Source of the DNA: Oscillospiraceae bacterium
GTDB taxonomy: Bacteria; Bacillota; Clostridia; Oscillospirales; Ruminococcaceae
Length of the DNA: 64,000 bases
Assembly (NCBI GenBank): GCA_017545185.1
Contig: JAFWQJ010000052.1
Coordinates: forward strand, 124,001-188,000
Direction of reading: 5' to 3'
The position numbers and the translations under genes are program-made. The stretch's first letter is position 1. Each line of letters starts with the position of its first letter. Below are positions 1 through 64,000 of this stretch, piece after piece. Under the pieces are notes generated by a model. It saw only the letters and a list, made by a program, of their open reading frames with translations, was not told where the DNA came from and did not search any database.

Positions 1-1181
1 ATCCGACCGGCAAGGTCATGGTGACCGACGTCGTGCATATCACGGCGAACTCGAAGCAGGCGATCGAGCGCGATAAACTGAAACTGAAACGGCTGATCCA
101 GCAGCATCATGTCGAGGCGATTGCGATCGGCAACGGCACGGCCTCCCGCGAATCGGAACAGATCGTCGCGGAAATTCTGCACGAGCTGCCTGAATGCAAG
201 GCTGCGTATATGGTCGTCAGCGAGGCAGGCGCGTCTGTATATTCGGCGTCCAAGCTGGCGGCAGAGGAATTTCCGGATTATGACGTTGCGCTGCGCTCTG
301 CGGTATCCATTGCGAGAAGACTCCAGGATCCGCTTGCCGAGCTCGTCAAGATCGAGCCGAAGGCGATCGGCGTCGGCGAATATCAGCATGATATGCCGCC
401 CGCCAGACTGAACGAATCCCTGACCGGCGTGGTCGAGGACTGCGTGAACGCGGTCGGCGTTGACCTGAATACGGCGTCCGGCTCGCTGCTCTCGTATATC
501 TCCGGCATTCACAGCGGCATTGCGCACAACATTGTTGCATACCGTGAGGAAAACGGCGCATTTACGTCCAGAAAGGCACTGATGAAGGTGCCGAAGCTCG
601 GCGCAAAGGCTTATGAGCTCTGCGCGGGCTTCCTGCGGGTGCGGAACGGCAAAAATCCGCTGGACAACACCGGCGTGCATCCGGAAAGCTATGCGGCGGC
701 AGAGGCGCTGCTCAAGGAATGCGGCTATACGCTTGCCGATGTCGGCGGCGATCTCTCGAAGCTGAGCGAGGCGGTCACGAAGGCAGGCTGCGCGAATATG
801 GCAGCAAAGCTCGGCATCGGTGAGCCGACGCTCCGCGACATTGTGAAGGAATTGCAGAAGCCCGGCCGCGACCCCCGCGACGAGCTCCCGAAACCGCTGA
901 TGCGCAGCGGCGATATCATGACCGCAGAGGACTTAAAGCCCGGCATGGAGCTGGTCGGCACGGTACGCAATATCATTGATTTCGGCGCATTTGTGGACAT
1001 CGGCGTACATGAGGACGGCCTTGTCCATGTGTCGCAGCTTGCAAACAAATTCGTCAAGCATCCGCTCGATATCGTCAAGGTCGGGCAGATCGTCCGTGTC
1101 CGCGTGCTCGAGGTCGATGCCAAGCGCAAGCGCATCAGCCTGACCATGAAGGGCGTCTCGCAGGCGGATCTGGAATCCTGA
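1..1181 (+). CDS. tex: Tex-family RNA-binding transcription accessory protein, C-terminal part
   Basis: The reading frame is already open at base 3 and the first ATG (18) lies mid-domain, so the 5' half is outside the window; about 393 of the usual 720-770 residues are seen. The visible order matches Tex: the end of the YqgF/RNase H-like domain, the helix-hairpin-helix region (GVDLNTAS, then SRKALMKVPKLGAKAYE), and a C-terminal S1 domain beginning at about LKPGMELVGTVRNIIDFGAFVDIG and ending in RISLTMKG. Tex binds nucleic acid through the S1 domain and influences transcription in the cytoplasm. It is followed after 75 bases by a same-strand metallophosphoesterase gene with its own strong ribosome-binding site. 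The family assignment is secure; the cellular role in this organism is inferred. Confidence 0.93.
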   Translation, partial: PTGKVMVTDVVHITANSKQAIERDKLKLKRLIQQHHVEAIAIGNGTASRESEQIVAEILHELPECKAAYMVVSEAGASVYSASKLAAEEFPDYDVALRSAVSIARRLQDPLAELVKIEPKAIGVGEYQHDMPPARLNESLTGVVEDCVNAVGVDLNTASGSLLSYISGIHSGIAHNIVAYREENGAFTSRKALMKVPKLGAKAYELCAGFLRVRNGKNPLDNTGVHPESYAAAEALLKECGYTLADVGGDLSKLSEAVTKAGCANMAAKLGIGEPTLRDIVKELQKPGRDPRDELPKPLMRSGDIMTAEDLKPGMELVGTVRNIIDFGAFVDIGVHEDGLVHVSQLANKFVKHPLDIVKVGQIVRVRVLEVDAKRKRISLTMKGVSQADLES

Positions 1182-1206
1182 GCCCCCGCAGGCGTTTCGT
1201 TGTATA

Positions 1207-1246
1207 GTGAATAACGAATAATGAATAACGAATAGTGAATAGTGAA
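1207..1246 (+). repeat. Short GAATA(A/G)(C/T)GAAT direct-repeat tract
   Basis: Five imperfect iterations of a 7-8 base word (gaataac, gaataat, gaatagt) fill most of the gap between tex and the next gene and run up to its Shine-Dalgarno sequence. The same words form the arms of an inverted-repeat element at 15013-15140, so this is probably a member of a dispersed intergenic repeat family. Confidence 0.6.
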
Positions 1247-1256
1247 GGAGAACACT

Positions 1257-2006
1257 ATGGTATATGTGACCGGCGACACGCACGGCGATTTTTCCCGCTT
1301 CAAGCACCCGATGCTCAAAAAGGCGGATGCGAACGATATCGTCATCGTCTGCGGGGACTTCGGCTTTTTCTGGGACGATTCCAAAAAGGAGCAGAAGCTC
1401 CGCGAAAAGCTCCTCGATCTCAAATACACCGTCGCGTTCGTGGACGGCTGCCACGAAAACTACGATATGCTGGAAGCCTATCCGGTTGAGGAATGGAACG
1501 GCGGAAAAGCCCACGTCATCGCGCCGAACCTTGTGCACCTGCTCCGCGGCGAGATCTATACGATCTGCGGCAAGCGGTTCTTTACCTTCGGCGGCGGACA
1601 TTCGCAGGATTTTGAATACCGCACCGCCGAGAACTGGTGGGAGCGCGAACAGCCGACCTACGAGGAGATCCTCCACGCAGCCGAGAACCTCAAGGCGCAT
1701 GACAATACCGTTGATTACATCATCACGCATGAGCCGCCCGCGTCATTGAAGGACTGCCTGCGTGTCGATATGATGCAGCGGCTCGAGGTGCACGCCTTTT
1801 TTGAGGATCTGACGCAGATCTGTACATTTCAGCAGTGGTATTTCGGCAAATGTCACCTGAACCGCTATGTGCCGGTCAAGTATTATGCGGTGTTTGACGG
1901 CATCTATCCGCTGCGGGATACGCAGGGCAAGGCGCCGGGCGCAGCCTATGACCCGTCCGTGACCGCAGAACCCGAACCGCTGCCGGAGGAGGAAACTGAT
2001 GCATAA
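1257..2006 (+). CDS. Calcineurin-like metallophosphoesterase
   Basis: A 249-residue cytoplasmic phosphoesterase. Metal-binding motifs of the calcineurin-like fold appear in order: GDTHGD near the N-terminus, CGDFG about 25 residues later, a GCHEN motif in place of GNHE, and ITHEPP in the second half. A GTG at 1242 is also in frame, but AAGGAG at 1245-1250 sits 6 bases before the ATG at 1257, which makes 1257 the better start. The stop overlaps the start of the MscS-like gene by 8 bases, so the two are co-translated. The C-terminal 20 residues are Pro/Glu-rich. The substrate cannot be told from sequence. Confidence 0.85.
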   Translation: MVYVTGDTHGDFSRFKHPMLKKADANDIVIVCGDFGFFWDDSKKEQKLREKLLDLKYTVAFVDGCHENYDMLEAYPVEEWNGGKAHVIAPNLVHLLRGEIYTICGKRFFTFGGGHSQDFEYRTAENWWEREQPTYEEILHAAENLKAHDNTVDYIITHEPPASLKDCLRVDMMQRLEVHAFFEDLTQICTFQQWYFGKCHLNRYVPVKYYAVFDGIYPLRDTQGKAPGAAYDPSVTAEPEPLPEEETDA

Positions 2007-2847
2007 CCAGCTCGAAGCCGGGCAGGAGGCGCTCGAACAGACCGCGGGCGTCCTGACGAAGCTCGGGGAAAAGGTCGTCAACTTCATGCCGACGCTGCTT
2101 TGCTCGCTGGTCGTGTTCCTGATCGGCGTGCTGATCGCAAGATTCCTGATCTGGCTGCTCAAGCATACGATGAAGCGGGCAAAGGTCAATGCAGCCGCGA
2201 TCAGCTTCGGACAGTCGTTTGCGCGCATCCTGCTGTACGTGACGCTCATCGTGATCTGCCTGTCGCTGCTCGGCGTACCGGCCGCGTCGGTCGTGACGCT
2301 GCTGGGTGCTGCCGGCGTGACCGTCGGTCTGGCGCTGCAGAACAGCCTGTCGAATCTGGCAGGCGGCTTTGTGCTGATGCTCGCGAAACCGTTTCAGGCC
2401 GGGGATTACATCATCGCGGACGGCGAGGAAGGCTATGTCGAGGCGGTGACGATCCTCTATACGCAGCTGACTACCCGCGATAACCGCAGCGTTTATCTGC
2501 CGAACAGCAGGGTCTCGTCCGGGGCGGTCGTCAATCTCTCCCGCAAGGGCAAGCTGCGCATCAGCATTCCCGTTTCCGTTTCGTACAGCACCGACATTGC
2601 ACAGACGAGAGACGCGCTGCTGACTGCTGCGAAAAAGCAGAAATATGTCATCCGCGAACCGGAGCCGACCGTCACGGTCAATGTGCTCGGCGACAGCGGC
2701 ATGGAGCTGCTGCTGAATGTGTGGGTCGCAAAGTTCGATTACTTCACCGCACAGCCGGAGCTCCGGGAGCTCGTGAAGCTGACCCTTGACGAAGCGGGCG
2801 TGGAGATCCCGTTCCCGCAGGTCGTTGTACACAAGGGAGAAAAGTGA
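1999..2847 (+). CDS. mscS: Small-conductance mechanosensitive channel (MscS family)
   Basis: The product is 282 residues, the normal size for the minimal MscS type. Three hydrophobic segments lie in the first 130 residues; the third is Ala/Gly-rich and ends in GLALQNSLSNLAGGFVLM, the pore-lining helix with the typical kink. A beta domain (AGDYIIADGEEGYVEAVTILYTQL, then NSRVSSGAVVNLS) and the cytoplasmic alpha/beta domain follow. The channel releases solutes during hypo-osmotic shock from the cytoplasmic membrane. The ATG overlaps the phosphoesterase stop. A bidirectional terminator follows at 2869-2906. Confidence 0.93.
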   Translation: MHNQLEAGQEALEQTAGVLTKLGEKVVNFMPTLLCSLVVFLIGVLIARFLIWLLKHTMKRAKVNAAAISFGQSFARILLYVTLIVICLSLLGVPAASVVTLLGAAGVTVGLALQNSLSNLAGGFVLMLAKPFQAGDYIIADGEEGYVEAVTILYTQLTTRDNRSVYLPNSRVSSGAVVNLSRKGKLRISIPVSVSYSTDIAQTRDALLTAAKKQKYVIREPEPTVTVNVLGDSGMELLLNVWVAKFDYFTAQPELRELVKLTLDEAGVEIPFPQVVVHKGEK

Positions 2848-2868
2848 ATATCTGCTCCGCATATAACA

Positions 2869-2906
2869 AAAACGGGCTCACTGCATTGCTGCAGCGAGTC
2901 CGTTTT
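2869..2906. terminator. Bidirectional intrinsic terminator
   Basis: Arms AAAACGGGCTCACTGCA (2869-2885) and TGCAGCGAGTCCGTTTT (2890-2906) pair with one wobble and one mismatch, flanked by A and T runs. It lies between the convergent mscS gene and the minus-strand secreted-protein gene. Confidence 0.8.
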
Positions 2907-2959
2907 CTTTCATGTTTTTGCTGTTTGCGGTTATGTGTTCTGTGAAGCCGGCAAGTGTT

Positions 2960-3463
2960 TCATCCGATATACTGCCAGACTTCACTGTAAAGACGGCCGC
3001 CCCACGGAACAAATGACGGCATCAGTGCCCTGAAAGTACCCGGTCCGAAAATACCGTCCTCAGCGATCGGGGCGACGCCGTAGGGGCGCATGTTATCATT
3101 ACGGATCTGCTGCATCTTCAGAACAGCCTGCTGCGTATTGTAGCCGTAGTAGCCGTCCACAACGATCTTCTGCAGGGGGTTGCCGTATCTGTCGCAGGCA
3201 CCGTTTCCGCACATACCATTGTAATATGCCTGAATGAACTTGATGCACTCGCGGTCATAATTGGTGCTGCCGGTGTGGGGGTACCAGCCGTAATTGTAAC
3301 CGTTGACGGGGATTCTGAAGAGGTAATAAGCGGTGGTATAAGGGTCGTGAGCGCTTGCGGTGATTGCGGCGGGCTTGAGTGCTTCGGGGAGAACGATCGG
3401 TGCTGCGCCGAGGCAGGTGGCTGCCATCATGACTGAGACGATTCTTTTGGTTGATTTTTTCAT
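2960..3463 (-). CDS. Secreted protein with peptidoglycan-binding-like repeat motifs
   Basis: The 167-residue product starts with a signal peptide (positively charged MKKSTKR, hydrophobic core, Ala-rich cleavage region ending near TASAHD). The mature part is short and Tyr/Gly-rich. It contains IVVDGYYGYNTQQAVLKMQ and EDGIFGPGTFRAL, both resembling the D-G-x-(F/Y)-G-x-x-T-x-x-A core of peptidoglycan-binding domain 1. Two Cys residues (in the GMCGNGACD stretch) may form a disulfide. No catalytic domain is visible, so a wall-binding role is inferred. AAGGAG precedes the ATG and a strong promoter lies at 3516-3544. Confidence 0.75.
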   Translation of the reverse strand: MKKSTKRIVSVMMAATCLGAAPIVLPEALKPAAITASAHDPYTTAYYLFRIPVNGYNYGWYPHTGSTNYDRECIKFIQAYYNGMCGNGACDRYGNPLQKIVVDGYYGYNTQQAVLKMQQIRNDNMRPYGVAPIAEDGIFGPGTFRALMPSFVPWGGRLYSEVWQYIG

Positions 3464-3515
3464 GTTTTCTACTCCTTATTCTGAAATGTAGTATATTGAC
3501 CTTCCGGCCGCGGCT

Positions 3516-3544
3516 ATTATATATCAAAGGCTGCTGTTTGTCAA
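3516..3544 (-). promoter_or_regulatory. Sigma-A promoter for the secreted peptidoglycan-binding-like gene
   Basis: Read on the minus strand, TTGACA (3544-3539) and TATAAT (3521-3516) are separated by exactly 17 bases. The start point would be near 3509, giving a leader of about 45 bases. Confidence 0.85.
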
Positions 3545-3750
3545 CTGTAAATGTGCGATTTCGGCACTATCTACAAATAAATCGCAATATTATAAAACCT
3601 TGCGGCAATCGTAATTGTTAAACGCAATTTTACTAATATCATTTAGCGGCAATTCCGGATTTCTCTGTTTTTATATTGAACATAATGCGAGAAAATGTTA
3701 AAAGGTAAACATCCTGTTTTCCGCTCTGCGCACAGCAAACGGGGAGATGA
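3545..3750. other. AT-rich intergenic stretch
   Basis: Gene-free, AT-rich spacer upstream of the 3516-3544 promoter. Apart from an isolated GAGAAAATGTTAAAAGG stretch I see no convincing gene, promoter or hairpin in it. Confidence 0.5.
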
Positions 3751-3782
3751 AAAAGGACGCCGAACCCTGTCAGCGTCCTTTT
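3751..3782. terminator. Intrinsic terminator downstream of the dehydratase-activase operon
   Basis: AAAAGGACGC (3751-3760) pairs perfectly with GCGTCCTTTT (3773-3782); the minus-strand transcript ends in a U run. It resembles the hairpin at 11224-11255, which has the stem AAAAGGACGCTGA. Confidence 0.8.
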
Positions 3783-3842
3783 GTATGGTTTCCGGATTTT
3801 TTCGGTATGCTTCTGCCTTCGGCGCGCTTCAGCATTGGGAGA
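3751..3842 (-). repeat. Dispersed 3'-end element, copy 1
   Basis: On the minus strand, TCTCCCAATGCTGAAGCGC (near 3841-3823) is followed about 40 bases later by the AAAGGACGC terminator hairpin. The same 19 bases, followed by a near-identical hairpin, lie at 11182-11255 on the plus strand. Both copies sit just downstream of a gene in that gene's orientation, so the element behaves like a repeated 3' untranslated module. Confidence 0.65.
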
Positions 3843-3864
3843 GAATGCCTTTCAAAAGCCGCGA

Positions 3865-5136
3865 TCAGCGGCGTGTGCTTTGCTGATCGGGAGTCCGCTC
3901 TTTGGCGATCGAGAGCATCAGCTTGATGCGGTTCTGCTGGTTGACGCGTGTCGCGCCGGGGTCGTAGTCGATCGCGCAGATATTGGCATCCTTGTATTTC
4001 TCGTTCATGCCGCGGATCATGCCCTTGCCGACGATATGATTCGGCAGGCATCCGAACGGCTGCACGCATACGATATTGCTGTAGCCCTTCTCGATCAGCT
4101 CGGACATTTCCGCTGTCAGGAGCCAGCCCTCGCCCATGCAGACGCCGCTGCTGATCGTTTCCTCGCCGAGCGCCTTCAGCTTCGGGAACGGGATCGGCTT
4201 CTCAAACTGCGGATAGTCCTTCAGCACACGGAGCATGACGCGCTCAAGCTGCTCGACATACCAGACCGAGGCACGGCTGAACGTCACGCCCTTGCGGTCG
4301 CCGTAGAGCTTATGGTTCTCCCGCACGATATTGAGGCTGTACATCGCGAAGCCGAGGATCCCCGGCACCATGACCTCTGCGCCCTGCTCGACGAGGAAAT
4401 CCGGCAGGTGATCATTGCCGAAATCCGCATACTTGACGTAGAGCTCCCCGACGATGCCGACCTTCGGCTTGACGGTTTTCGTCACGGGGACCGCAGCAAA
4501 GTCGTCCGCGATCGCACGGAAATTCCGCTTGATGCTGTGCATGGTGAGCCCCTTGTTCTCCCGGATCTGGTCAGTGAGCTTGACGCGCCATTTCTCCATG
4601 ACAGCGGCCGCATCGCCTTTGTTGTTCTCATACGGCACGACCTGATTGCGCAGCAGCATGACGAAATCGCCGTAAAGCCATGTGATGAGCCCTTTCAGGA
4701 ACATCAGCGGGGAGATATCGAAGCCGCTGTTCTTCTCGATGCCGCCGAAGTTGACCGAGACGACCGGCACATATTCGAGCCCGGCCTTTTTCAGCGCCTT
4801 GCGGAGCATATGCACATAGTTTGAGGCTCTGCATCCGCCGCCGGTCTGATAGAGCATTAGCGCGGATGTTTTCGGGTCAAACGCGCCCGATTCCAGCGCG
4901 TAGATCAGCTGTCCGATGACGACGATCGCCGGATAGCAGGCGTCATTGTGGACATATTTCAGCCCCGTGTCAATGACCTTCTGCCCGTCGAAATCGAGCA
5001 GCGCGATCTTGTAGCCCGCATCCCGGAACACCGACGCCATCAGCGAAAAGTGCACCGGCAGCGCGTTCGGGACAAGAATGGTATGCGTTTTTTTCATTTC
5101 CGGGGTAAATTCCGGATACAGCTCATTGGTTGCCAA
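3865..5136 (-). CDS. 2-hydroxyacyl-CoA dehydratase-related protein (BcrC/BadD/HgdB-like, COG3581 type)
   Basis: The 423-residue product resembles the C-terminal part of the large activase-dehydratase-like fusion proteins common in clostridia. Visible features include VPNALPVHFSLMASVFRDAGY near the N-terminus, conserved Cys positions in NDACYPA, GGGCRASNY and SSGVCMGEG, and VQPFGCLPNHIVGKG in the C-terminal third. These Cys residues are those expected to ligate an iron-sulfur cluster in the family. The gene starts 3 bases after the stop of the upstream activase gene, so the pair is translationally coupled. The substrate is unknown; many members of this pair are not linked to amino-acid fermentation genes, and none is linked here. 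Confidence 0.75.
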   Translation of the reverse strand: MATNELYPEFTPEMKKTHTILVPNALPVHFSLMASVFRDAGYKIALLDFDGQKVIDTGLKYVHNDACYPAIVVIGQLIYALESGAFDPKTSALMLYQTGGGCRASNYVHMLRKALKKAGLEYVPVVSVNFGGIEKNSGFDISPLMFLKGLITWLYGDFVMLLRNQVVPYENNKGDAAAVMEKWRVKLTDQIRENKGLTMHSIKRNFRAIADDFAAVPVTKTVKPKVGIVGELYVKYADFGNDHLPDFLVEQGAEVMVPGILGFAMYSLNIVRENHKLYGDRKGVTFSRASVWYVEQLERVMLRVLKDYPQFEKPIPFPKLKALGEETISSGVCMGEGWLLTAEMSELIEKGYSNIVCVQPFGCLPNHIVGKGMIRGMNEKYKDANICAIDYDPGATRVNQQNRIKLMLSIAKERTPDQQSTRR

Positions 5137-5139
5137 GCT

Positions 5140-8073
5140 TTAACTCTCCTTTTTGCACCCATCATAGCCCGCCGCGGCAAACAGGCTCCGCAGGCGGATC
5201 TTCGCGGCACCGGCGTTCGTGACCTCGTCAATTTTCAGCTGCGTATAGATCTTGCCGGATTTTTCGAGGATCGAGCGCACCTCGTCCGTTGTGACGGCGT
5301 CCACGCCGCAGCCGAAGGATACGAACTGCACGAGGTTGATCCGCTCCTCGGGCAGCGCCTCCGCGACATATCTTGCGGCGAGATACAGCCGTGCATGGTA
5401 TGTCCACTGGTTTAAGACGGTCGTCCGGAACGGATCGACGCGGCAGGCGATGCTGTCCTCGGTGATGACGACGGCGCCCAGTCCGCAGATCAGCTTGTCC
5501 AGCCCGTGATTGACCTCGGGGTCAATGTGGTAGGGTCTGCCTGCCAGCACGATGACCGGCATCTGCTTTGCCTTCGCGATCGCGAGGAATTCCTCGGCCT
5601 TGTTGCGCACAGCTTTCATATAGCATTCGTATTCGCGGTATGCGGCATCCGCAGCGGCCTTCATCTGCTTCGGTGTGAAGCTGTAGCCGTATTTCTGCAG
5701 GATCGCACGGAACTTCGCGGGGAAGCTTTTCCGGTTGTGGATGCCGACAAAATCGTGCAGGAAGCGGATCTCCTTCAGCGCCTTGATATTGATGTTCGCG
5801 ACCTCGGGATAATACGCGACGACCGGGCAGTTATAATGGTTGTCACCCGCGCCCTCATCGACATTGTAGCTCATGCAGGGATAGAAGATCATGTCGGGAT
5901 TTTCCGCGAGCAGGGCTTCAATATGTCCGTGCAGGAGCTTTGCCGGGAAGCAGACCGTATCCGAGGGGATCGTGTGCTGCCCGGAGAGAAACAGCTTTCT
6001 CGTGGAATCCGGCGAGACGATGACGCTGAACCCGAGCGCCGTCAGCAGCGTATGCCAGAACGGGAGCAGCTCATAGAGATTCAGCGCGAGCGGGATGCCG
6101 ACGACCGGCTGTCCTGCTTTGCGTTCGTTTTTGCGGTATTTCATCAGGAGCTGCCGCTTTTCCTCGTAGAGGTTGCAGACCGTCGGCTGTTCTTTCAGTT
6201 TGAGCGGACGGTCGCAGCGGTTGCCCGCGATAAAGGTATGTTCCCCGCCGAAGGAATTGACGGTCAGGGAGCAGTTGTTGTGGCAGCCCTTACAGGTGAT
6301 TGTTTTCACGGTATGCGTAAAATCACGCAGCTGCTCTGCGGTGAGCAGCGTGCTTTTGCCGGTGCTGTGCTGCATCGCATAGAGCGCGGCACCGTAAGCG
6401 CCCATGATGCCGGAGATCTCCGGGCGGACGACCTCCTGCTTCAGTTCCAGCTCAAAGGCGCGGAGCACCGCATCATTGAGGAAGGTGCCGCCCTGCACGA
6501 CGATATGCTTTCCGAGCTCGGATGCATTCGCGCAGCGGATGACCTTATAGAGCGCGTTCTTGACCACGCTCACGGAGAGCCCCGCGGAGATATTTTCCAC
6601 GGATGCGCCGTCCTTCTGCGCCTGCTTGACGGAGCTGTTCATGAATACCGTGCAGCGCGAGCCGAGATCGACCGGCTGTTCCGCAAAGAGCCCGAGTTTC
6701 GCAAAATCCGCAATGGAATAGTGCATCGCCTCCGCGAAGGTCTGCAAAAAGGAGCCGCAGCCCGAGGAACAGGCTTCATTCAGGAAGATATTGTCGATCG
6801 CATGATTGTGGATGCGGAAGCATTTGATATCCTGTCCGCCGATGTCGATGATGAAATCGACGTCCGGCTTGAATTTCTGTGCCGCGGTATAATGCGCGAT
6901 CGTTTCGACAATGCCGAGATCGGCGCCGAACGCCTCGCGGATGATGTCCTCGCCGTAGCCGGTGACAGCCGCGCAGGCAATGTGCATCCCGGGGTATTTC
7001 TCATAGAGATACAGCAGATAGTCCCGGACGACGGGAACCGGATTGCCCTTGTTCGACTGATAGATCGTATCAAGGATGCCGCCGTCCGCGTCGGTGACTG
7101 CCGCCTTGATCGTCGTGGAGCCTGCGTCAATGCCGAGGAACATATCGCCCTCCGGTTTGTCAATATACCGGATATGCGCGGAATTTGCCTTGTGCCGCGC
7201 ACAGAATGCGCCGTATTCCTCCTGCGAGGAAAACAGCGGCTGCATGGTCATATAACTGCCCGATGCGGTGTAGGCTTCTGCCTTTTCCGCGAGCGCGGTC
7301 AGGGAGAATGCCCGGTCATCGCACTGCATCGCCGCCCCGTAAGCGACATAATAGAGCGCGTGCTCGGGGCATTTTCCGGTCAGGTGCAGCGTCTCGTCGA
7401 AGCTTTTGCGCAGCATATCGAGATAGGTGAGGGGCCCGCCGAGATAGAGCACATTCCCTTCGATCGGGCGTCCCTGCGCAAGGCCGCCGACGGTCTGGTT
7501 GACGACCGCCTTCAGGATGCTGGCAGCGATGTTCGGGAACCCGGCGCCCTGATTGAGCAGCGGCTGGATATCCGATTTGGCGAACACGCCGCACCGCGAG
7601 GCGATCGTATAGATCTTGTCGGCTTTGGCCGCGAGCAGGTTCATGTCATCCGGCGTCACGCCGATCAGCGTGGCCATCTGGTCGATGAACGCGCCGGTGC
7701 CGCCCGCGCAGCTGCCGTTCATGCGCGCCTCAAAGCCGCCGGTCAGAAAGAGGATCTTTGCGTCCTCGCCGCCCAGCTCAATGACGACGTCCGTGCCGGG
7801 GTTCAGCTTTGTGACCGCAGCACGCGTCGAATAGACCTCCTGCACAAAGGGGATCTCCAGTGCCTCCGCAAGACCCATGCCCGCGGAGCCGGAGATCGTA
7901 ATATGCATATTCTCGTCACCGGTCTGCTCCGTGATCCGCCGGAGATAAACCGCTGTCATTTCCGCAATGCGGGACATGTGCCGCTCGTAGGACGAGAACA
8001 GGATCTCATCCTGCTCACCCAGCACGACGCATTTGATGGTTGTGGAACCGATATCCAGTCCGAGTCTTTTCAT
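5140..8073 (-). CDS. Acyl-CoA dehydratase activase, double BadF/BadG/BcrA/BcrD ATPase with DUF2229-like C-terminus
   Basis: The protein has two ASKHA-fold ATPase modules in tandem, beginning KRLGLDIGSTTIK and FLGIDAGSTTIKAAV. Each contains the Cys-centred loop of the HgdC/BcrA activases (NGSCAGGTGAFIDQM and NEACSSGCGSFLQTF) that holds a [4Fe-4S] cluster at a dimer interface. A CKGCHNNC motif then leads into a DUF2229-like domain (VVGIPLALNLYELLPFW, later PSDTVCFPAKLLHGH). Family members use ATP hydrolysis to inject electrons into a dehydratase partner, presumably the adjacent gene. In-frame ATGs exist at 8109 and 8100; 8073 is chosen because MKRLGLDIG is the usual family N-terminus. Confidence 0.82.
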   Translation of the reverse strand: MKRLGLDIGSTTIKCVVLGEQDEILFSSYERHMSRIAEMTAVYLRRITEQTGDENMHITISGSAGMGLAEALEIPFVQEVYSTRAAVTKLNPGTDVVIELGGEDAKILFLTGGFEARMNGSCAGGTGAFIDQMATLIGVTPDDMNLLAAKADKIYTIASRCGVFAKSDIQPLLNQGAGFPNIAASILKAVVNQTVGGLAQGRPIEGNVLYLGGPLTYLDMLRKSFDETLHLTGKCPEHALYYVAYGAAMQCDDRAFSLTALAEKAEAYTASGSYMTMQPLFSSQEEYGAFCARHKANSAHIRYIDKPEGDMFLGIDAGSTTIKAAVTDADGGILDTIYQSNKGNPVPVVRDYLLYLYEKYPGMHIACAAVTGYGEDIIREAFGADLGIVETIAHYTAAQKFKPDVDFIIDIGGQDIKCFRIHNHAIDNIFLNEACSSGCGSFLQTFAEAMHYSIADFAKLGLFAEQPVDLGSRCTVFMNSSVKQAQKDGASVENISAGLSVSVVKNALYKVIRCANASELGKHIVVQGGTFLNDAVLRAFELELKQEVVRPEISGIMGAYGAALYAMQHSTGKSTLLTAEQLRDFTHTVKTITCKGCHNNCSLTVNSFGGEHTFIAGNRCDRPLKLKEQPTVCNLYEEKRQLLMKYRKNERKAGQPVVGIPLALNLYELLPFWHTLLTALGFSVIVSPDSTRKLFLSGQHTIPSDTVCFPAKLLHGHIEALLAENPDMIFYPCMSYNVDEGAGDNHYNCPVVAYYPEVANINIKALKEIRFLHDFVGIHNRKSFPAKFRAILQKYGYSFTPKQMKAAADAAYREYECYMKAVRNKAEEFLAIAKAKQMPVIVLAGRPYHIDPEVNHGLDKLICGLGAVVITEDSIACRVDPFRTTVLNQWTYHARLYLAARYVAEALPEERINLVQFVSFGCGVDAVTTDEVRSILEKSGKIYTQLKIDEVTNAGAAKIRLRSLFAAAGYDGCKKES

Positions 8074-8137
8074 ATAGTATCCGTTGCCCTCTGATTTCAT
8101 TTCCGGCATTTTCGCCGGGGATTTTACACTCCTTTAT

Positions 8138-8166
8138 ATTATAACATACCGTGTACATTTTGTAAA
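8138..8166 (-). promoter_or_regulatory. Sigma-A promoter for the activase operon
   Basis: On the minus strand TTTACA (8166-8161) and TATAAT (8143-8138) are 17 bases apart, placing the start near 8131 and a leader of about 58 bases before the ATG at 8073. Confidence 0.75.
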
Positions 8167-8238
8167 GTCCTGATTTGTGCAGGTGTGCGGAAACCGGGCG
8201 ATTGTTTTATCTATAATGCATAAATTTGTCGCATTTCA

Positions 8239-8267
8239 TTGACAATAACACATATAAATGGTATAAT
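8239..8267 (+). promoter_or_regulatory. Consensus sigma-A promoter for the LRR-dockerin gene
   Basis: Perfect TTGACA (8239-8244) and TATAAT (8262-8267) with a 17-base spacer; the start would be near 8274, about 43 bases before the ATG at 8317. Confidence 0.9.
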
Positions 8268-8316
8268 AATGATACCGTATCAGCACGTTACAATGCAACG
8301 AGAGGAAGTATTATGT

Positions 8317-11055
8317 ATGGGTAAATTCAAGCAGATTTTCAGACGGGCAGCCGGTATTCTGACGGCGGCCGTGCTGGCCGGCGGACTGTTTCCGGTGCTG
8401 CCGCAGTCAGCTTTTGCGGCCGGCGGAACCTGCGGAAGATCCGCGACATGGGATTATTCCGGCGACACGCTGACGATCAGCGGCACGGGCGCGGTCACAA
8501 TGGTCTCATGGACGAGCGTCAGCTCCACGCTCAGGAACGTCGTTATCCAGGACGGCATTACGTCTATGCCGTCTTATGCATTTAACGCATACCAAACACT
8601 GGAGAAGATCGAAATGGCGGATTCTGTCACGCAGCTCGGCGCAAATTTCTGCTACGGCTGCATCGCCCTGAAGCAGGTGCGGTTCTCGAAGAATCTGAAG
8701 ATCATTCCGAACAACGGCTTTTACGGCTGCAAATCGCTGACCGCGGTAGAGCTGCCGGCCGCACTGGAGGCAATCGGCATCAGTGCCTTTTACGGCGCGC
8801 TCGGGCTGACCGAGATCGCGCTGCCGGACGGCGTGACGTCGGTCGGGCAGGCAGCCTTTATGGGAACGAATCTCCGGAGTGTCTCGCTCGGCAAGTCCCT
8901 GAAGACGATCGGCGCAAATGCTTTCTATCCGGGCTGCTTTTCGTCCGTCGTGATACCGGATACGATCCAGGCGATCGGCTCCGGTGCGATCGGCCTCTGC
9001 TATGAGTCCGTGAAGGCAAGCGGCAATTCCTTCATCGGCAGTTCGGGCGGCAAGCCGGCCGTCACGGTGATTTACGGCAAGCCGGGCACCGCAGCGGAGA
9101 CCTTTGCAAAATCCGCGGGACTGGAGTTCCGAAGCGCCAACGGCTCCGATCCGCCTGCGCATACGCATACATGGTCGGAGTGGGCACCTGCCGCGAAATG
9201 TGAGGAGGCTGTCGTCCAGACCCGTACCTGCAGCTGCGGCGAATCCCAGACGCAGACCGTTCAGCCGCTCGGACACAGCTTCGGCGCATGGGATGTCCGC
9301 AAGGCACCGACCTGTACGGAGGACGGCGTCAATTCCCGGAAATGCAGCCGCTGCGGCAAAGAGGAGACCGCTGCAGTTCCTGCGGAAGGCCACAACTGGG
9401 GCACCCCGCAGTATCAATGGTCTGACGGACATGCGAAGTGCACGGCATCGAGAACCTGCGCAAAATGCGGTGAGACCGAGCACGAAACCGTACAGAGCAG
9501 CTATGCCGTGACAAAGCAGGCCGGCGTCGGTGTTCCGGGCGAGGGCGTCTATACTGCGGCATTCAGCAACCGAGCGTTTGCGGCGCAGTCCGTGGAGGTC
9601 GAGATCCCGGCCGTGGATTCCAGATGGAGCACGCCGGAATACACATGGTCTGCAGACGGCAGACGCTGTACCGCGACCCGGAAGGAAGCAAACTCCGGCA
9701 AGACCGAATCCGAGACCGTGGATGCGGTGTATTCCGCAAATCCGGACGCGACCTGCACGAAAAAGGGCAAGGCCGTTTATACGGCAAAATTTGAGAATCC
9801 GGCATTCAGCGAGCAGACCCGTACCGAGGACATTCCTGCAAAGGGACACAGCTGGTCGGACTGGACTTTGGATGAGCCTGCCGGCTGCGAATCCGACGGC
9901 AGAGAGATCCGTACCTGTAAAAACTGCGGCGAGACGGAGCTCAGACTGACGGAACCGACCGGCCACAGCTTCGGCGACTGGAAAGTCAAAACCGCACCCG
10001 GCTGCGAGAACGACGGCATTGAGGAGCGCAAATGCGCAAACTGCGGCAAGACCGAGGAGCGCATCGTCAGCGCGACCGGCCACAGCTTCGGGGAATGGAA
10101 GGTCAAAACTGCACCCGGCTGCGAGACGGCGGGCATCGAGGAGCGCAAATGCGCAAACTGCGGCAAGACCGAGCAGCGCGATCTCTGGGCACTCGGCCAC
10201 GAATGGGGCGAATGGAAAACGACCCGTCAGCCGACGATCGACGCCGAGGGCATTGAGGAAAGCAAATGCGCCCGCTGCGGCAAGACCCGCACGCAGGAGA
10301 TCCCGAAGCTGACGAGCTATGTGATCACGGTCACTGCAAATGAAGGCGGCACTGTCACGCCGAACGGCGAGATCCGCGCGGCGGCAGGCAGCAGCACGAC
10401 GGTCAGCTTCCGGGCAAACAACGGCTACCGCATTGCGGCGGTGCTGCTGGACGGCGAATCCGTTTCGCAGAACGGTTCCCTCACGATCCGCGACCTGAAC
10501 GCAAACCATACGGTCTCCGTGGTGTTCCAGCAGAATGTGCCGCAGGTCGTCCGGAGCTGCATTGCAGTCTCGGCATCCCCGAAGCGGAACGTCTGGCTCT
10601 CGGATGAGGGCTCGTACCAGATGCGTGATTTCACGCTGGTCGCGGTCATTTCCGAGAACGGTCAGACGAAGGAAGTCGATATCACGAATGACTGCTTTAC
10701 GAATATGACGCCGGCATCCGGCAATGCGGTGACGTTCAAGTACCGCGGCGGCGACCGGGATATCCAGAGTTATTTCAGCACGCACGGCATCAGCTGCACG
10801 GTTCCGGTGTATCTGCGCGGCGACGCAGATCTGAACGGCAAGGTCGAGGTCCAGGACGCGATGCTCGCGCTCAAGCATTATGTAAACGGGGTTGCGGGCA
10901 GAAAGGAAGAGCTCCTGAACGATGTGCAGAAGTTCGTTACGGATGTGGACGGCAAAGAAGGCGCGACGCTTGCGGATACGACCTACATTCTGCGGTATTA
11001 CACGAAGAGCCTTGCCGGTCTGAAGCCGACATGGGCGGACGTCATGGCGGGTTAG
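8317..11055 (+). CDS. Secreted BspA-type LRR protein with Cys-pair repeats and C-terminal dockerin
   Basis: A 912-residue extracellular protein. A signal peptide ends near QSAFAAGG, followed by about 200 residues of BspA/Treponema-type leucine-rich repeats. Next is a long tract with CxxCG pairs (CSRCGKEE, CAKCGETE, CKNCGETE, CANCGKTE twice, CARCGKTR), separated by GH-(S/E)-(F/W)-G-x-W motifs. A bacterial-repeat beta domain (VTANEGGTVTPNG) and a type I dockerin follow: first Ca loop DADLNGKVEVQD, second loop DVDGKEGATLAD. The dockerin implies attachment to a cellulosome scaffoldin through a cohesin. AGAGGAAG at 8301-8308 supports the start at 8317. No catalytic domain is visible; adhesion or substrate contact is inferred. 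Confidence 0.85.
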   Translation: MGKFKQIFRRAAGILTAAVLAGGLFPVLPQSAFAAGGTCGRSATWDYSGDTLTISGTGAVTMVSWTSVSSTLRNVVIQDGITSMPSYAFNAYQTLEKIEMADSVTQLGANFCYGCIALKQVRFSKNLKIIPNNGFYGCKSLTAVELPAALEAIGISAFYGALGLTEIALPDGVTSVGQAAFMGTNLRSVSLGKSLKTIGANAFYPGCFSSVVIPDTIQAIGSGAIGLCYESVKASGNSFIGSSGGKPAVTVIYGKPGTAAETFAKSAGLEFRSANGSDPPAHTHTWSEWAPAAKCEEAVVQTRTCSCGESQTQTVQPLGHSFGAWDVRKAPTCTEDGVNSRKCSRCGKEETAAVPAEGHNWGTPQYQWSDGHAKCTASRTCAKCGETEHETVQSSYAVTKQAGVGVPGEGVYTAAFSNRAFAAQSVEVEIPAVDSRWSTPEYTWSADGRRCTATRKEANSGKTESETVDAVYSANPDATCTKKGKAVYTAKFENPAFSEQTRTEDIPAKGHSWSDWTLDEPAGCESDGREIRTCKNCGETELRLTEPTGHSFGDWKVKTAPGCENDGIEERKCANCGKTEERIVSATGHSFGEWKVKTAPGCETAGIEERKCANCGKTEQRDLWALGHEWGEWKTTRQPTIDAEGIEESKCARCGKTRTQEIPKLTSYVITVTANEGGTVTPNGEIRAAAGSSTTVSFRANNGYRIAAVLLDGESVSQNGSLTIRDLNANHTVSVVFQQNVPQVVRSCIAVSASPKRNVWLSDEGSYQMRDFTLVAVISENGQTKEVDITNDCFTNMTPASGNAVTFKYRGGDRDIQSYFSTHGISCTVPVYLRGDADLNGKVEVQDAMLALKHYVNGVAGRKEELLNDVQKFVTDVDGKEGATLADTTYILRYYTKSLAGLKPTWADVMAG
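9961..10311 (+). repeat. Three tandem 117-bp coding repeats
   Basis: Units begin at 9961, 10078 and 10195, each encoding 39 residues with a GHSFG or GHEWG start and a CxxCGKT core. The first two are nearly identical in DNA, which points to recent duplication by unequal recombination; the third is more diverged. Confidence 0.85.
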
Positions 11056-11118
11056 CGGGGAGCCCCCGCGGGCGATTCCCTCCGGGGCGGGGAGCCCCCG
11101 CGGGCATTTCCCTTCGGG
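11055..11118 (+). repeat. Two tandem 32-bp GC-rich repeats
   Basis: 11055-11086 and 11087-11118 match at 29 of 32 positions; each contains GAGCCCCCGCGGGC, which is partly self-complementary. A related GAGCCCCCGCAGGCG sits directly after the tex stop (1180-1194). Confidence 0.75.
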
Positions 11119-11181
11119 GACGGTGAGCGTAGTTCTCCCAATATTCGCGGTACACGCCGCGGGGCGGCTTCTGCGGCTTTG

Positions 11182-11260
11182 CTTCTCCCAATGCTGAAGC
11201 GCACCGGAAGTACAATCAATCACAAAAGGACGCTGATTGCTGTCAGCGTCCTTTTTATAT
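11182..11260 (+). repeat. Dispersed 3'-end element, copy 2, ending in a bidirectional terminator
   Basis: TCTCCCAATGCTGAAGCGC begins near 11182, identical to the copy on the minus strand at 3841-3823. It is followed by a strong hairpin: AAAAGGACGCTGA (11224-11236) against TCAGCGTCCTTTT (11243-11255), with a T run. The hairpin serves the LRR-dockerin gene and the convergent AI-2E-family gene. Confidence 0.75.
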
Positions 11261-11293
11261 CTGTATAACGGGGGCTGCGGACAATGTATGCTC

Positions 11294-12730
11294 TCACCGC
11301 TTTTTCTTTTTGCTGTTATGCTTTTTCTGCGGGTAGCTCTTTTGCTGCTGCGAGATCGGTTTGCGTTCCTGTGCCGCATTGTGCGCAGCAGCGGATTCCG
11401 GCTCCTGTAACGGCTTCGTTTCTACCGGCGGATCCGGTTCTTGTTCCGGTACTTCCGGCTCCTGTAAAGGCTCCGGTTCGATCGCCGGATGCTGGATCGC
11501 CTCCATGGTCGGGCCGTTCAGCGGCCTGTCCACAATGCGAAGTCCGGTTTCGGGTTCGGGTTCCGGCACGGCGAGCCGTTCGGCCTCCTCCATGTTATGG
11601 ATCGCCTCTTTCAGCAGCTGATAGAGGATCGCGAACAGCGGCACGGCAAAGATAATGCCCATGATGCCCGCGAAGCCGCCGCCCAGAATGACCGCGACCA
11701 GCACGAGCAGTCCCGGCAGGCCGATCGAATTGCCGACGACGCGCGGGTAGATGAACTGTCCCTCGATCTGCTGCAGCGCGAGGATAAACACAAGGAACCA
11801 GATCACGCGCTCGGGTGCCTCAACGAGGATCAGCAGCGCACCGACGCCGCCGCCGATCCATGCGCCGATGATCGGGAGCAGTGCCGTGATGCCGGTCAGA
11901 ATGCCGATCGTCGCGGCATAGGGGAACCGGAAGATATACAGCCCCAGCGTACAGAGCGAGCCGATGATGACCGCCTCGATGATCTGTCCGGTCAGGAAAT
12001 TCGCGAACGAGGTGTTTGCAAGATGCAGGATGCGGAACACCTGCTCCTGATACCGCTTCGGCGAAACGAGCTGCAGGAACTTGTGGAACACATAGAGCAC
12101 GCGTTCCTTCTGTACGAGCAGATAGATCGCGATGATGAGCCCGAGCACGAGGTTCGTGACCGTGGACAGCACCGAGGCCGTCGCGGAGAACGCCGTGCCG
12201 AGCACCGAGGTGATCTCGACCTTGCCGTCAAGAAAATTCGTGACGTAGTTGTATGCGGTGTCCCAGTCAACGTCAAATTCGCGGAGCTTTTTCATGATAA
12301 ATTCCGGCGTGTTCCATGCAAGGAGCTGTTTTTCGCAGATCTCCCAGAGCTGATCCTGACTGCGCGGCATTTTCTCGATCAGCATGTTGACCGCGTTCGT
12401 AACCTGCGGGATAATGAGCAGGACGATCATGGCGAGCAGGATCAGGCCGAGCAGCACCGTGCAGACCGCGCTCAGTACCGGCGCGATCTTCCGCTCGATC
12501 GGGTGACTGGATGCCGACATATTGCGGAATACCTTGTGTTTGAACAGGTTGAGGATCAGATTGATGACGAACGCGATGCAGATGCCGTAGGCGACCGGCC
12601 GGATGATCGCGAACAGCCAGACAAACGCGCTTTTGATCGTGGAGAAATGCGTGAGCCCGAGATACAGCAGAATGCCGTAGGTCACGAGCATGAATGAGGA
12701 TTTGAGCCGCGGACGGCGTTCATGATCCAT
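11294..12730 (-). CDS. AI-2E family (UPF0118) membrane permease
   Basis: A 478-residue polytopic membrane protein with about eight hydrophobic segments and a central extracytoplasmic or amphipathic stretch around residues 130-180. The family hallmark appears in the last third: YAATIGILTGITALLPIIGAWIGGG followed by QQIEGQFIYPRVVGNSIGLPGL. The family was named for proposed autoinducer-2 export, but several members are Na+/H+ antiporters or have unknown substrates. About 90 C-terminal residues form a hydrophilic Pro/Glu-rich tail ending in a Lys-rich patch, longer than usual. It lies 14 bases downstream of ppk1 and is probably co-transcribed with it. Confidence 0.85.
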   Translation of the reverse strand: MDHERRPRLKSSFMLVTYGILLYLGLTHFSTIKSAFVWLFAIIRPVAYGICIAFVINLILNLFKHKVFRNMSASSHPIERKIAPVLSAVCTVLLGLILLAMIVLLIIPQVTNAVNMLIEKMPRSQDQLWEICEKQLLAWNTPEFIMKKLREFDVDWDTAYNYVTNFLDGKVEITSVLGTAFSATASVLSTVTNLVLGLIIAIYLLVQKERVLYVFHKFLQLVSPKRYQEQVFRILHLANTSFANFLTGQIIEAVIIGSLCTLGLYIFRFPYAATIGILTGITALLPIIGAWIGGGVGALLILVEAPERVIWFLVFILALQQIEGQFIYPRVVGNSIGLPGLLVLVAVILGGGFAGIMGIIFAVPLFAILYQLLKEAIHNMEEAERLAVPEPEPETGLRIVDRPLNGPTMEAIQHPAIEPEPLQEPEVPEQEPDPPVETKPLQEPESAAAHNAAQERKPISQQQKSYPQKKHNSKKKKR

Positions 12731-12744
12731 GAGATTCCCTTTCG

Positions 12745-14829
12745 TTATGCGTCATTTTTTTTGGATTCCGATGATTTGGCACTGTGTTCCATTTCGTGTG
12801 CGCGTGCATAGGCGGCGCGGTGCAGTGCCTCCTGCGAGTTCTCGGCAGGATTGCCGCCCTCGGGGAGATGATAGTCGCCGTCCGAAGTGCGGCAGCGCGC
12901 CTTGACGGGATCGTCAAACTGCAGCCGGAATTCGCTGTAAAGCCGTTTTCTCAGTGCCGCATCCTTGACCGGCGCACAGATCTCCACGCGCTTGACGGTA
13001 TTGCGCGGCATGAAGTCCGCGGAGCCGAGATAGACGCGCATCCGCTCCGGTGCCCCGAAGAAATAGACTCTGCCGTGTTCGAGATACCGCCCGACGATGC
13101 TGCGCACCTCGATGTTTTCGGTGCGGCCGGGGATGCGGGGGATCAGGCAGCAGATGCCGCGGACGAGCAGCTCGATCTTCACGCCCGCGCAGGAAGCCTC
13201 GATCAGCTTTTTCATGATGTTCTTGTCGCAGAGGCCGTTCATGCGCAGACCGATGTAGGCGTCCTCGCCGCGCTTTGCGTATGCGATCTCATCGTCGATC
13301 ATGCCGAGCACGGGCTCCAGCAGACCGAAGGGTGCAGCGAGCAGCTCTGTCTGCGGGTCGGGGAGCTTGTTTTCGCGCAGGGCATCGAAGATGTTTGCGG
13401 CGTCCTGTGCGATCTGCTTATCCGCCGTCATCAGGCAGTAGTCGGTATACATCGCGGCTGTTTTTTCGTTATAGTTGCCGGTGCCGATCTGCGTGAACGC
13501 TTCGACCTTCCCGCGGTTTTTGCGGGTGATCAGCAGCAGCTTGGAATGTACCTTGTAATTCTCCGGACCGTAGATCACGCGGACGCCTGCGCGTTCAAGT
13601 GCCTTCGACCATTTGATATTGCCCTCCTCATCGAAGCGGGCGCGGAGCTCGGTCAGTGCAGTGACCTCCTTGCCTCTGCCTGCCGCCTCGCAGAGTGCTG
13701 CAATCACGCGGCTGTCTCTTGCCATGCGGTAAAGCGTGATCTGGATGCTCAGCACGGCGGGATCGTCCGCGGCTTCATCGAGCAGGCGCAGGAACGGCCG
13801 GATGCTCTCATAAGGATAGCTCAGCAGGATATCATGCTTCCGGATCTGCGGGAACATGGAACCGTGCTCCGCGACCATCGCGGATTTCTGCGGCACCATG
13901 CGCACATACTGCAGCTTCGGGTCCTGCACGAGATTCTTGCACTCATAGGCAAAGGAGAGGTCGATCGGTGCCTTGGCGTAGAACACCTGCTCATCTGTGA
14001 TATCGAGCTTTTTGCAGAGGTAGTCGAGTGCGGGCTGATAGAAGGTCTCGGAGAGTTCCAGCCGGACGACCGGGAGCCGCTTGCGCTCCTGCAGCATCAG
14101 CTCCATGTCTGCTCTGGTATCGCCGGTGCGCATGTCGCCGATGTCCTCCGGCGAGATGCTTGCAGAGCGCGTCACGCGGAGAATGGTGCGGTCAATGACG
14201 CGGGAGTTGCCGAACACGGTATGCGCATAAGCGAGAATGACGTCCTCCGCGAGCACGAATCTGCCGCCGCCGCCGAGCCGCACCATGCGCTGACACTGAT
14301 CGGATACCGGGAGAATGCCCATGCGGATGCCGGATTTGGATTCGAGCCGCAGGACGATGTACAGGGCGCGGTCGCGCAGAAACGGGAACGGCTTGCCTTT
14401 ATCGACGATGACCGGCATGGAAAGCGGCCGGATCTCTCTGCGGAACCAGTCCGCAAGGAGCACCTGTTCTGCGGATGTCGCAGAGGCAACGCTGACCTGT
14501 TCGAGCCCCTCGCTGCGCAGCGCACCCATGATCTCGTGGTAAGCGGAATCGCGGGCGGGCAGCAGTGCGCGCACCTGCTCATAGACCGCTTTCAGCTGGG
14601 CTTTGGGCTTCATGCCGCTGATCGAATCCGGCTTGTCGGGTTCCTCCGCCTGCTTGCGGATCAGGTTGCCGACGCGGACACGGAAAAATTCATCGAGGTT
14701 GCTCTGGAAGATCGCGGTAAAGCAGAGGCGTTCCAGCAGCGGATTGCTCTCCGCCCGTGCCTCTTCCAGTACGCGCGCGTTGAAGCGGAGCCATGAAAGC
14801 TCGCGGTTTTCAAAGCATTCGTTTTTCAT
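12745..14829 (-). CDS. ppk1: Polyphosphate kinase 1
   Basis: The 694-residue enzyme transfers the ATP gamma-phosphate to polyphosphate, reversibly, at the membrane or in the cytoplasm. The N-terminal signature NRELSWLRFNARVLEEA is clear. The phospholipase-D-like catalytic core contains YKVHSKLLLITR, in which H428 aligns with the phosphorylated His of the family, followed by GTGNYNEKTA; MNGLCDKNIMKKLIEAS and RIYLGSADFMPRN-like segments follow. An upstream in-frame ATG (14928) exists, but AGGAG sits 8 bases ahead of the ATG at 14829, where the homologous N-terminus starts. Two similar promoters lie upstream. The AI-2E-family gene follows in the same operon. Confidence 0.93.
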   Translation of the reverse strand: MKNECFENRELSWLRFNARVLEEARAESNPLLERLCFTAIFQSNLDEFFRVRVGNLIRKQAEEPDKPDSISGMKPKAQLKAVYEQVRALLPARDSAYHEIMGALRSEGLEQVSVASATSAEQVLLADWFRREIRPLSMPVIVDKGKPFPFLRDRALYIVLRLESKSGIRMGILPVSDQCQRMVRLGGGGRFVLAEDVILAYAHTVFGNSRVIDRTILRVTRSASISPEDIGDMRTGDTRADMELMLQERKRLPVVRLELSETFYQPALDYLCKKLDITDEQVFYAKAPIDLSFAYECKNLVQDPKLQYVRMVPQKSAMVAEHGSMFPQIRKHDILLSYPYESIRPFLRLLDEAADDPAVLSIQITLYRMARDSRVIAALCEAAGRGKEVTALTELRARFDEEGNIKWSKALERAGVRVIYGPENYKVHSKLLLITRKNRGKVEAFTQIGTGNYNEKTAAMYTDYCLMTADKQIAQDAANIFDALRENKLPDPQTELLAAPFGLLEPVLGMIDDEIAYAKRGEDAYIGLRMNGLCDKNIMKKLIEASCAGVKIELLVRGICCLIPRIPGRTENIEVRSIVGRYLEHGRVYFFGAPERMRVYLGSADFMPRNTVKRVEICAPVKDAALRKRLYSEFRLQFDDPVKARCRTSDGDYHLPEGGNPAENSQEALHRAAYARAHEMEHSAKSSESKKNDA

Positions 14830-14868
14830 AGCAGGTCTCCTGCCTTTCCGTAAAATGGATACTTCTTT

Positions 14869-14897
14869 ATTATAACACATTTTACGTTGAATTTCAA
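14869..14897 (-). promoter_or_regulatory. ppk1 proximal promoter
   Basis: On the minus strand TTGAAA (14897-14892) and TATAAT (14874-14869) have a 17-base spacer and are preceded by a TTCCCA word. Confidence 0.8.
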
Positions 14898-14963
14898 TGG
14901 GAACGCAGCAAAAAGATTCATGCTGCACTCCATGGGAGCAAAAACGGCAGCGGCCACTGCCCG

Positions 14964-14992
14964 CTTATAACATATGATAAGCAAAATTTCAA
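14964..14992 (-). promoter_or_regulatory. ppk1 distal promoter, a near-copy of the proximal one
   Basis: TTGAAA (14992-14987) and TATAAG (14969-14964) with a 17-base spacer, preceded by CTCCCA. The -35 region and flanking bases repeat those of the proximal promoter 95 bases away, indicating a duplicated promoter. Confidence 0.65.
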
Positions 14993-15012
14993 TGGGAGCA
15001 GAGAAAAAAAGC

Positions 15013-15140
15013 GTGAATAGTGAAGCGCGAACAGCGAATAACGAATCGCGGCGGAGTGCTCTGCGGGCACCTATCAAAAAATATCGCCGCAGGCGATACC
15101 GCCATTCTTCACGCTTCACCATTCGTCATTCACTATTCAC
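15013..15140. repeat. Inverted-repeat element with GTGAATAGTGAA arms
   Basis: GTGAATAGTGAA (15013-15024) is repeated in inverted orientation as TTCACTATTCAC (15129-15140). The arms extend imperfectly inward (gaataacgaat against attcgtcatt), around a central small hairpin TATCGCC-GCA-GGCGATA. The element fills the gap between ppk1's promoters and the 3' end of the deacetylase gene. The same words occur at 1207-1246. It has the size and form of a non-autonomous, MITE-like or REP-like element. Confidence 0.65.
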
Positions 15141-15150
15141 GAAAAAATTT

Positions 15151-15876
15151 TTACACCGTATATCCCTTTTCCCGAAGGCTGTCGATCAGCTCCCCGAGGA
15201 TCGTCGCATTTGTTTCCGAGACCGAATGCAGCAGATAGACCGCGCCGCCGTGTGCCATATCCGTCAGCTTCTGAAGGGCTGCGGCGGGCTCCGGCTGATC
15301 GTCCGTTTTCCAGTCCTCGTATGCCGCGCTCCAGAACAGTGTCCGGTAGCCGAGCGACTTGACCTTTTCCAGCGAAAATGCGTCGTATTCGCCGCAGGGC
15401 GGCCGGAAATACTGCATGTCATAGCCGTACTGCTGCTGCACGAAGCTGTGCAGCGTCATCAGCTCCTCCTCGATCGCGGCACTGTTCATGCCCGCGATGC
15501 AGGCGTGCTTCATGCCGTGGTTGCCGAGCGTGTGTCCCTCCACGATCATGCGTTCAATGAGCGCGGGTTCCTTCCGTGCATAGTCGCCGGTCAGGAAAAA
15601 GATCGCAGTCACATGCTTTTCCTTCAGCGTGTCAAGGATTTTCGCGGTATAGCCGTTCTCGTAGCCCTGATCGAATGTCAGGATGATCCGCTGCGGGTCA
15701 TCCGAGAGCGCAAACGCGCCGGAAGCGGCGTACTGCGCCTGAAATGTGACGGCACCGGCCGGACGGTTCATCGCATCGCGTTCTCTGCCCTGACCGTAGC
15801 CCTCCGCAGAGACCTGCATCCCTGTCAGCAGGGAGACCGCCGCCAGCACCGGAAACAGATACTTTGCCCGTTTCAT
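15151..15876 (-). CDS. Secreted polysaccharide deacetylase, PdaA-like
   Basis: The product is 241 residues, with an N-terminal signal peptide or anchor (MKRAKYLFPVLAAVSLLTG). The NodB-type catalytic motifs follow: ILTFDQGYENG (metal-binding and base Asp), EGHTLGNHGMKH (metal-binding His pair) and FRPPCGEYD. The Gln in TFDQGYENG is typical of the PdaA group, which de-acetylates N-acetylmuramic acid for muramic-delta-lactam formation; other members act on GlcNAc polymers. AAAGGA is 7 bases ahead of the ATG at 15876; an in-frame start at 15909 lacks this. Sporulation linkage is not visible here, so the exact substrate is inferred. Confidence 0.85.
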   Translation of the reverse strand: MKRAKYLFPVLAAVSLLTGMQVSAEGYGQGRERDAMNRPAGAVTFQAQYAASGAFALSDDPQRIILTFDQGYENGYTAKILDTLKEKHVTAIFFLTGDYARKEPALIERMIVEGHTLGNHGMKHACIAGMNSAAIEEELMTLHSFVQQQYGYDMQYFRPPCGEYDAFSLEKVKSLGYRTLFWSAAYEDWKTDDQPEPAAALQKLTDMAHGGAVYLLHSVSETNATILGELIDSLREKGYTV

Positions 15877-16052
15877 GCTGTCATCCTTTCCTGCGGAACA
15901 TGTCCGCATTTTCAGGTTATGCAGCAGCGGACATTTTATGTGAGGAAGCTTTTTCTGACTGCTTCATTTTTCCTCTGTGTATTCCGCCCGGTTTGCGGCA
16001 TACTGTTCCTGTCGGAGCATCCGATGATGCGATATGCGAAAGGAGCAGCAAT

Positions 16053-16208
16053 ATGGAACAGCGTGAATCCGATATCAAGATCTATGTGCCGCGGTATCAG
16101 GGCGGCGGGAATGATATTCCGAAGCAGCGCCCGGAGCAGCCGGAGCCGAACCCTGAACCGAAGCCCGGCGATCAGCCGCCGGAGATCGTGTGCAGGGGAG
16201 CCGGGTGA
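16053..16208 (+). CDS. Small Pro-rich hypothetical protein
   Basis: A 51-residue reading frame preceded by AAAGGAG with optimal spacing (7 bases) to the ATG. The first 25 residues contain an IKIYVPRYQGGGND segment; the rest is Pro/Glu/Lys-rich (PEQPEPNPEPKPGDQPPE) and probably disordered. No family is recognised. The reality of the gene rests on the strong ribosome-binding site and on its position in an otherwise empty 500-base gap. Confidence 0.5.
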   Translation: MEQRESDIKIYVPRYQGGGNDIPKQRPEQPEPNPEPKPGDQPPEIVCRGAG

Positions 16209-16309
16209 TGCGGTATACATGATTTCCACAGGATTGCGGCGGAATGTACGGGAAGTTTTGGGGGAACTCTCCAAAAACGGCACCGGTTCCGCCGGAATGA
16301 CCGGAATGC

Positions 16310-16338
16310 TTGACGAAATAACGATTTTGCGATATAAT
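16310..16338 (+). promoter_or_regulatory. Sigma-A promoter for rpe
   Basis: TTGACG (16310-16315) and TATAAT (16333-16338) are 17 bases apart; the start near 16345 leaves a 35-base leader. Confidence 0.85.
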
Positions 16339-16379
16339 ATAGCATGGATGATTTCGCATTCCGGTGATTGGAGGACAGT

Positions 16380-17039
16380 ATGGCTTTGGTATCGGTTTCA
16401 ATACTCAACGGCGATCTTGCACGTTTGGCGGATGTTGCCGCGGTGATCGGAGATGCGCGTGCGGATATGCTGCATTTTGATGTGATGGACGGCAGCTTTG
16501 TGGACAATCTTTCCTTCGGGCTGCCGGTGCTGAGCTGCTTAAAGCCGCTGGTCACGCTCCCGGTCGATGTACATCTGATGATCGAGGATCCGCTGCATTT
16601 TGCCGAACGCTTTGTGAAGGCCGGCGCGGATCTGCTCTCATTTCATATCGAAAGCCGCTCCGATGCAGGGGAGACGCTGAACGCGATCCACAGCCTCGGC
16701 ATTCCGGCGGGCATTGCCGTTTCCCCGGATACGCCGGAGGAAACGGTCTTTCCGCTGCTTGAGAAGATGCAGCCGGAGGATTTTATCCTGATGATGACCG
16801 TCCGTCCGGGAATGGGCGGGCAGCAGTTCATGCCGGAGGTGCTGAAAAAGATCGCGCATCTCCGCAGCCGCATCACGGCGCTGGACATGCCGCTCCATAT
16901 CGAAGTGGACGGCGGCATCAACGCGGAGACCGGCGCGCGCTGCCGGAAAGCAGGCGCGGATTATCTGGTCGCGGGCTCCTATGTGCTCTGCTCGGATGAC
17001 CCGGCAGAAGCGGTGCGCTCGCTGAAAACGCCGCTCTGA
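16380..17039 (+). CDS. rpe: Ribulose-phosphate 3-epimerase
   Basis: A 219-residue TIM-barrel enzyme that interconverts ribulose 5-phosphate and xylulose 5-phosphate in the pentose phosphate pathway. Signature motifs are present: HFDVMDGSFVDNLSFG, DVHLMIEDP, VRPGMGGQQF and the phosphate-binding VDGGIN and VAGSYVL. Two positions differ from the commonest consensus: the N-terminal PSIL is VSIL, and PGFGGQ is PGMGGQ. GGAGG at 16370-16374 lies 5 bases before the ATG. The stop is one base from the convergent mecA-like stop, so no terminator separates them. A ribulose-phosphate-like sugar epimerase with altered specificity is a minor alternative. Confidence 0.88.
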   Translation: MALVSVSILNGDLARLADVAAVIGDARADMLHFDVMDGSFVDNLSFGLPVLSCLKPLVTLPVDVHLMIEDPLHFAERFVKAGADLLSFHIESRSDAGETLNAIHSLGIPAGIAVSPDTPEETVFPLLEKMQPEDFILMMTVRPGMGGQQFMPEVLKKIAHLRSRITALDMPLHIEVDGGINAETGARCRKAGADYLVAGSYVLCSDDPAEAVRSLKTPL

Positions 17040-17040
17040 A

Positions 17041-17586
17041 TCAGAATACCCTGACGGCATCCTGCTCGCAGAGGCAGCTGCCGTATTCCGATAACCTTGC
17101 GCGGTTCAGCGGGGACAGCCGGAACGGTCTGCCGTATTCCGACAGCAGATGATGAACGGTCGCGGCACCCGTGCGCCGGAGCTTTAAGGTCAGGATGAAC
17201 TGGCAGCGGTATTCATAGAGCCTGCTGCTGATGATCGCATCCTGCTTTTCGCGGAGCAGCCTGCAGCAGCTTTTGAGCGTGCTGCGGTCGGGGAACCTTG
17301 CCGCAAGGCGGACGGTCTTTGTCTGTTTCGGCTTTTCGGCGGGCGCGGACTGTACCGTAAAATACGCGGAGAGACTGCCGTCCCTTGCGGTCAGCAGCTC
17401 GACCGTGACCGGATGCGCCGTGAACGGAATGCCGGTCGCGAGCTCCGCCTTTGAGAGCATGAACGAGATCAGACGGAGCACCTGCGGCGAATCCGGCGGT
17501 GCATCCGGATCATATAAAAAGACGGTCAGCTCATCCGCTGTGAGCTGCACCTTGACGGACTGTGCGGAGAGCTGCTGTACGGTCAT
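17041..17586 (-). CDS. mecA: MecA-like adaptor protein
   Basis: The 181-residue product starts MTVQQLSAQSVKVQLTADEL, matching the N-terminal target-binding domain of MecA (negative regulator of competence). The central region is Pro/Lys-rich and likely flexible. The C-terminal part (SSRLYEYRCQFILTLKLRR to SEYGRPF) resembles the ClpC-binding domain. MecA proteins deliver substrates to ClpCP and stimulate ClpC oligomerisation in the cytoplasm. It lies head-to-head with the RnfD-like gene, 37 bases apart, and its stop abuts rpe. AAAGGA precedes the ATG. Residue identity to classical MecA appears low outside the N-terminus. Confidence 0.7.
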   Translation of the reverse strand: MTVQQLSAQSVKVQLTADELTVFLYDPDAPPDSPQVLRLISFMLSKAELATGIPFTAHPVTVELLTARDGSLSAYFTVQSAPAEKPKQTKTVRLAARFPDRSTLKSCCRLLREKQDAIISSRLYEYRCQFILTLKLRRTGAATVHHLLSEYGRPFRLSPLNRARLSEYGSCLCEQDAVRVF

Positions 17587-17623
17587 TGGATATCCTTTCT
17601 GCCGGAGATCCCGGCGGTGAGCA

Positions 17624-18613
17624 TTGGGGGTGAACCGGTTGCAGAATCAACTTGAGGGCAGGCAGATGTTTGACCGCGGCTGTGCGCTGCTGGCGATCCT
17701 TGCCGCTGCTTCTTACAGCTACGGCTTTCGGGTCTGGCTGCTGGCTGCTGCTGCGCTGATCGTTTCCCTGCTGACGGAATGGTGCTGCCTGTATCTGCGG
17801 AAGCGTCCCTTTACGCGGGCGAATCTGGATGCAGGGCTCTGCGGCGTGATCCTGCTGCTGATGCTACCGGCATCCGTTCCGTTCTCTTTGCTTATCATGT
17901 CCTGTATTTTTGCAATTATTTTCGGCAGACAGCTCCTCGGCGGCAGGGAAAATCCGGTCGTGCATCCTGCGGCGGCGGGCTTTTGCTTTGCGATGCTGAA
18001 TCAGCGCGCTGCCGTGACAATGTTTTCCAAACGCTTCGGCGCGATCCCGCTTGCGGGTGCGGATGCCGGTGCACTGGTCAGCGGCATCTCGGACACGTTC
18101 AACCGCGGCAGAGGCCTTTCGGGTCATGCGGTTGACTGGCTGACCGGTCTGCCGAACCAGCCGCTCGGGACGGGTTCGGTCGTGCTGCTTGCGGTTGTTG
18201 CCGCGGTACTGGTGCTGCGGAAGGCGGCGAACGGCTGGGTGCTTCTGCCTGCTGTTGCATTTTCCGCGTTCTGCAGCGTACTGCTTGGGTTTATGCGGCA
18301 GCCTGCCGTGCAGATCATCGGGCTTTGCCTGACAAATCAGTTTTTGTTTTCGGTGATCTTCCTGCACGCGGATCCCGCCTTTTCCCCGCCCGATCTGGCG
18401 GGCTCGCTGTACGGCGTTGCGCTGGCCGGTGCGTCGGTGATCCTGACGCGCGTGCTGTTTATCACGGATGCGCCCGTGATGCTGGCGGTGCTACTCTCAC
18501 CGGCAGCGTTGAAGCTGTGCGAACTGATGCGCAGATATCAGCCGCAGAATGGAGGTGCTGACGGTGCAGAACGAAACGAAGCGTCTGCCGTACCGGGATC
18601 CGGTACTGACTGA
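17624..18613 (+). CDS. RnfD/NqrB-like membrane protein lacking the flavinylation motif
   Basis: A polytopic protein of about 329 residues with roughly nine hydrophobic segments. RnfD family landmarks are LLGGRENPVVHPAAAGF (family: GGxGxNPFNPAxxG), then GLPNQPLGTG in place of GNIPGSIGE, and IFLHADPAFSPP in place of MATDPVSSP. The covalent-FMN site, S-(T/G)-A-T in active RnfD/NqrB, reads S-G-H-A at about residues 166-169, so the acceptor Thr is missing. The start is uncertain: TTG 17624, GTG 17630, or ATG 17666, the last with GAGGG 7 bases upstream. It is first of a four-gene overlapping operon. A solute channel or a complex subunit without redox function are both possible. Confidence 0.78.
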   Translation: MGVNRLQNQLEGRQMFDRGCALLAILAAASYSYGFRVWLLAAAALIVSLLTEWCCLYLRKRPFTRANLDAGLCGVILLLMLPASVPFSLLIMSCIFAIIFGRQLLGGRENPVVHPAAAGFCFAMLNQRAAVTMFSKRFGAIPLAGADAGALVSGISDTFNRGRGLSGHAVDWLTGLPNQPLGTGSVVLLAVVAAVLVLRKAANGWVLLPAVAFSAFCSVLLGFMRQPAVQIIGLCLTNQFLFSVIFLHADPAFSPPDLAGSLYGVALAGASVILTRVLFITDAPVMLAVLLSPAALKLCELMRRYQPQNGGADGAERNEASAVPGSGTD

Positions 18614-19151
18614 CGGCCTGCTCGCGGCGCCGCTGGCGGTGTTCTGCGAGGATTTCGCGCACGGACTGGCAAGCGCCTTTATGCTGGCGGCTGTCATGCT
18701 GATCGCCGTCCCGCTGACGGCACTCGTTCCGCGGAAGCTGCCGCTTTCGGTGCGCATCCTATTTTATTCTGCCGTCTGCGCTTTGGTGTATATCCCCGCT
18801 GCACTCTTTGCAGCGACCTTATTCCCGACGGTTTCCGGCGGCATCTGGATGCCCGTGATCGCGCTGATGCCGGCCATGACGGTCTGCCGCGACCGCTATT
18901 TCGGCGGAAAGGGCATGTTCCGCAATCTGCTGCGGACGGTGCTGACGGTCTCGCTGCTGATGACGGTATTCGGTGCCGTGCGCGAGCTGCTCGGGACCGG
19001 GACGCTTTCCGGCAGAGCGTTTGTGACGCCGCCGCTGCCGTTTATCCTCACACCGGCAGGCGGAATGCTGCTGCTCTGCTGCCTGTGCATCGCGCGTGTG
19101 TATCTGCCGAAGCGGATCAGAAAGGAGGCGGAAGACCGTGCTGCTGGCTGA
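18564..19151 (+). CDS. RnfE-like membrane protein lacking the conserved cysteines
   Basis: A 195-residue protein with six hydrophobic segments, resembling RnfE/NqrD. It shows DPVLTDGLLAAPLAVF near the N-terminus and FGAVRELLGTGTLSGRAF followed by PLPFILTPAGGML near the C-terminus, the latter a close match to RnfE. In functional RnfE/NqrD one Cys in each half-repeat binds a [2Fe-2S] cluster within the membrane. Here the GLCP position reads AAP and the TNC position reads PAM. GTG at 18564 is preferred over the ATG at 18549 because GGAGG sits 8 bases before it. It overlaps the RnfD-like gene by 50 bases and the RnfA-like gene by 14. Confidence 0.78.
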   Translation: MQNETKRLPYRDPVLTDGLLAAPLAVFCEDFAHGLASAFMLAAVMLIAVPLTALVPRKLPLSVRILFYSAVCALVYIPAALFAATLFPTVSGGIWMPVIALMPAMTVCRDRYFGGKGMFRNLLRTVLTVSLLMTVFGAVRELLGTGTLSGRAFVTPPLPFILTPAGGMLLLCCLCIARVYLPKRIRKEAEDRAAG

Positions 19152-19701
19152 TTTTCTGGTGCTGCTCGGGCAGAACCTGCTCTTTTCGGAGTTCCTCGGC
19201 ATCCCGTCCGTCGCGGATGCGGGGCGGCGGGGCAAGGGTCTGCTGCGCGCCGGTATCTTTACGCTGTTCTTTTGTACATTCGGCGCAGGCTTTACGTCGC
19301 TGCTCCGGAACCTGCTGTCCGTCCGGACGGAAAAGCTGTTTTTCCCGCTCTGTATCGCAGCCGTCTGCGGAGTCATGGATATCCTGCTGATGCTGCTTTT
19401 CAGGCTGATCTCCAAGAAAATGACCGAAGCGATCGCCCCGCAGCTCCATGCGGCGGCCTGCTCGTCCGCGGTGCTGGCCGCGATCCTCTACAGCACGGAT
19501 TATACGCATGAATTCGGCATTGCCCTGCGGTACGGCTTCCGCATGGGCTGCGGCTATCTGCTCGCGTGCATCCTGCTGCGGCTCGCGATTCCGACGATCT
19601 GCGGCGAAAAAATGCCTGCTGCGGTACGCGGCTGGCGCGGCCTGTTTTTATACTGTGCACTGCTTTCCATGGCAGGTGCCTGCATGTTTCCGACTGCTTG
19701 A
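19138..19701 (+). CDS. RnfA-like membrane protein lacking the conserved cysteines
   Basis: A 187-residue polytopic protein resembling RnfA/NqrE. The N-terminus LLADFLVLLGQNLLFSEFLGIPSV aligns with the RnfA start, where FLGLCP carries a cluster-ligating Cys; here the residues are FLGIPS. The second ligand motif (TTNCAVLG) aligns with ACSSAVLA, so that Cys is also displaced. The start is GTG 19138, supported by AAAGGAGG 9 bases upstream. Together with the two preceding genes it forms a D-E-A trio; RnfC, RnfG and RnfB genes, needed for electron entry, are absent from the window. The function is unknown. Confidence 0.75.
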   Translation: MLLADFLVLLGQNLLFSEFLGIPSVADAGRRGKGLLRAGIFTLFFCTFGAGFTSLLRNLLSVRTEKLFFPLCIAAVCGVMDILLMLLFRLISKKMTEAIAPQLHAAACSSAVLAAILYSTDYTHEFGIALRYGFRMGCGYLLACILLRLAIPTICGEKMPAAVRGWRGLFLYCALLSMAGACMFPTA

Positions 19702-19721
19702 ACGGAAAGGAGACCGTATTC

Positions 19722-21071
19722 GTGAAGCACAGAAAAAAAGGAAGAAGAATCTATACATACCGCACCAAAAACAGACGGGTATTCAACCGCAATCATCCGA
19801 TGCGCTCGGCATTCGGCACGGCGGTTCTGCTGGCGCTGCTCGCATTCTGTGTGATCGTCGGCTATAACGTGATCGGCCCGATCGTCACGCGGGTGAATCT
19901 CGAGGCGGAGCACCCGACGACCACGCCTGACCCGTATTTCAGCGAATCATCCGATGCATCCGATAAACCGGATAAACCGGATACACCGGAATCAGGCAGT
20001 CAGCCGGAGCAGTCCGCAAAGCAGACGACCGCGAAAATCAAAGCGACCACGCTCTCCGTCACGACGACCGTTACAACGACGACAGAGCCGGTCATGACGC
20101 GGTTCCCGGACGGCGCCGAGGTCGACTACATGTTGCCGGAGGATGCGCTCCGCGACCTGAACACACTTGACCGCTATGCGGCGGACGCTGCAAAGCAGGG
20201 CTATACGGCGGTCGTTCTGCCGCTGAAATTAAAGGGCGGCATGCTGCAGTATGCGTCCGGCAATGACCGCGCAAAGACCTGCGGCGCGTCAAGTGTCAAC
20301 ATGCTGACGCTCCGTGAGATCACGAATGCCGCAGACCGTTATCACCTGACCTGCTCGGCGCTGTTCAGCACGCTGGAGGATCATGTCTATCCGAATGTGT
20401 ACATGGACGGCTCCTTCATCTTCAACGGCTCGACGCGCTGGCTTGACAACAAGCCGGAATCCGGCGGCAAGCCGTGGCTCAATCCGTTCGATCCGGCATC
20501 CGGCAATTATCTGGCTGATCTTGCGGCGGAGATCGAACGCAGCGGCTTCCGGCACATCCTCTGCACGGATGCGGTATTCCCGAATTTCTTTCGCTCGGAC
20601 GCGGAGCTGCTCGGCAACCGCATTCAGGATAATGAGCAGCGCAAAAAGGCGCTGACTTCCGTGCTGAACCAGATCTCCGCGGCGGCACCCTCTGCGGGCA
20701 GCTATATCTCCCTTGCGGAGCTGGTGCTCGGCCATGAGGAGGCATTCGTGCCGGAGATGCTCGAAGCAAAGCAGGTCTATGTCCGCATTGATCCGCAGGA
20801 TCTGCCGCAGGCGTTCACGCTCGGCGGACAGAATTACGATCCCGCTTCGCTTTCCGGCGATGACAAGATCCTGCTGCTCGCATCCGCAGCCAAAGCCGCG
20901 GCAGGCGGCCGTCAGCTGATCCCCGTGATCCCGGCCGGCGGAAGAACGGATGCCGAGATCACGCATCTGATCGAAACGCTCTGCGGTGCAGGCTATGAGA
21001 CTGTCTGCATGGACCCCGGCAGGTCTGATGACGGCACACAGGATGCGGCTGCGGATTCCGCTGATGAATAA
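19722..21071 (+). CDS. Membrane-anchored glycoside-hydrolase-like protein (DUF4015-like)
   Basis: The 449-residue product has a short basic cytoplasmic start, one membrane segment (FGTAVLLALLAFCVIVGYNVI), a Thr/Pro/Ser-rich linker (about residues 65-125), and an extracellular domain. That domain resembles the DUF4015 putative TIM-barrel glycosidases: AADAAKQGYTAVVLPLK, then WLNPFDPASGNYLADLAAEI followed by GFRHILCTDAVFPNF, matching their WxNPxxPxxxxY ... GFxxIxxDxVxFP pattern. GTG at 19722 is chosen because GGAAAGGAG lies 8 bases upstream. It is 20 bases after the RnfA-like gene and precedes a terminator, so it ends that operon. Enzymatic activity is not established for the family. Confidence 0.72.
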   Translation: MKHRKKGRRIYTYRTKNRRVFNRNHPMRSAFGTAVLLALLAFCVIVGYNVIGPIVTRVNLEAEHPTTTPDPYFSESSDASDKPDKPDTPESGSQPEQSAKQTTAKIKATTLSVTTTVTTTTEPVMTRFPDGAEVDYMLPEDALRDLNTLDRYAADAAKQGYTAVVLPLKLKGGMLQYASGNDRAKTCGASSVNMLTLREITNAADRYHLTCSALFSTLEDHVYPNVYMDGSFIFNGSTRWLDNKPESGGKPWLNPFDPASGNYLADLAAEIERSGFRHILCTDAVFPNFFRSDAELLGNRIQDNEQRKKALTSVLNQISAAAPSAGSYISLAELVLGHEEAFVPEMLEAKQVYVRIDPQDLPQAFTLGGQNYDPASLSGDDKILLLASAAKAAAGGRQLIPVIPAGGRTDAEITHLIETLCGAGYETVCMDPGRSDDGTQDAAADSADE

Positions 21072-21078
21072 AAACGAT

Positions 21079-21115
21079 AAGCACGCGCTGTCTTTGCGGA
21101 CGGTGCGTGCTTTTT
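21079..21115 (+). terminator. Intrinsic terminator of the Rnf-like operon
   Basis: AAGCACGC (21079-21086) pairs with GCGTGCTT (21105-21112) followed by TTTG; the loop can form a further GTC/GAC pairing. Confidence 0.75.
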
Positions 21116-21157
21116 GTATCAGTTATCCGGTTCTTCTGTGTTTTTCTCTTGTTCCCA

Positions 21158-21186
21158 TTGCATTTTCTTTGCTGATATGATATAAT
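21158..21186 (+). promoter_or_regulatory. Promoter of the subtilase gene
   Basis: TTGCAT (21158-21163) and TATAAT (21181-21186), 17-base spacer; GGAGGAGG at 21209-21216 follows, 6 bases before the ATG. Confidence 0.75.
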
Positions 21187-21222
21187 TCAGACAGAAGATT
21201 ATCCGATCGGAGGAGGATCACT

Positions 21223-24200
21223 ATGACAATATTGCAAAAACAATTTGCCGTACTGACTGCTGCCGTTCTGCTGCTGAACGGTTCCGCTGCTTCCGTGCCC
21301 GTACCGGTTCAGGCGGTGCGGAAGGGATCGGTCTCCGCGTTTGCCGAACAGCTGCTCTCTGCCGGCCGCAGCCTGCCGGAGCAGCCCTTTGCCGAACTGG
21401 TATATGACAGTGAGACCGGGCAGCTCCTGCGGGACGGTGCACCGGCCGGGGAATGCTTTGCCGGATTCTCCGCGGAAAACGGCGTGCTTTCCGTTGAGAA
21501 GGCCGCGGTTCTGACGCAGGCCGAGCTTGATGCCGGTGCCGATGCGTCCGGTACGGTCTCCCTTGCGGAGGCCGCAGAGAAGATCGGCTGCAGTGTGATC
21601 ACCGAAAACGGGCGGACTGTTGTCAGCTCGCCGTTTCAGTCCGGCACGCTGATTGTCCGGTCGGAGGGCAGCTTTGATCTGCGCGGCGGAACGGATACGG
21701 CGTCCGGCTTTGAAGGGCTGCATGTCCTGCAGTATCCGACCGCCGCAGATGCCTATCAGGCATACAATGCATTCTGCTCGGACGGCAGTATTTCCTTTGC
21801 CGAGCCGGAGCTGATCTATCATGTCTGCGGTGACGGAGACGGCGGGGAACTCAGCGATGAGATCGCAGAGGGACAGTGGGGCTATGACGCAGTCGGCTGT
21901 GATGTGTTCATGCAGAGGCTGGACGACGAACAGAATGATGCAAATCCGCTCTGTGTGGCGGTGCTCGATACCGGCATCACCGCAGAGCACAGCTGGTTCA
22001 GGAACCGGATCGCGGAGGGCGGCTGTTCGTTTGTCCCGGAGGTCATGACGAATGCCGATGACCACCGGCACGGTACCTTCTGTGCGGGCATCATCGCGCA
22101 CTGCACGAGAGACAATGTGAAGATTCTGCCGCTGAAGGTGCTGGACCGCACCGGCTACGGCACATCGGTTCAGGTCTACTGCGGAATGCTGTACGCGGCA
22201 GAGCTCGGCGCCGATGTCATCAACATGAGCCTTTCCGGAATGGGGCAGTCTCTGCTGCTGGAGGAAGGCGCGGAGCTGCTCAGAAATGAGGGCATCACCT
22301 GTGTTGCGGCAGCCGGAAACGAAAAATGGGATGTGATTTACGACAATCCCGCGAATATCGACGGTGTGGTCGCAGTCTCGTCTGTTACGCAGCTGAACGG
22401 CAAAGACCCTGCCATGCCGCCGGAGTTCCGCTATGATCTTTCGGAGTTCAGCAATTACGGCAAAATGATCGACTTCTGCGCGCCCGGCGATCACATTACC
22501 AGTGCGTATTATCATACGAAGGACGGGCTTCAGACGGACAGCGGCACCAGCATGGCGGCGCCCTTTGTCTCGGCCTGCTGTGCGAATCTGCTGGATTATG
22601 ACCCGCTGCTGACATCGGATCAGATTTTTGAAGTGCTGAGCAGAAATACGGTCGATCTCGGCGAGCAGGAGTATGATGTGAAGTTCGGCTGGGGTATGGT
22701 CTGCATGAAGGATTTTGTGATGACGGAGGGCTTTTGCCAGCGTCCGGAGGCATCGGTCAAAAGCGGACATTTTACCGCCGTGACCCCGGTGACGCTTTCC
22801 TGCATGGAAGAATTTTCCGATATTTATTATACGACCGACGGCAGTATACCGGACAGGTCAAACGGCATCCGGTATGACGGGACGCCGCTGCAGATCGACC
22901 GGACAATGACACTGAAGGCGATCGCGTATACCGATCAGGCGGTCAGCGCGGTTCTGGTCCGCGAATACTGCATTGACTGTCCGGTGCCGGAGGTGTCGGT
23001 CAAGCCCGGCGTATACAGCGACACGGTCAGTCCGGAACTCCGCAGTGCGGTGCAGGCGGATATCTACTATACGCTGGACGGTTCTTATCCCGACCCGAAA
23101 ACGGCAAAGCATTATGAGGGCGAGCCGATCGAAATTGATGAAACCACGCTGATCGGCGCGGTCACCGTGATCGGAGAGATGCAGAGTGAACCGCTCTGGG
23201 CGGCCTACGAGATCGGCGGCCTGCACAGGGAGCGTCTCCTGCGGTTTGAGGGCTCCGTGCTGGCCGGGTGCTATCTGACCGGCAGGGAGCTGGATCTTGC
23301 CGCGCTTGCCGGAACACATAAGATTACGGAGATTGCACCGCGCGTCTTCGCGGAGAGAAGCGGGCTGACTGCGGTCACGCTGCCGGATACCGTGACGGTG
23401 CTCGGTGAGGCCGCATTTGAGAACTGCACCGATCTGAAGCAGGTGACGGCAAAGGGCGCCGTGACGCTCGGCAGAAGTGTGTTCTCCGGATGCAGCAGTC
23501 TGGCGTCCGCAGCGCTCGGCGACGTGACGGAGCTTCCTGCCTATGCATTTTCCGGCTGCAGGGCAATGTGCAGCAGCGGGCTTGATCTGAAAAAGCTCCG
23601 GTCGGTCGGTGCGTATGCGTTTGCCGGCAGCGGCTGCAGTGATACGTTTGATCTGCCTGCGCTGGAAACGCTCGGCAGCGGAGCCTTTTCCGATATGGAG
23701 CGCCTTGATCTGATCCTGCCGGAACGGATCACAAAGCTCCCGGACGCTCTCTGCCGGAATACGGCAAAGCTTTCGCTGACCGCGCCGGGCGTGACGGAGA
23801 TCGGCGCAAATGCACTTGCAGCCGAGTCCGGCGACCGTGAGATCCTGCGGCTGGAGATCCCGTTTGAGGCGCTGACTGCGGTCGGCGAATGCGCCTTTGC
23901 GTTTGCCGATCTGAACCTTGTGACCGGCGGGCAGATCATCTTCTCCGCGCTGACGGAGGCTGACAAGGGCGCATTCCGGCATGTGAGCTGCCGCGGCATG
24001 GCGTTTCCGCAGCTCAAGACCGTGCTGTCCGATACCTTCAGCGGCATCCGGAGTGAGGTGCTCCGTCTGGACAGTGCAGAGCTGATCTGTCAGGAAGCGG
24101 TCAGTCCGAAGCAGCCGGAATCCTGCTGTCTGATCCTCGGGAGCAGCCGTATTGAAATTGATGAAAACGCGCTCGGTGATCCGCTGCTCTATGCCGCGGT

Positions 24201-27200
24201 CGCGGCGCCTGCAAATTCCGGTGCCGTGAAATTCTGCCGGAAGCATAACTATCCGTTCCGGGAGACGCCGGATCTATTTCTGCCGGAGGATAAGCCTGGG
24301 ATGCTGACCGGTGAGCAGACACTGCTGACCGCCGTGCCGCTCGGGATCGGGCTGCAGGCATCCTGGCAGCAGGATGCGGCGCCGCCGGATGTCTCCGCAG
24401 CGGGCGCTGACATGCTGTTTGCCGATCTCGATCCGTTTGCGGTATCGGGTGAGCTCAGCAGCTGGAAGGCGATGCTCTGGGAAAACGAAACGCTCCTCAA
24501 GACGCGGGAGGTCAGCGCCGTCCGCACTGATTTTATCAAGTATACGAAGATCGCGAAAACGGATGACCCCGTGCTTGTGATCTGGAACGAGCTGATACCG
24601 CAGTCGGAGCTGGACCTTCTTGCCGGCCGGCCGGTTTCTGCGAAGTACACGTTTACTGCCCCGCATGAAGGCGATTACATCTGCTATGCGGTGAACCCGG
24701 CGGGAGAGCTCACGGTGCAGCCGGATACCTCGGCGGCCTTTGTCCAGAAGGGCAGCGGCACGGAGCCCGGAAAGCTGTCCCATGTGCATCTGCAGGCAGG
24801 GGAAACGGTCACGATGACACTGCGCGATCTCGGCTCCTATGCCGTCAATGCGGTTCTGGTCTCGGAGCAGTACCCGAAGCAGACGCTTGCGGACGCCGTG
24901 ATCGAAGCGGAGGAAGCGCTGCGCGATTATCAGCCGGATCAGGAGCCGCCCGCCGTGACGGTGAAGGATCGGGGCACGGTCCTGCAGCAGGATACGGATT
25001 ATGTGATTCGCTGCCGCTTTGCGGAGAAGCCGGGCATCACGGAGATCTATGCGGTCGGCATCGGTATGTACGCGGGGATTCTGTACTGCAGTGCGTGGGA
25101 TGCGGAGCCGTATTCCGAAGGCACTGCGCTGCGGCTCCCGGCTGACGGTTACAGCTCGCATCTTTACCGGATGATCCCGGAGCAGAGCGGGCAGTATGTC
25201 GTTTCGCTGGTGCCGGGCGAGCCGGACAGGCTCCCGGAGCTCATGACGACCGAAACGATGAATGTCGATCTGCTGATCTGGGACAGCAGTCTGGAATGGA
25301 TCGAAGCGGACAATTCGCTCAGCATCACGGGGCAGTATCTCTGTCGGTTCACGGCAGGGGAGCCGGTGTATCTGATGCTGTTTATCCGGGAAAACAGCGG
25401 CCGCAGCTATGTGCTGAATGCGGAACCGCTCGGAGACAGAAAATACCTCGGCTATGCGTATTTCCGGGAGAAGGAAGCAGATTTCACCGGTTCGGAGCCG
25501 GACTGCCCGCCGGAGGTGCTGTGCTATCCGCCTGACCTTGATCTGAATGCATCCGGCAGCGAGCCGGATTATGTGCCGCCGGAGCCTGCCGTTCTGACCG
25601 CAGGGACGGATTATGAATGGGTGCGCGCGGACGTGCTGCTGCCGGGAGATGTGCGCTGGGTGCTGACCGGAAAGGGCAGCTGTGCCGGCTGTCAGATCCT
25701 GACGCAGAGACTGCATTATGATTTTAACAATGCTGCGGAGATCAGGGCGGATGAGCCGGTTTCCTGCAGCGGAAATGCCGCGGTATTCCGGTATGTGCAG
25801 CGCGGTGACGAGCCTGTGCCGGAGATCATTTCCGAGGACGGCTCCGCGTTTGAATGTGCGTATTATTTTGATAAGGACATGGACGGGGAATGCCGGCAGC
25901 GTTTATCGTACCGCTATGCGCAGAAGCTCAGAAAGTATCAGGAAGCGTATATCGCGGTCAGACCGTCAGACGGCAGGCCGCACAGCTACCGCCTGCAGGG
26001 CGGGAAAAAGAAGATCCTGCTTGCGGATGCCGAAGCGGAGCCGGTCACGGCGGATTATACCGGACAGGTGCAGCAGCCTTCCTTCCGCGTGACCTATCAG
26101 GGACGCGAGCTGCAGGAGGGGACCGATTACACGATCCGGATGAATGGTGAATGCCGCGAATGCGGGGAGTATTATCCGCGGTTGACCGGCCTCGGCGATT
26201 TTACCGGCACGCTGACCGGCTCCTTTACGATCGTGATGCCGGATCCGGAGCAGCTGACGCCGGTGCCGAAGGACGTCATGGAAGCCGTGATCCGGAGCCC
26301 GGGCGCGGCGGAGCTTTACAGCTTCGTGCCGGAGAGCAGAAGCTGCTGCCTCATGAAAACATCTATGCCGGATGCGTCGGTCCGGCTGCTGGACAGCAGA
26401 GGACTGACCGTCGGCAGAGCGTCCGGCATCGGGGCGCAGAGCAGCGTGGCCGCGGTGCAGGCAGGCGTGCAGTATTATGTCGCTGTAGCCCTGACCGCGC
26501 CGCAGGAGACGGGCGTCGTCCGGTTCGAGGTCATAGAGGATGCCGTCGCGATCAGCTCCTGCCGGATCACCGGCGAAAAGCTGCTGCAGCGGAACGGCCG
26601 CGAGGAACTGCCGGAGATCCATGTGTTTGACGGCGATACTGAACTTTTGGCAGGCTGTGATTATACGATGCTCGTCAGCGATACGCCGTTTCAGTACGGA
26701 TATAATATTCTGTATATCCGCGGCTGCGGAAAATACACCGGCGAGGTGCTGTATGAGTATTATGTCGCGCCGCAGCTGGACACCGTGTATTGCGAAGATA
26801 AAGCAGACGCCATGACGCTTGAACAGGATGTGATGCTCCGGCCCTCTTATCCCGGCAGCTGCCATTCGCTCAGCTTTACGGCGCCGGAGGACGGCACATA
26901 CTATCTGGACATGAGCAAATATGACAGTGACTGCTGCACGCTGCTGCGGTACGCGAAGGACAAAAGTACGTTCTCCGTGGGCAGGCTCTGCTTCAAGATG
27001 AAAAAGGGTGAAACGATCCGGTTCATATCCGTCATGAACTGGCCGGAATCGGATACGGATCCGAAGAAGGACGCGTCCGTCCGCATGACGGAAAAAATGC
27101 CGGTGATCAGCTTTGAGCAGAACGGCTGCAGCTTCCTGACCGCGGCAGACGGCACGTTCTCGGTCATGGCGCTCCCGCCGGATCAGTGCGGGTATATCCT

Positions 27201-27576
27201 GCCGGAAACGGTGACCGATCCCGAGACCGGCATCACGGCGCGGTTCTATGAGATCTTCGGCAAGCTGACATGGCATGGCTACGACTTCTTCGTCGGAACG
27301 GTCACGATCTACGGGACGCCGGGCGGCGCGGTCGAAGCGTTCTGCGACGAAAACGGCTACTGCTTCTCGGACATTGATCCGGACTGCTCCGTGCGCGGCG
27401 ACCTGACCGGAGACGGCCTTGTCAATGCAGACGACAGTCAGACGCTCAGCCGCTGGCTCGCGGAGGGCGGCGGCATGATGCTGCCGGGTCGGGCTGCGGA
27501 GGCGGCCGATCTGAACGGCGACGGACAGATCACGCTTTCCGATCTGTATGAGATCCTGAAGATCGCAAAGGGATAA
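21223..27576 (+). CDS. Giant secreted subtilase (S8) with LRR and C-terminal dockerin
   Basis: A 2117-residue cellulosomal protease candidate. After a signal peptide and a propeptide-like region comes an S8 catalytic domain of about residues 220-510 with the triad Asp249 (VAVLDTGI), His283 (HRHGTFCAGII) and Ser443 (SGTSMAAPFVSA). Two chitobiase-C-terminal-like beta modules follow (DIYYTTDGSIPD, DIYYTLDGSYPD), then BspA-type leucine-rich repeats around residues 680-1000. A long beta-rich region with repeated GTDYxxR-like elements precedes the dockerin, with Ca loops in GDLTGDGLVNADDSQ and DLNGDGQITLSD. Proteolysis near the scaffoldin, or maturation of cellulosomal components, is inferred. It is a single uninterrupted frame with its own promoter and terminator. 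Confidence 0.9.
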   Translation: MTILQKQFAVLTAAVLLLNGSAASVPVPVQAVRKGSVSAFAEQLLSAGRSLPEQPFAELVYDSETGQLLRDGAPAGECFAGFSAENGVLSVEKAAVLTQAELDAGADASGTVSLAEAAEKIGCSVITENGRTVVSSPFQSGTLIVRSEGSFDLRGGTDTASGFEGLHVLQYPTAADAYQAYNAFCSDGSISFAEPELIYHVCGDGDGGELSDEIAEGQWGYDAVGCDVFMQRLDDEQNDANPLCVAVLDTGITAEHSWFRNRIAEGGCSFVPEVMTNADDHRHGTFCAGIIAHCTRDNVKILPLKVLDRTGYGTSVQVYCGMLYAAELGADVINMSLSGMGQSLLLEEGAELLRNEGITCVAAAGNEKWDVIYDNPANIDGVVAVSSVTQLNGKDPAMPPEFRYDLSEFSNYGKMIDFCAPGDHITSAYYHTKDGLQTDSGTSMAAPFVSACCANLLDYDPLLTSDQIFEVLSRNTVDLGEQEYDVKFGWGMVCMKDFVMTEGFCQRPEASVKSGHFTAVTPVTLSCMEEFSDIYYTTDGSIPDRSNGIRYDGTPLQIDRTMTLKAIAYTDQAVSAVLVREYCIDCPVPEVSVKPGVYSDTVSPELRSAVQADIYYTLDGSYPDPKTAKHYEGEPIEIDETTLIGAVTVIGEMQSEPLWAAYEIGGLHRERLLRFEGSVLAGCYLTGRELDLAALAGTHKITEIAPRVFAERSGLTAVTLPDTVTVLGEAAFENCTDLKQVTAKGAVTLGRSVFSGCSSLASAALGDVTELPAYAFSGCRAMCSSGLDLKKLRSVGAYAFAGSGCSDTFDLPALETLGSGAFSDMERLDLILPERITKLPDALCRNTAKLSLTAPGVTEIGANALAAESGDREILRLEIPFEALTAVGECAFAFADLNLVTGGQIIFSALTEADKGAFRHVSCRGMAFPQLKTVLSDTFSGIRSEVLRLDSAELICQEAVSPKQPESCCLILGSSRIEIDENALGDPLLYAAVAAPANSGAVKFCRKHNYPFRETPDLFLPEDKPGMLTGEQTLLTAVPLGIGLQASWQQDAAPPDVSAAGADMLFADLDPFAVSGELSSWKAMLWENETLLKTREVSAVRTDFIKYTKIAKTDDPVLVIWNELIPQSELDLLAGRPVSAKYTFTAPHEGDYICYAVNPAGELTVQPDTSAAFVQKGSGTEPGKLSHVHLQAGETVTMTLRDLGSYAVNAVLVSEQYPKQTLADAVIEAEEALRDYQPDQEPPAVTVKDRGTVLQQDTDYVIRCRFAEKPGITEIYAVGIGMYAGILYCSAWDAEPYSEGTALRLPADGYSSHLYRMIPEQSGQYVVSLVPGEPDRLPELMTTETMNVDLLIWDSSLEWIEADNSLSITGQYLCRFTAGEPVYLMLFIRENSGRSYVLNAEPLGDRKYLGYAYFREKEADFTGSEPDCPPEVLCYPPDLDLNASGSEPDYVPPEPAVLTAGTDYEWVRADVLLPGDVRWVLTGKGSCAGCQILTQRLHYDFNNAAEIRADEPVSCSGNAAVFRYVQRGDEPVPEIISEDGSAFECAYYFDKDMDGECRQRLSYRYAQKLRKYQEAYIAVRPSDGRPHSYRLQGGKKKILLADAEAEPVTADYTGQVQQPSFRVTYQGRELQEGTDYTIRMNGECRECGEYYPRLTGLGDFTGTLTGSFTIVMPDPEQLTPVPKDVMEAVIRSPGAAELYSFVPESRSCCLMKTSMPDASVRLLDSRGLTVGRASGIGAQSSVAAVQAGVQYYVAVALTAPQETGVVRFEVIEDAVAISSCRITGEKLLQRNGREELPEIHVFDGDTELLAGCDYTMLVSDTPFQYGYNILYIRGCGKYTGEVLYEYYVAPQLDTVYCEDKADAMTLEQDVMLRPSYPGSCHSLSFTAPEDGTYYLDMSKYDSDCCTLLRYAKDKSTFSVGRLCFKMKKGETIRFISVMNWPESDTDPKKDASVRMTEKMPVISFEQNGCSFLTAADGTFSVMALPPDQCGYILPETVTDPETGITARFYEIFGKLTWHGYDFFVGTVTIYGTPGGAVEAFCDENGYCFSDIDPDCSVRGDLTGDGLVNADDSQTLSRWLAEGGGMMLPGRAAEAADLNGDGQITLSDLYEILKIAKG

Positions 27577-27591
27577 AAAGGTAAATTTATC

Positions 27592-27624
27592 CGGGGTACC
27601 GTGCTGCGGTGCCCCGTTCTTTTT
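27592..27624 (+). terminator. Intrinsic terminator of the subtilase gene
   Basis: CGGGGTACCG (27592-27601) pairs with CGGTGCCCCG (27607-27616) with one wobble, followed by TTCTTTTT. Confidence 0.88.
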
Positions 27625-27727
27625 GACGGATTATCATGATTTTGTACGGAAGTCCGCACACTTCGGTGCGATTTTTTCGTAAATTGTCCTTTTTTGAAAA
27701 GTTTTTCTGTTTTTGACCGGAAAGCAC

Positions 27728-27756
27728 TTGCAAAATAAGTCGAAATATGCTATACT
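27728..27756 (+). promoter_or_regulatory. Promoter of the cmk-acyltransferase operon
   Basis: TTGCAA (27728-27733) and TATACT (27751-27756) with a 17-base spacer; the start near 27763 gives a leader of about 32 bases. Confidence 0.75.
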
Positions 27757-27794
27757 ATATAGGAATATCAATGTCATCATCTTGGAGGTTCGCA

Positions 27795-28466
27795 ATGAAG
27801 AACGTCAATATCGCCGTGGACGGTCCGTCCGGCGCCGGCAAAAGTACGCTTGCCCGCCGTCTTGCAGAACGTCTTGGCTATATTTATGTTGATACCGGTG
27901 CACTGTACCGTGCGATCGCATATGATATGCTGCAGCACCATGCCGAATCCGAACAGGATATTGCAGAGAGACTCCCTGAACTTGATATCGCGATTGATTA
28001 TCAGGACGGCGTACAGCACGTTCTGGTCAACGGCGAGGATGTGTCCGGCCTGATCCGGACGCCGGAGGTCTCCATGGGCGCGTCCCGTGTTTCTGCGATT
28101 CCGGCAGTGCGGCAGTTTCTGTTTGATTTGCAGCAGCGCCTCGCAAGAGAGCATTCGGTCGTGATGGACGGCAGGGATATCGGAACTGTCGTGCTTCCGG
28201 ATGCAGATGTCAAGATCTTTCTGACTGCAACGCCGGAGAAGCGTGCATGGCGCCGCTATCTGGAGCTTGAGGAAAAGCAGCCGGGCGTGCAGTCCTATGA
28301 GGATGTGCTTGCGGATGTGATCCGCAGAGACGAGCAGGATATGAACCGTGCGATCGCACCGCTGAAGCAGGCGGAGGACGCCGTGCTCGTGGATACCACG
28401 GATGCCGATCTTGCACAGTCCGAGCAGATGCTGCTTGATGTATGTAAGGAGAAACTCAGGCTATGA
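27795..28466 (+). CDS. cmk: Cytidylate kinase
   Basis: The 223-residue enzyme phosphorylates CMP and dCMP with ATP. The P-loop GPSGAGKST lies at about residues 9-17, followed by YVDTGALYRAIAY (CMP-binding NMP domain), VVMDGRDIGTVVLPDADVKIFLTA, and the lid-region Arg residues in RAWRRYLEL. GGAGG at 27784-27788 is 6 bases from the ATG at 27795; an in-frame start at 27747 lies within the promoter and is rejected. The stop overlaps the ATG of the acyltransferase fusion by 4 bases, the same cmk-plsC neighbourhood seen in many clostridia. Confidence 0.95.
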   Translation: MKNVNIAVDGPSGAGKSTLARRLAERLGYIYVDTGALYRAIAYDMLQHHAESEQDIAERLPELDIAIDYQDGVQHVLVNGEDVSGLIRTPEVSMGASRVSAIPAVRQFLFDLQQRLAREHSVVMDGRDIGTVVLPDADVKIFLTATPEKRAWRRYLELEEKQPGVQSYEDVLADVIRRDEQDMNRAIAPLKQAEDAVLVDTTDADLAQSEQMLLDVCKEKLRL

Positions 28467-31171
28467 ACGGGTTTTATAAGTTTGCGATCGGCGTGCTGCG
28501 ATTCGTGATGCCGCTGTGGTACAAGCTGGAGACCGAGGGACTGGAAAATGTCCCGGAGGGCAGCGGGTACCTGTTTGTCAGCAATCACCGCAGCAATGCA
28601 GATCCGATTCTGATCGGCGTTCAGAATCCCGAAACACAGTTCTGCTTTCTGGCAAAGCAGGAGCTGTTTTCCGACGGTCTGATCGGCTGGCTGCTCCGAA
28701 AGCTCGGAGCCGTCGCGGTTGACCGCGGAGCGGGTGATCTGACCGCGCTCGAGGAGATCGAGTTCCGGCTGCAGAACGGCCAGAATGCGCTGATCTTCCC
28801 GGAGGGAACAAGATCGAAGGACGGCAGGCTCGGTCATTTCAAGACGGGCGCCGCACTGATCGCCTCGCAGACCGGTGTGCCGGTCGTGCCGGTCGCGATC
28901 TCATTTGACGATGAGCTGCACTTCCGCAGCAAGATCCGCATCAGCTACGGCAAGCCGTTCGATATCCCGAAAACAACGGCCGCCGATCCGGAGCCCGCTG
29001 TTCTGAAGCAGGTACGGAAGGAAATGACGGAGCATGTCTCCGCGCTGGTCGAGCAGAATGAAAAAGCACTTGCGGCCGACAGAGCAGCGCTTGCACTCCC
29101 GGATTTCGGTCCGGAGGAACAGGCGGAGTCGGAGAACACCGCAAAACGGACAGAGAACAAAGAAAGCACAGCACGCTCCGGTGATCCGGAGCAGCGCCCG
29201 GTGAGCCGGAAAAAGCCGCCGCAGAAGCCGAATCCGCCGGATGAGGCAGCGCATCAGAAGGCAGCTGCACCGGTGCGGAAGAAGCCTGCAGCCGCAAGAC
29301 CGCTTGCAGCGAAGCAGGTGACCGCAAGAACCTCAGAGCCTTATGACGACGAGCTCGAGAAAACAAAGGTGCTGGCCGAAAAGCCTGCATCCCGCAGACC
29401 GGAGGCGAAAAAGCCCGCGCCGGTCATCCCTGCGGACGAAGAACCGGAGACCCTGAAGCCGTGGAAATCGGCTGTGAAGCGTGAGAACGAAGCGAACAGA
29501 AAATCAGAGGAGAGAGAACAGAAAATGAGTAAGCATCTTCATGAGAATCCCGCTGAAAACGAGGCGGAAAACGATATTGTCCGGGATGCGGAGGAAACGG
29601 TTTCCTCTGTGACCGGTGAGCTTGAGGAGATCATCAGCGGCGTGGAAAAGAGCGCGGATGCGGTTTCCGACAAGGTGAAGTCCAAAAAGGAGAAGCTCAC
29701 GGAAAAGGCGGAGGATGCCGCAGATGAGATCGACGATCTGCTGGATGATGCCGAGGACGCTGCAGAGGATGCTGCAGAGGATGCAGCTGACCGCATCGCG
29801 GATGAAGCGGATGACGATTACGATGTGGACGAGGAGATCCGTCAGGCCATGATGGAGGATGCAGCAGGCGCAGGTCTGCCGTTCAAGCTCCGCAATCCGT
29901 TCAAGAAAAAGCACGGCGCAGACGAGGAGTTCCCGGAGGACGCAGACAGTGCGGATGATTCCGATGCCGGCGAAAAGGGCGGCCTGCTGGGCGGTCTCTC
30001 CCTCAGGAATCCCTTTAAGAAGCACGATGACGACTATTACGATGATGACGAATACGACGAGGACGATCAGGATTACGATGACATGGACGATGAGGAGTAC
30101 GACGATGAGGAGTACGATGACGACGAGCGCCATGTCGATCTCGGCAAGATCGCGCTGATCCTGACCTTTGTGATCCTCGGTATCTTTGCGATCGACTTCG
30201 GCCGCAGACTGATCAACGACTGGCGCAGCGCGCAGGGCGATATCGTGATCCAGAGTCAGGAATCCCAGCATGTGGAATCCATGGCGGATGTCACCACAGC
30301 ACCTGCGGAGGGCACCACCGCAGTCGCAGCGCCGTCCAGAGTGACCATTGAGATCACCAGCGAGACGACGACTGCAACAAGCGGCACCGATCTTTCCGGC
30401 GGAACGACCGGCACCACCTTCCTCGACAACCGTCCGACCTCGACGCTGGTCGTGCCGAGTGAAGCGAAGCGCAGCGGCTGCCTCGCACTGATCGACGGCG
30501 ATCATCAGCAGGCATTCACGCCGAGCCTCATTTCCTTCGCAGACTTCCCGTTCCAGCATCTGCGTCTGGTCAGCACCTCGCAGAAGGTCGATTCACAGCT
30601 TGCCGCTCCGATCAAAAACATGTTCAATGACTTCTTCGCGGCAACGGGTCTCGGCAATGTGATGGTCTATAACACGACAGACCAGCCGGCATATCCACCG
30701 TATTCGCTCTCCATTCCGGAGCGCAGCAGCGGTCTGACGCTTGACTTTGCAATTCTGAACGAGGCGGCCAAGAGCCACGCTCCGTATACGCCGGACGGCA
30801 ATTACGCATGGCTGACCGAGCACGCTGCCGATTACGGCTTCATCGTCCGTTATCCGGCAGACAAGGCCGAAAAGACCGGCCACGACGGCGTCACATGGCA
30901 TTTCCGCTATGTCGGTGCACCGCACGCAAAGTATATGTATGAGAACAATCTCTGCCTTGAGGAATACCTCGACCTGATCGTGACACATCCGTGGAACAGC
31001 CAGCATCTGACTGCGACCGTCGGCGATACGACATACGAGATGTATTATGTTCAGGCCTCTGAGACCGAGGCAACGACCGAGATCCAGTATCCGTCCGATG
31101 AAAACGGTGCGGCTCCGATGATCTCCGGCGATAACATCAACGGCTTTGTCGTGGCAGCTGTCAGACAGTAA
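28463..31171 (+). CDS. PlsC-type acyltransferase fused to acidic linker, membrane segment and degenerate VanY-like domain
   Basis: Residues 1-205 are a 1-acylglycerol-3-phosphate acyltransferase with NHRSNADP (catalytic H42 and D47, H-x4-D) and FPEGTRSKDG (112-121). A Lys/Pro/Ala-rich stretch, an Ala/Glu/Asp amphipathic repeat (about 410-460) and an extremely acidic Asp/Tyr tract (about 520-555) follow. One membrane segment (about 561-580, KIALILTFVILGIFAIDFG) leads to an outside Thr-rich linker and a C-terminal VanY/LdcB (M15B) fold: SGLTLDF, YGFIVRYP and WHFRYVG are clear. In that domain the first zinc His is Arg754 and the catalytic Glu is Val810, while D761 and H813 remain. An internal ATG at 29525 has a weak ribosome-binding site. 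A role linking lipid and wall synthesis is inference. Confidence 0.85.
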   Translation: MNGFYKFAIGVLRFVMPLWYKLETEGLENVPEGSGYLFVSNHRSNADPILIGVQNPETQFCFLAKQELFSDGLIGWLLRKLGAVAVDRGAGDLTALEEIEFRLQNGQNALIFPEGTRSKDGRLGHFKTGAALIASQTGVPVVPVAISFDDELHFRSKIRISYGKPFDIPKTTAADPEPAVLKQVRKEMTEHVSALVEQNEKALAADRAALALPDFGPEEQAESENTAKRTENKESTARSGDPEQRPVSRKKPPQKPNPPDEAAHQKAAAPVRKKPAAARPLAAKQVTARTSEPYDDELEKTKVLAEKPASRRPEAKKPAPVIPADEEPETLKPWKSAVKRENEANRKSEEREQKMSKHLHENPAENEAENDIVRDAEETVSSVTGELEEIISGVEKSADAVSDKVKSKKEKLTEKAEDAADEIDDLLDDAEDAAEDAAEDAADRIADEADDDYDVDEEIRQAMMEDAAGAGLPFKLRNPFKKKHGADEEFPEDADSADDSDAGEKGGLLGGLSLRNPFKKHDDDYYDDDEYDEDDQDYDDMDDEEYDDEEYDDDERHVDLGKIALILTFVILGIFAIDFGRRLINDWRSAQGDIVIQSQESQHVESMADVTTAPAEGTTAVAAPSRVTIEITSETTTATSGTDLSGGTTGTTFLDNRPTSTLVVPSEAKRSGCLALIDGDHQQAFTPSLISFADFPFQHLRLVSTSQKVDSQLAAPIKNMFNDFFAATGLGNVMVYNTTDQPAYPPYSLSIPERSSGLTLDFAILNEAAKSHAPYTPDGNYAWLTEHAADYGFIVRYPADKAEKTGHDGVTWHFRYVGAPHAKYMYENNLCLEEYLDLIVTHPWNSQHLTATVGDTTYEMYYVQASETEATTEIQYPSDENGAAPMISGDNINGFVVAAVRQ

Positions 31172-31179
31172 CAGCATTC

Positions 31180-31213
31180 AAAACGCCTGAGTGATCTGCT
31201 CAGGCGTTTTTTT
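31180..31213 (+). terminator. Intrinsic terminator of the cmk operon
   Basis: AAAACGCCTGAG (31180-31191) pairs perfectly with CTCAGGCGTTTT (31199-31210), followed by TTT. Confidence 0.92.
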
Positions 31214-31288
31214 CTGTTTTGGATGTGACCTGACCGGAAGCTTTTGCGTCTTATAGAGTGAAAGGCCCTTTCAGAAAGGAGGCTGTAT

Positions 31289-31852
31289 ATGACAGACGAC
31301 AGCCGGATCATCGAATTACTGGAACTGCGCGATGAGCGTGCGCTCAGTGAAATGCGTCAGAAATTCAGCAAAAGCTGCCAGTCCATTGCGTATAACATTC
31401 TCGGGAACCGTCTTGATGCGGAGGAGATCGTCAATGATGCGATGCTGCATATCTGGAACGCGGTGCCGCCGATGCATCCTGAGAATCTGTTTTCGTTTGC
31501 GGCAGCGGTCACGAAGCGCCTGTCGATCAGCAGGGTGCGGAAGAATCATGCTGAAAAGCGCGGCGGTGCAGTCCAGAATCAGGCGATCTTTGAAGAACTC
31601 GCGGAATGCGTCCCGTCCGGTCAGGATGTGGAGCAGCATACCGAGCAAAGGGCGCTGGTCGAGGCGCTGAACCGGTATCTCGGTCGGATGCAGCCCGAAG
31701 CGCGCGCGGTCGTCGTGCAGCGGTATGTCCGCGGACTGTCTGTGAAGGAGATCGCTGACATGTACGGTTTTACGGAGAGCAAGGTCAAAATGACGCTGTC
31801 CCGCGCCCGCAGACAACTGAAAGAACATCTCGAACAGGAGGAATGGATATGA
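31289..31852 (+). CDS. ECF-type RNA polymerase sigma factor
   Basis: The 187-residue protein has region 2 (LGNRLDAEEIVNDAMLHIWNAV) and region 4 (LSVKEIADMYGFTESKVKMTLSRARRQLKEHL, a helix-turn-helix), with no region 1 or 3, as in extracytoplasmic-function sigma factors. Its TGA overlaps the next gene's ATG (31849-31852), the usual arrangement with a cognate regulator. AAAGGAGG lies before the ATG. No clear sigma-A promoter was found in the 75 bases upstream, so self-activation from a non-sigma-A promoter is possible. Its regulon cannot be told from this window. Confidence 0.88.
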   Translation: MTDDSRIIELLELRDERALSEMRQKFSKSCQSIAYNILGNRLDAEEIVNDAMLHIWNAVPPMHPENLFSFAAAVTKRLSISRVRKNHAEKRGGAVQNQAIFEELAECVPSGQDVEQHTEQRALVEALNRYLGRMQPEARAVVVQRYVRGLSVKEIADMYGFTESKVKMTLSRARRQLKEHLEQEEWI

Positions 31853-32907
31853 ACGCACAGGAATTGTTTGATGCATTCCGTGCCGTTGATCCTGCATGGT
31901 TACAGGAAGCCGATCTGCTTGCGGACCGTGCCGCGGAACAATCGTCAGCAACGGAATCGCAGACTGCTGCGGAGAATGAGATCCAGCAGATTTTTGCAAA
32001 GCATACAGACCGCGAGGCGAAAGCTGCAAGCCGCAGGATCGCAGAATATCAAACGAAAGCAAAGGCGCCGGATTTTACCGATCTGCTCGGTACGGCTCCC
32101 GCAGCGCAAAGCGAAGCAGCTTCGGGGATTCCGGCTGAACGCACTGCAGAACCGTCTCTGCCGTCGGATCGCGGCAGCGGGAACCGGATCTTCCGGGTGC
32201 TCGGCGGGATCGCGGCAGCGGTCGCACTGTTCAGCATCGGTGCATTTGCAGGCTCCGTGCTGTCGAACAAAAACGGCGGCATGACCGTGCAGCCGGGTGT
32301 ACAGATTTCGGGGCAGCAGTCAGAGACGCCGGCATTTTCAGAGGAAGACGGCATCGGGATTGATCTGTCGCATAACGGTTCAAGCAGCGGCAGTTACTAT
32401 GCCGAATTTGACGAAAACGGAAATCTGGTTGCGTCATATTCCGGCAATGTCGATTATACAGTTTTGTATCAGGATTGCAGGCTGATCAACAGTCATACTG
32501 AAATGTTCGACGGTGCACCGGCCATCTACAACGGCGCATATCAGGTACCGAATATCTACCAGCCTGAGGGGACGCCTGTGGAGCTGACGCTGATCCCTGA
32601 GTGTGCGGAGGATTTACTTCCCGGCTGTGAATACCGGGTCGTCGCGGAGCAGTACGGTGAGGTGCTGGATATCACCGACCCGGAAACCGGGGAATCCGTC
32701 AAGTCATACAGGTTCACCTCGAAGGATGCCGGGAGTGAAAATACGCACAAAATCTCGCTGATGCCGGATTATTCCAGGGACGGTTCGCGAATCAAAATCT
32801 TTCTCATAATCAACAAGCCGGACGGAACATACTGGCGGAGCGATTCCTGCATGTTCCGGCTTTATACGGCAGAACCCGGCGACCCCTGCACATACAGCTT
32901 TGACTGA
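31849..32907 (+). CDS. Putative membrane-bound anti-sigma factor
   Basis: A 352-residue protein with a cytoplasmic Ala/Gln/Glu-rich N-terminus of about 110 residues, one membrane segment (FRVLGGIAAAVALFSIGAFAGSVL) and an extracytoplasmic beta-rich domain of about 200 residues containing several Cys. There is no recognised zinc-finger anti-sigma motif (HxxxCxxC). The role is inferred from the 4-base overlap with the ECF sigma gene and from topology. The start is set at 31849: AGGAGG at 31836-31841 is 7 bases from it, whereas the ATG at 31843 would directly abut the ribosome-binding site. Confidence 0.62.
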   Translation: MNAQELFDAFRAVDPAWLQEADLLADRAAEQSSATESQTAAENEIQQIFAKHTDREAKAASRRIAEYQTKAKAPDFTDLLGTAPAAQSEAASGIPAERTAEPSLPSDRGSGNRIFRVLGGIAAAVALFSIGAFAGSVLSNKNGGMTVQPGVQISGQQSETPAFSEEDGIGIDLSHNGSSSGSYYAEFDENGNLVASYSGNVDYTVLYQDCRLINSHTEMFDGAPAIYNGAYQVPNIYQPEGTPVELTLIPECAEDLLPGCEYRVVAEQYGEVLDITDPETGESVKSYRFTSKDAGSENTHKISLMPDYSRDGSRIKIFLIINKPDGTYWRSDSCMFRLYTAEPGDPCTYSFD

Positions 32908-32934
32908 CCCGAAAAGATGATCGTTCTTCACAGA

Positions 32935-32968
32935 ATGCAGCCGCATACCGAGCGTGGTATGGGCTGTA
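32935..32968. other. Hairpin between convergent genes
   Basis: CAGCC-G-CATACC and GGTATG-G-GCTG form a stem between the anti-sigma-like stop and the feoAB stop (32970). There is no adjacent T run, so terminator function is doubtful. Confidence 0.4.
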
Positions 32969-32969
32969 T

Positions 32970-35006
32970 TCATATCCGGCAGAGGAACGCAATTATAGCG
33001 CAGAGCAGAATGCCGGTCAGCGTCGGCAGGAGCCACGCGGCGAAGGTCCATTTCCGGCTGCCTGTTTCTTTATATACCGTCAGCAGCGTGGTCGCGCAGG
33101 GCGCATGAAACAGCGTAAATACGAGAAAACAGACAGCCGTCAGAGATGTCCAGCCGTTCGCGGTCAGGATGCCGTGCAGCGCGGTCAGCGAGCTTTGCTC
33201 TGTCAGCGTATGCGTCCCGAGATAGGCCGTCAGCGCGACCGGCAGGACGATCTCATTTGCGGGCAGGCCGAGGATGAACGCCAGCAGCAGGACACCGTCC
33301 AGCCCGAGCAGAATGCCGAACGGGTCGAGCGCCGCGGCCGTCAGCTGCAGGAGATTCTGCGCCCCGATGCGGATATTGGCGAGCAGCCAGATCAGCAGGT
33401 TCATCGGTGCCGCGACCGCTGCAGCGCGTCCGAGCACAAAGACGGTGCGGTCAAGGACAGAGCGCACAAGGATCGTGCCGATCTGCGGGCGGCGGTAGGG
33501 CGGCAGTTCCAGAATGAAGGACGATGCTTTCCCGCGGAGCACCGTTTTGCTGAGGATCGCAGACCAGCCGAAGCTTGCCGCAAGGCTTAGCAAAATCAGT
33601 CCGGTCATGATGCAGGCAGCCCGCAGCGAACTGAATGCACCGCTTCCGGCGAAAAAGACAGTCACGACCGCAAGCAGCGACGGGAACCGCCCGTTGCACG
33701 GGACGAAGGAATTGGTCAGGATCGCGATCAGGCGTTCCCGCTTGTTTTCGATGATGCGGCATTCCGTCACGCCGACGGCATTGCAGCCAAAGCCCATGGC
33801 AGTCGTCAGAGCCTGTTTGCCGCAGGCACCGCATTTTGCGCAGCGGCGGTCGCAGCTGAACGCGATCCGCGGCAGGATGCCGACGTCCTCCAGCAGCGTA
33901 AACAGCGGAAAAAAGATCGCCATTGGCGGCAGCATGACGGAGATCACCCGGCAGGTACCGCGCAGCATCCCGTCGATCAGCGCACCGGAGAGCCAAGCAG
34001 GCAGCACACCGTCCGCGTACCGCATCAGACGGTCACAGCCGCAGGAAAACAGCCTGTCGAGCAGCGCAGAGGGGTAATTGGCACCGGCCAGCGTCAGCCA
34101 GAAGATCACGAGCAGCAGCAAAAGCATCAGCGGAATGCGGAACAAGCGTCCCGTCAGCAGACGGTCAGCGGCCTGCGTTTTCGGATGCGGCACCGGCGGC
34201 ATGGTGAAGCATTCCCGCACGATGTCATGCGCTTCCCGGTAGAGTGCCGTCCGCGTCTGTTTTTCGCGGCATGGACGGGGAGACTGCGCGGCCTGTGCGG
34301 CGGCAGCCGGAATTGCACGGACTGCCGAACGCTTCTGCGCGGTGATGCCGAGTACCGGGATGCCGAGCCTTGCGGAGAGCTTCTGCAGGTCAATGCGGAT
34401 GCCGGCGCGCCGCGCCTCGTCCATGAGATTGCAGCAGAGCAGCAGGCAGGGCTCCTGCTCCGCGAGTTCCAGCAGCAGGACGAGCCCCCGCACCGGACAG
34501 GTCGCGTCGATCACGCAGATCACGCAGTCATGCGGCGTCTGCCGGAGCATTTCTCCGGTGACGGCCTCCTCGGCGGTCCCGGAGCGGATCGAATAGGTAC
34601 CGGGCGTGTCGATCAGCCGGACGCGCGTTTTGCCGTACCGCAGGACGCCCTCTGCTCCGGCGACGGTCTTGCCGCACCAGTTGCCGGTATGCTGCTTCAG
34701 ACCCGTCAGCGCATTGAACACGGTGCTTTTCCCGACATTCGGGTTCCCCGCGAGCAGCCAGACCGGCGGGCGGCTGATCTCCGCAGCAAGTATGCGTTCG
34801 CAGGTTTCCTTTCGCAGCGCGAGCGTGACGCCGTGCACGGAAAACGCGATCGGTGAGCCGCCCGCGCCGCGCAGCCTGATAACGACCTCTGCGCCCGGGA
34901 TCAGCCCCAGCTCCGCGAGATGCTGCGTTTCTGCCGGGTCGGTGCGGAGCTCCCGGATGACGGCGCGGCATCCGGCGGGCAGCTCCGCCAAGGTTTGTAT
35001 CTCCAA
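32970..35006 (-). CDS. feoAB: Fused FeoA-FeoB ferrous iron transporter
   Basis: The first 75 residues form a FeoA-type SH3-like domain (LAELPAGCRAVIREL to HGVTLALRKE). FeoB follows: G1 GNPNVGKST, G3 DTPGTYSI, G4 NLMDE, and a membrane domain of about eight helices with paired gate halves, including FVPCNGRFPSL and the matching FHAPCATTL near the C-terminus. A cytoplasmic CDRRCAKCGACGK Cys cluster lies in the middle. The protein imports Fe2+ across the inner membrane. TTG at 35006 is the likely start, since AAGGGG (35020-35015) is 8 bases upstream; GTG 35015 overlaps that site. The RBS lies in the arm of a perfect inverted repeat. Confidence 0.88.
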   Translation of the reverse strand: MEIQTLAELPAGCRAVIRELRTDPAETQHLAELGLIPGAEVVIRLRGAGGSPIAFSVHGVTLALRKETCERILAAEISRPPVWLLAGNPNVGKSTVFNALTGLKQHTGNWCGKTVAGAEGVLRYGKTRVRLIDTPGTYSIRSGTAEEAVTGEMLRQTPHDCVICVIDATCPVRGLVLLLELAEQEPCLLLCCNLMDEARRAGIRIDLQKLSARLGIPVLGITAQKRSAVRAIPAAAAQAAQSPRPCREKQTRTALYREAHDIVRECFTMPPVPHPKTQAADRLLTGRLFRIPLMLLLLLVIFWLTLAGANYPSALLDRLFSCGCDRLMRYADGVLPAWLSGALIDGMLRGTCRVISVMLPPMAIFFPLFTLLEDVGILPRIAFSCDRRCAKCGACGKQALTTAMGFGCNAVGVTECRIIENKRERLIAILTNSFVPCNGRFPSLLAVVTVFFAGSGAFSSLRAACIMTGLILLSLAASFGWSAILSKTVLRGKASSFILELPPYRRPQIGTILVRSVLDRTVFVLGRAAAVAAPMNLLIWLLANIRIGAQNLLQLTAAALDPFGILLGLDGVLLLAFILGLPANEIVLPVALTAYLGTHTLTEQSSLTALHGILTANGWTSLTAVCFLVFTLFHAPCATTLLTVYKETGSRKWTFAAWLLPTLTGILLCAIIAFLCRI

Positions 35007-35014
35007 ACAAAACA

Positions 35015-35052
35015 CCCCTTCATAAGCTTGTTGTTATCAGCTTATGAAGGGG
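35015..35052 (-). promoter_or_regulatory. Perfect 14-bp inverted repeat containing the feoAB ribosome-binding site
   Basis: CCCCTTCATAAGCT (35015-35028) and AGCTTATGAAGGGG (35039-35052) are exact complements with a 10-base loop. In the minus-strand RNA the 3' arm holds the AAGGGG Shine-Dalgarno sequence of feoAB, and the 5' arm its anti-sequence. The hairpin is followed by TGTTTTGTTT, so it also looks like an intrinsic terminator for nspC. It is also palindromic DNA and could be a metal-regulator operator. Confidence 0.8.
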
Positions 35053-35070
35053 CGTGCGTTTCGGTTCCGC

Positions 35071-36192
35071 TCAGAACCGGTTTTTATAGTCGCTGAAATT
35101 GAATGTGCGCATGATCTTGCAGTTGCCGTCTGTTTCGCGGAGCGCGACGGCCGGCATCGGCATACCGGTATACATGCGGGCTTTTGTCAGGGTATTGATC
35201 GCCATATCCTTGAATACGAGCCGTTCGCCGATCAACAGCGGGTGATCGAAGGAGTAGTCGCCAAACACATCCTCCGGCAGACAGCTCCTGCCGCCCAGCC
35301 GGTAGGTATACGGCAGAACATTCGGCTTGTCCGCGCCGATCAGCGGCGGGTGATAGCGCACCTCGGTGATATCCGAAGCATGACAGACCGCCGAAGCGTC
35401 AAGGATCGCAATGGGCATTCCGTTTTCGATGAGATCGACGACCGTCGTGATGAAATATCCGGATTCCCAGACGATCGCCTCGCCGGGTTCGAGATAGATC
35501 TTCAGACCGAAGCGGCTCTGCAGGATCGAGATGATCTCCTCAAGGCGCTCCATCTGATAGCCCTCTCTGGTGATGTGATGTCCGCCGCCGAGGTTGAGCC
35601 AGTCCATTTCCGGGAGCAGCGCGCCGAATTTTGCGAGCAGCGCGTTCACGAGATTGTAGAGCGCATCGGAATTCTGCTCAAACAGCGCATGGACATGCAG
35701 GCCGTTGATCTGCCTGCGGAGCTTCATCGGGAACTGCGAGACCGTCGTGCCGAGGCGGGAGAACGGTGCGCAGGGGTCAAATTCGTCGATCTGCTGGGAG
35801 AGGTATTCCGGGTTGACGCGCAGGCCGACGGAAACGCCGTGCTCATGTGCCATGCCGGCATAGCGTTCCAGCTGCGACGGCGAATTGAACGTGATATGGT
35901 CACAGATCTTGAGCAGCTCATCCATTTCCTCGGGCAGATAGGCCGTCTGGCAGACATGGTTTTCGCCGTGAAAATACAGATGTGCAAGCTGTGCTTCATA
36001 GGCCGATGCAGCGGATGCACCGTCCAGATAGCGTGAGATCATGGAGTAAAACGGGAAGGACGAAAACGCCTTCTGTGCAAACAGGATCCTGCATCCGGAG
36101 CGCTGCCGCAATGCATCCAGCGTTTGCAGATTCTGCTTTAATTTAGTCTGGTCGATCAGGTAGCACGGGGAAGGCAGGGCTGATTCCAGCAT
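35071..36192 (-). CDS. nspC: Carboxynorspermidine decarboxylase
   Basis: A 373-residue PLP enzyme of the alanine-racemase-fold decarboxylases. It shows the PLP-Lys motif LFAQKAFSS (near residue 41), HALFEQNSDALY, the GGGHHIT phosphate-binding loop, EPGEAIVWESGY, and the C-terminal GGRSCLPEDVFGDY active-site Cys motif. The enzyme decarboxylates carboxynorspermidine or carboxyspermidine in the alternative polyamine route. The partner dehydrogenase gene is not in the window. The gene has its own promoter; feoAB follows after a hairpin that would limit read-through. Confidence 0.93.
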   Translation of the reverse strand: MLESALPSPCYLIDQTKLKQNLQTLDALRQRSGCRILFAQKAFSSFPFYSMISRYLDGASAASAYEAQLAHLYFHGENHVCQTAYLPEEMDELLKICDHITFNSPSQLERYAGMAHEHGVSVGLRVNPEYLSQQIDEFDPCAPFSRLGTTVSQFPMKLRRQINGLHVHALFEQNSDALYNLVNALLAKFGALLPEMDWLNLGGGHHITREGYQMERLEEIISILQSRFGLKIYLEPGEAIVWESGYFITTVVDLIENGMPIAILDASAVCHASDITEVRYHPPLIGADKPNVLPYTYRLGGRSCLPEDVFGDYSFDHPLLIGERLVFKDMAINTLTKARMYTGMPMPAVALRETDGNCKIMRTFNFSDYKNRF

Positions 36193-36216
36193 CGCATGAC
36201 ACTCCTTTGCTGCTGT

Positions 36217-36242
36217 GATATCAGATGCAGAGGCATCATATC
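36217..36242 (-). promoter_or_regulatory. Imperfect palindrome in the nspC leader
   Basis: GATATCAGATGC and GCATCATATC pair around a 4-base loop near the predicted transcription start; a possible operator or leader hairpin. Confidence 0.4.
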
Positions 36243-36243
36243 T

Positions 36244-36272
36244 AGTATAGCATATTTTCTGCGGTTTTGCAA
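36244..36272 (-). promoter_or_regulatory. Promoter of nspC
   Basis: On the minus strand TTGCAA (36272-36267) and TATACT (36249-36244), 17-base spacer. Confidence 0.75.
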
Positions 36273-36418
36273 GCGTTTCCTGTGAAATTTATATAAAAAA
36301 CGAAAGTCTTTCGCGGAACGCCGCAGCAGATATTCCGGAGAACGGGATTTTCCGGCTGTTTCCCGGGATTTCCCGCTTCGGGCAGAAAACCGGAATTTGA
36401 TTTTTTGAAGTGAAATCC

Positions 36419-36447
36419 TTGCTTTTTTGGCGATAATGTGCTATAAT
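36419..36447 (+). promoter_or_regulatory. Promoter of the amidase gene
   Basis: TTGCTT (36419-36424) and TATAAT (36442-36447), 17-base spacer; the start near 36454 leaves about 48 bases of leader. The rest of the 36193-36502 gap holds the divergent nspC promoter and no other feature that I can see. Confidence 0.75.
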
Positions 36448-36502
36448 AAATCTGTATATTGTGTGATGAGACAGAAACAATAACAGATATAGGAGATTAC
36501 TT

Positions 36503-37333
36503 ATGGCAAAAAGGAGACGGATCCGCTGGGACCGCGTTGTGCTGGTGTTCGGCCCGATCCTGCTGATCATCATTCTGCTGTGTGTGAAGTGTCACCACGG
36601 TGACGATGAAGAAAGTACAACGGATCCCGGCGCGGTCGAATCCATGCTGATCGAGGAGTCCGGTCAGGATTCGGAGGTTGTTCCGGTGCAGGCACCGTAC
36701 CGCGATCTGGTCGTGGTCGTCGATGCCGGACACGGCGGAAATGACGACGGCGCGGTCGATCAGACACAGACGCGCTTTGAAAAGGACGATAACCTGCGGC
36801 TGGCGCTGGCGGTCGAGGACAGGCTGAATGTGTATCCGCATGTGCAGGTCATCATGACGCGCGAGACGGATGTGTTTGTCGAACTGCAGGAGCGCTGCGA
36901 TGTCGCGAACAATGCGAACGCGGATTTCTTCATATCGCTGCACCGCAATTCCGCGACGAGCGGCAAGGGCGTCGAGATCTGGATCAACAATGATTCGATG
37001 GGCGATATTACGATGGACAAGATGATGGCGGAATACATCATGGAATGGCTGGAGCAGGCCGGCATCTCGAACAACCGCGGCATCAAGAAGGGACTGCGCA
37101 ATTCGTCCGTCGATGCCGAGAGCGAGAATTTCTACATCAACCGCTATACGAATATGCCGAGCGTTCTGGTCGAAATGGGCTTCATGACCTCGGAGATCGA
37201 CAACAGCAATTTTGATACAAAGCTCAATGAATACGCCGATGCGATCGCAGGCGCATTCATGGAAATGGTCTCGGACAGAGGCATCTATACCGAGAACGGT
37301 GTACCCTGCTTTGATACGTCAGCGCAGGCATGA
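36503..37333 (+). CDS. N-acetylmuramoyl-L-alanine amidase (Amidase_3), membrane-anchored
   Basis: The 276-residue protein starts with a basic segment and one membrane helix (VVLVFGPILLIIILLCV), then an acidic linker. The zinc amidase domain runs from about residue 69: VVVDAGHGG (first zinc His), E in RFEKDDN, SLHRNS (zinc His) and VLVEMGFMTSEIDN (catalytic Glu). It cleaves the amide bond between MurNAc and the stem peptide outside the membrane. No SH3, SPOR or other wall-targeting domain is present. The gene just precedes the FkbH-like gene. Confidence 0.92.
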   Translation: MAKRRRIRWDRVVLVFGPILLIIILLCVKCHHGDDEESTTDPGAVESMLIEESGQDSEVVPVQAPYRDLVVVVDAGHGGNDDGAVDQTQTRFEKDDNLRLALAVEDRLNVYPHVQVIMTRETDVFVELQERCDVANNANADFFISLHRNSATSGKGVEIWINNDSMGDITMDKMMAEYIMEWLEQAGISNNRGIKKGLRNSSVDAESENFYINRYTNMPSVLVEMGFMTSEIDNSNFDTKLNEYADAIAGAFMEMVSDRGIYTENGVPCFDTSAQA

Positions 37334-37359
37334 TACAGAACGATAAAGGAACAGGAACA

Positions 37360-39087
37360 ATGGAAACGATACGCTACAAAGATCTGAAACGGCTTGCAAA
37401 GCAGCTTGACGCCCCGAAGCAGAAGCTGGCGCTGCTCGGCGACTGCGCGACCCAGCAGCTCGCGGAGGCGATCCGCGGCGAATCCGTCCTGCGCGCGCAT
37501 CCGCTCGATGTCCTCGATGCGGACTATGACCAGATGGAGGCGCAGCTGCTTGATCCGAATTCGGAGGTCTACCGCTTTGCACCGGACTATATTCTGCTGT
37601 TTGCATCGGCGGAGAAGCTGAAAAAGCGCTTTTACGATACTGTTCCGGCGGAGCGTGCGGATTTTGCGGAGCGGGAGCTCGAACGCTTCTGCGGACTGTG
37701 GCAGGCGATCCAGTCGCACTGCAAGGCGCGCATCCTGATGTTTGATTTTCCGGAGGAACCCGATGCCGTGTTCGGCAGCTATGCGCTGCGGACGCCGGTC
37801 TCCTTTGCCTATCAGGTGCGGAAGCTCAATTTCCGCATGAGCGAGGTCATGGCAGCCGATTATCCGGCTGTCTATCCGATCGCGCTCGGCGCCGTGCAGA
37901 CCATGCTCGGCAGAGAAGCCTTCTTTGAGGACAGAACATGGTATCTCGCGAAAATGGCCGTCCGCACGGACGCGCTGCCTGCAGTTGCGGCACGCATCCT
38001 TGATACGGTCACGGCGCTGGCCGGCAAGGTGAAAAAGTGCATCGTCACCGACCTTGACAATACCCTCTGGGGCGGCGTCATCGGCGACGACGGCATCGAC
38101 GGCATCCAGCTCGGCGAGCTCGGGGACGGCCCTGCATTTGCGGCGCTGCAGCATTGGCTGCTCGAATTGAAGCGGCGCGGTCTGCTGCTGGCGGTATGCA
38201 GCAAAAATAACGATGACACGGCCAGAGAGCCGTTTGAAAAGCATCCGGAATCGGTGCTGCGGCTGGAGGATTTCGCCGCATTTGTCGCAAACTGGGAGAA
38301 CAAGGCGCAGAACATCCGGCAGATCCGGCAGACGCTGAACATCGGCATGGACAGCTTTGTATTCCTTGACGATAACCCGTTTGAGCGCAATCTCGTCCGG
38401 GAGATGATCCCGGAGGTCACGGTGCCGGAGCTGCCGGAGGATCCTTCCGCAGTCCCCGCATTTCTGGAATCGCTGCATCTGTTTGAGGCGGTCAGCTTCT
38501 CCGAGGAGGACGCCGCCCGTACCGCGCAGTATCAGGCGGAGGCAGGCAGAGCGGCTGCGCAGGCCAAATTCGCCAGCTACGACGAATATCTGCAGGCGCT
38601 GGATATGCAGGGTGAGATCAAGCCGTTTGATTCGTTCCATTTCCCGCGCATCGCGCAGCTGACGCAGCGCTCCAACCAGTTCAATCTGCGGACGGTGCGC
38701 TATTCCGAAGCGGACATTGCGGCGATCGCAGCCGACCCCGATTATCTGACGCGCTACATGACGCTTTCCGACCGCTACGGCGAGCACGGCCTGATCTCGG
38801 TCGTGATCTGCCGGAAGCAGGACGAACAGACGCTGTTCATTGACACATGGCTGATGAGCTGCCGTGTGCTGCGGCGCGGCGTCGAGGGCTGCCTGTTTGA
38901 CGCGATCGTACAGATGACGCTGGACGCCGGCTTCCGGTATCTTGCCGCGGAATATCTCCCGACCGCGAAGAATAAAATGGTCGCAGACTTCTATTCGGAG
39001 ATCGGCATGGAAAAAACCGGTGCCGGAACCTATCTGCTGGACTGCACAAAACATCGCAAACACGAGCATTTTATTACAGTGAACTGA
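37360..39087 (+). CDS. FkbH-like HAD-family protein
   Basis: The 575-residue product has three parts seen in FkbH proteins. The N-terminal region of about 210 residues begins near LALLGDCATQQLA and resembles an SGNH-like fold. A HAD domain follows with VTDLDNTLWGGVIGDDG (nucleophile Asp about residue 231), CSKNNDDTA and FLDDNPFERNLV. The C-terminal third looks like a GNAT acyltransferase. In polyketide pathways FkbH makes glyceryl-S-ACP from 1,3-bisphosphoglycerate, but no carrier protein or synthase gene is nearby. AAAGGA lies 9 bases before ATG 37360; an alternative ATG at 37330 overlaps the amidase stop. The role here is unknown. Confidence 0.85.
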   Translation: METIRYKDLKRLAKQLDAPKQKLALLGDCATQQLAEAIRGESVLRAHPLDVLDADYDQMEAQLLDPNSEVYRFAPDYILLFASAEKLKKRFYDTVPAERADFAERELERFCGLWQAIQSHCKARILMFDFPEEPDAVFGSYALRTPVSFAYQVRKLNFRMSEVMAADYPAVYPIALGAVQTMLGREAFFEDRTWYLAKMAVRTDALPAVAARILDTVTALAGKVKKCIVTDLDNTLWGGVIGDDGIDGIQLGELGDGPAFAALQHWLLELKRRGLLLAVCSKNNDDTAREPFEKHPESVLRLEDFAAFVANWENKAQNIRQIRQTLNIGMDSFVFLDDNPFERNLVREMIPEVTVPELPEDPSAVPAFLESLHLFEAVSFSEEDAARTAQYQAEAGRAAAQAKFASYDEYLQALDMQGEIKPFDSFHFPRIAQLTQRSNQFNLRTVRYSEADIAAIAADPDYLTRYMTLSDRYGEHGLISVVICRKQDEQTLFIDTWLMSCRVLRRGVEGCLFDAIVQMTLDAGFRYLAAEYLPTAKNKMVADFYSEIGMEKTGAGTYLLDCTKHRKHEHFITVN

Positions 39088-39203
39088 GAGCCTGCGTGCG
39101 GGAGTACGAGGCGCGGACATCACATGCCGGATACCGGCAGAAACGGCTCCGGACACTGTAAGGGGACATTATCATAAGTTTTTCTTAAAATCAAAAAAAA
39201 TGC

Positions 39204-39232
39204 TTGAAATCCTTGCGAAACTGTGGTATAAT
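39204..39232 (+). promoter_or_regulatory. Promoter of the small YtxH-like gene
   Basis: TTGAAA (39204-39209) and TATAAT (39227-39232) with 17 bases between; the leader is about 87 bases. Confidence 0.82.
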
Positions 39233-39325
39233 ACAACTATGAGGATCGCTGCATCCGCATGGGCGGCGATCGGTCGGCTGTGCCGCTCAAATTGAAATGC
39301 ACCTTGCGGAGAAAGAGGAATGACT

Positions 39326-39664
39326 ATGAAAACAATGACTGCTCTTGCACTGTTTGCCGCTGCCGCCGCCGGTGCCGCTGTTGCGGTTATGATCGCAAAG
39401 CGCCGTCAGGACGAGGCCTGCTGCCGCTATGATGCAGATGAATTTGATGATGAAGATTTCTGCGAAGACTGCGGTGTGTGTGACGACGGGATCGAGGTTC
39501 CGGACGAAGTGAAGGAAGCTGCAGAGGACGCTGCCGAGGCTGCTGAGGACGCCGCAGAGGATGTTGCCGATGCGATCGACGATGCTGCTGACAGCATCAA
39601 GGACGCAGCTGAGGACATTGCGGACGATATCAAGGACGCAGCAGAGGATCTGCTCGATAAGTAA
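39326..39664 (+). CDS. Small YtxH-like membrane protein with Cys cluster and acidic amphipathic repeat
   Basis: The 112-residue protein starts with one hydrophobic Ala-rich segment (about residues 4-24), followed by a basic stop (KRR). An acidic stretch contains two adjacent Cys and a CEDCGVC motif at residues 46-52 that could bind metal. The C-terminal half is a repeated AAEDAAED/DAADSIKD amphipathic helix. The overall plan fits YtxH-type proteins. The helix repeat resembles residues about 410-460 of the PlsC fusion (28463-31171). AGAGGA sits 6 bases before ATG 39326; the ATG at 39320 would abut it. The function is unknown. Confidence 0.72.
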   Translation: MKTMTALALFAAAAAGAAVAVMIAKRRQDEACCRYDADEFDDEDFCEDCGVCDDGIEVPDEVKEAAEDAAEAAEDAAEDVADAIDDAADSIKDAAEDIADDIKDAAEDLLDK

Positions 39665-39678
39665 TGCTGATTTGACAG

Positions 39679-39709
39679 AAACGGGATGGCGTCCGGTCAT
39701 CCCGTTTTT
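39679..39709 (+). terminator. Intrinsic terminator of the YtxH-like gene
   Basis: AAACGGGATG (39679-39688) pairs with CATCCCGTTT (39698-39707), followed by TT. Confidence 0.88.
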
Positions 39710-39753
39710 CTATGTAAAAAAGGATTTTTACGAAAAAGGGTTGATTTGGCAAT

Positions 39754-40596
39754 ATGCAAAAAATTCTTGGCTACCTGCGCCGTGCGGTGCAGGAATTTGA
39801 CCTGATCCAGAACGGCGACCGGATTGCGGTCGGGATCTCCGGCGGCAAGGACAGCCTTGTGCTGCTTGCGGCGCTGCGGGATTTCCAGAAATTCGGCCTG
39901 CTGGATTATACGCTGGTCGGCATCACGCTGGACCCGCAGTTCGGCGGCATCCCGACGGATTATTCCGCAGCTGCAGCATTCTGCGAGCAGCTCGGCGTCG
40001 AATACCACCTGATCCCGACGCAGATCGGGCATATTGTCATAGACGTCCGCAAGGAATCGAGCCCGTGCAGCCTCTGCGCGAAGATGCGCCGCGGCGCGCT
40101 GCACGATCAGGCCAAGGCGTTCGGCTGCAACAAGCTGGCACTCGGCCACCACAATGACGACGCGATCGAGACCTTCCTCATGAACCTGTTTATCGAGGGG
40201 CGGATCGGCTGCTACGCGCCGAAATCGTATCTGTCCCGCAAGGATCTGACGCTGATCCGGCCGCTGAGCTTTGCGCCGGAGCGGGATATCGTCCATGCGG
40301 CAAAGCTGAATGTGCCGGAGATCGTGAAATCGCGCTGTCCCGTGGACGGCCACACCATGCGCGAGACGATGAAAACCTTTATTCGCGAGCAGGAGAAGCA
40401 GAATCCCGGCTTCAAAACGCGGGTGTTCGGCGCGATGCGGAGAGCGAATGTGGACGGCTGGGGCGGCAAGACCTATGTGCGCGATCTTGCGATGGACAAC
40501 CCCGAAACAAACGGCAAGGCGGAGCGGTTCCACATGCTGGAGCAGGAGATCGCACGGCGCCTGAAGGAGGGTCAGTATGCGGATCTTGGGAATTGA
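39754..40596 (+). CDS. ttcA: tRNA 2-thiocytidine biosynthesis protein TtcA-like
   Basis: A 280-residue PP-loop ATPase. The pyrophosphatase loop GISGGKDS lies at about residues 28-35; a CSLCAKMRRG CxxC motif and a downstream RCPVD Cys form the [4Fe-4S]-binding set of TtcA. GHHNDDAIETFLMN is the conserved downstream motif. TtcA thiolates C32 of certain tRNAs. It overlaps tsaD by 20 bases, so the two tRNA-modification genes are co-translated. Related U54 thiolases (TtuA) have additional zinc fingers not seen here. Confidence 0.88.
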   Translation: MQKILGYLRRAVQEFDLIQNGDRIAVGISGGKDSLVLLAALRDFQKFGLLDYTLVGITLDPQFGGIPTDYSAAAAFCEQLGVEYHLIPTQIGHIVIDVRKESSPCSLCAKMRRGALHDQAKAFGCNKLALGHHNDDAIETFLMNLFIEGRIGCYAPKSYLSRKDLTLIRPLSFAPERDIVHAAKLNVPEIVKSRCPVDGHTMRETMKTFIREQEKQNPGFKTRVFGAMRRANVDGWGGKTYVRDLAMDNPETNGKAERFHMLEQEIARRLKEGQYADLGN

Positions 40597-41590
40597 AAGC
40601 TCCTGCGACGAGACGGCTGCGGCAATCGTCGAGGACGGCAGAACGGTACTTTCCAATGTGATCGCGTCGCAGGCAGACGAGCATAAACAGTACGGCGGCG
40701 TCGTGCCGGAGCTGGCATCCCGCCGCCATTGTGAAAATATATTGCCCGTCGTCCGGCAGGCACTTGCCGATGCGAACATGACGCTGGATGAGGTTGACGG
40801 CATCGCCGTGACCTACGCGCCGGGACTGATCGGTGCGCTGCTGGTCGGCGTCAGCTTTGCAAAGGGGCTCGCCATGATGAGCGGAAAGCCGCTGATCCCG
40901 GTGCATCATACGGAGGGACATGCGGCTGCAAATTATCTGGTGCACCCCGATCTGGAACCGCCGTATCTGGGCATTATCGTCAGCGGCGGGCATACGCGCA
41001 TTGCGGAAATCCTCGATTATACGACGTTTCGGACGGTCGGCAAGACCCGCGACGACGCAGCAGGTGAGTGCTTTGACAAGTGCGCACGGGCAATGGGCTT
41101 TCCGTATCCGGGCGGCGTGCATGTTGACAAGGCAGCGCAGCGCGGCGACGCAAAGGCGTTCAGACTGCCGAAAACCAAAATGGACGGCAATCCGTATGAC
41201 TTCAGCTTTTCGGGCTTGAAAACGTATATTGTCAATCTGCTGCACCATACCGAGCAGGTCGGCGAGCATCTGAATTGCGATGATCTTGCGGCGGCCTTGC
41301 AGCATGATATCGCGGAGACGATCACGGAAAAAACGATCGCCGCCGCGAAGGAGCTCGGGTATACGAGCATTGCGCTGTCAGGCGGTGTGTCTGCAAATTC
41401 CGGTGTGCGGAATGCGCTGGAACGCGCCTGTCAGCAGAACGGCTTTACGCTGTATATGCCGCCGCTTGCACTTTGCGGCGACAATGCCGCAATGATCGCG
41501 GCACAGGGCTACTATAACTATCTTGCAGGCATCACCGCGGACGAATCCCTCAACGCCATGGCCTCCAAGGAGCTCCGCGGGGAAGTTTAA
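40577..41590 (+). CDS. tsaD: tRNA threonylcarbamoyladenosine synthase subunit TsaD
   Basis: The 337-residue protein has the N-terminal ASKHA signature LGIESSCDETAAAIVEDG, VVPELASRRH, the metal-binding HHTEGH motif (HxxxH), GIIVSGGHT, and the C-terminal SGGVSANSGVR and CGDNAAMIA. TsaD transfers threonylcarbamoyl to A37 of ANN-decoding tRNAs. GGAGGG precedes the ATG inside ttcA. TsaB and TsaE genes are not in the window. The gene is followed by a 287-base repeat-rich spacer. Confidence 0.95.
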   Translation: MRILGIESSCDETAAAIVEDGRTVLSNVIASQADEHKQYGGVVPELASRRHCENILPVVRQALADANMTLDEVDGIAVTYAPGLIGALLVGVSFAKGLAMMSGKPLIPVHHTEGHAAANYLVHPDLEPPYLGIIVSGGHTRIAEILDYTTFRTVGKTRDDAAGECFDKCARAMGFPYPGGVHVDKAAQRGDAKAFRLPKTKMDGNPYDFSFSGLKTYIVNLLHHTEQVGEHLNCDDLAAALQHDIAETITEKTIAAAKELGYTSIALSGGVSANSGVRNALERACQQNGFTLYMPPLALCGDNAAMIAAQGYYNYLAGITADESLNAMASKELRGEV

Positions 41591-41877
41591 GATGTATCTG
41601 CGATGCATTAGAAATGGGGCTCCGCCTAAACATGAAGAAACTTGTTTCTTCATGTTGAGCCCTGCCAAAGGGACATTGTCCCTTTGAAATCCCATTATGT
41701 GGGAATGGGAATGAGTCATCGAGCGACATAATGTGTTTTTATTAGATTTATGATTCCCTTCTACGCAGCAATAAGTTTCTAATTATGGGAGTCCAGAGGG
41801 ATAGTATTCCTCTGGCGGGGTTGGGCGGAGCCCATTCTGAATCATCGCGAAGCGATACATTATTACGGAGGAATGCG
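41591..41877. repeat. Intergenic palindromic repeat element, two inverted half-copies
   Basis: GGGCTCCGCC (41617-41626) recurs inverted as GGCGGAGCCC (41824-41833). Just inside each arm is a small hairpin: CAAAGGGA/TCCCTTTG (41666-41686) on the left, CCAGAGG/CCTCTGG (41793-41815) on the right; then AATCCCATTAT on the left and its counterpart ATTATGGGAG on the right. The left half carries an extra perfect 11-bp hairpin, ACATGAAGAAA/TTTCTTCATGT (41630-41655). The order of parts shows two diverged copies of one module facing each other. No gene is seen in the spacer, and the element runs to the start of the methyltransferase gene. Confidence 0.75.
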
Positions 41878-42594
41878 GTGGAATTTGAAGAATTGAAGGC
41901 GGGGCTGTATGTCTGCCGCAGTGAAACACACAGCTTCGGAACGGATGCCTTTTTGCTGACAGGATTTTCTTGCTATCGCCAGAGGGACCGCGTCTGCGAC
42001 CTCGGAACGGGCTGCGGCATCATTCCGATGCTCATGCAGCGCGACCGTCCGCCGCGGGAAATCTTCGCGGTTGACATTCAGCCGGATGCGATCAGCCAAC
42101 TGAAAATAGGGCTGGAACGGTCTGAGGGGAATCCTGCGATCATACCGATATGCGCGGATCTGCGCGATTTATGGGAAGGCGCGCCGCTGCATCAGCTGGA
42201 CCTTGTTACCTGCAATCCGCCGTATAAGGCAACGAATGCGGGCATCCTCTCGGACGACCCGCAGAAGCAGATCGCAAGGCATGAGATCGCCGGCGATATC
42301 GGGGATATCTGTGAAGCGGCGTCAAAGCTGCTGAAATATCATGGACGATTTTGCGTTTGCTGCCGGCCGGAGCGATTAGCCGATGTGATGTGCGCGATGC
42401 GTGCGCATGACATCGAACCGAAGCGGATGCGGCTGGTCTGCAAGACGCCGGAAAGTCCGCCGTGGCTCTTTCTGCTGGAGGGCAAGAAATTTGCAAAACC
42501 GTTCCTGCAGATCGAGCCGACACTGTTTGTGCGCTCCGGCGCCGGCATGACCGCCGAGGCCGCGCAGATCTGCCATTTTGGGGAGGGATACTGA
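41878..42594 (+). CDS. TrmN6-like tRNA1(Val) adenine-N6 methyltransferase
   Basis: A 238-residue Rossmann-fold SAM-dependent methyltransferase. It has motif I DLGTGCGIIPML, FAVDIQPDAISQ for motif II, and the catalytic NPPY (TCNPPYKA) typical of N6-adenine and related methylases. The start is GTG 41878, supported by GGAGG at 41867-41871; an upstream in-frame ATG at 41785 would translate the repeat element and is rejected. It overlaps rsmI by one base (TGATG), the same gene pairing seen in many Firmicutes, which supports a translation-related target. Confidence 0.88.
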   Translation: MEFEELKAGLYVCRSETHSFGTDAFLLTGFSCYRQRDRVCDLGTGCGIIPMLMQRDRPPREIFAVDIQPDAISQLKIGLERSEGNPAIIPICADLRDLWEGAPLHQLDLVTCNPPYKATNAGILSDDPQKQIARHEIAGDIGDICEAASKLLKYHGRFCVCCRPERLADVMCAMRAHDIEPKRMRLVCKTPESPPWLFLLEGKKFAKPFLQIEPTLFVRSGAGMTAEAAQICHFGEGY

Positions 42595-43421
42595 TGAGCG
42601 GAACGCTCTATCTGGTCGGCACGCCGATCGGCAACCTGCGGGATATCACCGAGCGGCAGCTCGAAATCCTCGATTCTGTGTCGTTTATCGCAGCCGAGGA
42701 CACCCGCGTCACGCGCAAGCTCCTTGCGCATTTTGACCTGCACACGACGCTTGTCAGCTATCACGAGCACAGCCCGGAATCTGTCATCAGCCAGATCATC
42801 GAGCGCCTGCTTGCGGGTGAGAACTGCGCCTGTGTCACGGACGCCGGAATGCCCTGCATCTCCGATCCGGGCGCGATTCTGGTGCAGCGGTGTATTGAGG
42901 AAAATATTGCGATTCAGGTCGTTCCGGGGCCGAGCGCGGTCGTTTCTGCACTTGCGATATCAGGGCAAGATACAACAAGATTCTGTTTTGAGGGATTTCT
43001 CTCTGTGACAAAAAAACAGCGGTATTCGCATCTGGAAGCACTCAAAAAGGAGCAGCGCACCATGGTCTTTTACGAGGCACCGCATAAGCTGCTCAATACG
43101 CTGAAGGATATGCTGGAAACATTCGGTGACCGTTCAATTTCGATCTGCCGCGAGTTGACGAAGATCCATGAGGAAGTACGCAAAACCACACTTTCCGAGG
43201 CAGTCGCGTATTACGAAGCGAACATTCCGCGCGGCGAATTTGTGCTGGTCGTCGCCGGTGCGAAGCCCGATGATTCCGACGCTCAGCCCCCGCTGGAAGC
43301 GGTCATCGCGATCGCGCGGGAGCGGATCGAAGCAGGAGAGCGCGCCTCGGATGTGTGCCGTTCGCTTGCTGCCGAGACCGGCTATCCCAAGCGCGTGCTG
43401 TATCAGGCAGTTACCCAGTGA
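42594..43421 (+). CDS. rsmI: 16S rRNA 2'-O-ribose C1402 methyltransferase
   Basis: The 275-residue tetrapyrrole-methylase-fold enzyme begins GTLYLVGTPIGNLRDIT and contains IAAEDTRVTRKLL, YHEHSP, VTDAGMPCISDPG, VVPGPSAVVSALAISG and FYEAPHKLLNTL, all RsmI hallmarks. It methylates the ribose of C1402 in the ribosomal decoding centre. GGGAGGGA is 5 bases before the ATG and the start overlaps the preceding stop. A bidirectional terminator separates it from coaX. Confidence 0.95.
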   Translation: MSGTLYLVGTPIGNLRDITERQLEILDSVSFIAAEDTRVTRKLLAHFDLHTTLVSYHEHSPESVISQIIERLLAGENCACVTDAGMPCISDPGAILVQRCIEENIAIQVVPGPSAVVSALAISGQDTTRFCFEGFLSVTKKQRYSHLEALKKEQRTMVFYEAPHKLLNTLKDMLETFGDRSISICRELTKIHEEVRKTTLSEAVAYYEANIPRGEFVLVVAGAKPDDSDAQPPLEAVIAIARERIEAGERASDVCRSLAAETGYPKRVLYQAVTQ

Positions 43422-43434
43422 GCAATAAAAACAA

Positions 43435-43466
43435 AACCCGCGCGGCTGCGAACCGTGCGGGTTATT
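43435..43466. terminator. Bidirectional terminator between rsmI and coaX
   Basis: AACCCGCGCGG (43435-43445) pairs with CCGTGCGGGTT (43453-43463) with one wobble; A-rich and T-rich flanks serve both directions. Confidence 0.85.
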
Positions 43467-43470
43467 TGTC

Positions 43471-44238
43471 TTAATTTGCCTTGCAATTCTTATAATACAA
43501 AGTATCCAGTCCCTTGAGCAGCAGCTCATCGTCGATGATGATCTCATGCCGGCAGTGCGGGACGATCAGCGGTGCAAGTCCGCCGCACGCGATGACGGTC
43601 GCGGGATAACCGAGCTCGTCGATCATGCGGTCAATCAGCGCGTCCATTGCGCCCGCGTTGCCGTAGACGACGCCCGCCTGCATCGAGGGGATCGTGTCCA
43701 TGTTGATGACCTTCTGCGGGGCTTTCAGCTGGATGTGCGGGAGCTGCGCGGTGCCGGATTCGAGCGATTCCAGCGCGATCGCGACGCCCGGGAAGATGAT
43801 GCCGCCGATAAAGTGCTTCTTGTCGTCCACGACGGTCATGGTCGTGGCGGTGCCCATGTCAATGATGATGCACGGCGCGCCGTAGTCCTCGATCGCGGCG
43901 ACTGCGCCGACGACCAGATCGGCACCGACGCCCTGCGGCAGAATATTGATGCCGGTTTTCATGCCCGGCCCGACGATCAGCGGGCGGATGCCGGTCAGCT
44001 TTTCGAGCGCGTTTGCCAGCAGCTCGGTCACCGGCGGCACAACGGACGAGATGATGCCGCCGTGCAGCTCTTTGATGTCGATTTTGTGCAGCTCAAGCAC
44101 CATTCTGACGAGCACGGCGTATTCCAGATCGGTTTTGTTGCGGTCGGTGTGCATCCGCTCGACGAACTCGACCTTATGGTCGTTCACGCAGCCGATGCAG
44201 ATATTGGAGTTGCCGATATCGACGGTAATGATTTTCAT
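43471..44238 (-). CDS. coaX: Type III pantothenate kinase
   Basis: A 255-residue ASKHA-fold kinase that catalyses the first step of CoA synthesis. The motifs are DIGNSNICIG at the N-terminus, GADLVVGAVAAIEDYG (substrate-binding Asp), and IDMGTATTMTVVD (phosphate-binding loop 2), followed by GGIIFPGV. It lies 14 bases downstream of an ECF-transporter S component, which suggests coupling of pantothenate uptake and phosphorylation. Confidence 0.95.
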   Translation of the reverse strand: MKIITVDIGNSNICIGCVNDHKVEFVERMHTDRNKTDLEYAVLVRMVLELHKIDIKELHGGIISSVVPPVTELLANALEKLTGIRPLIVGPGMKTGINILPQGVGADLVVGAVAAIEDYGAPCIIIDMGTATTMTVVDDKKHFIGGIIFPGVAIALESLESGTAQLPHIQLKAPQKVINMDTIPSMQAGVVYGNAGAMDALIDRMIDELGYPATVIACGGLAPLIVPHCRHEIIIDDELLLKGLDTLYYKNCKAN

Positions 44239-44252
44239 GTTTATGCCTTTCT

Positions 44253-44849
44253 TTATGCAGCAGATTCCGGCTTTTTGATGATATTCAGGATGCGGACGAT
44301 CGCAGTCGCGAGCACGAGATTGATCGCCAGCTCGATGACAAAGTTCAGTCCGACGAAGCCGAACAGGAAGAACGCGCCGACATTTTCATAGCCTGCGCCC
44401 GCGCCCCATTCCTTAACGGTATCAAGGAAGAATACGAGGCAGCCGAGCAGGAACACGCCGGTATTGACGACCGGGCAGACGATGCCTGCGCCGATGACGG
44501 CACCGAGCTTCGTTTTGTTCTCAAACAGCTGATACACGATGCCTGCGGCCGCACCGGCAAGGATGCCCTTCAGCAGGCAGGTGATGATTGTGCCGGGAAC
44601 GCTGATCGCGAGGAACGCGCCTGCGTCGGTCGCAAGGACCATGATGCCGAACACGAAGCCGAGCCATGCGCCGGCCTTCCAGCCGTAGAGCGCGGCACCG
44701 ACGATGATCGGGACGAGCACGAGCGTAATGCTGAACGTGCCGAAGCGGATGACGCTGCCGATCGCCTGCAGGACGATGACGAGCGCTGTCAGCACACCCA
44801 TGCCGACAATTGTCTTGACGTTGAACTTTGCGGTAGATTCTTTTGACAT
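44253..44849 (-). CDS. panT: ECF transporter S component, probably pantothenate-specific
   Basis: A 198-residue protein with five or six hydrophobic segments and the small ECF S-component layout: TIVGMGVLTALVIVLQ at the start of helix 1, FSITLVLVPIIVGAALYGWKAGAWLGF, and late Gly/Asn-rich helices. Such proteins bind a vitamin and use a shared EcfA-A'-T energising module. Substrate assignment rests on the adjoining coaX gene. GGAGGAGG precedes ATG 44849; an in-frame upstream ATG at 44972 lies in the leader and lacks a Shine-Dalgarno site. Confidence 0.78.
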   Translation of the reverse strand: MSKESTAKFNVKTIVGMGVLTALVIVLQAIGSVIRFGTFSITLVLVPIIVGAALYGWKAGAWLGFVFGIMVLATDAGAFLAISVPGTIITCLLKGILAGAAAGIVYQLFENKTKLGAVIGAGIVCPVVNTGVFLLGCLVFFLDTVKEWGAGAGYENVGAFFLFGFVGLNFVIELAINLVLATAIVRILNIIKKPESAA

Positions 44850-44978
44850 AAAAATGCCTCCTCCTGTTTTAATTCCCGCGCGGGGATATCGTACAAGCAC
44901 GGACACTTCCGGGCAGCATAGTATGCGGATCGCATCGATCAGACCGCAGTGCGTATCTGTTTCAGCACACACTATGCC
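44850..44978 (-). promoter_or_regulatory. Structured leader of the panT-coaX operon
   Basis: About 130 untranslated bases follow the predicted start. They can pair GCGGCATAG near the 5' end with CTATGCTGC further on, and contain an inner GCGG...CCGC stem with a GATCGAT core. The layout would suit a regulatory leader, but it matches no riboswitch family I recognise. Confidence 0.45.
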
Positions 44979-44984
44979 GCGTAT

Positions 44985-45013
44985 AGTATAGCATATTTTT
45001 TGATAAATGTCAA
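44985..45013 (-). promoter_or_regulatory. Promoter of the panT-coaX operon
   Basis: On the minus strand TTGACA (45013-45008) and TATACT (44990-44985), 17-base spacer. Confidence 0.85.
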
Positions 45014-45325
45014 TATTTGGCGGGATGATAATTCTCTGCAGATCATGACGATCTGACGTGCGGTTCTGTCAGATCATCTCCAAAACGCTGTGTCATTGTC
45101 GCCGGAATCAAAAAAGTTGCACCGAAACGTGCAACTTTTCCTTATTTCTGCGCCTTTAGCAGAGAGCGATACGGATGTCTGCGGTATTCGGTTTTCCGGA
45201 ATCGCAGCATTGCGGCATGTGAGCAGACCGGGCGTCGTCATTGGGGTCGATTCGTTTCCGGGAACGCCGAAGACAGGATGCGCTTTGGTACTTTGATAAT
45301 TGAATATGTCAAACGTCTGTACAGA
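45014..45325. other. Gene-free spacer with one strong hairpin
   Basis: AAAAGTTGCAC (45112-45122) and GTGCAACTTTT (45129-45139) form a perfect 11-bp stem with A/T flanks, usable as a terminator in either direction, probably for the minus-strand transcript that ends with the HD-domain gene. Nothing else is recognisable; a short open frame on the plus strand (45090-45296) has no ribosome-binding site or homologous features. Confidence 0.6.
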
Positions 45326-45937
45326 TCAGGCATTCTCCGGCTTTGGGCGCGGTTCCTTTTCAGAAAGCGCCTTCGCTGATGATTCCGTCGTTTTATCCAG
45401 CGTATCCTGCAGGATCTCCTGCCGGAGCGCGGTCAGCCATTCCGAGAACGCAGCCGCATCAAATGCGTATGTTTTGTTCAGTGTATACTCATTTTCCGAC
45501 CATGTGTCAAGCGGCGATTCATTATGCTGAATGAGCGCCTCCAGCTTATCGAGCGCGCGGAAGATTTTGGCCTCCTGCGTCTGCTGCGCCTGCATTTCCG
45601 CAAACAGCGCGGAGAACTCTGCTGCGGTATCCTGCGGCAGGGAAGCGACCCACTGTTCCAGCAGCGTATCCTCGGCGGCGCGTTCGGCGTCGGTCTTGGC
45701 AAATGTCGGGATATCGCCCGTGAAGCATTCGCCGAGGTCGTGGATCAGGCACATCCGGATGATCTTGTCGGTATCGGCATCGGGAAATTCGCCGCGCAGC
45801 AGCATCGCCATGAGCGCGGTGCGCCAGCTGTGCTCCGCGACGCTTTCGGGTCTGCGGTTTGATGTTGTACAGTGCCGCAGGGTATCCTTCAGCTTTTCTG
45901 CGGTATGCAGAATGTCAAGAAATTCGCGTGGATTCAT
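45326..45937 (-). CDS. HD-domain phosphohydrolase, YfbR-like
   Basis: The 203-residue product has HD-superfamily metal ligands: ESVAEHSWRTALMAMLL (H), CLIHDLGECFTGDIP (HD) and RALDKLEALIQH (distal D). YfbR-like enzymes of this size are 5'-deoxynucleotidases; the C-terminal 30 residues here are Lys/Glu/Pro-rich and unique. It begins 13 bases after the stop of a sugar ABC permease and may be the last gene of that transcript, although no functional link is obvious. Confidence 0.85.
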   Translation of the reverse strand: MNPREFLDILHTAEKLKDTLRHCTTSNRRPESVAEHSWRTALMAMLLRGEFPDADTDKIIRMCLIHDLGECFTGDIPTFAKTDAERAAEDTLLEQWVASLPQDTAAEFSALFAEMQAQQTQEAKIFRALDKLEALIQHNESPLDTWSENEYTLNKTYAFDAAAFSEWLTALRQEILQDTLDKTTESSAKALSEKEPRPKPENA

Positions 45938-45950
45938 AGTACATCAGCCT

Positions 45951-46802
45951 TTATCCTTTTATTCCGGCCGGTTCCGGGATGAAGTATCTCTGCGCCGCAA
46001 AATAAACCAAGATCTGCGGGAGCATCGCCGTCAGGCAGACCGCGAGCACGCGGTTCCATGCAAAACCGCTGTCCGCGTCCATAGAGAGCTTGACGAACAC
46101 CGAGACCGGATAGCGCGACGGCGTATTCACGTAGAGCAGCGGCCCCATGTAGTCGTTGACCGACCAGAGCAGCTGCAGCACGCCGACCGAGATCAGCACG
46201 GGACGCAGCTGCGGGATCAGCACATGCAGGAGCGTCTGGAAAGAGTTGCAGCCGTCCAGCGCAGCGGCCTCGTCGTAGGACTTCGGGATACTGCGGAAAA
46301 ACTGCATCAGCGCGATGATCAGCACGGTATCGCAGGCGCAGGCCGCCGGAACGATCAGCGGCAGATACGCCGGGGAGTCGATCCAGCCGAGACTGTGAAA
46401 CAGCATGAACTGCGGCACATAAAGCACGGTCTGCGGCAGAAACAGCGTAGAAAACAGCATCAGCATCAGCAGATGCCTGCCGCGGAACCGGAACCGCGCA
46501 AAGCCGTATGCGGTCAGCGTGACGGAGACAAGCGTCAGCAGCACCTTTGGCAGCGCGATCAGATAGGTATTGCGCATAGCGCGGAGCAGGCCGATCTGTC
46601 CGCCGTATGCGTCAAATGCTCTGCGCCAGCCGTCGAGCGTCGGGTGCAGCGGCAGGATTCCCGCAGAGGCAAACAGCTCCGGATTGTCCCGCAGCGTCGC
46701 ACCGGCGAGCCAGAGCAGGGGATAGATCATAAGGAAAGCCACGGCAGTCAGCAGCAGGTAGCGCAGCAATCGCTGACGGGCTTTGCGGCGTGCCTGCTTC
46801 AT
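45951..46802 (-). CDS. Carbohydrate ABC transporter permease, MalG type
   Basis: A 283-residue membrane protein with six hydrophobic segments. The EAA loop that contacts the ATPase is DEAAALDGCNSFQTLLHVLIPQLRP, typical of the CUT1 MalG-like permeases, with FLPQTVLYVPQFMLFHSLGW before it. It overlaps the MalF-type permease gene by 4 bases. The operon has no ATPase gene, so a shared MsmX-type ATPase encoded elsewhere is expected. Confidence 0.92.
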   Translation of the reverse strand: MKQARRKARQRLLRYLLLTAVAFLMIYPLLWLAGATLRDNPELFASAGILPLHPTLDGWRRAFDAYGGQIGLLRAMRNTYLIALPKVLLTLVSVTLTAYGFARFRFRGRHLLMLMLFSTLFLPQTVLYVPQFMLFHSLGWIDSPAYLPLIVPAACACDTVLIIALMQFFRSIPKSYDEAAALDGCNSFQTLLHVLIPQLRPVLISVGVLQLLWSVNDYMGPLLYVNTPSRYPVSVFVKLSMDADSGFAWNRVLAVCLTAMLPQILVYFAAQRYFIPEPAGIKG

Positions 46803-47686
46803 ACCGTGCCCTCCTCATCCGCAAAATAGACCAATTTCCGGCACAGCGGCAGCAGCATCGCGCTGAACGCCGCGCAGACCAGAAACTGCACCCATGCCAG
46901 CGCACAGGCATAGCCCATTTCATTGGCCGTGAACGCGCTCCGGTAGAGCAGCAGCGAGAGCAGCGTCGTGCCGCCGCGCGGGCCGCCCTCCGTGATAACG
47001 AACGGCGCATGAAATTCCTGCAGTGCCATGCAGAATGCAAGGATCACATTGTAAAAGAGAACCGGCGAGATCATCGGCAGGGTGATGCGGAAAAAACGCG
47101 TGATACTGCCCGCACCGTCCAGAGTTGCGGCATCGGTCAGCTCCTGCGGGATATCCTGCAGCGCCGCAAGAAACATCAGCATCGGCATCCCGAATTCCCA
47201 GACGCGCAGCAGAATGATGACCCACAGTGCCGTTTCCTGCCCGGAGAGCCATGTCACAGCAGGCAGATGCATCGCGGTCAGGATGCCGTTGACGACGCCG
47301 TGATCGCGGAACATCGCCTTCCAGAGCACCGCCGCCGCAACCGATCCGCCGAGGATCGAGGGCAGATAACAGAGTGTCCGGAACAGCCGAAGCCCGCGGA
47401 GCGGCTTTGTCAGCAGAACGGCCGTCAGCAGGGCCGCCGCGATCTTCAGCGGGACGGAGAGCACCGCGAATTTCAGCGTCAGGCCGATCGCCCGGAGCGA
47501 TTCACTCTCCGTGAAAATGCGGACATAATTCATCAGACCGGTCTGCGAAATGCCGCGGAACAGGTGCAGATCGGTGAACCCGCAGAACAGCGAGTACAGC
47601 ATCGGCGCAGCCTGAAACAGCAGAAATCCGAGCAGCCACGGCAAAAGATACAGCCGGTTCAGATGCTTTTTTGCAGGACGCTTCAT
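46799..47686 (-). CDS. Carbohydrate ABC transporter permease, MalF type
   Basis: The 295-residue protein begins with LYLLPWLLGFLLFQAAPMLYSLF, the usual first helix of CUT1 MalF-like permeases. Its EAA loop is ELTDAATLDGAGSITRFFRITLPMISP. It overlaps the GH105 gene by 4 bases upstream and the MalG-type gene by 4 bases downstream. The pair would import an oligosaccharide delivered by the lipoprotein encoded at 48771-50057. Confidence 0.92.
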   Translation of the reverse strand: MKRPAKKHLNRLYLLPWLLGFLLFQAAPMLYSLFCGFTDLHLFRGISQTGLMNYVRIFTESESLRAIGLTLKFAVLSVPLKIAAALLTAVLLTKPLRGLRLFRTLCYLPSILGGSVAAAVLWKAMFRDHGVVNGILTAMHLPAVTWLSGQETALWVIILLRVWEFGMPMLMFLAALQDIPQELTDAATLDGAGSITRFFRITLPMISPVLFYNVILAFCMALQEFHAPFVITEGGPRGGTTLLSLLLYRSAFTANEMGYACALAWVQFLVCAAFSAMLLPLCRKLVYFADEEGTV

Positions 47687-48774
47687 CGTCGCGCCCCGTT
47701 TCGGTACATGCGCGCCGTGGCCTCTGCGCGCATCAGGAAGCCGACGCCCTTCGGGTCGTTTTCGGTGACCGGCTCCGAGAGATAATATGCGCAGCTGCCG
47801 TCGCGGTAGGGTTCCCCGCCGAGTCCCGCGGAGACGCAGATATCGGTCAGGCGGATGCCCTCCTCGGTCTCCCAGATTTTCTGCGACTTTACATTTTCCA
47901 GTATCGAACGCCCGATCTCATAGAACGGCGCGTCAAGAAGTCCCGCTCCGGCGCCGCGCATCATGCTGTATGCTGCCATGAGACTGCCGGATGTTTCGGT
48001 ATAATTGCCGGCGGCATCGGGGCGGTCGATGACCTGATAAAACAGTCCGTCCTCTGCCTGATACCGCAGCAGTGCGGTGACGGCTTCATTTAACATATCC
48101 GATAATTCCTTTTTTATATCCGCCTGCTTTTCCGGCAGCAGGACGGCGGTGTCGGTCAGCGCTGCGAGCAGCCAGCCCATGCCGCGCAGCCAGAATGCCG
48201 CGGAACAGCCGGTCTCCTTGTCCGCCCATGCCTGCTCCCGCGATTCGTCCAGACCGTGCCGGTAAAGACCGGTCCTGCCGTCGCGCAGGTGTGCCCGGAT
48301 ATACCGGAAGCAGTGCTGCACCTCGCGGAACAGTTCCGCACTGCCGGTCATGTCCGCGTAGGCCGTGAAGAACGGCGCGGCCATAAAGCAGCCGTCCAGC
48401 CAGACCTGATGCGGATAAATGCCCTTGTGCCAGCAAAGGCCGCTGTCCGTCCGCGGATGCTGCCGCAGCTGTTCGATCTGACTGCCGATCGCGAGGCGGT
48501 AGCGTTCCTCTTTCGTTTGCGCCCATGCAAAGAACAGCAGCTTGCAGCTGTTGAAGCTGTCAAGGCTGTATCTCGATGCCGGATAATCCGCGATCGTTCC
48601 GTCCTGACCGATGCGGCAGGACAGGTATTCCAGAATGAAATCTGCGTACCGCGCATCACCGGATGCATGATACATATCCTCGCATCCGAGCAGCACGCAG
48701 CCGTCCTCATAATTCCAGTAGGGCTTATAAGGACGGTAAGACGCAAGATATTGCTGAAAGAATGAATCCGTCAT
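47683..48774 (-). CDS. Unsaturated rhamnogalacturonyl hydrolase (GH105)
   Basis: A 363-residue alpha/alpha-barrel enzyme without a signal peptide, thus cytoplasmic. The motifs fit YteR/YesR: NYEDGCVLLG, CWHKGIYPHQVWLDGCFMAAPFF (the HQVWLDG segment holds the catalytic Asp), AFWLRGMGWLLAAL, and TETSGSLMAAYSMMRG. It removes unsaturated galacturonyl residues from rhamnogalacturonan disaccharides. GGAG precedes ATG 48774, which overlaps the binding-protein stop by 4 bases; a longer in-frame start at 49002 is not supported. Its place between transporter genes indicates uptake and cleavage of pectin-derived oligosaccharides. Confidence 0.9.
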   Translation of the reverse strand: MTDSFFQQYLASYRPYKPYWNYEDGCVLLGCEDMYHASGDARYADFILEYLSCRIGQDGTIADYPASRYSLDSFNSCKLLFFAWAQTKEERYRLAIGSQIEQLRQHPRTDSGLCWHKGIYPHQVWLDGCFMAAPFFTAYADMTGSAELFREVQHCFRYIRAHLRDGRTGLYRHGLDESREQAWADKETGCSAAFWLRGMGWLLAALTDTAVLLPEKQADIKKELSDMLNEAVTALLRYQAEDGLFYQVIDRPDAAGNYTETSGSLMAAYSMMRGAGAGLLDAPFYEIGRSILENVKSQKIWETEEGIRLTDICVSAGLGGEPYRDGSCAYYLSEPVTENDPKGVGFLMRAEATARMYRNGARR

Positions 48775-50057
48775 GGCGATTCTCCGCTGACGACAGCCTG
48801 GATTCCGGCAATCAGCCGTTCTGCCGCCACGGAAACCGGATAATCGCCGTAGCTCAGCCCGGTAAACACATCCTCGTATACGCCGCTGACACCCTTGAGG
48901 GACGCGTGCTCGAAATCCGGGTCGATCCGGAATTGCATCCACGCTGTCATGCGGCGGTTCGCCTCTGCGGAGATGTCCCCCAACAGCCCCGCATCGCTGC
49001 AAATTTCATATCCCTTTTTGTTGAGCGGGATCCCGCGCTCCGTGCCGAGTATTTTCACGGTCTCCGGATCGCTGACCAGATCGGAGATCAGCTTCGCGCA
49101 GGTCTCCGGATATTTTGTATGCTTCGAGATCGCAAAGCAGAGCGAGATCTTGGAAAAGCCGCCGTGATAATCACCGAGATCGGTGAAATATTCGCCGACG
49201 GTGAGCGTCTGCCCCTCGCTTAATGCGCTGACGAATTTGCCTGCCGAGGAATCCCATTCGTAGATCCCGGCATATCTGCCCGTGATATAGTTTTCGTCCT
49301 TGTCAAAGCTGTCCGCGCCGCCGCCCGCGATCTGCTTCAGCGGCGGGATGACATGATCCTGCTCCATTCTGCAGATCGTTTCAAGACCCTTTTCGATCTC
49401 CGCCTGCGAATACTGCAGACTGCCGTCCCCGACCCATTCTCTGCCGTATTCGCACTGCAGCAGATATACGAGAAACAGCATCCGGTCGTACCAGCCGAGT
49501 GCCAGCGGATAATAATCCGCGCCGAGCGTTTCCGCAAAGATTCTGCCCGCTGCGCAGAGCTCCGAGAAGCTTCCGGGGACGGAGAGCCCCGCCTTTTCAA
49601 AGGTCGTTTCGTTCCACAGAAAGACCCTGCCCGTCCGGCTGACCGGCACGGCGAGCAGTCTGCCGTCCGCGGTGCACATATCGAGCACATCGGCATCATA
49701 CTGCGTCAGATCAATGATATCGCTGTAATCCCGCAGGTCGAGGAAGCCGGTCGTTTCCGAGCTGTAATCGAAAAGCCAGTTCCGGTTGACCTGCATGACA
49801 TCTGCTTCGGTCCCGGCATAGAGTGCTGCCGCTGCCGCTTCCTCCCAGCCGCTCCACGCGCCGTATTCGGTGCGCACCTCGACGCCGGGATGCGACGCGG
49901 AAAAACGCTCCGCGGCCGTAATTGTCGCCTGATGACGGGAATCCCCGCCCCACCACGAAAACCGGATCTCCTGCTGACCGTCCGCAGTTCTGCCGCAGCC
50001 GGTCAGAGAAAACAGAATCACAGCAGCGATGCACAGTGCCCCCACACGTTTTTGCAT
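48771..50057 (-). CDS. ABC transporter sugar-binding lipoprotein
   Basis: The 428-residue protein starts with a lipoprotein signal (lipobox LTGC at about residues 18-21). It matches family-1 solute-binding proteins with IRFSWWGGDSRHQATITAAERF, a DVMQVNRNWLFDYS segment, LAVPVSRTGRVFLWNE and DFEHASLKGVSGVYEDVFTGLSYG near the C-terminus. It captures an oligosaccharide outside the membrane for the two permeases. It is the first gene of the operon, with its own TTGACA/TATAAT promoter and AGGAG 8 bases before the ATG. Confidence 0.92.
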   Translation of the reverse strand: MQKRVGALCIAAVILFSLTGCGRTADGQQEIRFSWWGGDSRHQATITAAERFSASHPGVEVRTEYGAWSGWEEAAAAALYAGTEADVMQVNRNWLFDYSSETTGFLDLRDYSDIIDLTQYDADVLDMCTADGRLLAVPVSRTGRVFLWNETTFEKAGLSVPGSFSELCAAGRIFAETLGADYYPLALGWYDRMLFLVYLLQCEYGREWVGDGSLQYSQAEIEKGLETICRMEQDHVIPPLKQIAGGGADSFDKDENYITGRYAGIYEWDSSAGKFVSALSEGQTLTVGEYFTDLGDYHGGFSKISLCFAISKHTKYPETCAKLISDLVSDPETVKILGTERGIPLNKKGYEICSDAGLLGDISAEANRRMTAWMQFRIDPDFEHASLKGVSGVYEDVFTGLSYGDYPVSVAAERLIAGIQAVVSGESP

Positions 50058-50071
50058 AATACACTCCTGTC

Positions 50072-50093
50072 AGCAGGCGGAAAACCGCCCGCT
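50072..50093 (-). promoter_or_regulatory. Leader hairpin of the sugar ABC operon
   Basis: In the minus-strand RNA AGCGGGCGG pairs with CCGCCTGCT around a UUUU loop, between the predicted start and the ribosome-binding site. It may act in stability or regulation. Confidence 0.45.
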
Positions 50094-50112
50094 CTTGTTA
50101 TTTTCCGACTCT

Positions 50113-50141
50113 ATTATATCGGAAAACCGCTGTTTTGTCAA
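50113..50141 (-). promoter_or_regulatory. Promoter of the sugar ABC operon
   Basis: On the minus strand TTGACA (50141-50136) and TATAAT (50118-50113), exactly 17 bases apart. Confidence 0.88.
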
Positions 50142-50197
50142 TGTGCGGGAATCCGCAATATCTGACCGGGTGCCGGAAAAACACCGCATTCTGCTGC

Positions 50198-50226
50198 TTG
50201 ACAAATTCGGCATTATATGGTATACT
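50198..50226 (+). promoter_or_regulatory. Distal promoter upstream of the atp operon
   Basis: TTGACA (50198-50203) and TATACT (50221-50226) with a 17-base spacer. The 14 bases TATGGTATACTGTG are repeated at the proximal promoter 150 bases downstream. Confidence 0.82.
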
Positions 50227-50232
50227 GTGTCA

Positions 50233-50279
50233 GGATGCAGAGAGGCGCCTTATCAGTTCGTCTGATAGGGCTGTTTTTA
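50233..50279 (+). ncRNA. Candidate short RNA or attenuator before the atp operon
   Basis: Starting about 7 bases after the distal promoter, only some 14 bases precede a hairpin: GCCTTATCAG (50247-50256) against CTGATAGGGC (50262-50271), then TGTTTTTA. The transcript would be about 47 nucleotides unless the terminator is bypassed, in which case it reads into atpI. Confidence 0.5.
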
Positions 50280-50346
50280 TGTACGGCGTGTTTTAGGCAC
50301 GGGGCGCGTTTTGTCCGGTTTCCGGATGATTCTTTGCGTTTGCCCA

Positions 50347-50375
50347 TTGCTTTTTTCCCGGATTTATGGTATACT
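50347..50375 (+). promoter_or_regulatory. Proximal promoter of the atp operon
   Basis: TTGCTT (50347-50352) and TATACT (50370-50375), 17-base spacer, start near 50382, just upstream of the atpI ribosome-binding site (GGAAAGGGG, 50391-50399). Confidence 0.75.
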
Positions 50376-50406
50376 GTGAGTGAATATGCAGGAAAGGGGC
50401 GTTTCG

Positions 50407-50820
50407 ATGCCGTCCGAACCGATGCGGCAGGAGATTTTCATGCTCATGAAGCGTGCCGTTTTTCTGAATATCGCAGCATATCTGATCAGCATCATCTTTG
50501 TCGGCGCGACCCTGCGCTTCGCACTGGGACTGCTGCTCGGGACAGCCGTGCTGCTCTGTACGCTGCTTCTGATCCGGCTGAGCGTGCTCCGCATGGAGGA
50601 CGACGCAAAGCGCTACGGCGTGACCAGTCAGCGGCGGCATCTGCTGTTCTATGCGCTCAGGCTGCTTGTATTCGCAGCGGCGTTTGCACTGGCGCTGGTG
50701 TTCCGCACACGGATCTCACCGGCTGCCGTCTGTCTGCCGATGCTGTATCCGCGCCTGATCTATACCGCCGGGGCACTGTTTGCCCGCTCCGGCAAAGACT
50801 CCCGCATAAAAAAGAGGTGA
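50407..50820 (+). CDS. atpI: ATP synthase subunit I-like protein
   Basis: A 137-residue hydrophobic protein with four membrane segments, preceding atpB as atpI normally does. Sequence conservation in this family is low, so the call rests mainly on position, size and topology. AtpI helps c-ring assembly and may aid cation supply. ATG 50407 has GGAAAGGGG 7 bases upstream; an in-frame GTG at 50380 would overlap the ribosome-binding site. Confidence 0.72.
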   Translation: MPSEPMRQEIFMLMKRAVFLNIAAYLISIIFVGATLRFALGLLLGTAVLLCTLLLIRLSVLRMEDDAKRYGVTSQRRHLLFYALRLLVFAAAFALALVFRTRISPAAVCLPMLYPRLIYTAGALFARSGKDSRIKKR

Positions 50821-50832
50821 GAATCAACATAT

Positions 50833-51612
50833 ATGGCTATTCTGGCTATGGCTCTGCCTGAATTTCTGCGCGGCTCCGAGGAGCTGAGCGTCACGGGTCC
50901 GAAGGTCATCAAAACCTTTCATATTTTCGGGCTGGACATCAACTTCACGGAAACGGTCGTGCTGGAATGGATCGTCATGGCGGTCATCATCGGACTGTGC
51001 ATCTTCCTGACGCGCGGCCTGAAGGTCAAGGCCGTCTCCAAGCGGCAGGTGATCGCGGAAATGGCTGTGGAGGCGATCACGAATCTCGTGCGCGATACCA
51101 TGGGAAAACGCTGGCTGGCGTTCACCCCGTACATCGCGACGGTGTTCCTGTTTTCGATCTTCGGCAGCCTGATCAGTCTGCTCGGCGTCCGCGCCGTGAC
51201 CTCTGATTTTTCCGTGCTGCTGACATGGGCGCTGATGACCTTTATCCTCATCACCGCGACCAAGATCAAGTACGGCGGCGTCGGCGGATATCTGAAGGGT
51301 TTTGCAGACCCGATCCCGGTCATGCTCCCGATCAATATCCTGAGCGAGGTCGCGACCCCGACCGCAATGGCACTGCGTCACTTCGGCAATATCGCCGGCG
51401 GTTCCATTATCATGGGTCTGATCTACTTCGGCCTGACAAGTCTGAGTCACATGCTGCACATGCAGGTGCCGGTCCTGACGATCGGTATTCCCGCGGTGCT
51501 CTCGCTGTACTTTGACCTGTTCTCGGACTTCATGCAGGCATTCATCTTCATCATGCTGACGATGGTCTTTGTCAGCAATGCAGGCCCCGCCGAGGATGAG
51601 GCGGCTGCATAA
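50833..51612 (+). CDS. atpB: ATP synthase F0 subunit a
   Basis: The 259-residue membrane subunit forms the ion half-channels next to the c-ring. The essential Arg is R182 in ALRHFGNIAGG, followed by a C-terminal helix with conserved polar positions (LFSDFMQAFIFIMLTMVFV). Five or six hydrophobic segments are present. It lies 12 bases after atpI. The His following the Arg replaces the more usual Leu or Pro (RLFGN), which may be lineage-specific. Confidence 0.95.
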   Translation: MAILAMALPEFLRGSEELSVTGPKVIKTFHIFGLDINFTETVVLEWIVMAVIIGLCIFLTRGLKVKAVSKRQVIAEMAVEAITNLVRDTMGKRWLAFTPYIATVFLFSIFGSLISLLGVRAVTSDFSVLLTWALMTFILITATKIKYGGVGGYLKGFADPIPVMLPINILSEVATPTAMALRHFGNIAGGSIIMGLIYFGLTSLSHMLHMQVPVLTIGIPAVLSLYFDLFSDFMQAFIFIMLTMVFVSNAGPAEDEAAA

Positions 51613-51626
51613 ACAATTTTCGGTAA

Positions 51627-51908
<282 letters not shown>

Positions 51909-51949
51909 CCGGCAGAAGCAGCAAATACGATAAGAGAGGCTGATACGGA

Positions 51950-52450
51950 ATGAAGCTTGGATTTTTATCCATTGATATCGGGACGATCCTCTTTTCATGG
52001 ATCAACCTGATGATCCTCTTTTTTGCGCTGAAGCATTTTCTGTTCAAGCCCGTGCAGAAGATCCTGTCCGAGCGGCAGGCGGCTGTCGATCAGACGCTCA
52101 AGGACGCCGAGGATGCGCGTGCGCGCGCGGAGGCTGCCGAGACGGAGTATACGGAAAAGCTGACCAAGGCAAAAGAGGAATCTGCGGAGATGCTCCGCAA
52201 TGCGGCCAGAAAGGCACAGCAGCGTTCCGAGGAGATCGTTGCCGGTGCAAAGGCGGAGGCTGCGGGCATCCTGCAGCAGAACCGCGATGAGCTCGAGCGC
52301 GAAAAGCGCAGAGCCGAAAGCCAGCTCCGCTCGGATGTTTCCGGGCTGGCGGTCATGGTCGCGGAAAAGGTCGTCGGGCGTGAGATCAATCAGGCAGATC
52401 ACGCAAGACTGATCGACGAATTTATTGATTCGGTGGGTGATGTACAGTGA
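51950..52450 (+). CDS. atpF: ATP synthase F0 subunit b
   Basis: The 166-residue peripheral-stalk subunit has one N-terminal membrane helix (TILFSWINLMILFFALKHFLF), then KPVQKILSERQAAVDQTLKDAE and a long charged coiled coil. Its TGA overlaps the GTG start of atpH. A single b-type subunit is encoded, as in typical Firmicute F-type operons. Confidence 0.95.
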   Translation: MKLGFLSIDIGTILFSWINLMILFFALKHFLFKPVQKILSERQAAVDQTLKDAEDARARAEAAETEYTEKLTKAKEESAEMLRNAARKAQQRSEEIVAGAKAEAAGILQQNRDELEREKRRAESQLRSDVSGLAVMVAEKVVGREINQADHARLIDEFIDSVGDVQ

Positions 52451-52977
52451 GTTCGGAGGTTTCTTCGGTCTACGCAAATGCGCTGTTCTCGCTGGCCAAT
52501 GAGCAGGGCGACGCTGTCATGCAAGAGACCCGTTCCGACCTGCGGCAGACGGCCGTGCTGTTCTCGCTGAATCCGGATCTGACAAGACTGCTCTCGCTTC
52601 CGACGCTTTCCGTTGAGGAACGCATCGGCATTGCGAAAAAGATCTTCGGGGAGCAGGGGCTTGCTGCAAAGCTGCTGTTTCTGCTGATCGGTCATGACCG
52701 CGTGCCGTTCATCGGCGAGATCGCCGATGACTTTGACAGGCGGATGCTCGATTATCAGAACACCGAGGATGTGAAGGTCACGACGGCGGTCGCACTGACG
52801 CCGGAGCAGAAGGAACGTCTGCGCGCCGCGCTGTCGGCAAAGCTCCGGAAGGTCATCCGGATCACGGAGCATATCGACCGCGGCATCTTGGGCGGCGTCA
52901 TCGTGCAGTACGGCGACACACGCATCGACAACAGCGTCAAATACCGTCTGGATGCGCTGAAAGAGCAGCTTTCCTGA
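52447..52977 (+). CDS. atpH: ATP synthase F1 subunit delta
   Basis: The 176-residue protein begins VSSVYANALFSLANEQGD and ends with DRGILGGVIVQYGDTRIDNSVKYRLDALKEQL, the conserved C-terminal signature of delta/OSCP. It links the stator stalk to the F1 head. It starts at GTG 52447, overlapping atpF by 4 bases. Confidence 0.94.
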   Translation: MSSEVSSVYANALFSLANEQGDAVMQETRSDLRQTAVLFSLNPDLTRLLSLPTLSVEERIGIAKKIFGEQGLAAKLLFLLIGHDRVPFIGEIADDFDRRMLDYQNTEDVKVTTAVALTPEQKERLRAALSAKLRKVIRITEHIDRGILGGVIVQYGDTRIDNSVKYRLDALKEQLS

Positions 52978-53042
52978 ACGGGATATCGGTTCTGCGGATC
53001 TGTCTGCGGAACCGCGCATTCTGATTGAACGAGGTTATAAGA

Positions 53043-54548
53043 ATGAATTTGAGACCAGATGAAATTACCGGCATTATCAAGGAGCAGCTCCGGAACTACG
53101 AAGCGAAGCTGAACCTTGCCGATGTCGGTACGGTGATCACCGTCGGCGACGGTATCGCAAACGTGCACGGTCTGGAGCAATGCATGTCCGGTGAGCTGCT
53201 CGAATTTGAGGGCGGCGTTTCGGGCATGGCACTGAATCTGGAGCATGACTTTGTCGGTGCCGTGCTGCTCGGCTCGGATCACAATATCAAGGAGGGCACC
53301 GCTGTCCGCCGCACCAAGCAGATCGTGTCTGTTCCGGTCGGCGAGGAGCTGCTCGGCAGAGTCGTCAACGCACTCGGCGAGCCGATCGACGGCAAGGGCC
53401 CGATCCTGACGGAAAAGGTCATGCCGATCGAAAAGATCGCGCCCGGCATCATCACGAGAAAATCCGTGCATGAGCCGCTGCAGACCGGCATCAAGGCGAT
53501 CGACTCGATGATCCCGATCGGAAGAGGCCAGCGTGAGCTGATCATCGGTGACCGCCAGACCGGCAAGACCACGATCGCGCTGGACACGATCATGAACCAG
53601 AAGGGCAAGGACGTCATCTGCATTTATGTCGCGATCGGTCAGAAGCGTTCGACCGTTGCGAATGTCGTCGAGACGCTGACCAAGGCGGATGCCATGTCCT
53701 ATACCATTGTTGTTTCCGCGACGGCTTCGGAGCTGGCGCCGCTGCAGTACATCGCGCCGTATACCGGCTGCACGATGGGCGAATACTTCACCGATCAGGG
53801 CAAGGATGCGCTCATCATCTACGACGATCTTTCCAAGCACGCGGTCGCTTACAGAACGCTCTCGCTGCTGCTGAAGCGTCCTCCGGGGCGTGAGGCTTAT
53901 CCCGGCGATGTGTTCTATCTGCATTCGAGACTGCTGGAACGCGCCTGCTGCCTGAACGAGAACTACGGCGGCGGTTCTCTGACCGCACTGCCGATCATCG
54001 AGACGCAGGCCGGCGATGTTTCCGCGTATATCCCGACGAACGTCATCTCCATTACGGACGGCCAGATCTTCCTTGAGACTGACCTCTTTAATGCAGGCGT
54101 CCGTCCGGCGGTCAACCCGGGTATTTCGGTTTCCCGTGTCGGTTCTGCCGCGCAGATCCCGGCCATGAAGAAGGTTTCCGGCTCGCTGAAGCTGACCTAT
54201 TCGCAGTACCGCGAGCTGCAGGCGTTCTCGCAGTTCGGCTCCGACCTCGATAAAGATACGAAGGAGCGTCTTGCAAAGGGCGAGCGCGTCGTCGAGGTGC
54301 TGAAGCAGGGCAAGAGCCAGCCGCTTTCCGCGCCGGATCAGGTCGTGATCCTCTACGCGGTCACGAACAACCTGCTGAAAGATGTGCCGGTCAATCGCAT
54401 TGCGGAATTTGAGGAGGCACTCCTGACCGAGATCCGCGAAACGCACAGCGAGATCACCGATTCCATTGCGGAGACCGGTAAGCTGCTGCCCGATAACGAA
54501 AAACAGCTCAAAAGCGCGATCGAGGATTTCGTGCTGCGCTTTGTCTGA
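53043..54548 (+). CDS. atpA: ATP synthase F1 subunit alpha
   Basis: The 501-residue subunit has the P-loop [13 protein letters not shown], the N-terminal beta-barrel ([25 protein letters not shown]) and the signature [17 protein letters not shown]. It forms the non-catalytic nucleotide sites of the F1 hexamer. ATG 53043 is chosen over an in-frame start at 53025; a GAGG site lies 10 bases upstream and homologous proteins begin MNLRPDEIT-like. Confidence 0.97.
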
Positions 54549-54563
54549 TCGGAGGGCTGAATC

Positions 54564-55430
54564 ATGGCAGCTTCCAATATGAAGGCGATCAAACGCCGGA
54601 TCAAGAGCGTCGAGAGCACCATGCAGATCACCAAGGCAATGGAGCTTGTCTCCTCGTCCAAGCTGCGCAAGGCGAAGGAACGCGCCGAACAGGCGGTGCC
54701 GTTTTTCAATCTGCTTTATCAGACTATGAGCGAGGTCGCATCCGAGGCCGTCGGCTTCCACTCGGCTTATACCGAGCTGCGGGAGGACGGTGCTGCACTG
54801 CTCGTCGTCATGGCGGGCGACCGCGGTCTTGCGGGCGGCTTCAACCTCAATGTGTTCCGTCTTGCGGATGCGCGTGTCCGGGAGCTGGAGCAGCAGGGCA
54901 GAGAGGTCATTCTGATGACCGTCGGCAAAAAGGCTTCCGAGCACTATGCGAAAACCTCGAACCGCATTCTCGGCACCTTCGATAACGTCGGTGAGACGAT
55001 CACGACCTATACCGCGCTCCACATGGCGAACCATATCGTGCATCTGTGCGAGCAGGGGCATCTTGCTATGGTCGAGGTGTTCTTCACGAACATGGTCTCC
55101 CCGCTTTCGCAGGAGCCCAGACAGATGCAGGTGATCCCGGTGCCGAATCTCGAACGGAATCCCGGCGTGCAGAGCCTGACCGATTACGAGCCGAGCCCTG
55201 AAGCGGTGTTTGACTCGCTGATCCCGCAGTATCTCGCGGGCATTCTCTACTGCTCCGTGGTCGATACCTATGCTTCCGAGCAGGCGGCGCGGCGCATGGC
55301 AATGGAGAACGCGACCGACAATGCACAGGAGATGATCGACGATCTCTCGCTGAAATATAACCGTGCGCGGCAGGCGTCCATTACGCAGGAGCTGACGGAG
55401 ATCGTCTCCGGTGCGAATGCGCAGGGATAA
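54564..55430 (+). CDS. atpG: ATP synthase F1 subunit gamma
   Basis: The 288-residue central shaft begins SNMKAIKRRIKSVESTMQITKAMELVSSSKLRKA and ends RMAMENATDNAQEMIDDLSLKYNRARQASITQELTEIVSGA, both defining for gamma. The Rossmann-like middle contains VMAGDRGLAGGFN. It lies 15 bases after atpA with GGAGGG before the ATG. Confidence 0.96.
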   Translation: MAASNMKAIKRRIKSVESTMQITKAMELVSSSKLRKAKERAEQAVPFFNLLYQTMSEVASEAVGFHSAYTELREDGAALLVVMAGDRGLAGGFNLNVFRLADARVRELEQQGREVILMTVGKKASEHYAKTSNRILGTFDNVGETITTYTALHMANHIVHLCEQGHLAMVEVFFTNMVSPLSQEPRQMQVIPVPNLERNPGVQSLTDYEPSPEAVFDSLIPQYLAGILYCSVVDTYASEQAARRMAMENATDNAQEMIDDLSLKYNRARQASITQELTEIVSGANAQG

Positions 55431-55467
55431 GCGGCGCTGCGGATACATCTATAACAGAAAGTAGTGA

Positions 55468-57302
<1,835 letters not shown>

Positions 57303-57338
57303 GCCTGCTCCGGGAAACAGAAAGGGTTTTGTCAGAAC

Positions 57339-58025
57339 ATGAAGGGTTCTAAAATTTTCGGAACGCTGACGATCATTTTCGGATGTGCCGCAGTGCTGTT
57401 CCTTTCGGAGACGCCGAAGGTCATCAAATATAAGAACGGCGATATCAAGGATTTCAGCACGGTCGCTTACGGGGAGCTGAAAAAGGGCGACCTCGTGCAG
57501 GGCACGATCGACATTACCGACGGCTGCTTTGCCGAAATGGAGGAGACCAATACCACTTTCGGCATTCCGACCTCCAAGCGTACTTCCGCACAGTACTATG
57601 CGTGCTATACATGCAGTGACTTTTATGTGGTGTACCAGACCGGCAATTCGGATCAGATCAATACGCTCGACAAAATGGCGGATGAGTCAGAGACGTATTA
57701 CACGGAATATCAGATGCTTGCAGAGGATGCGGGCGAGGATGCGGATTTCTCGCAGCTTCATCAGCCTTCGACCACGCTCGATTTCACCGGTGAGGTCGAG
57801 ACTATGCCCTCCGATCTGCTGCCGATCTTCCGGAAGTGGTACGGCGAGGGCTTTGATGCGCCGAACGAGGTCGAACAGGATATCGTGATCAGGTATTCCA
57901 AGTTCGACCGCTTCGCGTGGGTGCTTTATGCGGGCATCGGGTGCGCGGCCGCAGCGCTCCTCATGCTCGTGCTCACGATCCGTTCGTTCATCAGACAGAA
58001 ACGGGATCAGCAGTACGGATACTGA
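57339..58025 (+). CDS. Membrane protein of unknown function, two transmembrane segments
   Basis: The 228-residue protein has an N-terminal hydrophobic segment (IFGTLTIIFGCAAVLFL), an extracytoplasmic acidic domain of about 150 residues with the AYGELKKGDLVQGTIDI, YYACYTCSDFYVVY and TTLDFTGEVETMP segments, and a C-terminal membrane helix (WVLYAGIGCAAAALLMLVL) ending in a basic tail. It resembles hypothetical two-pass clostridial proteins with a domain between the helices, but I recognise no named family. Position after atpC suggests co-transcription with the ATP synthase operon. Confidence 0.72.
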   Translation: MKGSKIFGTLTIIFGCAAVLFLSETPKVIKYKNGDIKDFSTVAYGELKKGDLVQGTIDITDGCFAEMEETNTTFGIPTSKRTSAQYYACYTCSDFYVVYQTGNSDQINTLDKMADESETYYTEYQMLAEDAGEDADFSQLHQPSTTLDFTGEVETMPSDLLPIFRKWYGEGFDAPNEVEQDIVIRYSKFDRFAWVLYAGIGCAAAALLMLVLTIRSFIRQKRDQQYGY

Positions 58026-58060
58026 TTCAATAAACATGCAAAAAAAGAGGGGTTTTGCGA

Positions 58061-59860
58061 ATGAAAAGGATGAAAAAACTGGCGGCAGTCCTGACGGCAG
58101 CCGTGATGCTCTCGATGCAGGGGATCTCACTTCCCGCACCGACGGCATCGGCAGCGCCCGACGACTGTCACGACGACTGGCTTCATGTTGAGGGCGACAA
58201 GGTCGTTGACATGAACGGCAAAGAGGTCTGGATGACCGGCGTCAACTGGTTCGGCTACAACGTCGGCTCGCAGGTGTTTGACGGCGTCTGGAATTCCAAT
58301 CTGCATAAAGATTTACAGGATATTGCGGATCACGGCTTCAATCTGCTCCGTGTCCCGATGTCCACGGAGATCCTGATACAGTGGAAGAATAAAAAACCTG
58401 ATTCAATTATTAAAGTCGGTGAATGGGAAAATCCTGAGCTGACAGTCGAGGGCGTTGCAGGCGGCACGCCGAAGTACAGCCTCGATGTGTGGAATCAGGC
58501 AGTGGAATGGTGCAAGGAATGCGGCATCAAAATCATGATTGACATTCACTGCGCCACAACCAATGCAGGCGGTCATACTTACCCGCTGTGGTACGATGAG
58601 AATTTCGGTACGAAAGAATGGCTCACCGCTTTGGAATGGTTCTGCGATACATACAAAGACGACGATACGATTGTTGCGATCGACCTGAAAAACGAGCCGC
58701 ACGGTAAGCCCGAAGAAGGCAAGTTTGCAAAGTGGGACGAAAGCAAGGACGAAAACAACTGGAAATATGCGGCTGAACGCGGTGCTGAGGCCTGTCTCTC
58801 CGGCAATCCGAATCTTCTGATTATGGTCGAAGGTATTGAATGTTATCCGGATTTCGACAGAGGCGCCGACTGGACAACGCCGTCGGTCGATTATGCGCAC
58901 TACGGTGAGCCGAGCAAAGTGTTCGGCGCATGGTGGGGCGGAAATCTCCGCGGTGTCAAAAAGCTCCCGCTGGACGAAAAACTGAAAAGTCATATCGTCT
59001 ATTCGCCGCATGATTACGGCCCGCTTGTTCACCCGCAAAAGTGGTTCCATCTCACAGGAGAGGGAAATACGATTTCCGCTTATAATTTTGACCGGCAGTC
59101 TCTGCTGGATGAATACTGGCTCGATACCTGGGCGTATATTTGTGAGGAGCACATCGCTCCGCTGCTGATGGGCGAATGGGGCGGCTTCATTGATAAAGAA
59201 CATGATGGTGCCGGTGCAAACCAGGAATGGATGAAGGTTCTCCGTGACTATATGATCGAAAAGCATATCCATCACACATTCTGGTGCTACAACTGGAATT
59301 CCGGCGATACCGGCGGACTTGTTCTTGAGGATATGACAACATGGGATATGGATAAATACAATCTCGTAAAGCCGGCACTCTGGCAGGATGAGAACGGCGT
59401 GTTCATCAGCCTTGACCATCAGAGACCGATCGGCGTGAACGGCCAGTCGCTGAGCGAATACTACGGAGGCGGTCACAGCACGACACCGAAGATCACGACG
59501 GAGCCGCCTGTCACGACGACGGCTGCACCCGAAACGACCGTGACGGAGCATGTCACGACTGTGACGGAGCCTGTTACGACAGTGACCGAGCCTGCCACGA
59601 CAAAGGCACCGGAGACGACAACTGAAGGGGAAACCGGTGTTACAGCGGTGATATACGGCGATACCGACTGCAGCGGTATGGTGGATGTGTCCGACGCTGT
59701 TCTGCTTGCGCGTGTGATCACGGAGGATCAGGCAGCGGTCATTACCGACAAAGGCAGACGCAATGCGGACGCGAACCGGAACGGAAATCTTGATCCGGAT
59801 GATATCACAGCGATTCTGCGGCATATCGCGAAAATCGAGATACTGCCGGTTGCGAATTGA
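58061..59860 (+). CDS. Secreted GH5 endoglucanase with C-terminal dockerin
   Basis: The 599-residue cellulosomal enzyme has a signal peptide (to about TASAAPDD) and a GH5 catalytic domain of about residues 35-460: MTGVNWFGYNVG, GFNLLRVPM, MIDIHCATTNAGG, IDLKNEPHG (acid/base Glu212), YSPHDYGP and LLMGEWGGFID (nucleophile Glu372). A Thr/Pro linker with repeated VTEPVTT-like units precedes a type I dockerin: Ca loops DTDCSGMVDVSD and DANRNGNLDPDD. AGAGGGG lies 8 bases before ATG 58061. The middle of the gene (about 58.4-59.4 kb) is visibly more AT-rich in third positions than neighbouring genes, which may reflect horizontal origin. Confidence 0.94.
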   Translation: MKRMKKLAAVLTAAVMLSMQGISLPAPTASAAPDDCHDDWLHVEGDKVVDMNGKEVWMTGVNWFGYNVGSQVFDGVWNSNLHKDLQDIADHGFNLLRVPMSTEILIQWKNKKPDSIIKVGEWENPELTVEGVAGGTPKYSLDVWNQAVEWCKECGIKIMIDIHCATTNAGGHTYPLWYDENFGTKEWLTALEWFCDTYKDDDTIVAIDLKNEPHGKPEEGKFAKWDESKDENNWKYAAERGAEACLSGNPNLLIMVEGIECYPDFDRGADWTTPSVDYAHYGEPSKVFGAWWGGNLRGVKKLPLDEKLKSHIVYSPHDYGPLVHPQKWFHLTGEGNTISAYNFDRQSLLDEYWLDTWAYICEEHIAPLLMGEWGGFIDKEHDGAGANQEWMKVLRDYMIEKHIHHTFWCYNWNSGDTGGLVLEDMTTWDMDKYNLVKPALWQDENGVFISLDHQRPIGVNGQSLSEYYGGGHSTTPKITTEPPVTTTAAPETTVTEHVTTVTEPVTTVTEPATTKAPETTTEGETGVTAVIYGDTDCSGMVDVSDAVLLARVITEDQAAVITDKGRRNADANRNGNLDPDDITAILRHIAKIEILPVAN

Positions 59861-59911
59861 AAAAGCACAGCTGCGGTGAACGCATCCGGCGAAAACTGAA
59901 ACACAGCAACA

Positions 59912-59945
59912 GCAGGCGGCAAATTACTGCCGCCTGCATTGTTTG
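59912..59945 (+). terminator. Terminator after the GH5 gene
   Basis: GCAGGCGGCA (59912-59921) pairs perfectly with TGCCGCCTGC (59928-59937); only a short ATTGTTT tail follows, so efficiency may be moderate. Confidence 0.75.
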
Positions 59946-59956
59946 GGAGGAATACG

Positions 59957-61162
59957 ATGAATCAGGCACTTGAACAGGTCCCTGCCTCGGAGCGCATCCA
60001 TATCGGATTTTTCGGGGCGCGGAATGCGGGCAAATCAAGCCTTGTCAATGCGCTGACCGGGCAGGAGGTCTCGATCGTCTCCGATGTGGCCGGCACCACG
60101 ACCGATGCCGTCCGCAAGAGCATGGAGTTGCTGCCGCTCGGCGCGGTCATGATCACCGATACGGCAGGCTACGACGACGATGACGCGGCACTCGGCGCGC
60201 TGCGCGTCGAAAAGACAAAGCGGGAGCTCTACCGGACGGATATCGCGGTGCTGGTCTCGGATGCCGCAAAGCCGCTCTCCGATACCGAAAAAGAGCTGAT
60301 CGCGCTGTTTCAGCAGGAGCATACGCCGTATCTGCTGGCACTGAGCAAGTCGGATACGCTGGAAACGCTGCCGGAGAAGCTGTCGGATAATGCGGTGCTT
60401 GTCAGTGCGAAAACCGGCGAGGGCGTCACGCAGCTCAAAGAGATGCTCGGGGCGCTGGCACAGAATGCCGGCGCGGAACGGTTCATCATCCGCGACCTGA
60501 TCGCAGAGGATGATCTGGTCATTCTGGTGACGCCGATCGACGAATCTGCGCCGAAGGGAAGGCTCATCCTGCCGCAGCAGCAGACGCTCCGCGAGGTGCT
60601 CGATGCCCATGCGAACGCGCTGCTCGTGCAGACGGAGCAGCTCGGCGGACTGCTCAACTCGCTGAACCGGCCGCCGCGCATGGTCGTGACCGACAGTCAG
60701 GCATTTGCCGCCGTCGCAAAAACCGTGCCGGAATCCGTGCCGCTGACCTCGTTCTCGATTCTGCTGGCGCGGTACAAGGGCTTTTTGCAGACCGCGGTCA
60801 CCGGCGTGCAGGCACTTCAAAAGCTGCCGGACGGCGCCCGCATCCTCATTGCGGAGGGCTGCACGCATCACCGTCAGTGCAATGATATCGGCACGGTCAA
60901 GCTGCCGAATGCGATCCGGAAGCTGACCGGAAAGCAGTTCGAGCTTGCTTACTGCTCCGGCGGGACGTTCCCCGAGGACCTCTCCGGGTTCTCGCTCGTG
61001 ATCCACTGCGGCGGATGTATGCGCACGGAGCGGGAGCTTCAGTGGCGGATGCGCACAGCGCTTTCGCAGGGGGTGCCGTTCACGAATTACGGCGTGACGC
61101 TTGCCGCCTGCACCGGCATTCTCGAACGGACGCTCATGCGCGGCATCCTGCTTGATGCGTAG
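59957..61162 (+). CDS. hydF: [FeFe]-hydrogenase maturation GTPase HydF
   Basis: The 401-residue protein has an N-terminal GTPase domain (P-loop GARNAGKSSL, VAGTTTDAV, DTAGYDD, SKSD), a dimerisation domain, and a C-terminal cluster-binding domain with CTHHRQC and HCGGCM, which match the CxH ... HCxxC [4Fe-4S] motif of HydF. HydF is the scaffold on which the 2Fe subcluster is assembled before transfer to hydrogenase. GGGAGGAA supports ATG 59957. HydE, HydG and the hydrogenase gene are not in the window. Confidence 0.95.
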   Translation: MNQALEQVPASERIHIGFFGARNAGKSSLVNALTGQEVSIVSDVAGTTTDAVRKSMELLPLGAVMITDTAGYDDDDAALGALRVEKTKRELYRTDIAVLVSDAAKPLSDTEKELIALFQQEHTPYLLALSKSDTLETLPEKLSDNAVLVSAKTGEGVTQLKEMLGALAQNAGAERFIIRDLIAEDDLVILVTPIDESAPKGRLILPQQQTLREVLDAHANALLVQTEQLGGLLNSLNRPPRMVVTDSQAFAAVAKTVPESVPLTSFSILLARYKGFLQTAVTGVQALQKLPDGARILIAEGCTHHRQCNDIGTVKLPNAIRKLTGKQFELAYCSGGTFPEDLSGFSLVIHCGGCMRTERELQWRMRTALSQGVPFTNYGVTLAACTGILERTLMRGILLDA

Positions 61163-61180
61163 TATATTATATACAATTTC

Positions 61181-61227
61181 AGGAAGTTCTTGTTATCTTT
61201 GCCGATTGACAGGAACTTCCTTTTTTT
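61181..61227 (+). terminator. Terminator after hydF, overlapping the serpin promoter
   Basis: AGGAAGTTC (61181-61189) pairs with GAACTTCCT (61213-61221), followed by a run of seven T. The loop contains the -35 box of the next gene. Confidence 0.82.
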
Positions 61228-61234
61228 CTATAAT
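61206..61234 (+). promoter_or_regulatory. Consensus sigma-A promoter of the dockerin-serpin gene
   Basis: TTGACA (61206-61211) and TATAAT (61229-61234), 17-base spacer. The spacer is the 3' arm and T run of the hydF terminator. GGGAGGAA precedes ATG 61274. Confidence 0.88.
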
Positions 61235-61273
61235 ATAAGTGGGGATTTTGTTCGCAAAAAAGGGAGGAATCAT

Positions 61274-62962
61274 ATGAAACATACCAAACAACACGGGATT
61301 CTGCTGGCAGCTTGTATGCTGGCGGCAAGCTGCATGGCACCGTTTTCCGTACTTGCGGAGCAGCTTCCGGGCTGTCTGCCGTGGGGCGATGCGGACTGCA
61401 GCGGGAAAGTTGATGTGGCGGATGCGGTGCTGGTCGCAAGATTCTGTGCGGAGGATGCTTTGGCTACCATCACCGATACCGGAAGGGCAAACGCCGACGT
61501 CAACGGTGACAGAAACCTGGATTCTGCGGATATGCAGGAGATCTTGGAATATATTGCCAAGAAGCGCACGGCGTTTTCCGGTGCTGCGGCGCAGCAGCCC
61601 GCGGAAAAGCTGACGAAAACCGAGAACCTCATGGACGGCCTGACACGCTCGGCGCAGAGCGGCAAGCAGGCTGATGATGTGTTCCGGGTAAGTCAGTATG
61701 ATCTGACGGCAAGCCTTCTGAAAGAGGTCAGCAAAAAGGAAGAGCCGGGCAATAATGTCATGATCTCGCCGTTTTCGTTCTCGCAGGCGCTTTCTATGGC
61801 GGCGAACGGCGCAAAGGGCAATACGCTGGATGAGCTCACAAAGCTTCTGGGCGGCGATCTGAGCATGGACGACCTGAATCAGTATTACAGCAGCTATGCC
61901 GGTAATCTGCCGCAGAGCGAAAAGGCCAAGCTCGATATCGCAAACGCGATCTGGTTCATTGACGATGACAATAAGATCAAAGTGCCACAGAACTATCTGC
62001 AGACGACCAAGGACTATTTTGATTCCGATGTGTTCCGTTCGCCGTTCAATCAGCAGACCGTGAACGATATCAACGGCTGGGTCAAGGAAAAGACGCATGA
62101 TATGATCCCGGAGCTCATTGACAGTCTCGATCCGGCGTCGGTCATGATGCTCGTGAACGCGGTTTATTTTGATGCGGAGTGGAAGAAGCCCTATGAGGAC
62201 TTTCAGGTGCATGATCGCTGGTTCTTCCTCAGCGAGGGCGCTGAATATCAGGCGGATTATGAGGAGCTCGGTCCGTATCCGCCCGATGCGTTTCCCTGGA
62301 GCTGGCCGGGTGTTTGGGATGGGTCGCCGTATGATGAGCCGTCCGGGACGGATGTTTCCGAACAGCAGCCCGATGCGCCTTCACAGCCTGCGGAGTCGGA
62401 GAATGGTAAGGCTGTGCGTGTCAAGCTGATGTCCAGTCAGGAAAGCATTTATCTCGAAAACGACTGCATGACCGGCTTCATGCGGCCGTATGCCGGTGAG
62501 GGCTACAGCTTTGTCGGTCTGCTTCCGAAGGAGAACAGCTCCGTACAGGAATGCATCGCGAACATGACAGGGGAGTCCCTGAAGGAACTGCTCGCGAGCA
62601 AGGAACTCTGCGACGTGACTGCGGCGATCCCGAAGTTCAGCTCGGATTACAGCGTCGATCTGATCCCGGTGATGGCTGCACTCGGCGTGAAAGATGCCTT
62701 TGATTCCTCTGCCGCGGACTTCACCGGACTGAATGAGATCCCGCCGACATGGATCAACAAGGTGCTGCAGAAGACCCGCATCGAGGTCGATGAAAAGGGC
62801 ACCAGAGCGGCGGCCGCAACCGGCATCGGCATGGGCGGCGGCGCTATGTTCAAGACAAAGGATGTCATCCTCGATCATCCGTTCATCTATATGATCGTTG
62901 ATAACGAGACGGAGCTTCCGCTGTTCATCGGCTATATGATGAAGCCGGAATGGCAGGAATGA
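61274..62962 (+). CDS. Secreted serpin with N-terminal dockerin
   Basis: The 562-residue protein has a signal peptide, then a dockerin directly at the mature N-terminus (about residues 37-100: DADCSGKVDVAD and DVNGDRNLDSAD loops). The serpin domain follows: NNVMISPFSFSQALSMAANGAKG, LDIANAIWFIDDD, INGWVKEKTHDMIPELI, MMLVNAVYFDAEWKKPY and HPFIYMIVDNETELPLFIG. An unusual insertion rich in Pro, Trp, Asp and Ser (about residues 330-375) interrupts the usual strand after FLSEG. The reactive-loop hinge EKGTRAAAATG (from Glu507) has the small residues needed for loop insertion, so an inhibitory serpin is predicted; a scaffoldin-bound inhibitor would protect the cellulosome from proteases. Confidence 0.92.
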   Translation: MKHTKQHGILLAACMLAASCMAPFSVLAEQLPGCLPWGDADCSGKVDVADAVLVARFCAEDALATITDTGRANADVNGDRNLDSADMQEILEYIAKKRTAFSGAAAQQPAEKLTKTENLMDGLTRSAQSGKQADDVFRVSQYDLTASLLKEVSKKEEPGNNVMISPFSFSQALSMAANGAKGNTLDELTKLLGGDLSMDDLNQYYSSYAGNLPQSEKAKLDIANAIWFIDDDNKIKVPQNYLQTTKDYFDSDVFRSPFNQQTVNDINGWVKEKTHDMIPELIDSLDPASVMMLVNAVYFDAEWKKPYEDFQVHDRWFFLSEGAEYQADYEELGPYPPDAFPWSWPGVWDGSPYDEPSGTDVSEQQPDAPSQPAESENGKAVRVKLMSSQESIYLENDCMTGFMRPYAGEGYSFVGLLPKENSSVQECIANMTGESLKELLASKELCDVTAAIPKFSSDYSVDLIPVMAALGVKDAFDSSAADFTGLNEIPPTWINKVLQKTRIEVDEKGTRAAAATGIGMGGGAMFKTKDVILDHPFIYMIVDNETELPLFIGYMMKPEWQE

Positions 62963-62986
62963 TCCCGGAACAAACTGAATATACGC

Positions 62987-63023
62987 AAAAAGCTGCCGTC
63001 CCTCTGCGGGGCGGCAGCTTCTT
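62987..63023. terminator. Bidirectional terminator between the two serpin genes
   Basis: AAGCTGCCG (62990-62998) pairs with CGGCAGCTT (63012-63020), with A-rich and T-rich flanks serving the convergent genes. Confidence 0.82.
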
Positions 63024-63039
63024 TGTTGATACGGGTGAT

Positions 63040-64000
63040 TTACGGCACCATTGTGATCGGTTTCAGCTGGATCACAACATCGTAGGAGCCGTTTTCGTGC
63101 TTGATTTTGTAGAGATAAGCCTCCGGCAGCTCATAGCCTTCCGGTATCAGGGTATTGTGCACGGTCAGCTCGACGGAATCGGAGCTGCAGAGCATTGCAA
63201 ATGCGCCGGACTTGTCAACCGCCGGATTTTCCTTCAGGCCGAACACCGGGCTGCCGATCGTCGCATTTTCCGGGTCAAATTCTTTGGGTCCGGATTCGAC
63301 GATCATCATATTCTGCTCCGAAAGCGGGATCAGCTCGCGGGTGTACAGGTCAACGACCGTGAAGCGAACCTCATTTTCCTTCAGTTCGCCGAGATACTGC
63401 AGCTTGACTGTGACGTCGTAGGAGCCGTTGTCATGCTTCACCCATGTGAGCGCGTTGTCCGGTACGCGGTAATCAGCCGGAACGGTGTATTCTTCAATGC
63501 GCATTCCGAAGTAATCCGCATTGAAGAAGCCGGCGAAATTATCTTCGATATGGGGATTGGAAGAAATGGCGATGATCGGGCCGGTACTGACGCGGCCGTT
63601 CGGTGTATCGTATTCGATATTGGTTTCGATGCCGAGCGGGGTTCCCTGCGAAGAAAGCTCGATCGGTTTGCCGGTCTTGTCATCGACGACCGTGAAGCGG
63701 ACTTCTCCCGGCTGCAGATCATTCTGCTGCTGCTGCGGTTCTTCCGTCTCACTCTGCGGGTTCTTCACGCTTCCGATAAAGACCGGCAGCTTGGTGCGTT
63801 CGTCAAGGATCATGAAGAGGAACGGGCGGTTGAAGTTCAGCGACGGAACAGACGGGCCGCCGCCCTTCTGGGTCATTTCAATGATCGTGGCCGCTGCGGC
63901 TTCGGTGCCTTTTTCGTTGACGTCGATGCAGGTATTGTGGATCACTCTGCTGATATAGGGGTCGTTGTTGCCGTCAGAATCCACATACATCCGGCCGAAA
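63040..64000 (-). CDS. Serpin C-terminal part with two C-terminal repeat domains (5' end outside window)
   Basis: The frame is open to the window end, so the start and most of the serpin core are missing. The visible N-terminal 75 residues hold the reactive-loop hinge VNEKGTEAAAAT, a Gly/Pro-rich loop (QKGGGPSVPS), and the closing FNRPFLFMILDERTKLPVFIGSV strand. A Gln-rich linker then leads to two repeats of about 105 residues, each starting EVRFTVVD and ending in a KH-(D/E)-NGSYDV-x-(V/I) strand. These repeats match no family I can name and may be beta-sandwich stalk modules. No dockerin is seen in the visible part; it could be N-terminal as in the neighbouring serpin. Confidence 0.85.
   Translation of the reverse strand, partial: FGRMYVDSDGNNDPYISRVIHNTCIDVNEKGTEAAAATIIEMTQKGGGPSVPSLNFNRPFLFMILDERTKLPVFIGSVKNPQSETEEPQQQQNDLQPGEVRFTVVDDKTGKPIELSSQGTPLGIETNIEYDTPNGRVSTGPIIAISSNPHIEDNFAGFFNADYFGMRIEEYTVPADYRVPDNALTWVKHDNGSYDVTVKLQYLGELKENEVRFTVVDLYTRELIPLSEQNMMIVESGPKEFDPENATIGSPVFGLKENPAVDKSGAFAMLCSSDSVELTVHNTLIPEGYELPEAYLYKIKHENGSYDVVIQLKPITMVP

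Follow-up and report, generated by a model that had tools for sequence, protein, structure and literature searches.

Among the closest described systems to the operon considered here is Rnf (RnfABCDGE), a ferredoxin:NAD oxidoreductase. RnfD has been likened to urea/ammonium transporters and RnfA-E to symporters (PMC9588780, PMC12174285), and two papers on Rnf structure disagree on whether the ion route lies in RnfD or in RnfA/E. Na+-NQR provides a precedent: in the account given in PMC4014512, an rnf operon was duplicated, and the copy shed rnfB and acquired a new role. Furthermore, NqrA is presented in PMC12174285 as a subunit retained without cofactors; flavins and the cluster are retained in NQR, as indicated by the same paper and general background. 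Other Nqr/Rnf-like flavinylated systems contain an RnfD-like subunit with an unconserved flavinylation site (PMC8238504, PMC10979944).

The operon described here is made of homologues of RnfD, RnfE and RnfA in the order D-E-A, which is that of rnfCDGEAB minus G, and relatives of the operon have a gene, C', homologous to RnfC. It differs from Rnf in lacking the FMN threonine, the [2Fe-2S] cysteine set, RnfG and RnfB, and in having a DUF4015-like protein (GH) instead. The form in the window (the whole stretch analysed, 64,000 nucleotides from an Oscillospiraceae bacterium) additionally lacks RnfC. The flavinylated systems are unlike it in their NqrC/RnfG-like partner, NAD domain and two apparent subunits, as they are described in PMC8238504 and PMC10979944. 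The operon is very probably derived from Rnf and not an electron pump.

Organization and homology of the operon

All four genes lie on the plus strand. D, for an RnfD/NqrB-family membrane protein without the FMN-acceptor threonine, runs from an ATG at 17,666 to 18,613, with a TTG at 17,624 as another possible start. It overlaps in series with E (18,549-19,151), whose true start may be a GTG 15 bases further in, and A (19,138-19,701), which has a GTG start preceded by AAAGGAGG; these two encode RnfE-family and RnfA-family membrane proteins, each without either cluster cysteine. The gene for the DUF4015-like, membrane-anchored GH (19,722-21,071) begins 20 bases 3' of A, and the operon ends at an intrinsic terminator-like hairpin (21,079-21,112, plus strand), the longest stem among nine terminator-like sites where 4.5 are expected. 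A promoter scan gave one site, with 1.2 expected. The neighbours are rpe, upstream (16,368-17,039, plus strand), and a MecA-family gene on the minus strand (17,041-17,586), with homologues in 47 and 37 of 51 loci, respectively.

The likeness of the three genes to rnfD, rnfE and rnfA, which formed the starting point of the original prediction, is borne out by agreement between Pfam and profile matches. D matches PF03116 at 4.9e-31 over residues 5-282 of 314 (queried from codon 2), and by profile it matches RnfD (9e-67) better than NqrB. PF02508, with a cut-off of 23.8 bits, is matched by both E (3.6e-5, 24.3 bits) and A (1.4e-10, 41.9 bits). The E profile is nearer RnfE (2.5e-29) than NqrD, and that of A is nearer RnfA (2.6e-36) than NqrE, so that all three differ from Na+-NQR in being closer to Rnf. 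In trees built from sampled sequences by a quick method, the E and A paralogues form one clade each, beside their own Rnf subunit.

No RnfC, RnfG or RnfB gene adjoins D-E-A within the window, as had been noted. A second complete rnf operon was sought in the draft host genome (95.2% complete, 94 contigs). One rnfC-rnfD pair is present on contig C32, without G, E, A or B after it, and there is no PF02508 match outside the window trio, an absence that is provisional in a draft; no second complete operon was therefore found. Since thirteen genomes of the genus, including that of the window, have only a weak PF02508 pair of the E/A type, canonical Rnf is not required.

Cofactor and ion sites of E, A and D

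In the window proteins, the [2Fe-2S] ligand columns Cys26 and Cys109 of RnfE hold Ala and Pro, and Cys25 and Cys113 of RnfA hold Pro and Ser. None of 105 paralogous E/A pairs has two or more cluster cysteines and all nine canonical pairs have the four, which upholds the proposed loss of the RnfA/E cluster cysteines. The trio and canonical classes come from profiles built on context-sorted loci, so the ligand counts are valid for the classes as defined in this way, and counts throughout refer to sequences, not independent events. Conservation of the ligands at shifted positions was considered and rejected, as aligned cysteines number at most one in any paralogue pair. In the window A protein, a Cys precedes the Cys113 column by two residues, and that column is Cys in 10 of 108. 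Some Cys lies within four columns of the Cys113 site in 52 of 108 A proteins, and within four columns of the two E cluster sites in 17 and 9 of 107 E proteins; these nearby residues would not give a four-ligand set. Potentially metal-binding residues occupy all four cluster positions in 22 of 105 pairs, and one of the four in the window.

Several RnfA/E residues implicated in Na+ passage are altered (Thr111, for example, is Phe in 77 of 108), yet the ion-pair network keeps its RnfE Arg in 77 of 107. A sodium pump is therefore disfavoured rather than excluded, and the readings left are a solute conduit and a scaffold. It has been assumed for the rnfDEA operon of Faecalibacterium duncaniae A2-165 (CG447_09840-830), listed among two putative rnf operons in a figure legend of PMC10781979 and regarded in that paper as energy-conserving, that such genes form an ordinary accessory Rnf adding to a ferredoxin:NAD-driven ion pump. 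That operon is probably the same as the one described here, as judged via a locus of a Faecalibacterium sp. MAG (L199), which has D-E-A-GH. An accessory role of this type is highly improbable: the ligands are lost, neither B nor G is present, and A. woodii mutants in cluster cysteines or riboflavin residues are reported to be inactive (PMC11889175).

In D, loss of the FMN threonine was correctly proposed, but SGHA is not the aligned site: the acceptor column lies about 12 residues earlier, where the window protein has Gly, the G of LVSGISDTFNRG. Thr fills this column in 2 of 111 paralogues, compared with 11 of 11 canonical RnfD proteins. A nearby Thr (SDT) is not conserved in three sister genomes, which read SAA, STV and SNL. 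At the riboflavin site, the window D has His for the Asn (Asn124) and retains the Asp (Asp248). Because position 248 is mostly acidic (Asp in 88 of 111, Glu in 17), some ligand may still occupy the riboflavin site of D. The N-terminal arm of D that binds RnfC reads SPH in none of 111 paralogues and 7 of 11 canonical proteins, and the looser [SAPT]PH in 41 of 111 and 11 of 11, both counts being subject to uncertain starts.

Gene content and conservation among relatives

In 55 of 119 D loci, D adjoins C', a gene resembling rnfC whose product has [4Fe-4S] motifs. The description of a trio without C, G and B thus stands for the window locus and many relatives but, as regards C, not clade-wide. C' matches the RnfC structure 7zc6_C at 7.1e-78, and 50 of 52 C' proteins have two [4Fe-4S] motifs; two NADH/FMN-site patterns of RnfC were found in none of the 52. 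Because C' retains [4Fe-4S] motifs, redox groups persist in part of the clade, and because nearly half of the related loci have C', the clade is one of graded loss.

These motifs make it conceivable that the system is still a redox device, in which electrons would enter via C' or the RnfC-RnfD pair of C32, reach a riboflavin bound non-covalently in D, and leave for a quinone or an outside acceptor. In line with this, Asn124 is kept in all 52 distinct D proteins with C', compared with 12 of 53 without it, Asp248 is retained, and an NqrB/RnfD-like subunit without the FMN site has been published (PMC10979944). The window lineage has neither C' nor Asn124, however, and the missing NADH/FMN patterns of C' and the missing ligand set of E/A count against such a device, as does the distribution of RnfG, which at E 0.01 was found at every canonical locus that has E/A (nine of nine) and at none of the trio-only loci; overall, such a device is distinctly unlikely. 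Neither RnfG nor RnfB was found at trio-only loci at 1e-6, and an RnfB query at E 0.01 gave weak matches at L162 (6e-4), L241 and L257 that were taken as ferredoxin-like. As far as its genes can be interpreted, the window lineage has no identifiable electron carrier left.

Among 51 loci, 41 have D-E-A-GH, five have D-GH and in five no GH was found; four of the last group stop at a contig end, and at L094, which does not, no GH was recognised in the 4.3 kb after A. A scan with a GH motif alone, which was built from the trio GH proteins and so does not depend on D/E/A but is tied to the clade, found 122 relatives, of which the best 80 were kept. D-E-A-GH is present at 67 of these 80 loci, in keeping with the proposed link to a DUF4015-like gene, which proves to be widespread. 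The remaining 13 comprise one D-GH locus, three without D/E/A over more than 4.6 kb, and nine with less than 3.2 kb of upstream sequence, including L174, where 2.9 kb upstream is without D, E or A. Eight of these loci have the same D as one with a G handle, and ligand counts are of distinct proteins. Four genomes (G005, G023, G026 and G029; 75-98% complete) have D-GH and no PF02508 match at E 0.001.

The Rnf copy occurs in the family of the window and, within the same order, in three or more further families. Outside the order, as sampled via GH, 40 regions were examined among 79 matches listed, with the trio in none and canonical rnf in six; the start of several of these 40 regions coincides with a contig end, and G085, one of the genomes, belongs to the same order. 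Chance or misannotation of the operon is ruled out by the profile matches and the 67 of 80 loci. These loci, together with dN/dS values of 0.09-0.37 in the within-genus pairs tried, also argue against local decay. A functionless, decaying remnant of an rnf operon would fit the loss of parts by grades, but this selection, the intact frames and a gene order kept across many genera leave it scarcely credible.

We interpret the series CDGEAB, C'DEA-GH, DEA-GH (the window) and D-GH as an Rnf copy from which electron transfer was removed step by step. The D tree, likewise built from sampled sequences by a quick method, requires the C'-less label to change five times, with three of these changes forced by well-supported branches, and is compatible with either direction, gain or loss.

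GH and a proposed role for the membrane body

GH has one N-terminal hydrophobic helix, a Thr/Pro-rich linker and a domain matching PDB 4s1a (profile match 1.1e-34), and it matches PF13200 (DUF4015) at 2.6e-8 (33.8 bits, cut-off 27). It shares the fold profile of DUF4015 proteins and differs in the QFD and VVD acids. The QFD acid is present in 44 of 117 GH proteins of the clade, whereas DUF4015 genes from other lineages have it in 43 of 43, and the VVD acid in 46 of 117 compared with 40 of 43. At the VVD, FKD and QFD positions, the window protein has P, D and T, and does not carry the full acid set that would be expected of an active DUF4015 glycosidase. On its sequence, GH of the window lineage lacks two of the three (almost) invariant DUF4015 acids. 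Derivation of GH from the rnf-adjacent DUF4015 genes of family f47 is not supported, as those six form a separate clade in a tree of sampled sequences built by a quick method.

The original suggestion of a repurposed membrane complex is supported by the ligand loss in an operon that is retained and selected. The best explanation as a whole, to which we assign a probability of about 45%, is that an Rnf-derived membrane body became a conduit working with GH. A duplicate rnf operon has lost RnfG, RnfB and the NADH/FMN motifs of RnfC, together with the site of covalent FMN in RnfD and the RnfA/E ligands of the [2Fe-2S] cluster; in the window lineage RnfC itself and the riboflavin-site Asn are missing as well, presumably as later losses. 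What remains under purifying selection is an RnfD/E/A-like membrane body and, outside, a membrane-anchored protein of the TIM-barrel family. With its single N-terminal helix and outer domain, GH may substitute for RnfG. The RnfD-like protein, its flavin sites lost or altered, could pass a small solute at the cell surface, as a conduit or gated pore, with E and A as helper subunits that may be dispensable in some lineages, and the GH domain might bind or process an envelope or dietary glycan beside D.

The conduit itself is a possibility we put somewhat below even odds; an A. woodii study that found no ion path in RnfD (PMC11889175) counts against it. A scaffold or sensor, in which D, E and A move no solute and just serve the surface protein by anchoring, orienting or gating it, is rather unlikely, although D has no partner as constant as GH (the D-GH form included), the Gly/Pro positions and RE pair of E outlast the cofactor residues and several of the ion site, and the cofactor-free NqrA kept in Nqr offers a parallel (PMC12174285). 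It can be argued that a transporter-like membrane protein is a costly anchor and that GH already has a hydrophobic anchor of its own. Under either reading, we infer that the membrane body works without flavin, as a conduit or an anchor in the service of the surface protein. More tentatively, the conduit would be the first non-redox machine on the Rnf/Nqr core, with the emptied RnfD shaft as a solute conduit, GH in place of RnfG, and relatives that preserve the steps.

This natural series, in which cofactor sites are lost stepwise and the membrane body is selected, provides a test bed for an electron-free role. Furthermore, at least one paper treats rnfDEA operons of common gut bacteria as energy-conserving Rnf, a role that they very probably do not have. 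In Ruminococcus-related gut bacteria, an energy machine has seemingly been turned to another job.

Redox ligands of an Rnf-like operon

The window contains three genes with overlapping reading frames on the + strand, D (17666-18613; Pfam PF03116, 4.9e-31), E (18549-19151; PF02508, 3.6e-5) and A (19138-19701; PF02508, 1.4e-10), which are homologous to rnfD, rnfE and rnfA. They are followed, after a gap of 20 bases, by a DUF4015-like gene, GH (19722-21071, +; PF13200, 2.6e-8), and, just past its end, by a terminator-like hairpin (21079-21112, +). Scores of the window proteins against NCBI models of Rnf and Nqr subunits fall far under the cut-offs of those models, a first sign that they may be divergent paralogues. 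Profiles built from their relatives have solved RnfD, RnfE and RnfA as top matches, with NqrB, NqrD and NqrE scoring lower.

The original prediction that the FMN-acceptor threonine and the [2Fe-2S] cysteines are missing is upheld by alignment. Canonical proteins from the same set of loci have the complete RnfA/E cysteine set in 9/9 pairs and the RnfD threonine in 11/11. Among 105 paralogue E/A pairs, 56 have none of these cysteines, 49 have one and none has more; Cys26 and Cys109 of E are kept in 13/107 and 0/107, and Cys25 and Cys113 of A in 0/108 and 37/108, counts with which a second, different alignment agrees. The acceptor column of D holds threonine in 2/111 paralogues, and most other residues assigned to the FMN site in C. 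tetanomorphum RnfD have been lost as well (Asn90 and Glu185 are each kept in 2/111, and neither Arg130 nor Ser284 is common at its column). The riboflavin-site Asp248 column is Asp in 88/111 and Glu in 17/111, and the Gly and Pro positions common to Rnf are retained. Residues near the A/E cluster have been named for Na+ passage in a study of A. woodii Rnf (PMC11889175). At these positions paralogue A has Phe for Thr111 (77/108), Ala for Thr110 (71/108) and mostly hydrophobic residues for Glu88; paralogue E keeps Arg68 in 77/107 and Glu or Asp at Glu116 in 52/107, which counts against complete loss of the network.

Gene order among relatives and the surface protein

PF02508 matches are present in 100 of 120 genomes. 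In the 43 genomes of the family that belong to other genera (G030-G072), at least four matches occur in 31, a strong pair alone in five, a weaker pair alone in four (best E between 1e-28 and 1e-17) and none in three; 13 genomes of the window's genus, including the window's own, have only a weak pair.

The gene order is conserved, and the operon is under selection. Across 51 loci (the window and regions around 50 D matches taken as paralogues), which include three families besides the window's (G078/G102, G086/G108 and G094), the order is D-E-A-GH in 41 and D-GH in five, with no recognised GH in five; an rpe homologue lies upstream in 47. Scanning the GH motif GGKPWLNP against named genomes gave 122 relatives, of which the best 80 comprised 67 D-E-A-GH loci, one D-GH, three GH alone and nine incomplete loci. 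Both surveys agree with the proposed link between the trio and a DUF4015-like gene. Carriers, both MAGs and isolates, include Ruminococcus flavefaciens, Anaerotruncus colihominis DSM 17241, Bittarella massiliensis, Merdimmobilis hominis and Faecalibacterium sp.; the closest named relative among these best 80 is a Ruminococcus sp. MAG (94% GH protein identity). Since Ruminococcus and Faecalibacterium are not known to form spores, a role in sporulation is unlikely. An rnfDEA operon has been named in Faecalibacterium duncaniae and taken as an energy-conserving Rnf (PMC10781979); in the literature searched, with subscription papers mostly outside it, the operon was not found named elsewhere, and no mention was found of the lost ligands, an RnfC-like part or the DUF4015 link.

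Some loci have further features. At L094 (7700-12001), D-E-A is followed by a 309-residue frame (7773-8702) and no recognised GH, and the RnfE-like paralogues at L112 (5852-7363) and L114 (5857-7374) have N-terminal extensions of ~300 residues. Just downstream in the window (21223-27576, +), a gene for a protein of 2117 residues combines subtilase, Fn3-associated and BspA-type leucine-rich-repeat domains with a dockerin domain at the C terminus; similar genes occur at 13/51 loci.

In the GH protein, basic residues precede a single hydrophobic stretch at the N terminus; a Thr/Pro-rich linker is also present, as is a domain that matches 4s1a, a solved DUF4015 protein. Three acids, within VVD, FKD and QFD, are kept in 40/43, 43/43 and 43/43 DUF4015 genes from 40 class-level loci, and in 46/117, 114/117 and 44/117 GH proteins of the clade. 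In the window these positions read P, D and T, and GH of this lineage may therefore bind rather than cut. Published work ties DUF4015 loosely to wall polymers, through fusion with a YkyA domain that is also fused with polysaccharide deacetylases (PMC12700454). A polysaccharide deacetylase gene (PF01522) lies at 15151-15909 (-) in the window, and 18/22 loci of the window's genus have one on the strand opposite to D, at a distance of 2.4-3.4 kb upstream.

Canonical rnf followed by a DUF4015 gene was found at 6 of the 40 loci (L213, L214, L216, L238, L239 and L240), all from one family, f47, and these are every f47 genome with a match among the DUF4015 matches listed. The order at L216 is rnfCDGEAB then DUF4015, and at L214 another gene lies between. 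Because the f47 proteins form their own clade within DUF4015, separate from the GH of the trio, DUF4015 probably arrived beside Rnf membrane genes twice.

RnfC-like genes and graded loss

The absence of RnfC, RnfG and RnfB beside the trio, as originally predicted, stands for the window; across related loci it stands for the last two, and for the first in part. At 1e-6, RnfG and RnfB queries matched canonical loci and gave no match at trio-only loci; at 0.01, the RnfG query found 9/9 canonical loci with E/A and no trio-only locus. An RnfC-like gene, C', abuts D directly upstream in 55/119 paralogue loci. The 119 loci comprise 53 C'DEA-GH, 50 DEA-GH and six D-GH; of the remaining ten, five are D-E-A-GH loci not assigned to either C' class and five are incomplete or lack GH.

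The C' profile has solved RnfC as best match (7.1e-78), and both CxxCxxCxxxC motifs are retained in 50/52 distinct proteins. Two simple NADH/FMN-site patterns occur in 8/11 and 11/11 canonical RnfC proteins and in 0/52 C'. Of six C' scanned with Pfam, two, L112 and L113, which lie towards the canonical side of the tree, have the FMN-binding domain PF01512 above cut-off; in the other four it scores below. Asn124 of the riboflavin site is present in 52/52 distinct D with a C' neighbour versus 12/53 C'-less D whose loci extend 1.5 kb or more upstream; the window has His. This joint retention suggests that electrons are still passed from C' to riboflavin in D in these forms. In a sampled tree of D, C'DEA forms are closest to canonical RnfD, followed by mostly C'-less forms, with D-GH nested within the window's genus. 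At L162 (2-2410; Anaerotruncus colihominis DSM 17241), the RnfC-like frame continues into a long charged tail and has at least 802 residues, running to the locus end.

The window genome is a draft (3.6 Mb, 94 contigs, 95.2% complete), so absences from it are provisional. A second complete rnf operon was not found in this draft, in which E and A of the window are the sole PF02508 matches, and a partial one was: an orphan rnfC-rnfD pair on contig C32 (18734-20975; L005 18734-20000 and L006 1-975), with threonine at the acceptor column of RnfD; G, E, A and B were not found downstream of the pair in the draft. Similar pairs at L129 and L130 also have none of these four after them; perhaps such pairs form a one-way electron path. 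The threonine in the three RnfD proteins is kept within altered motifs (VTQTPL, VTYETPL and VTYSTPL). The C' profile matched the C32 RnfC, one marginal stretch and nothing else in the genome. The single ApbE match of the genome lies on contig C40 (74651-75807; L010, L237), next to a membrane protein that ends in an FMN_bind domain, and the best genomic match to the FeS domain PF04060 is in a 561-residue frame on contig C23.

Possible roles of the complex

D, E, A and GH would together form one complex, in which GH may take the place of RnfG and D may act as a conduit. This role for D is favoured by the lost flavin sites and by a published comparison in which RnfD resembles urea and ammonium transporters (PMC9588780). 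The A. woodii study did not find an ion path in RnfD (PMC11889175), which counts against a conduit with a putative pore; the nearest rival is that D, E and A serve as a scaffold. We read the series of forms, from sequence comparison, as a probable stepwise removal of electron transfer.
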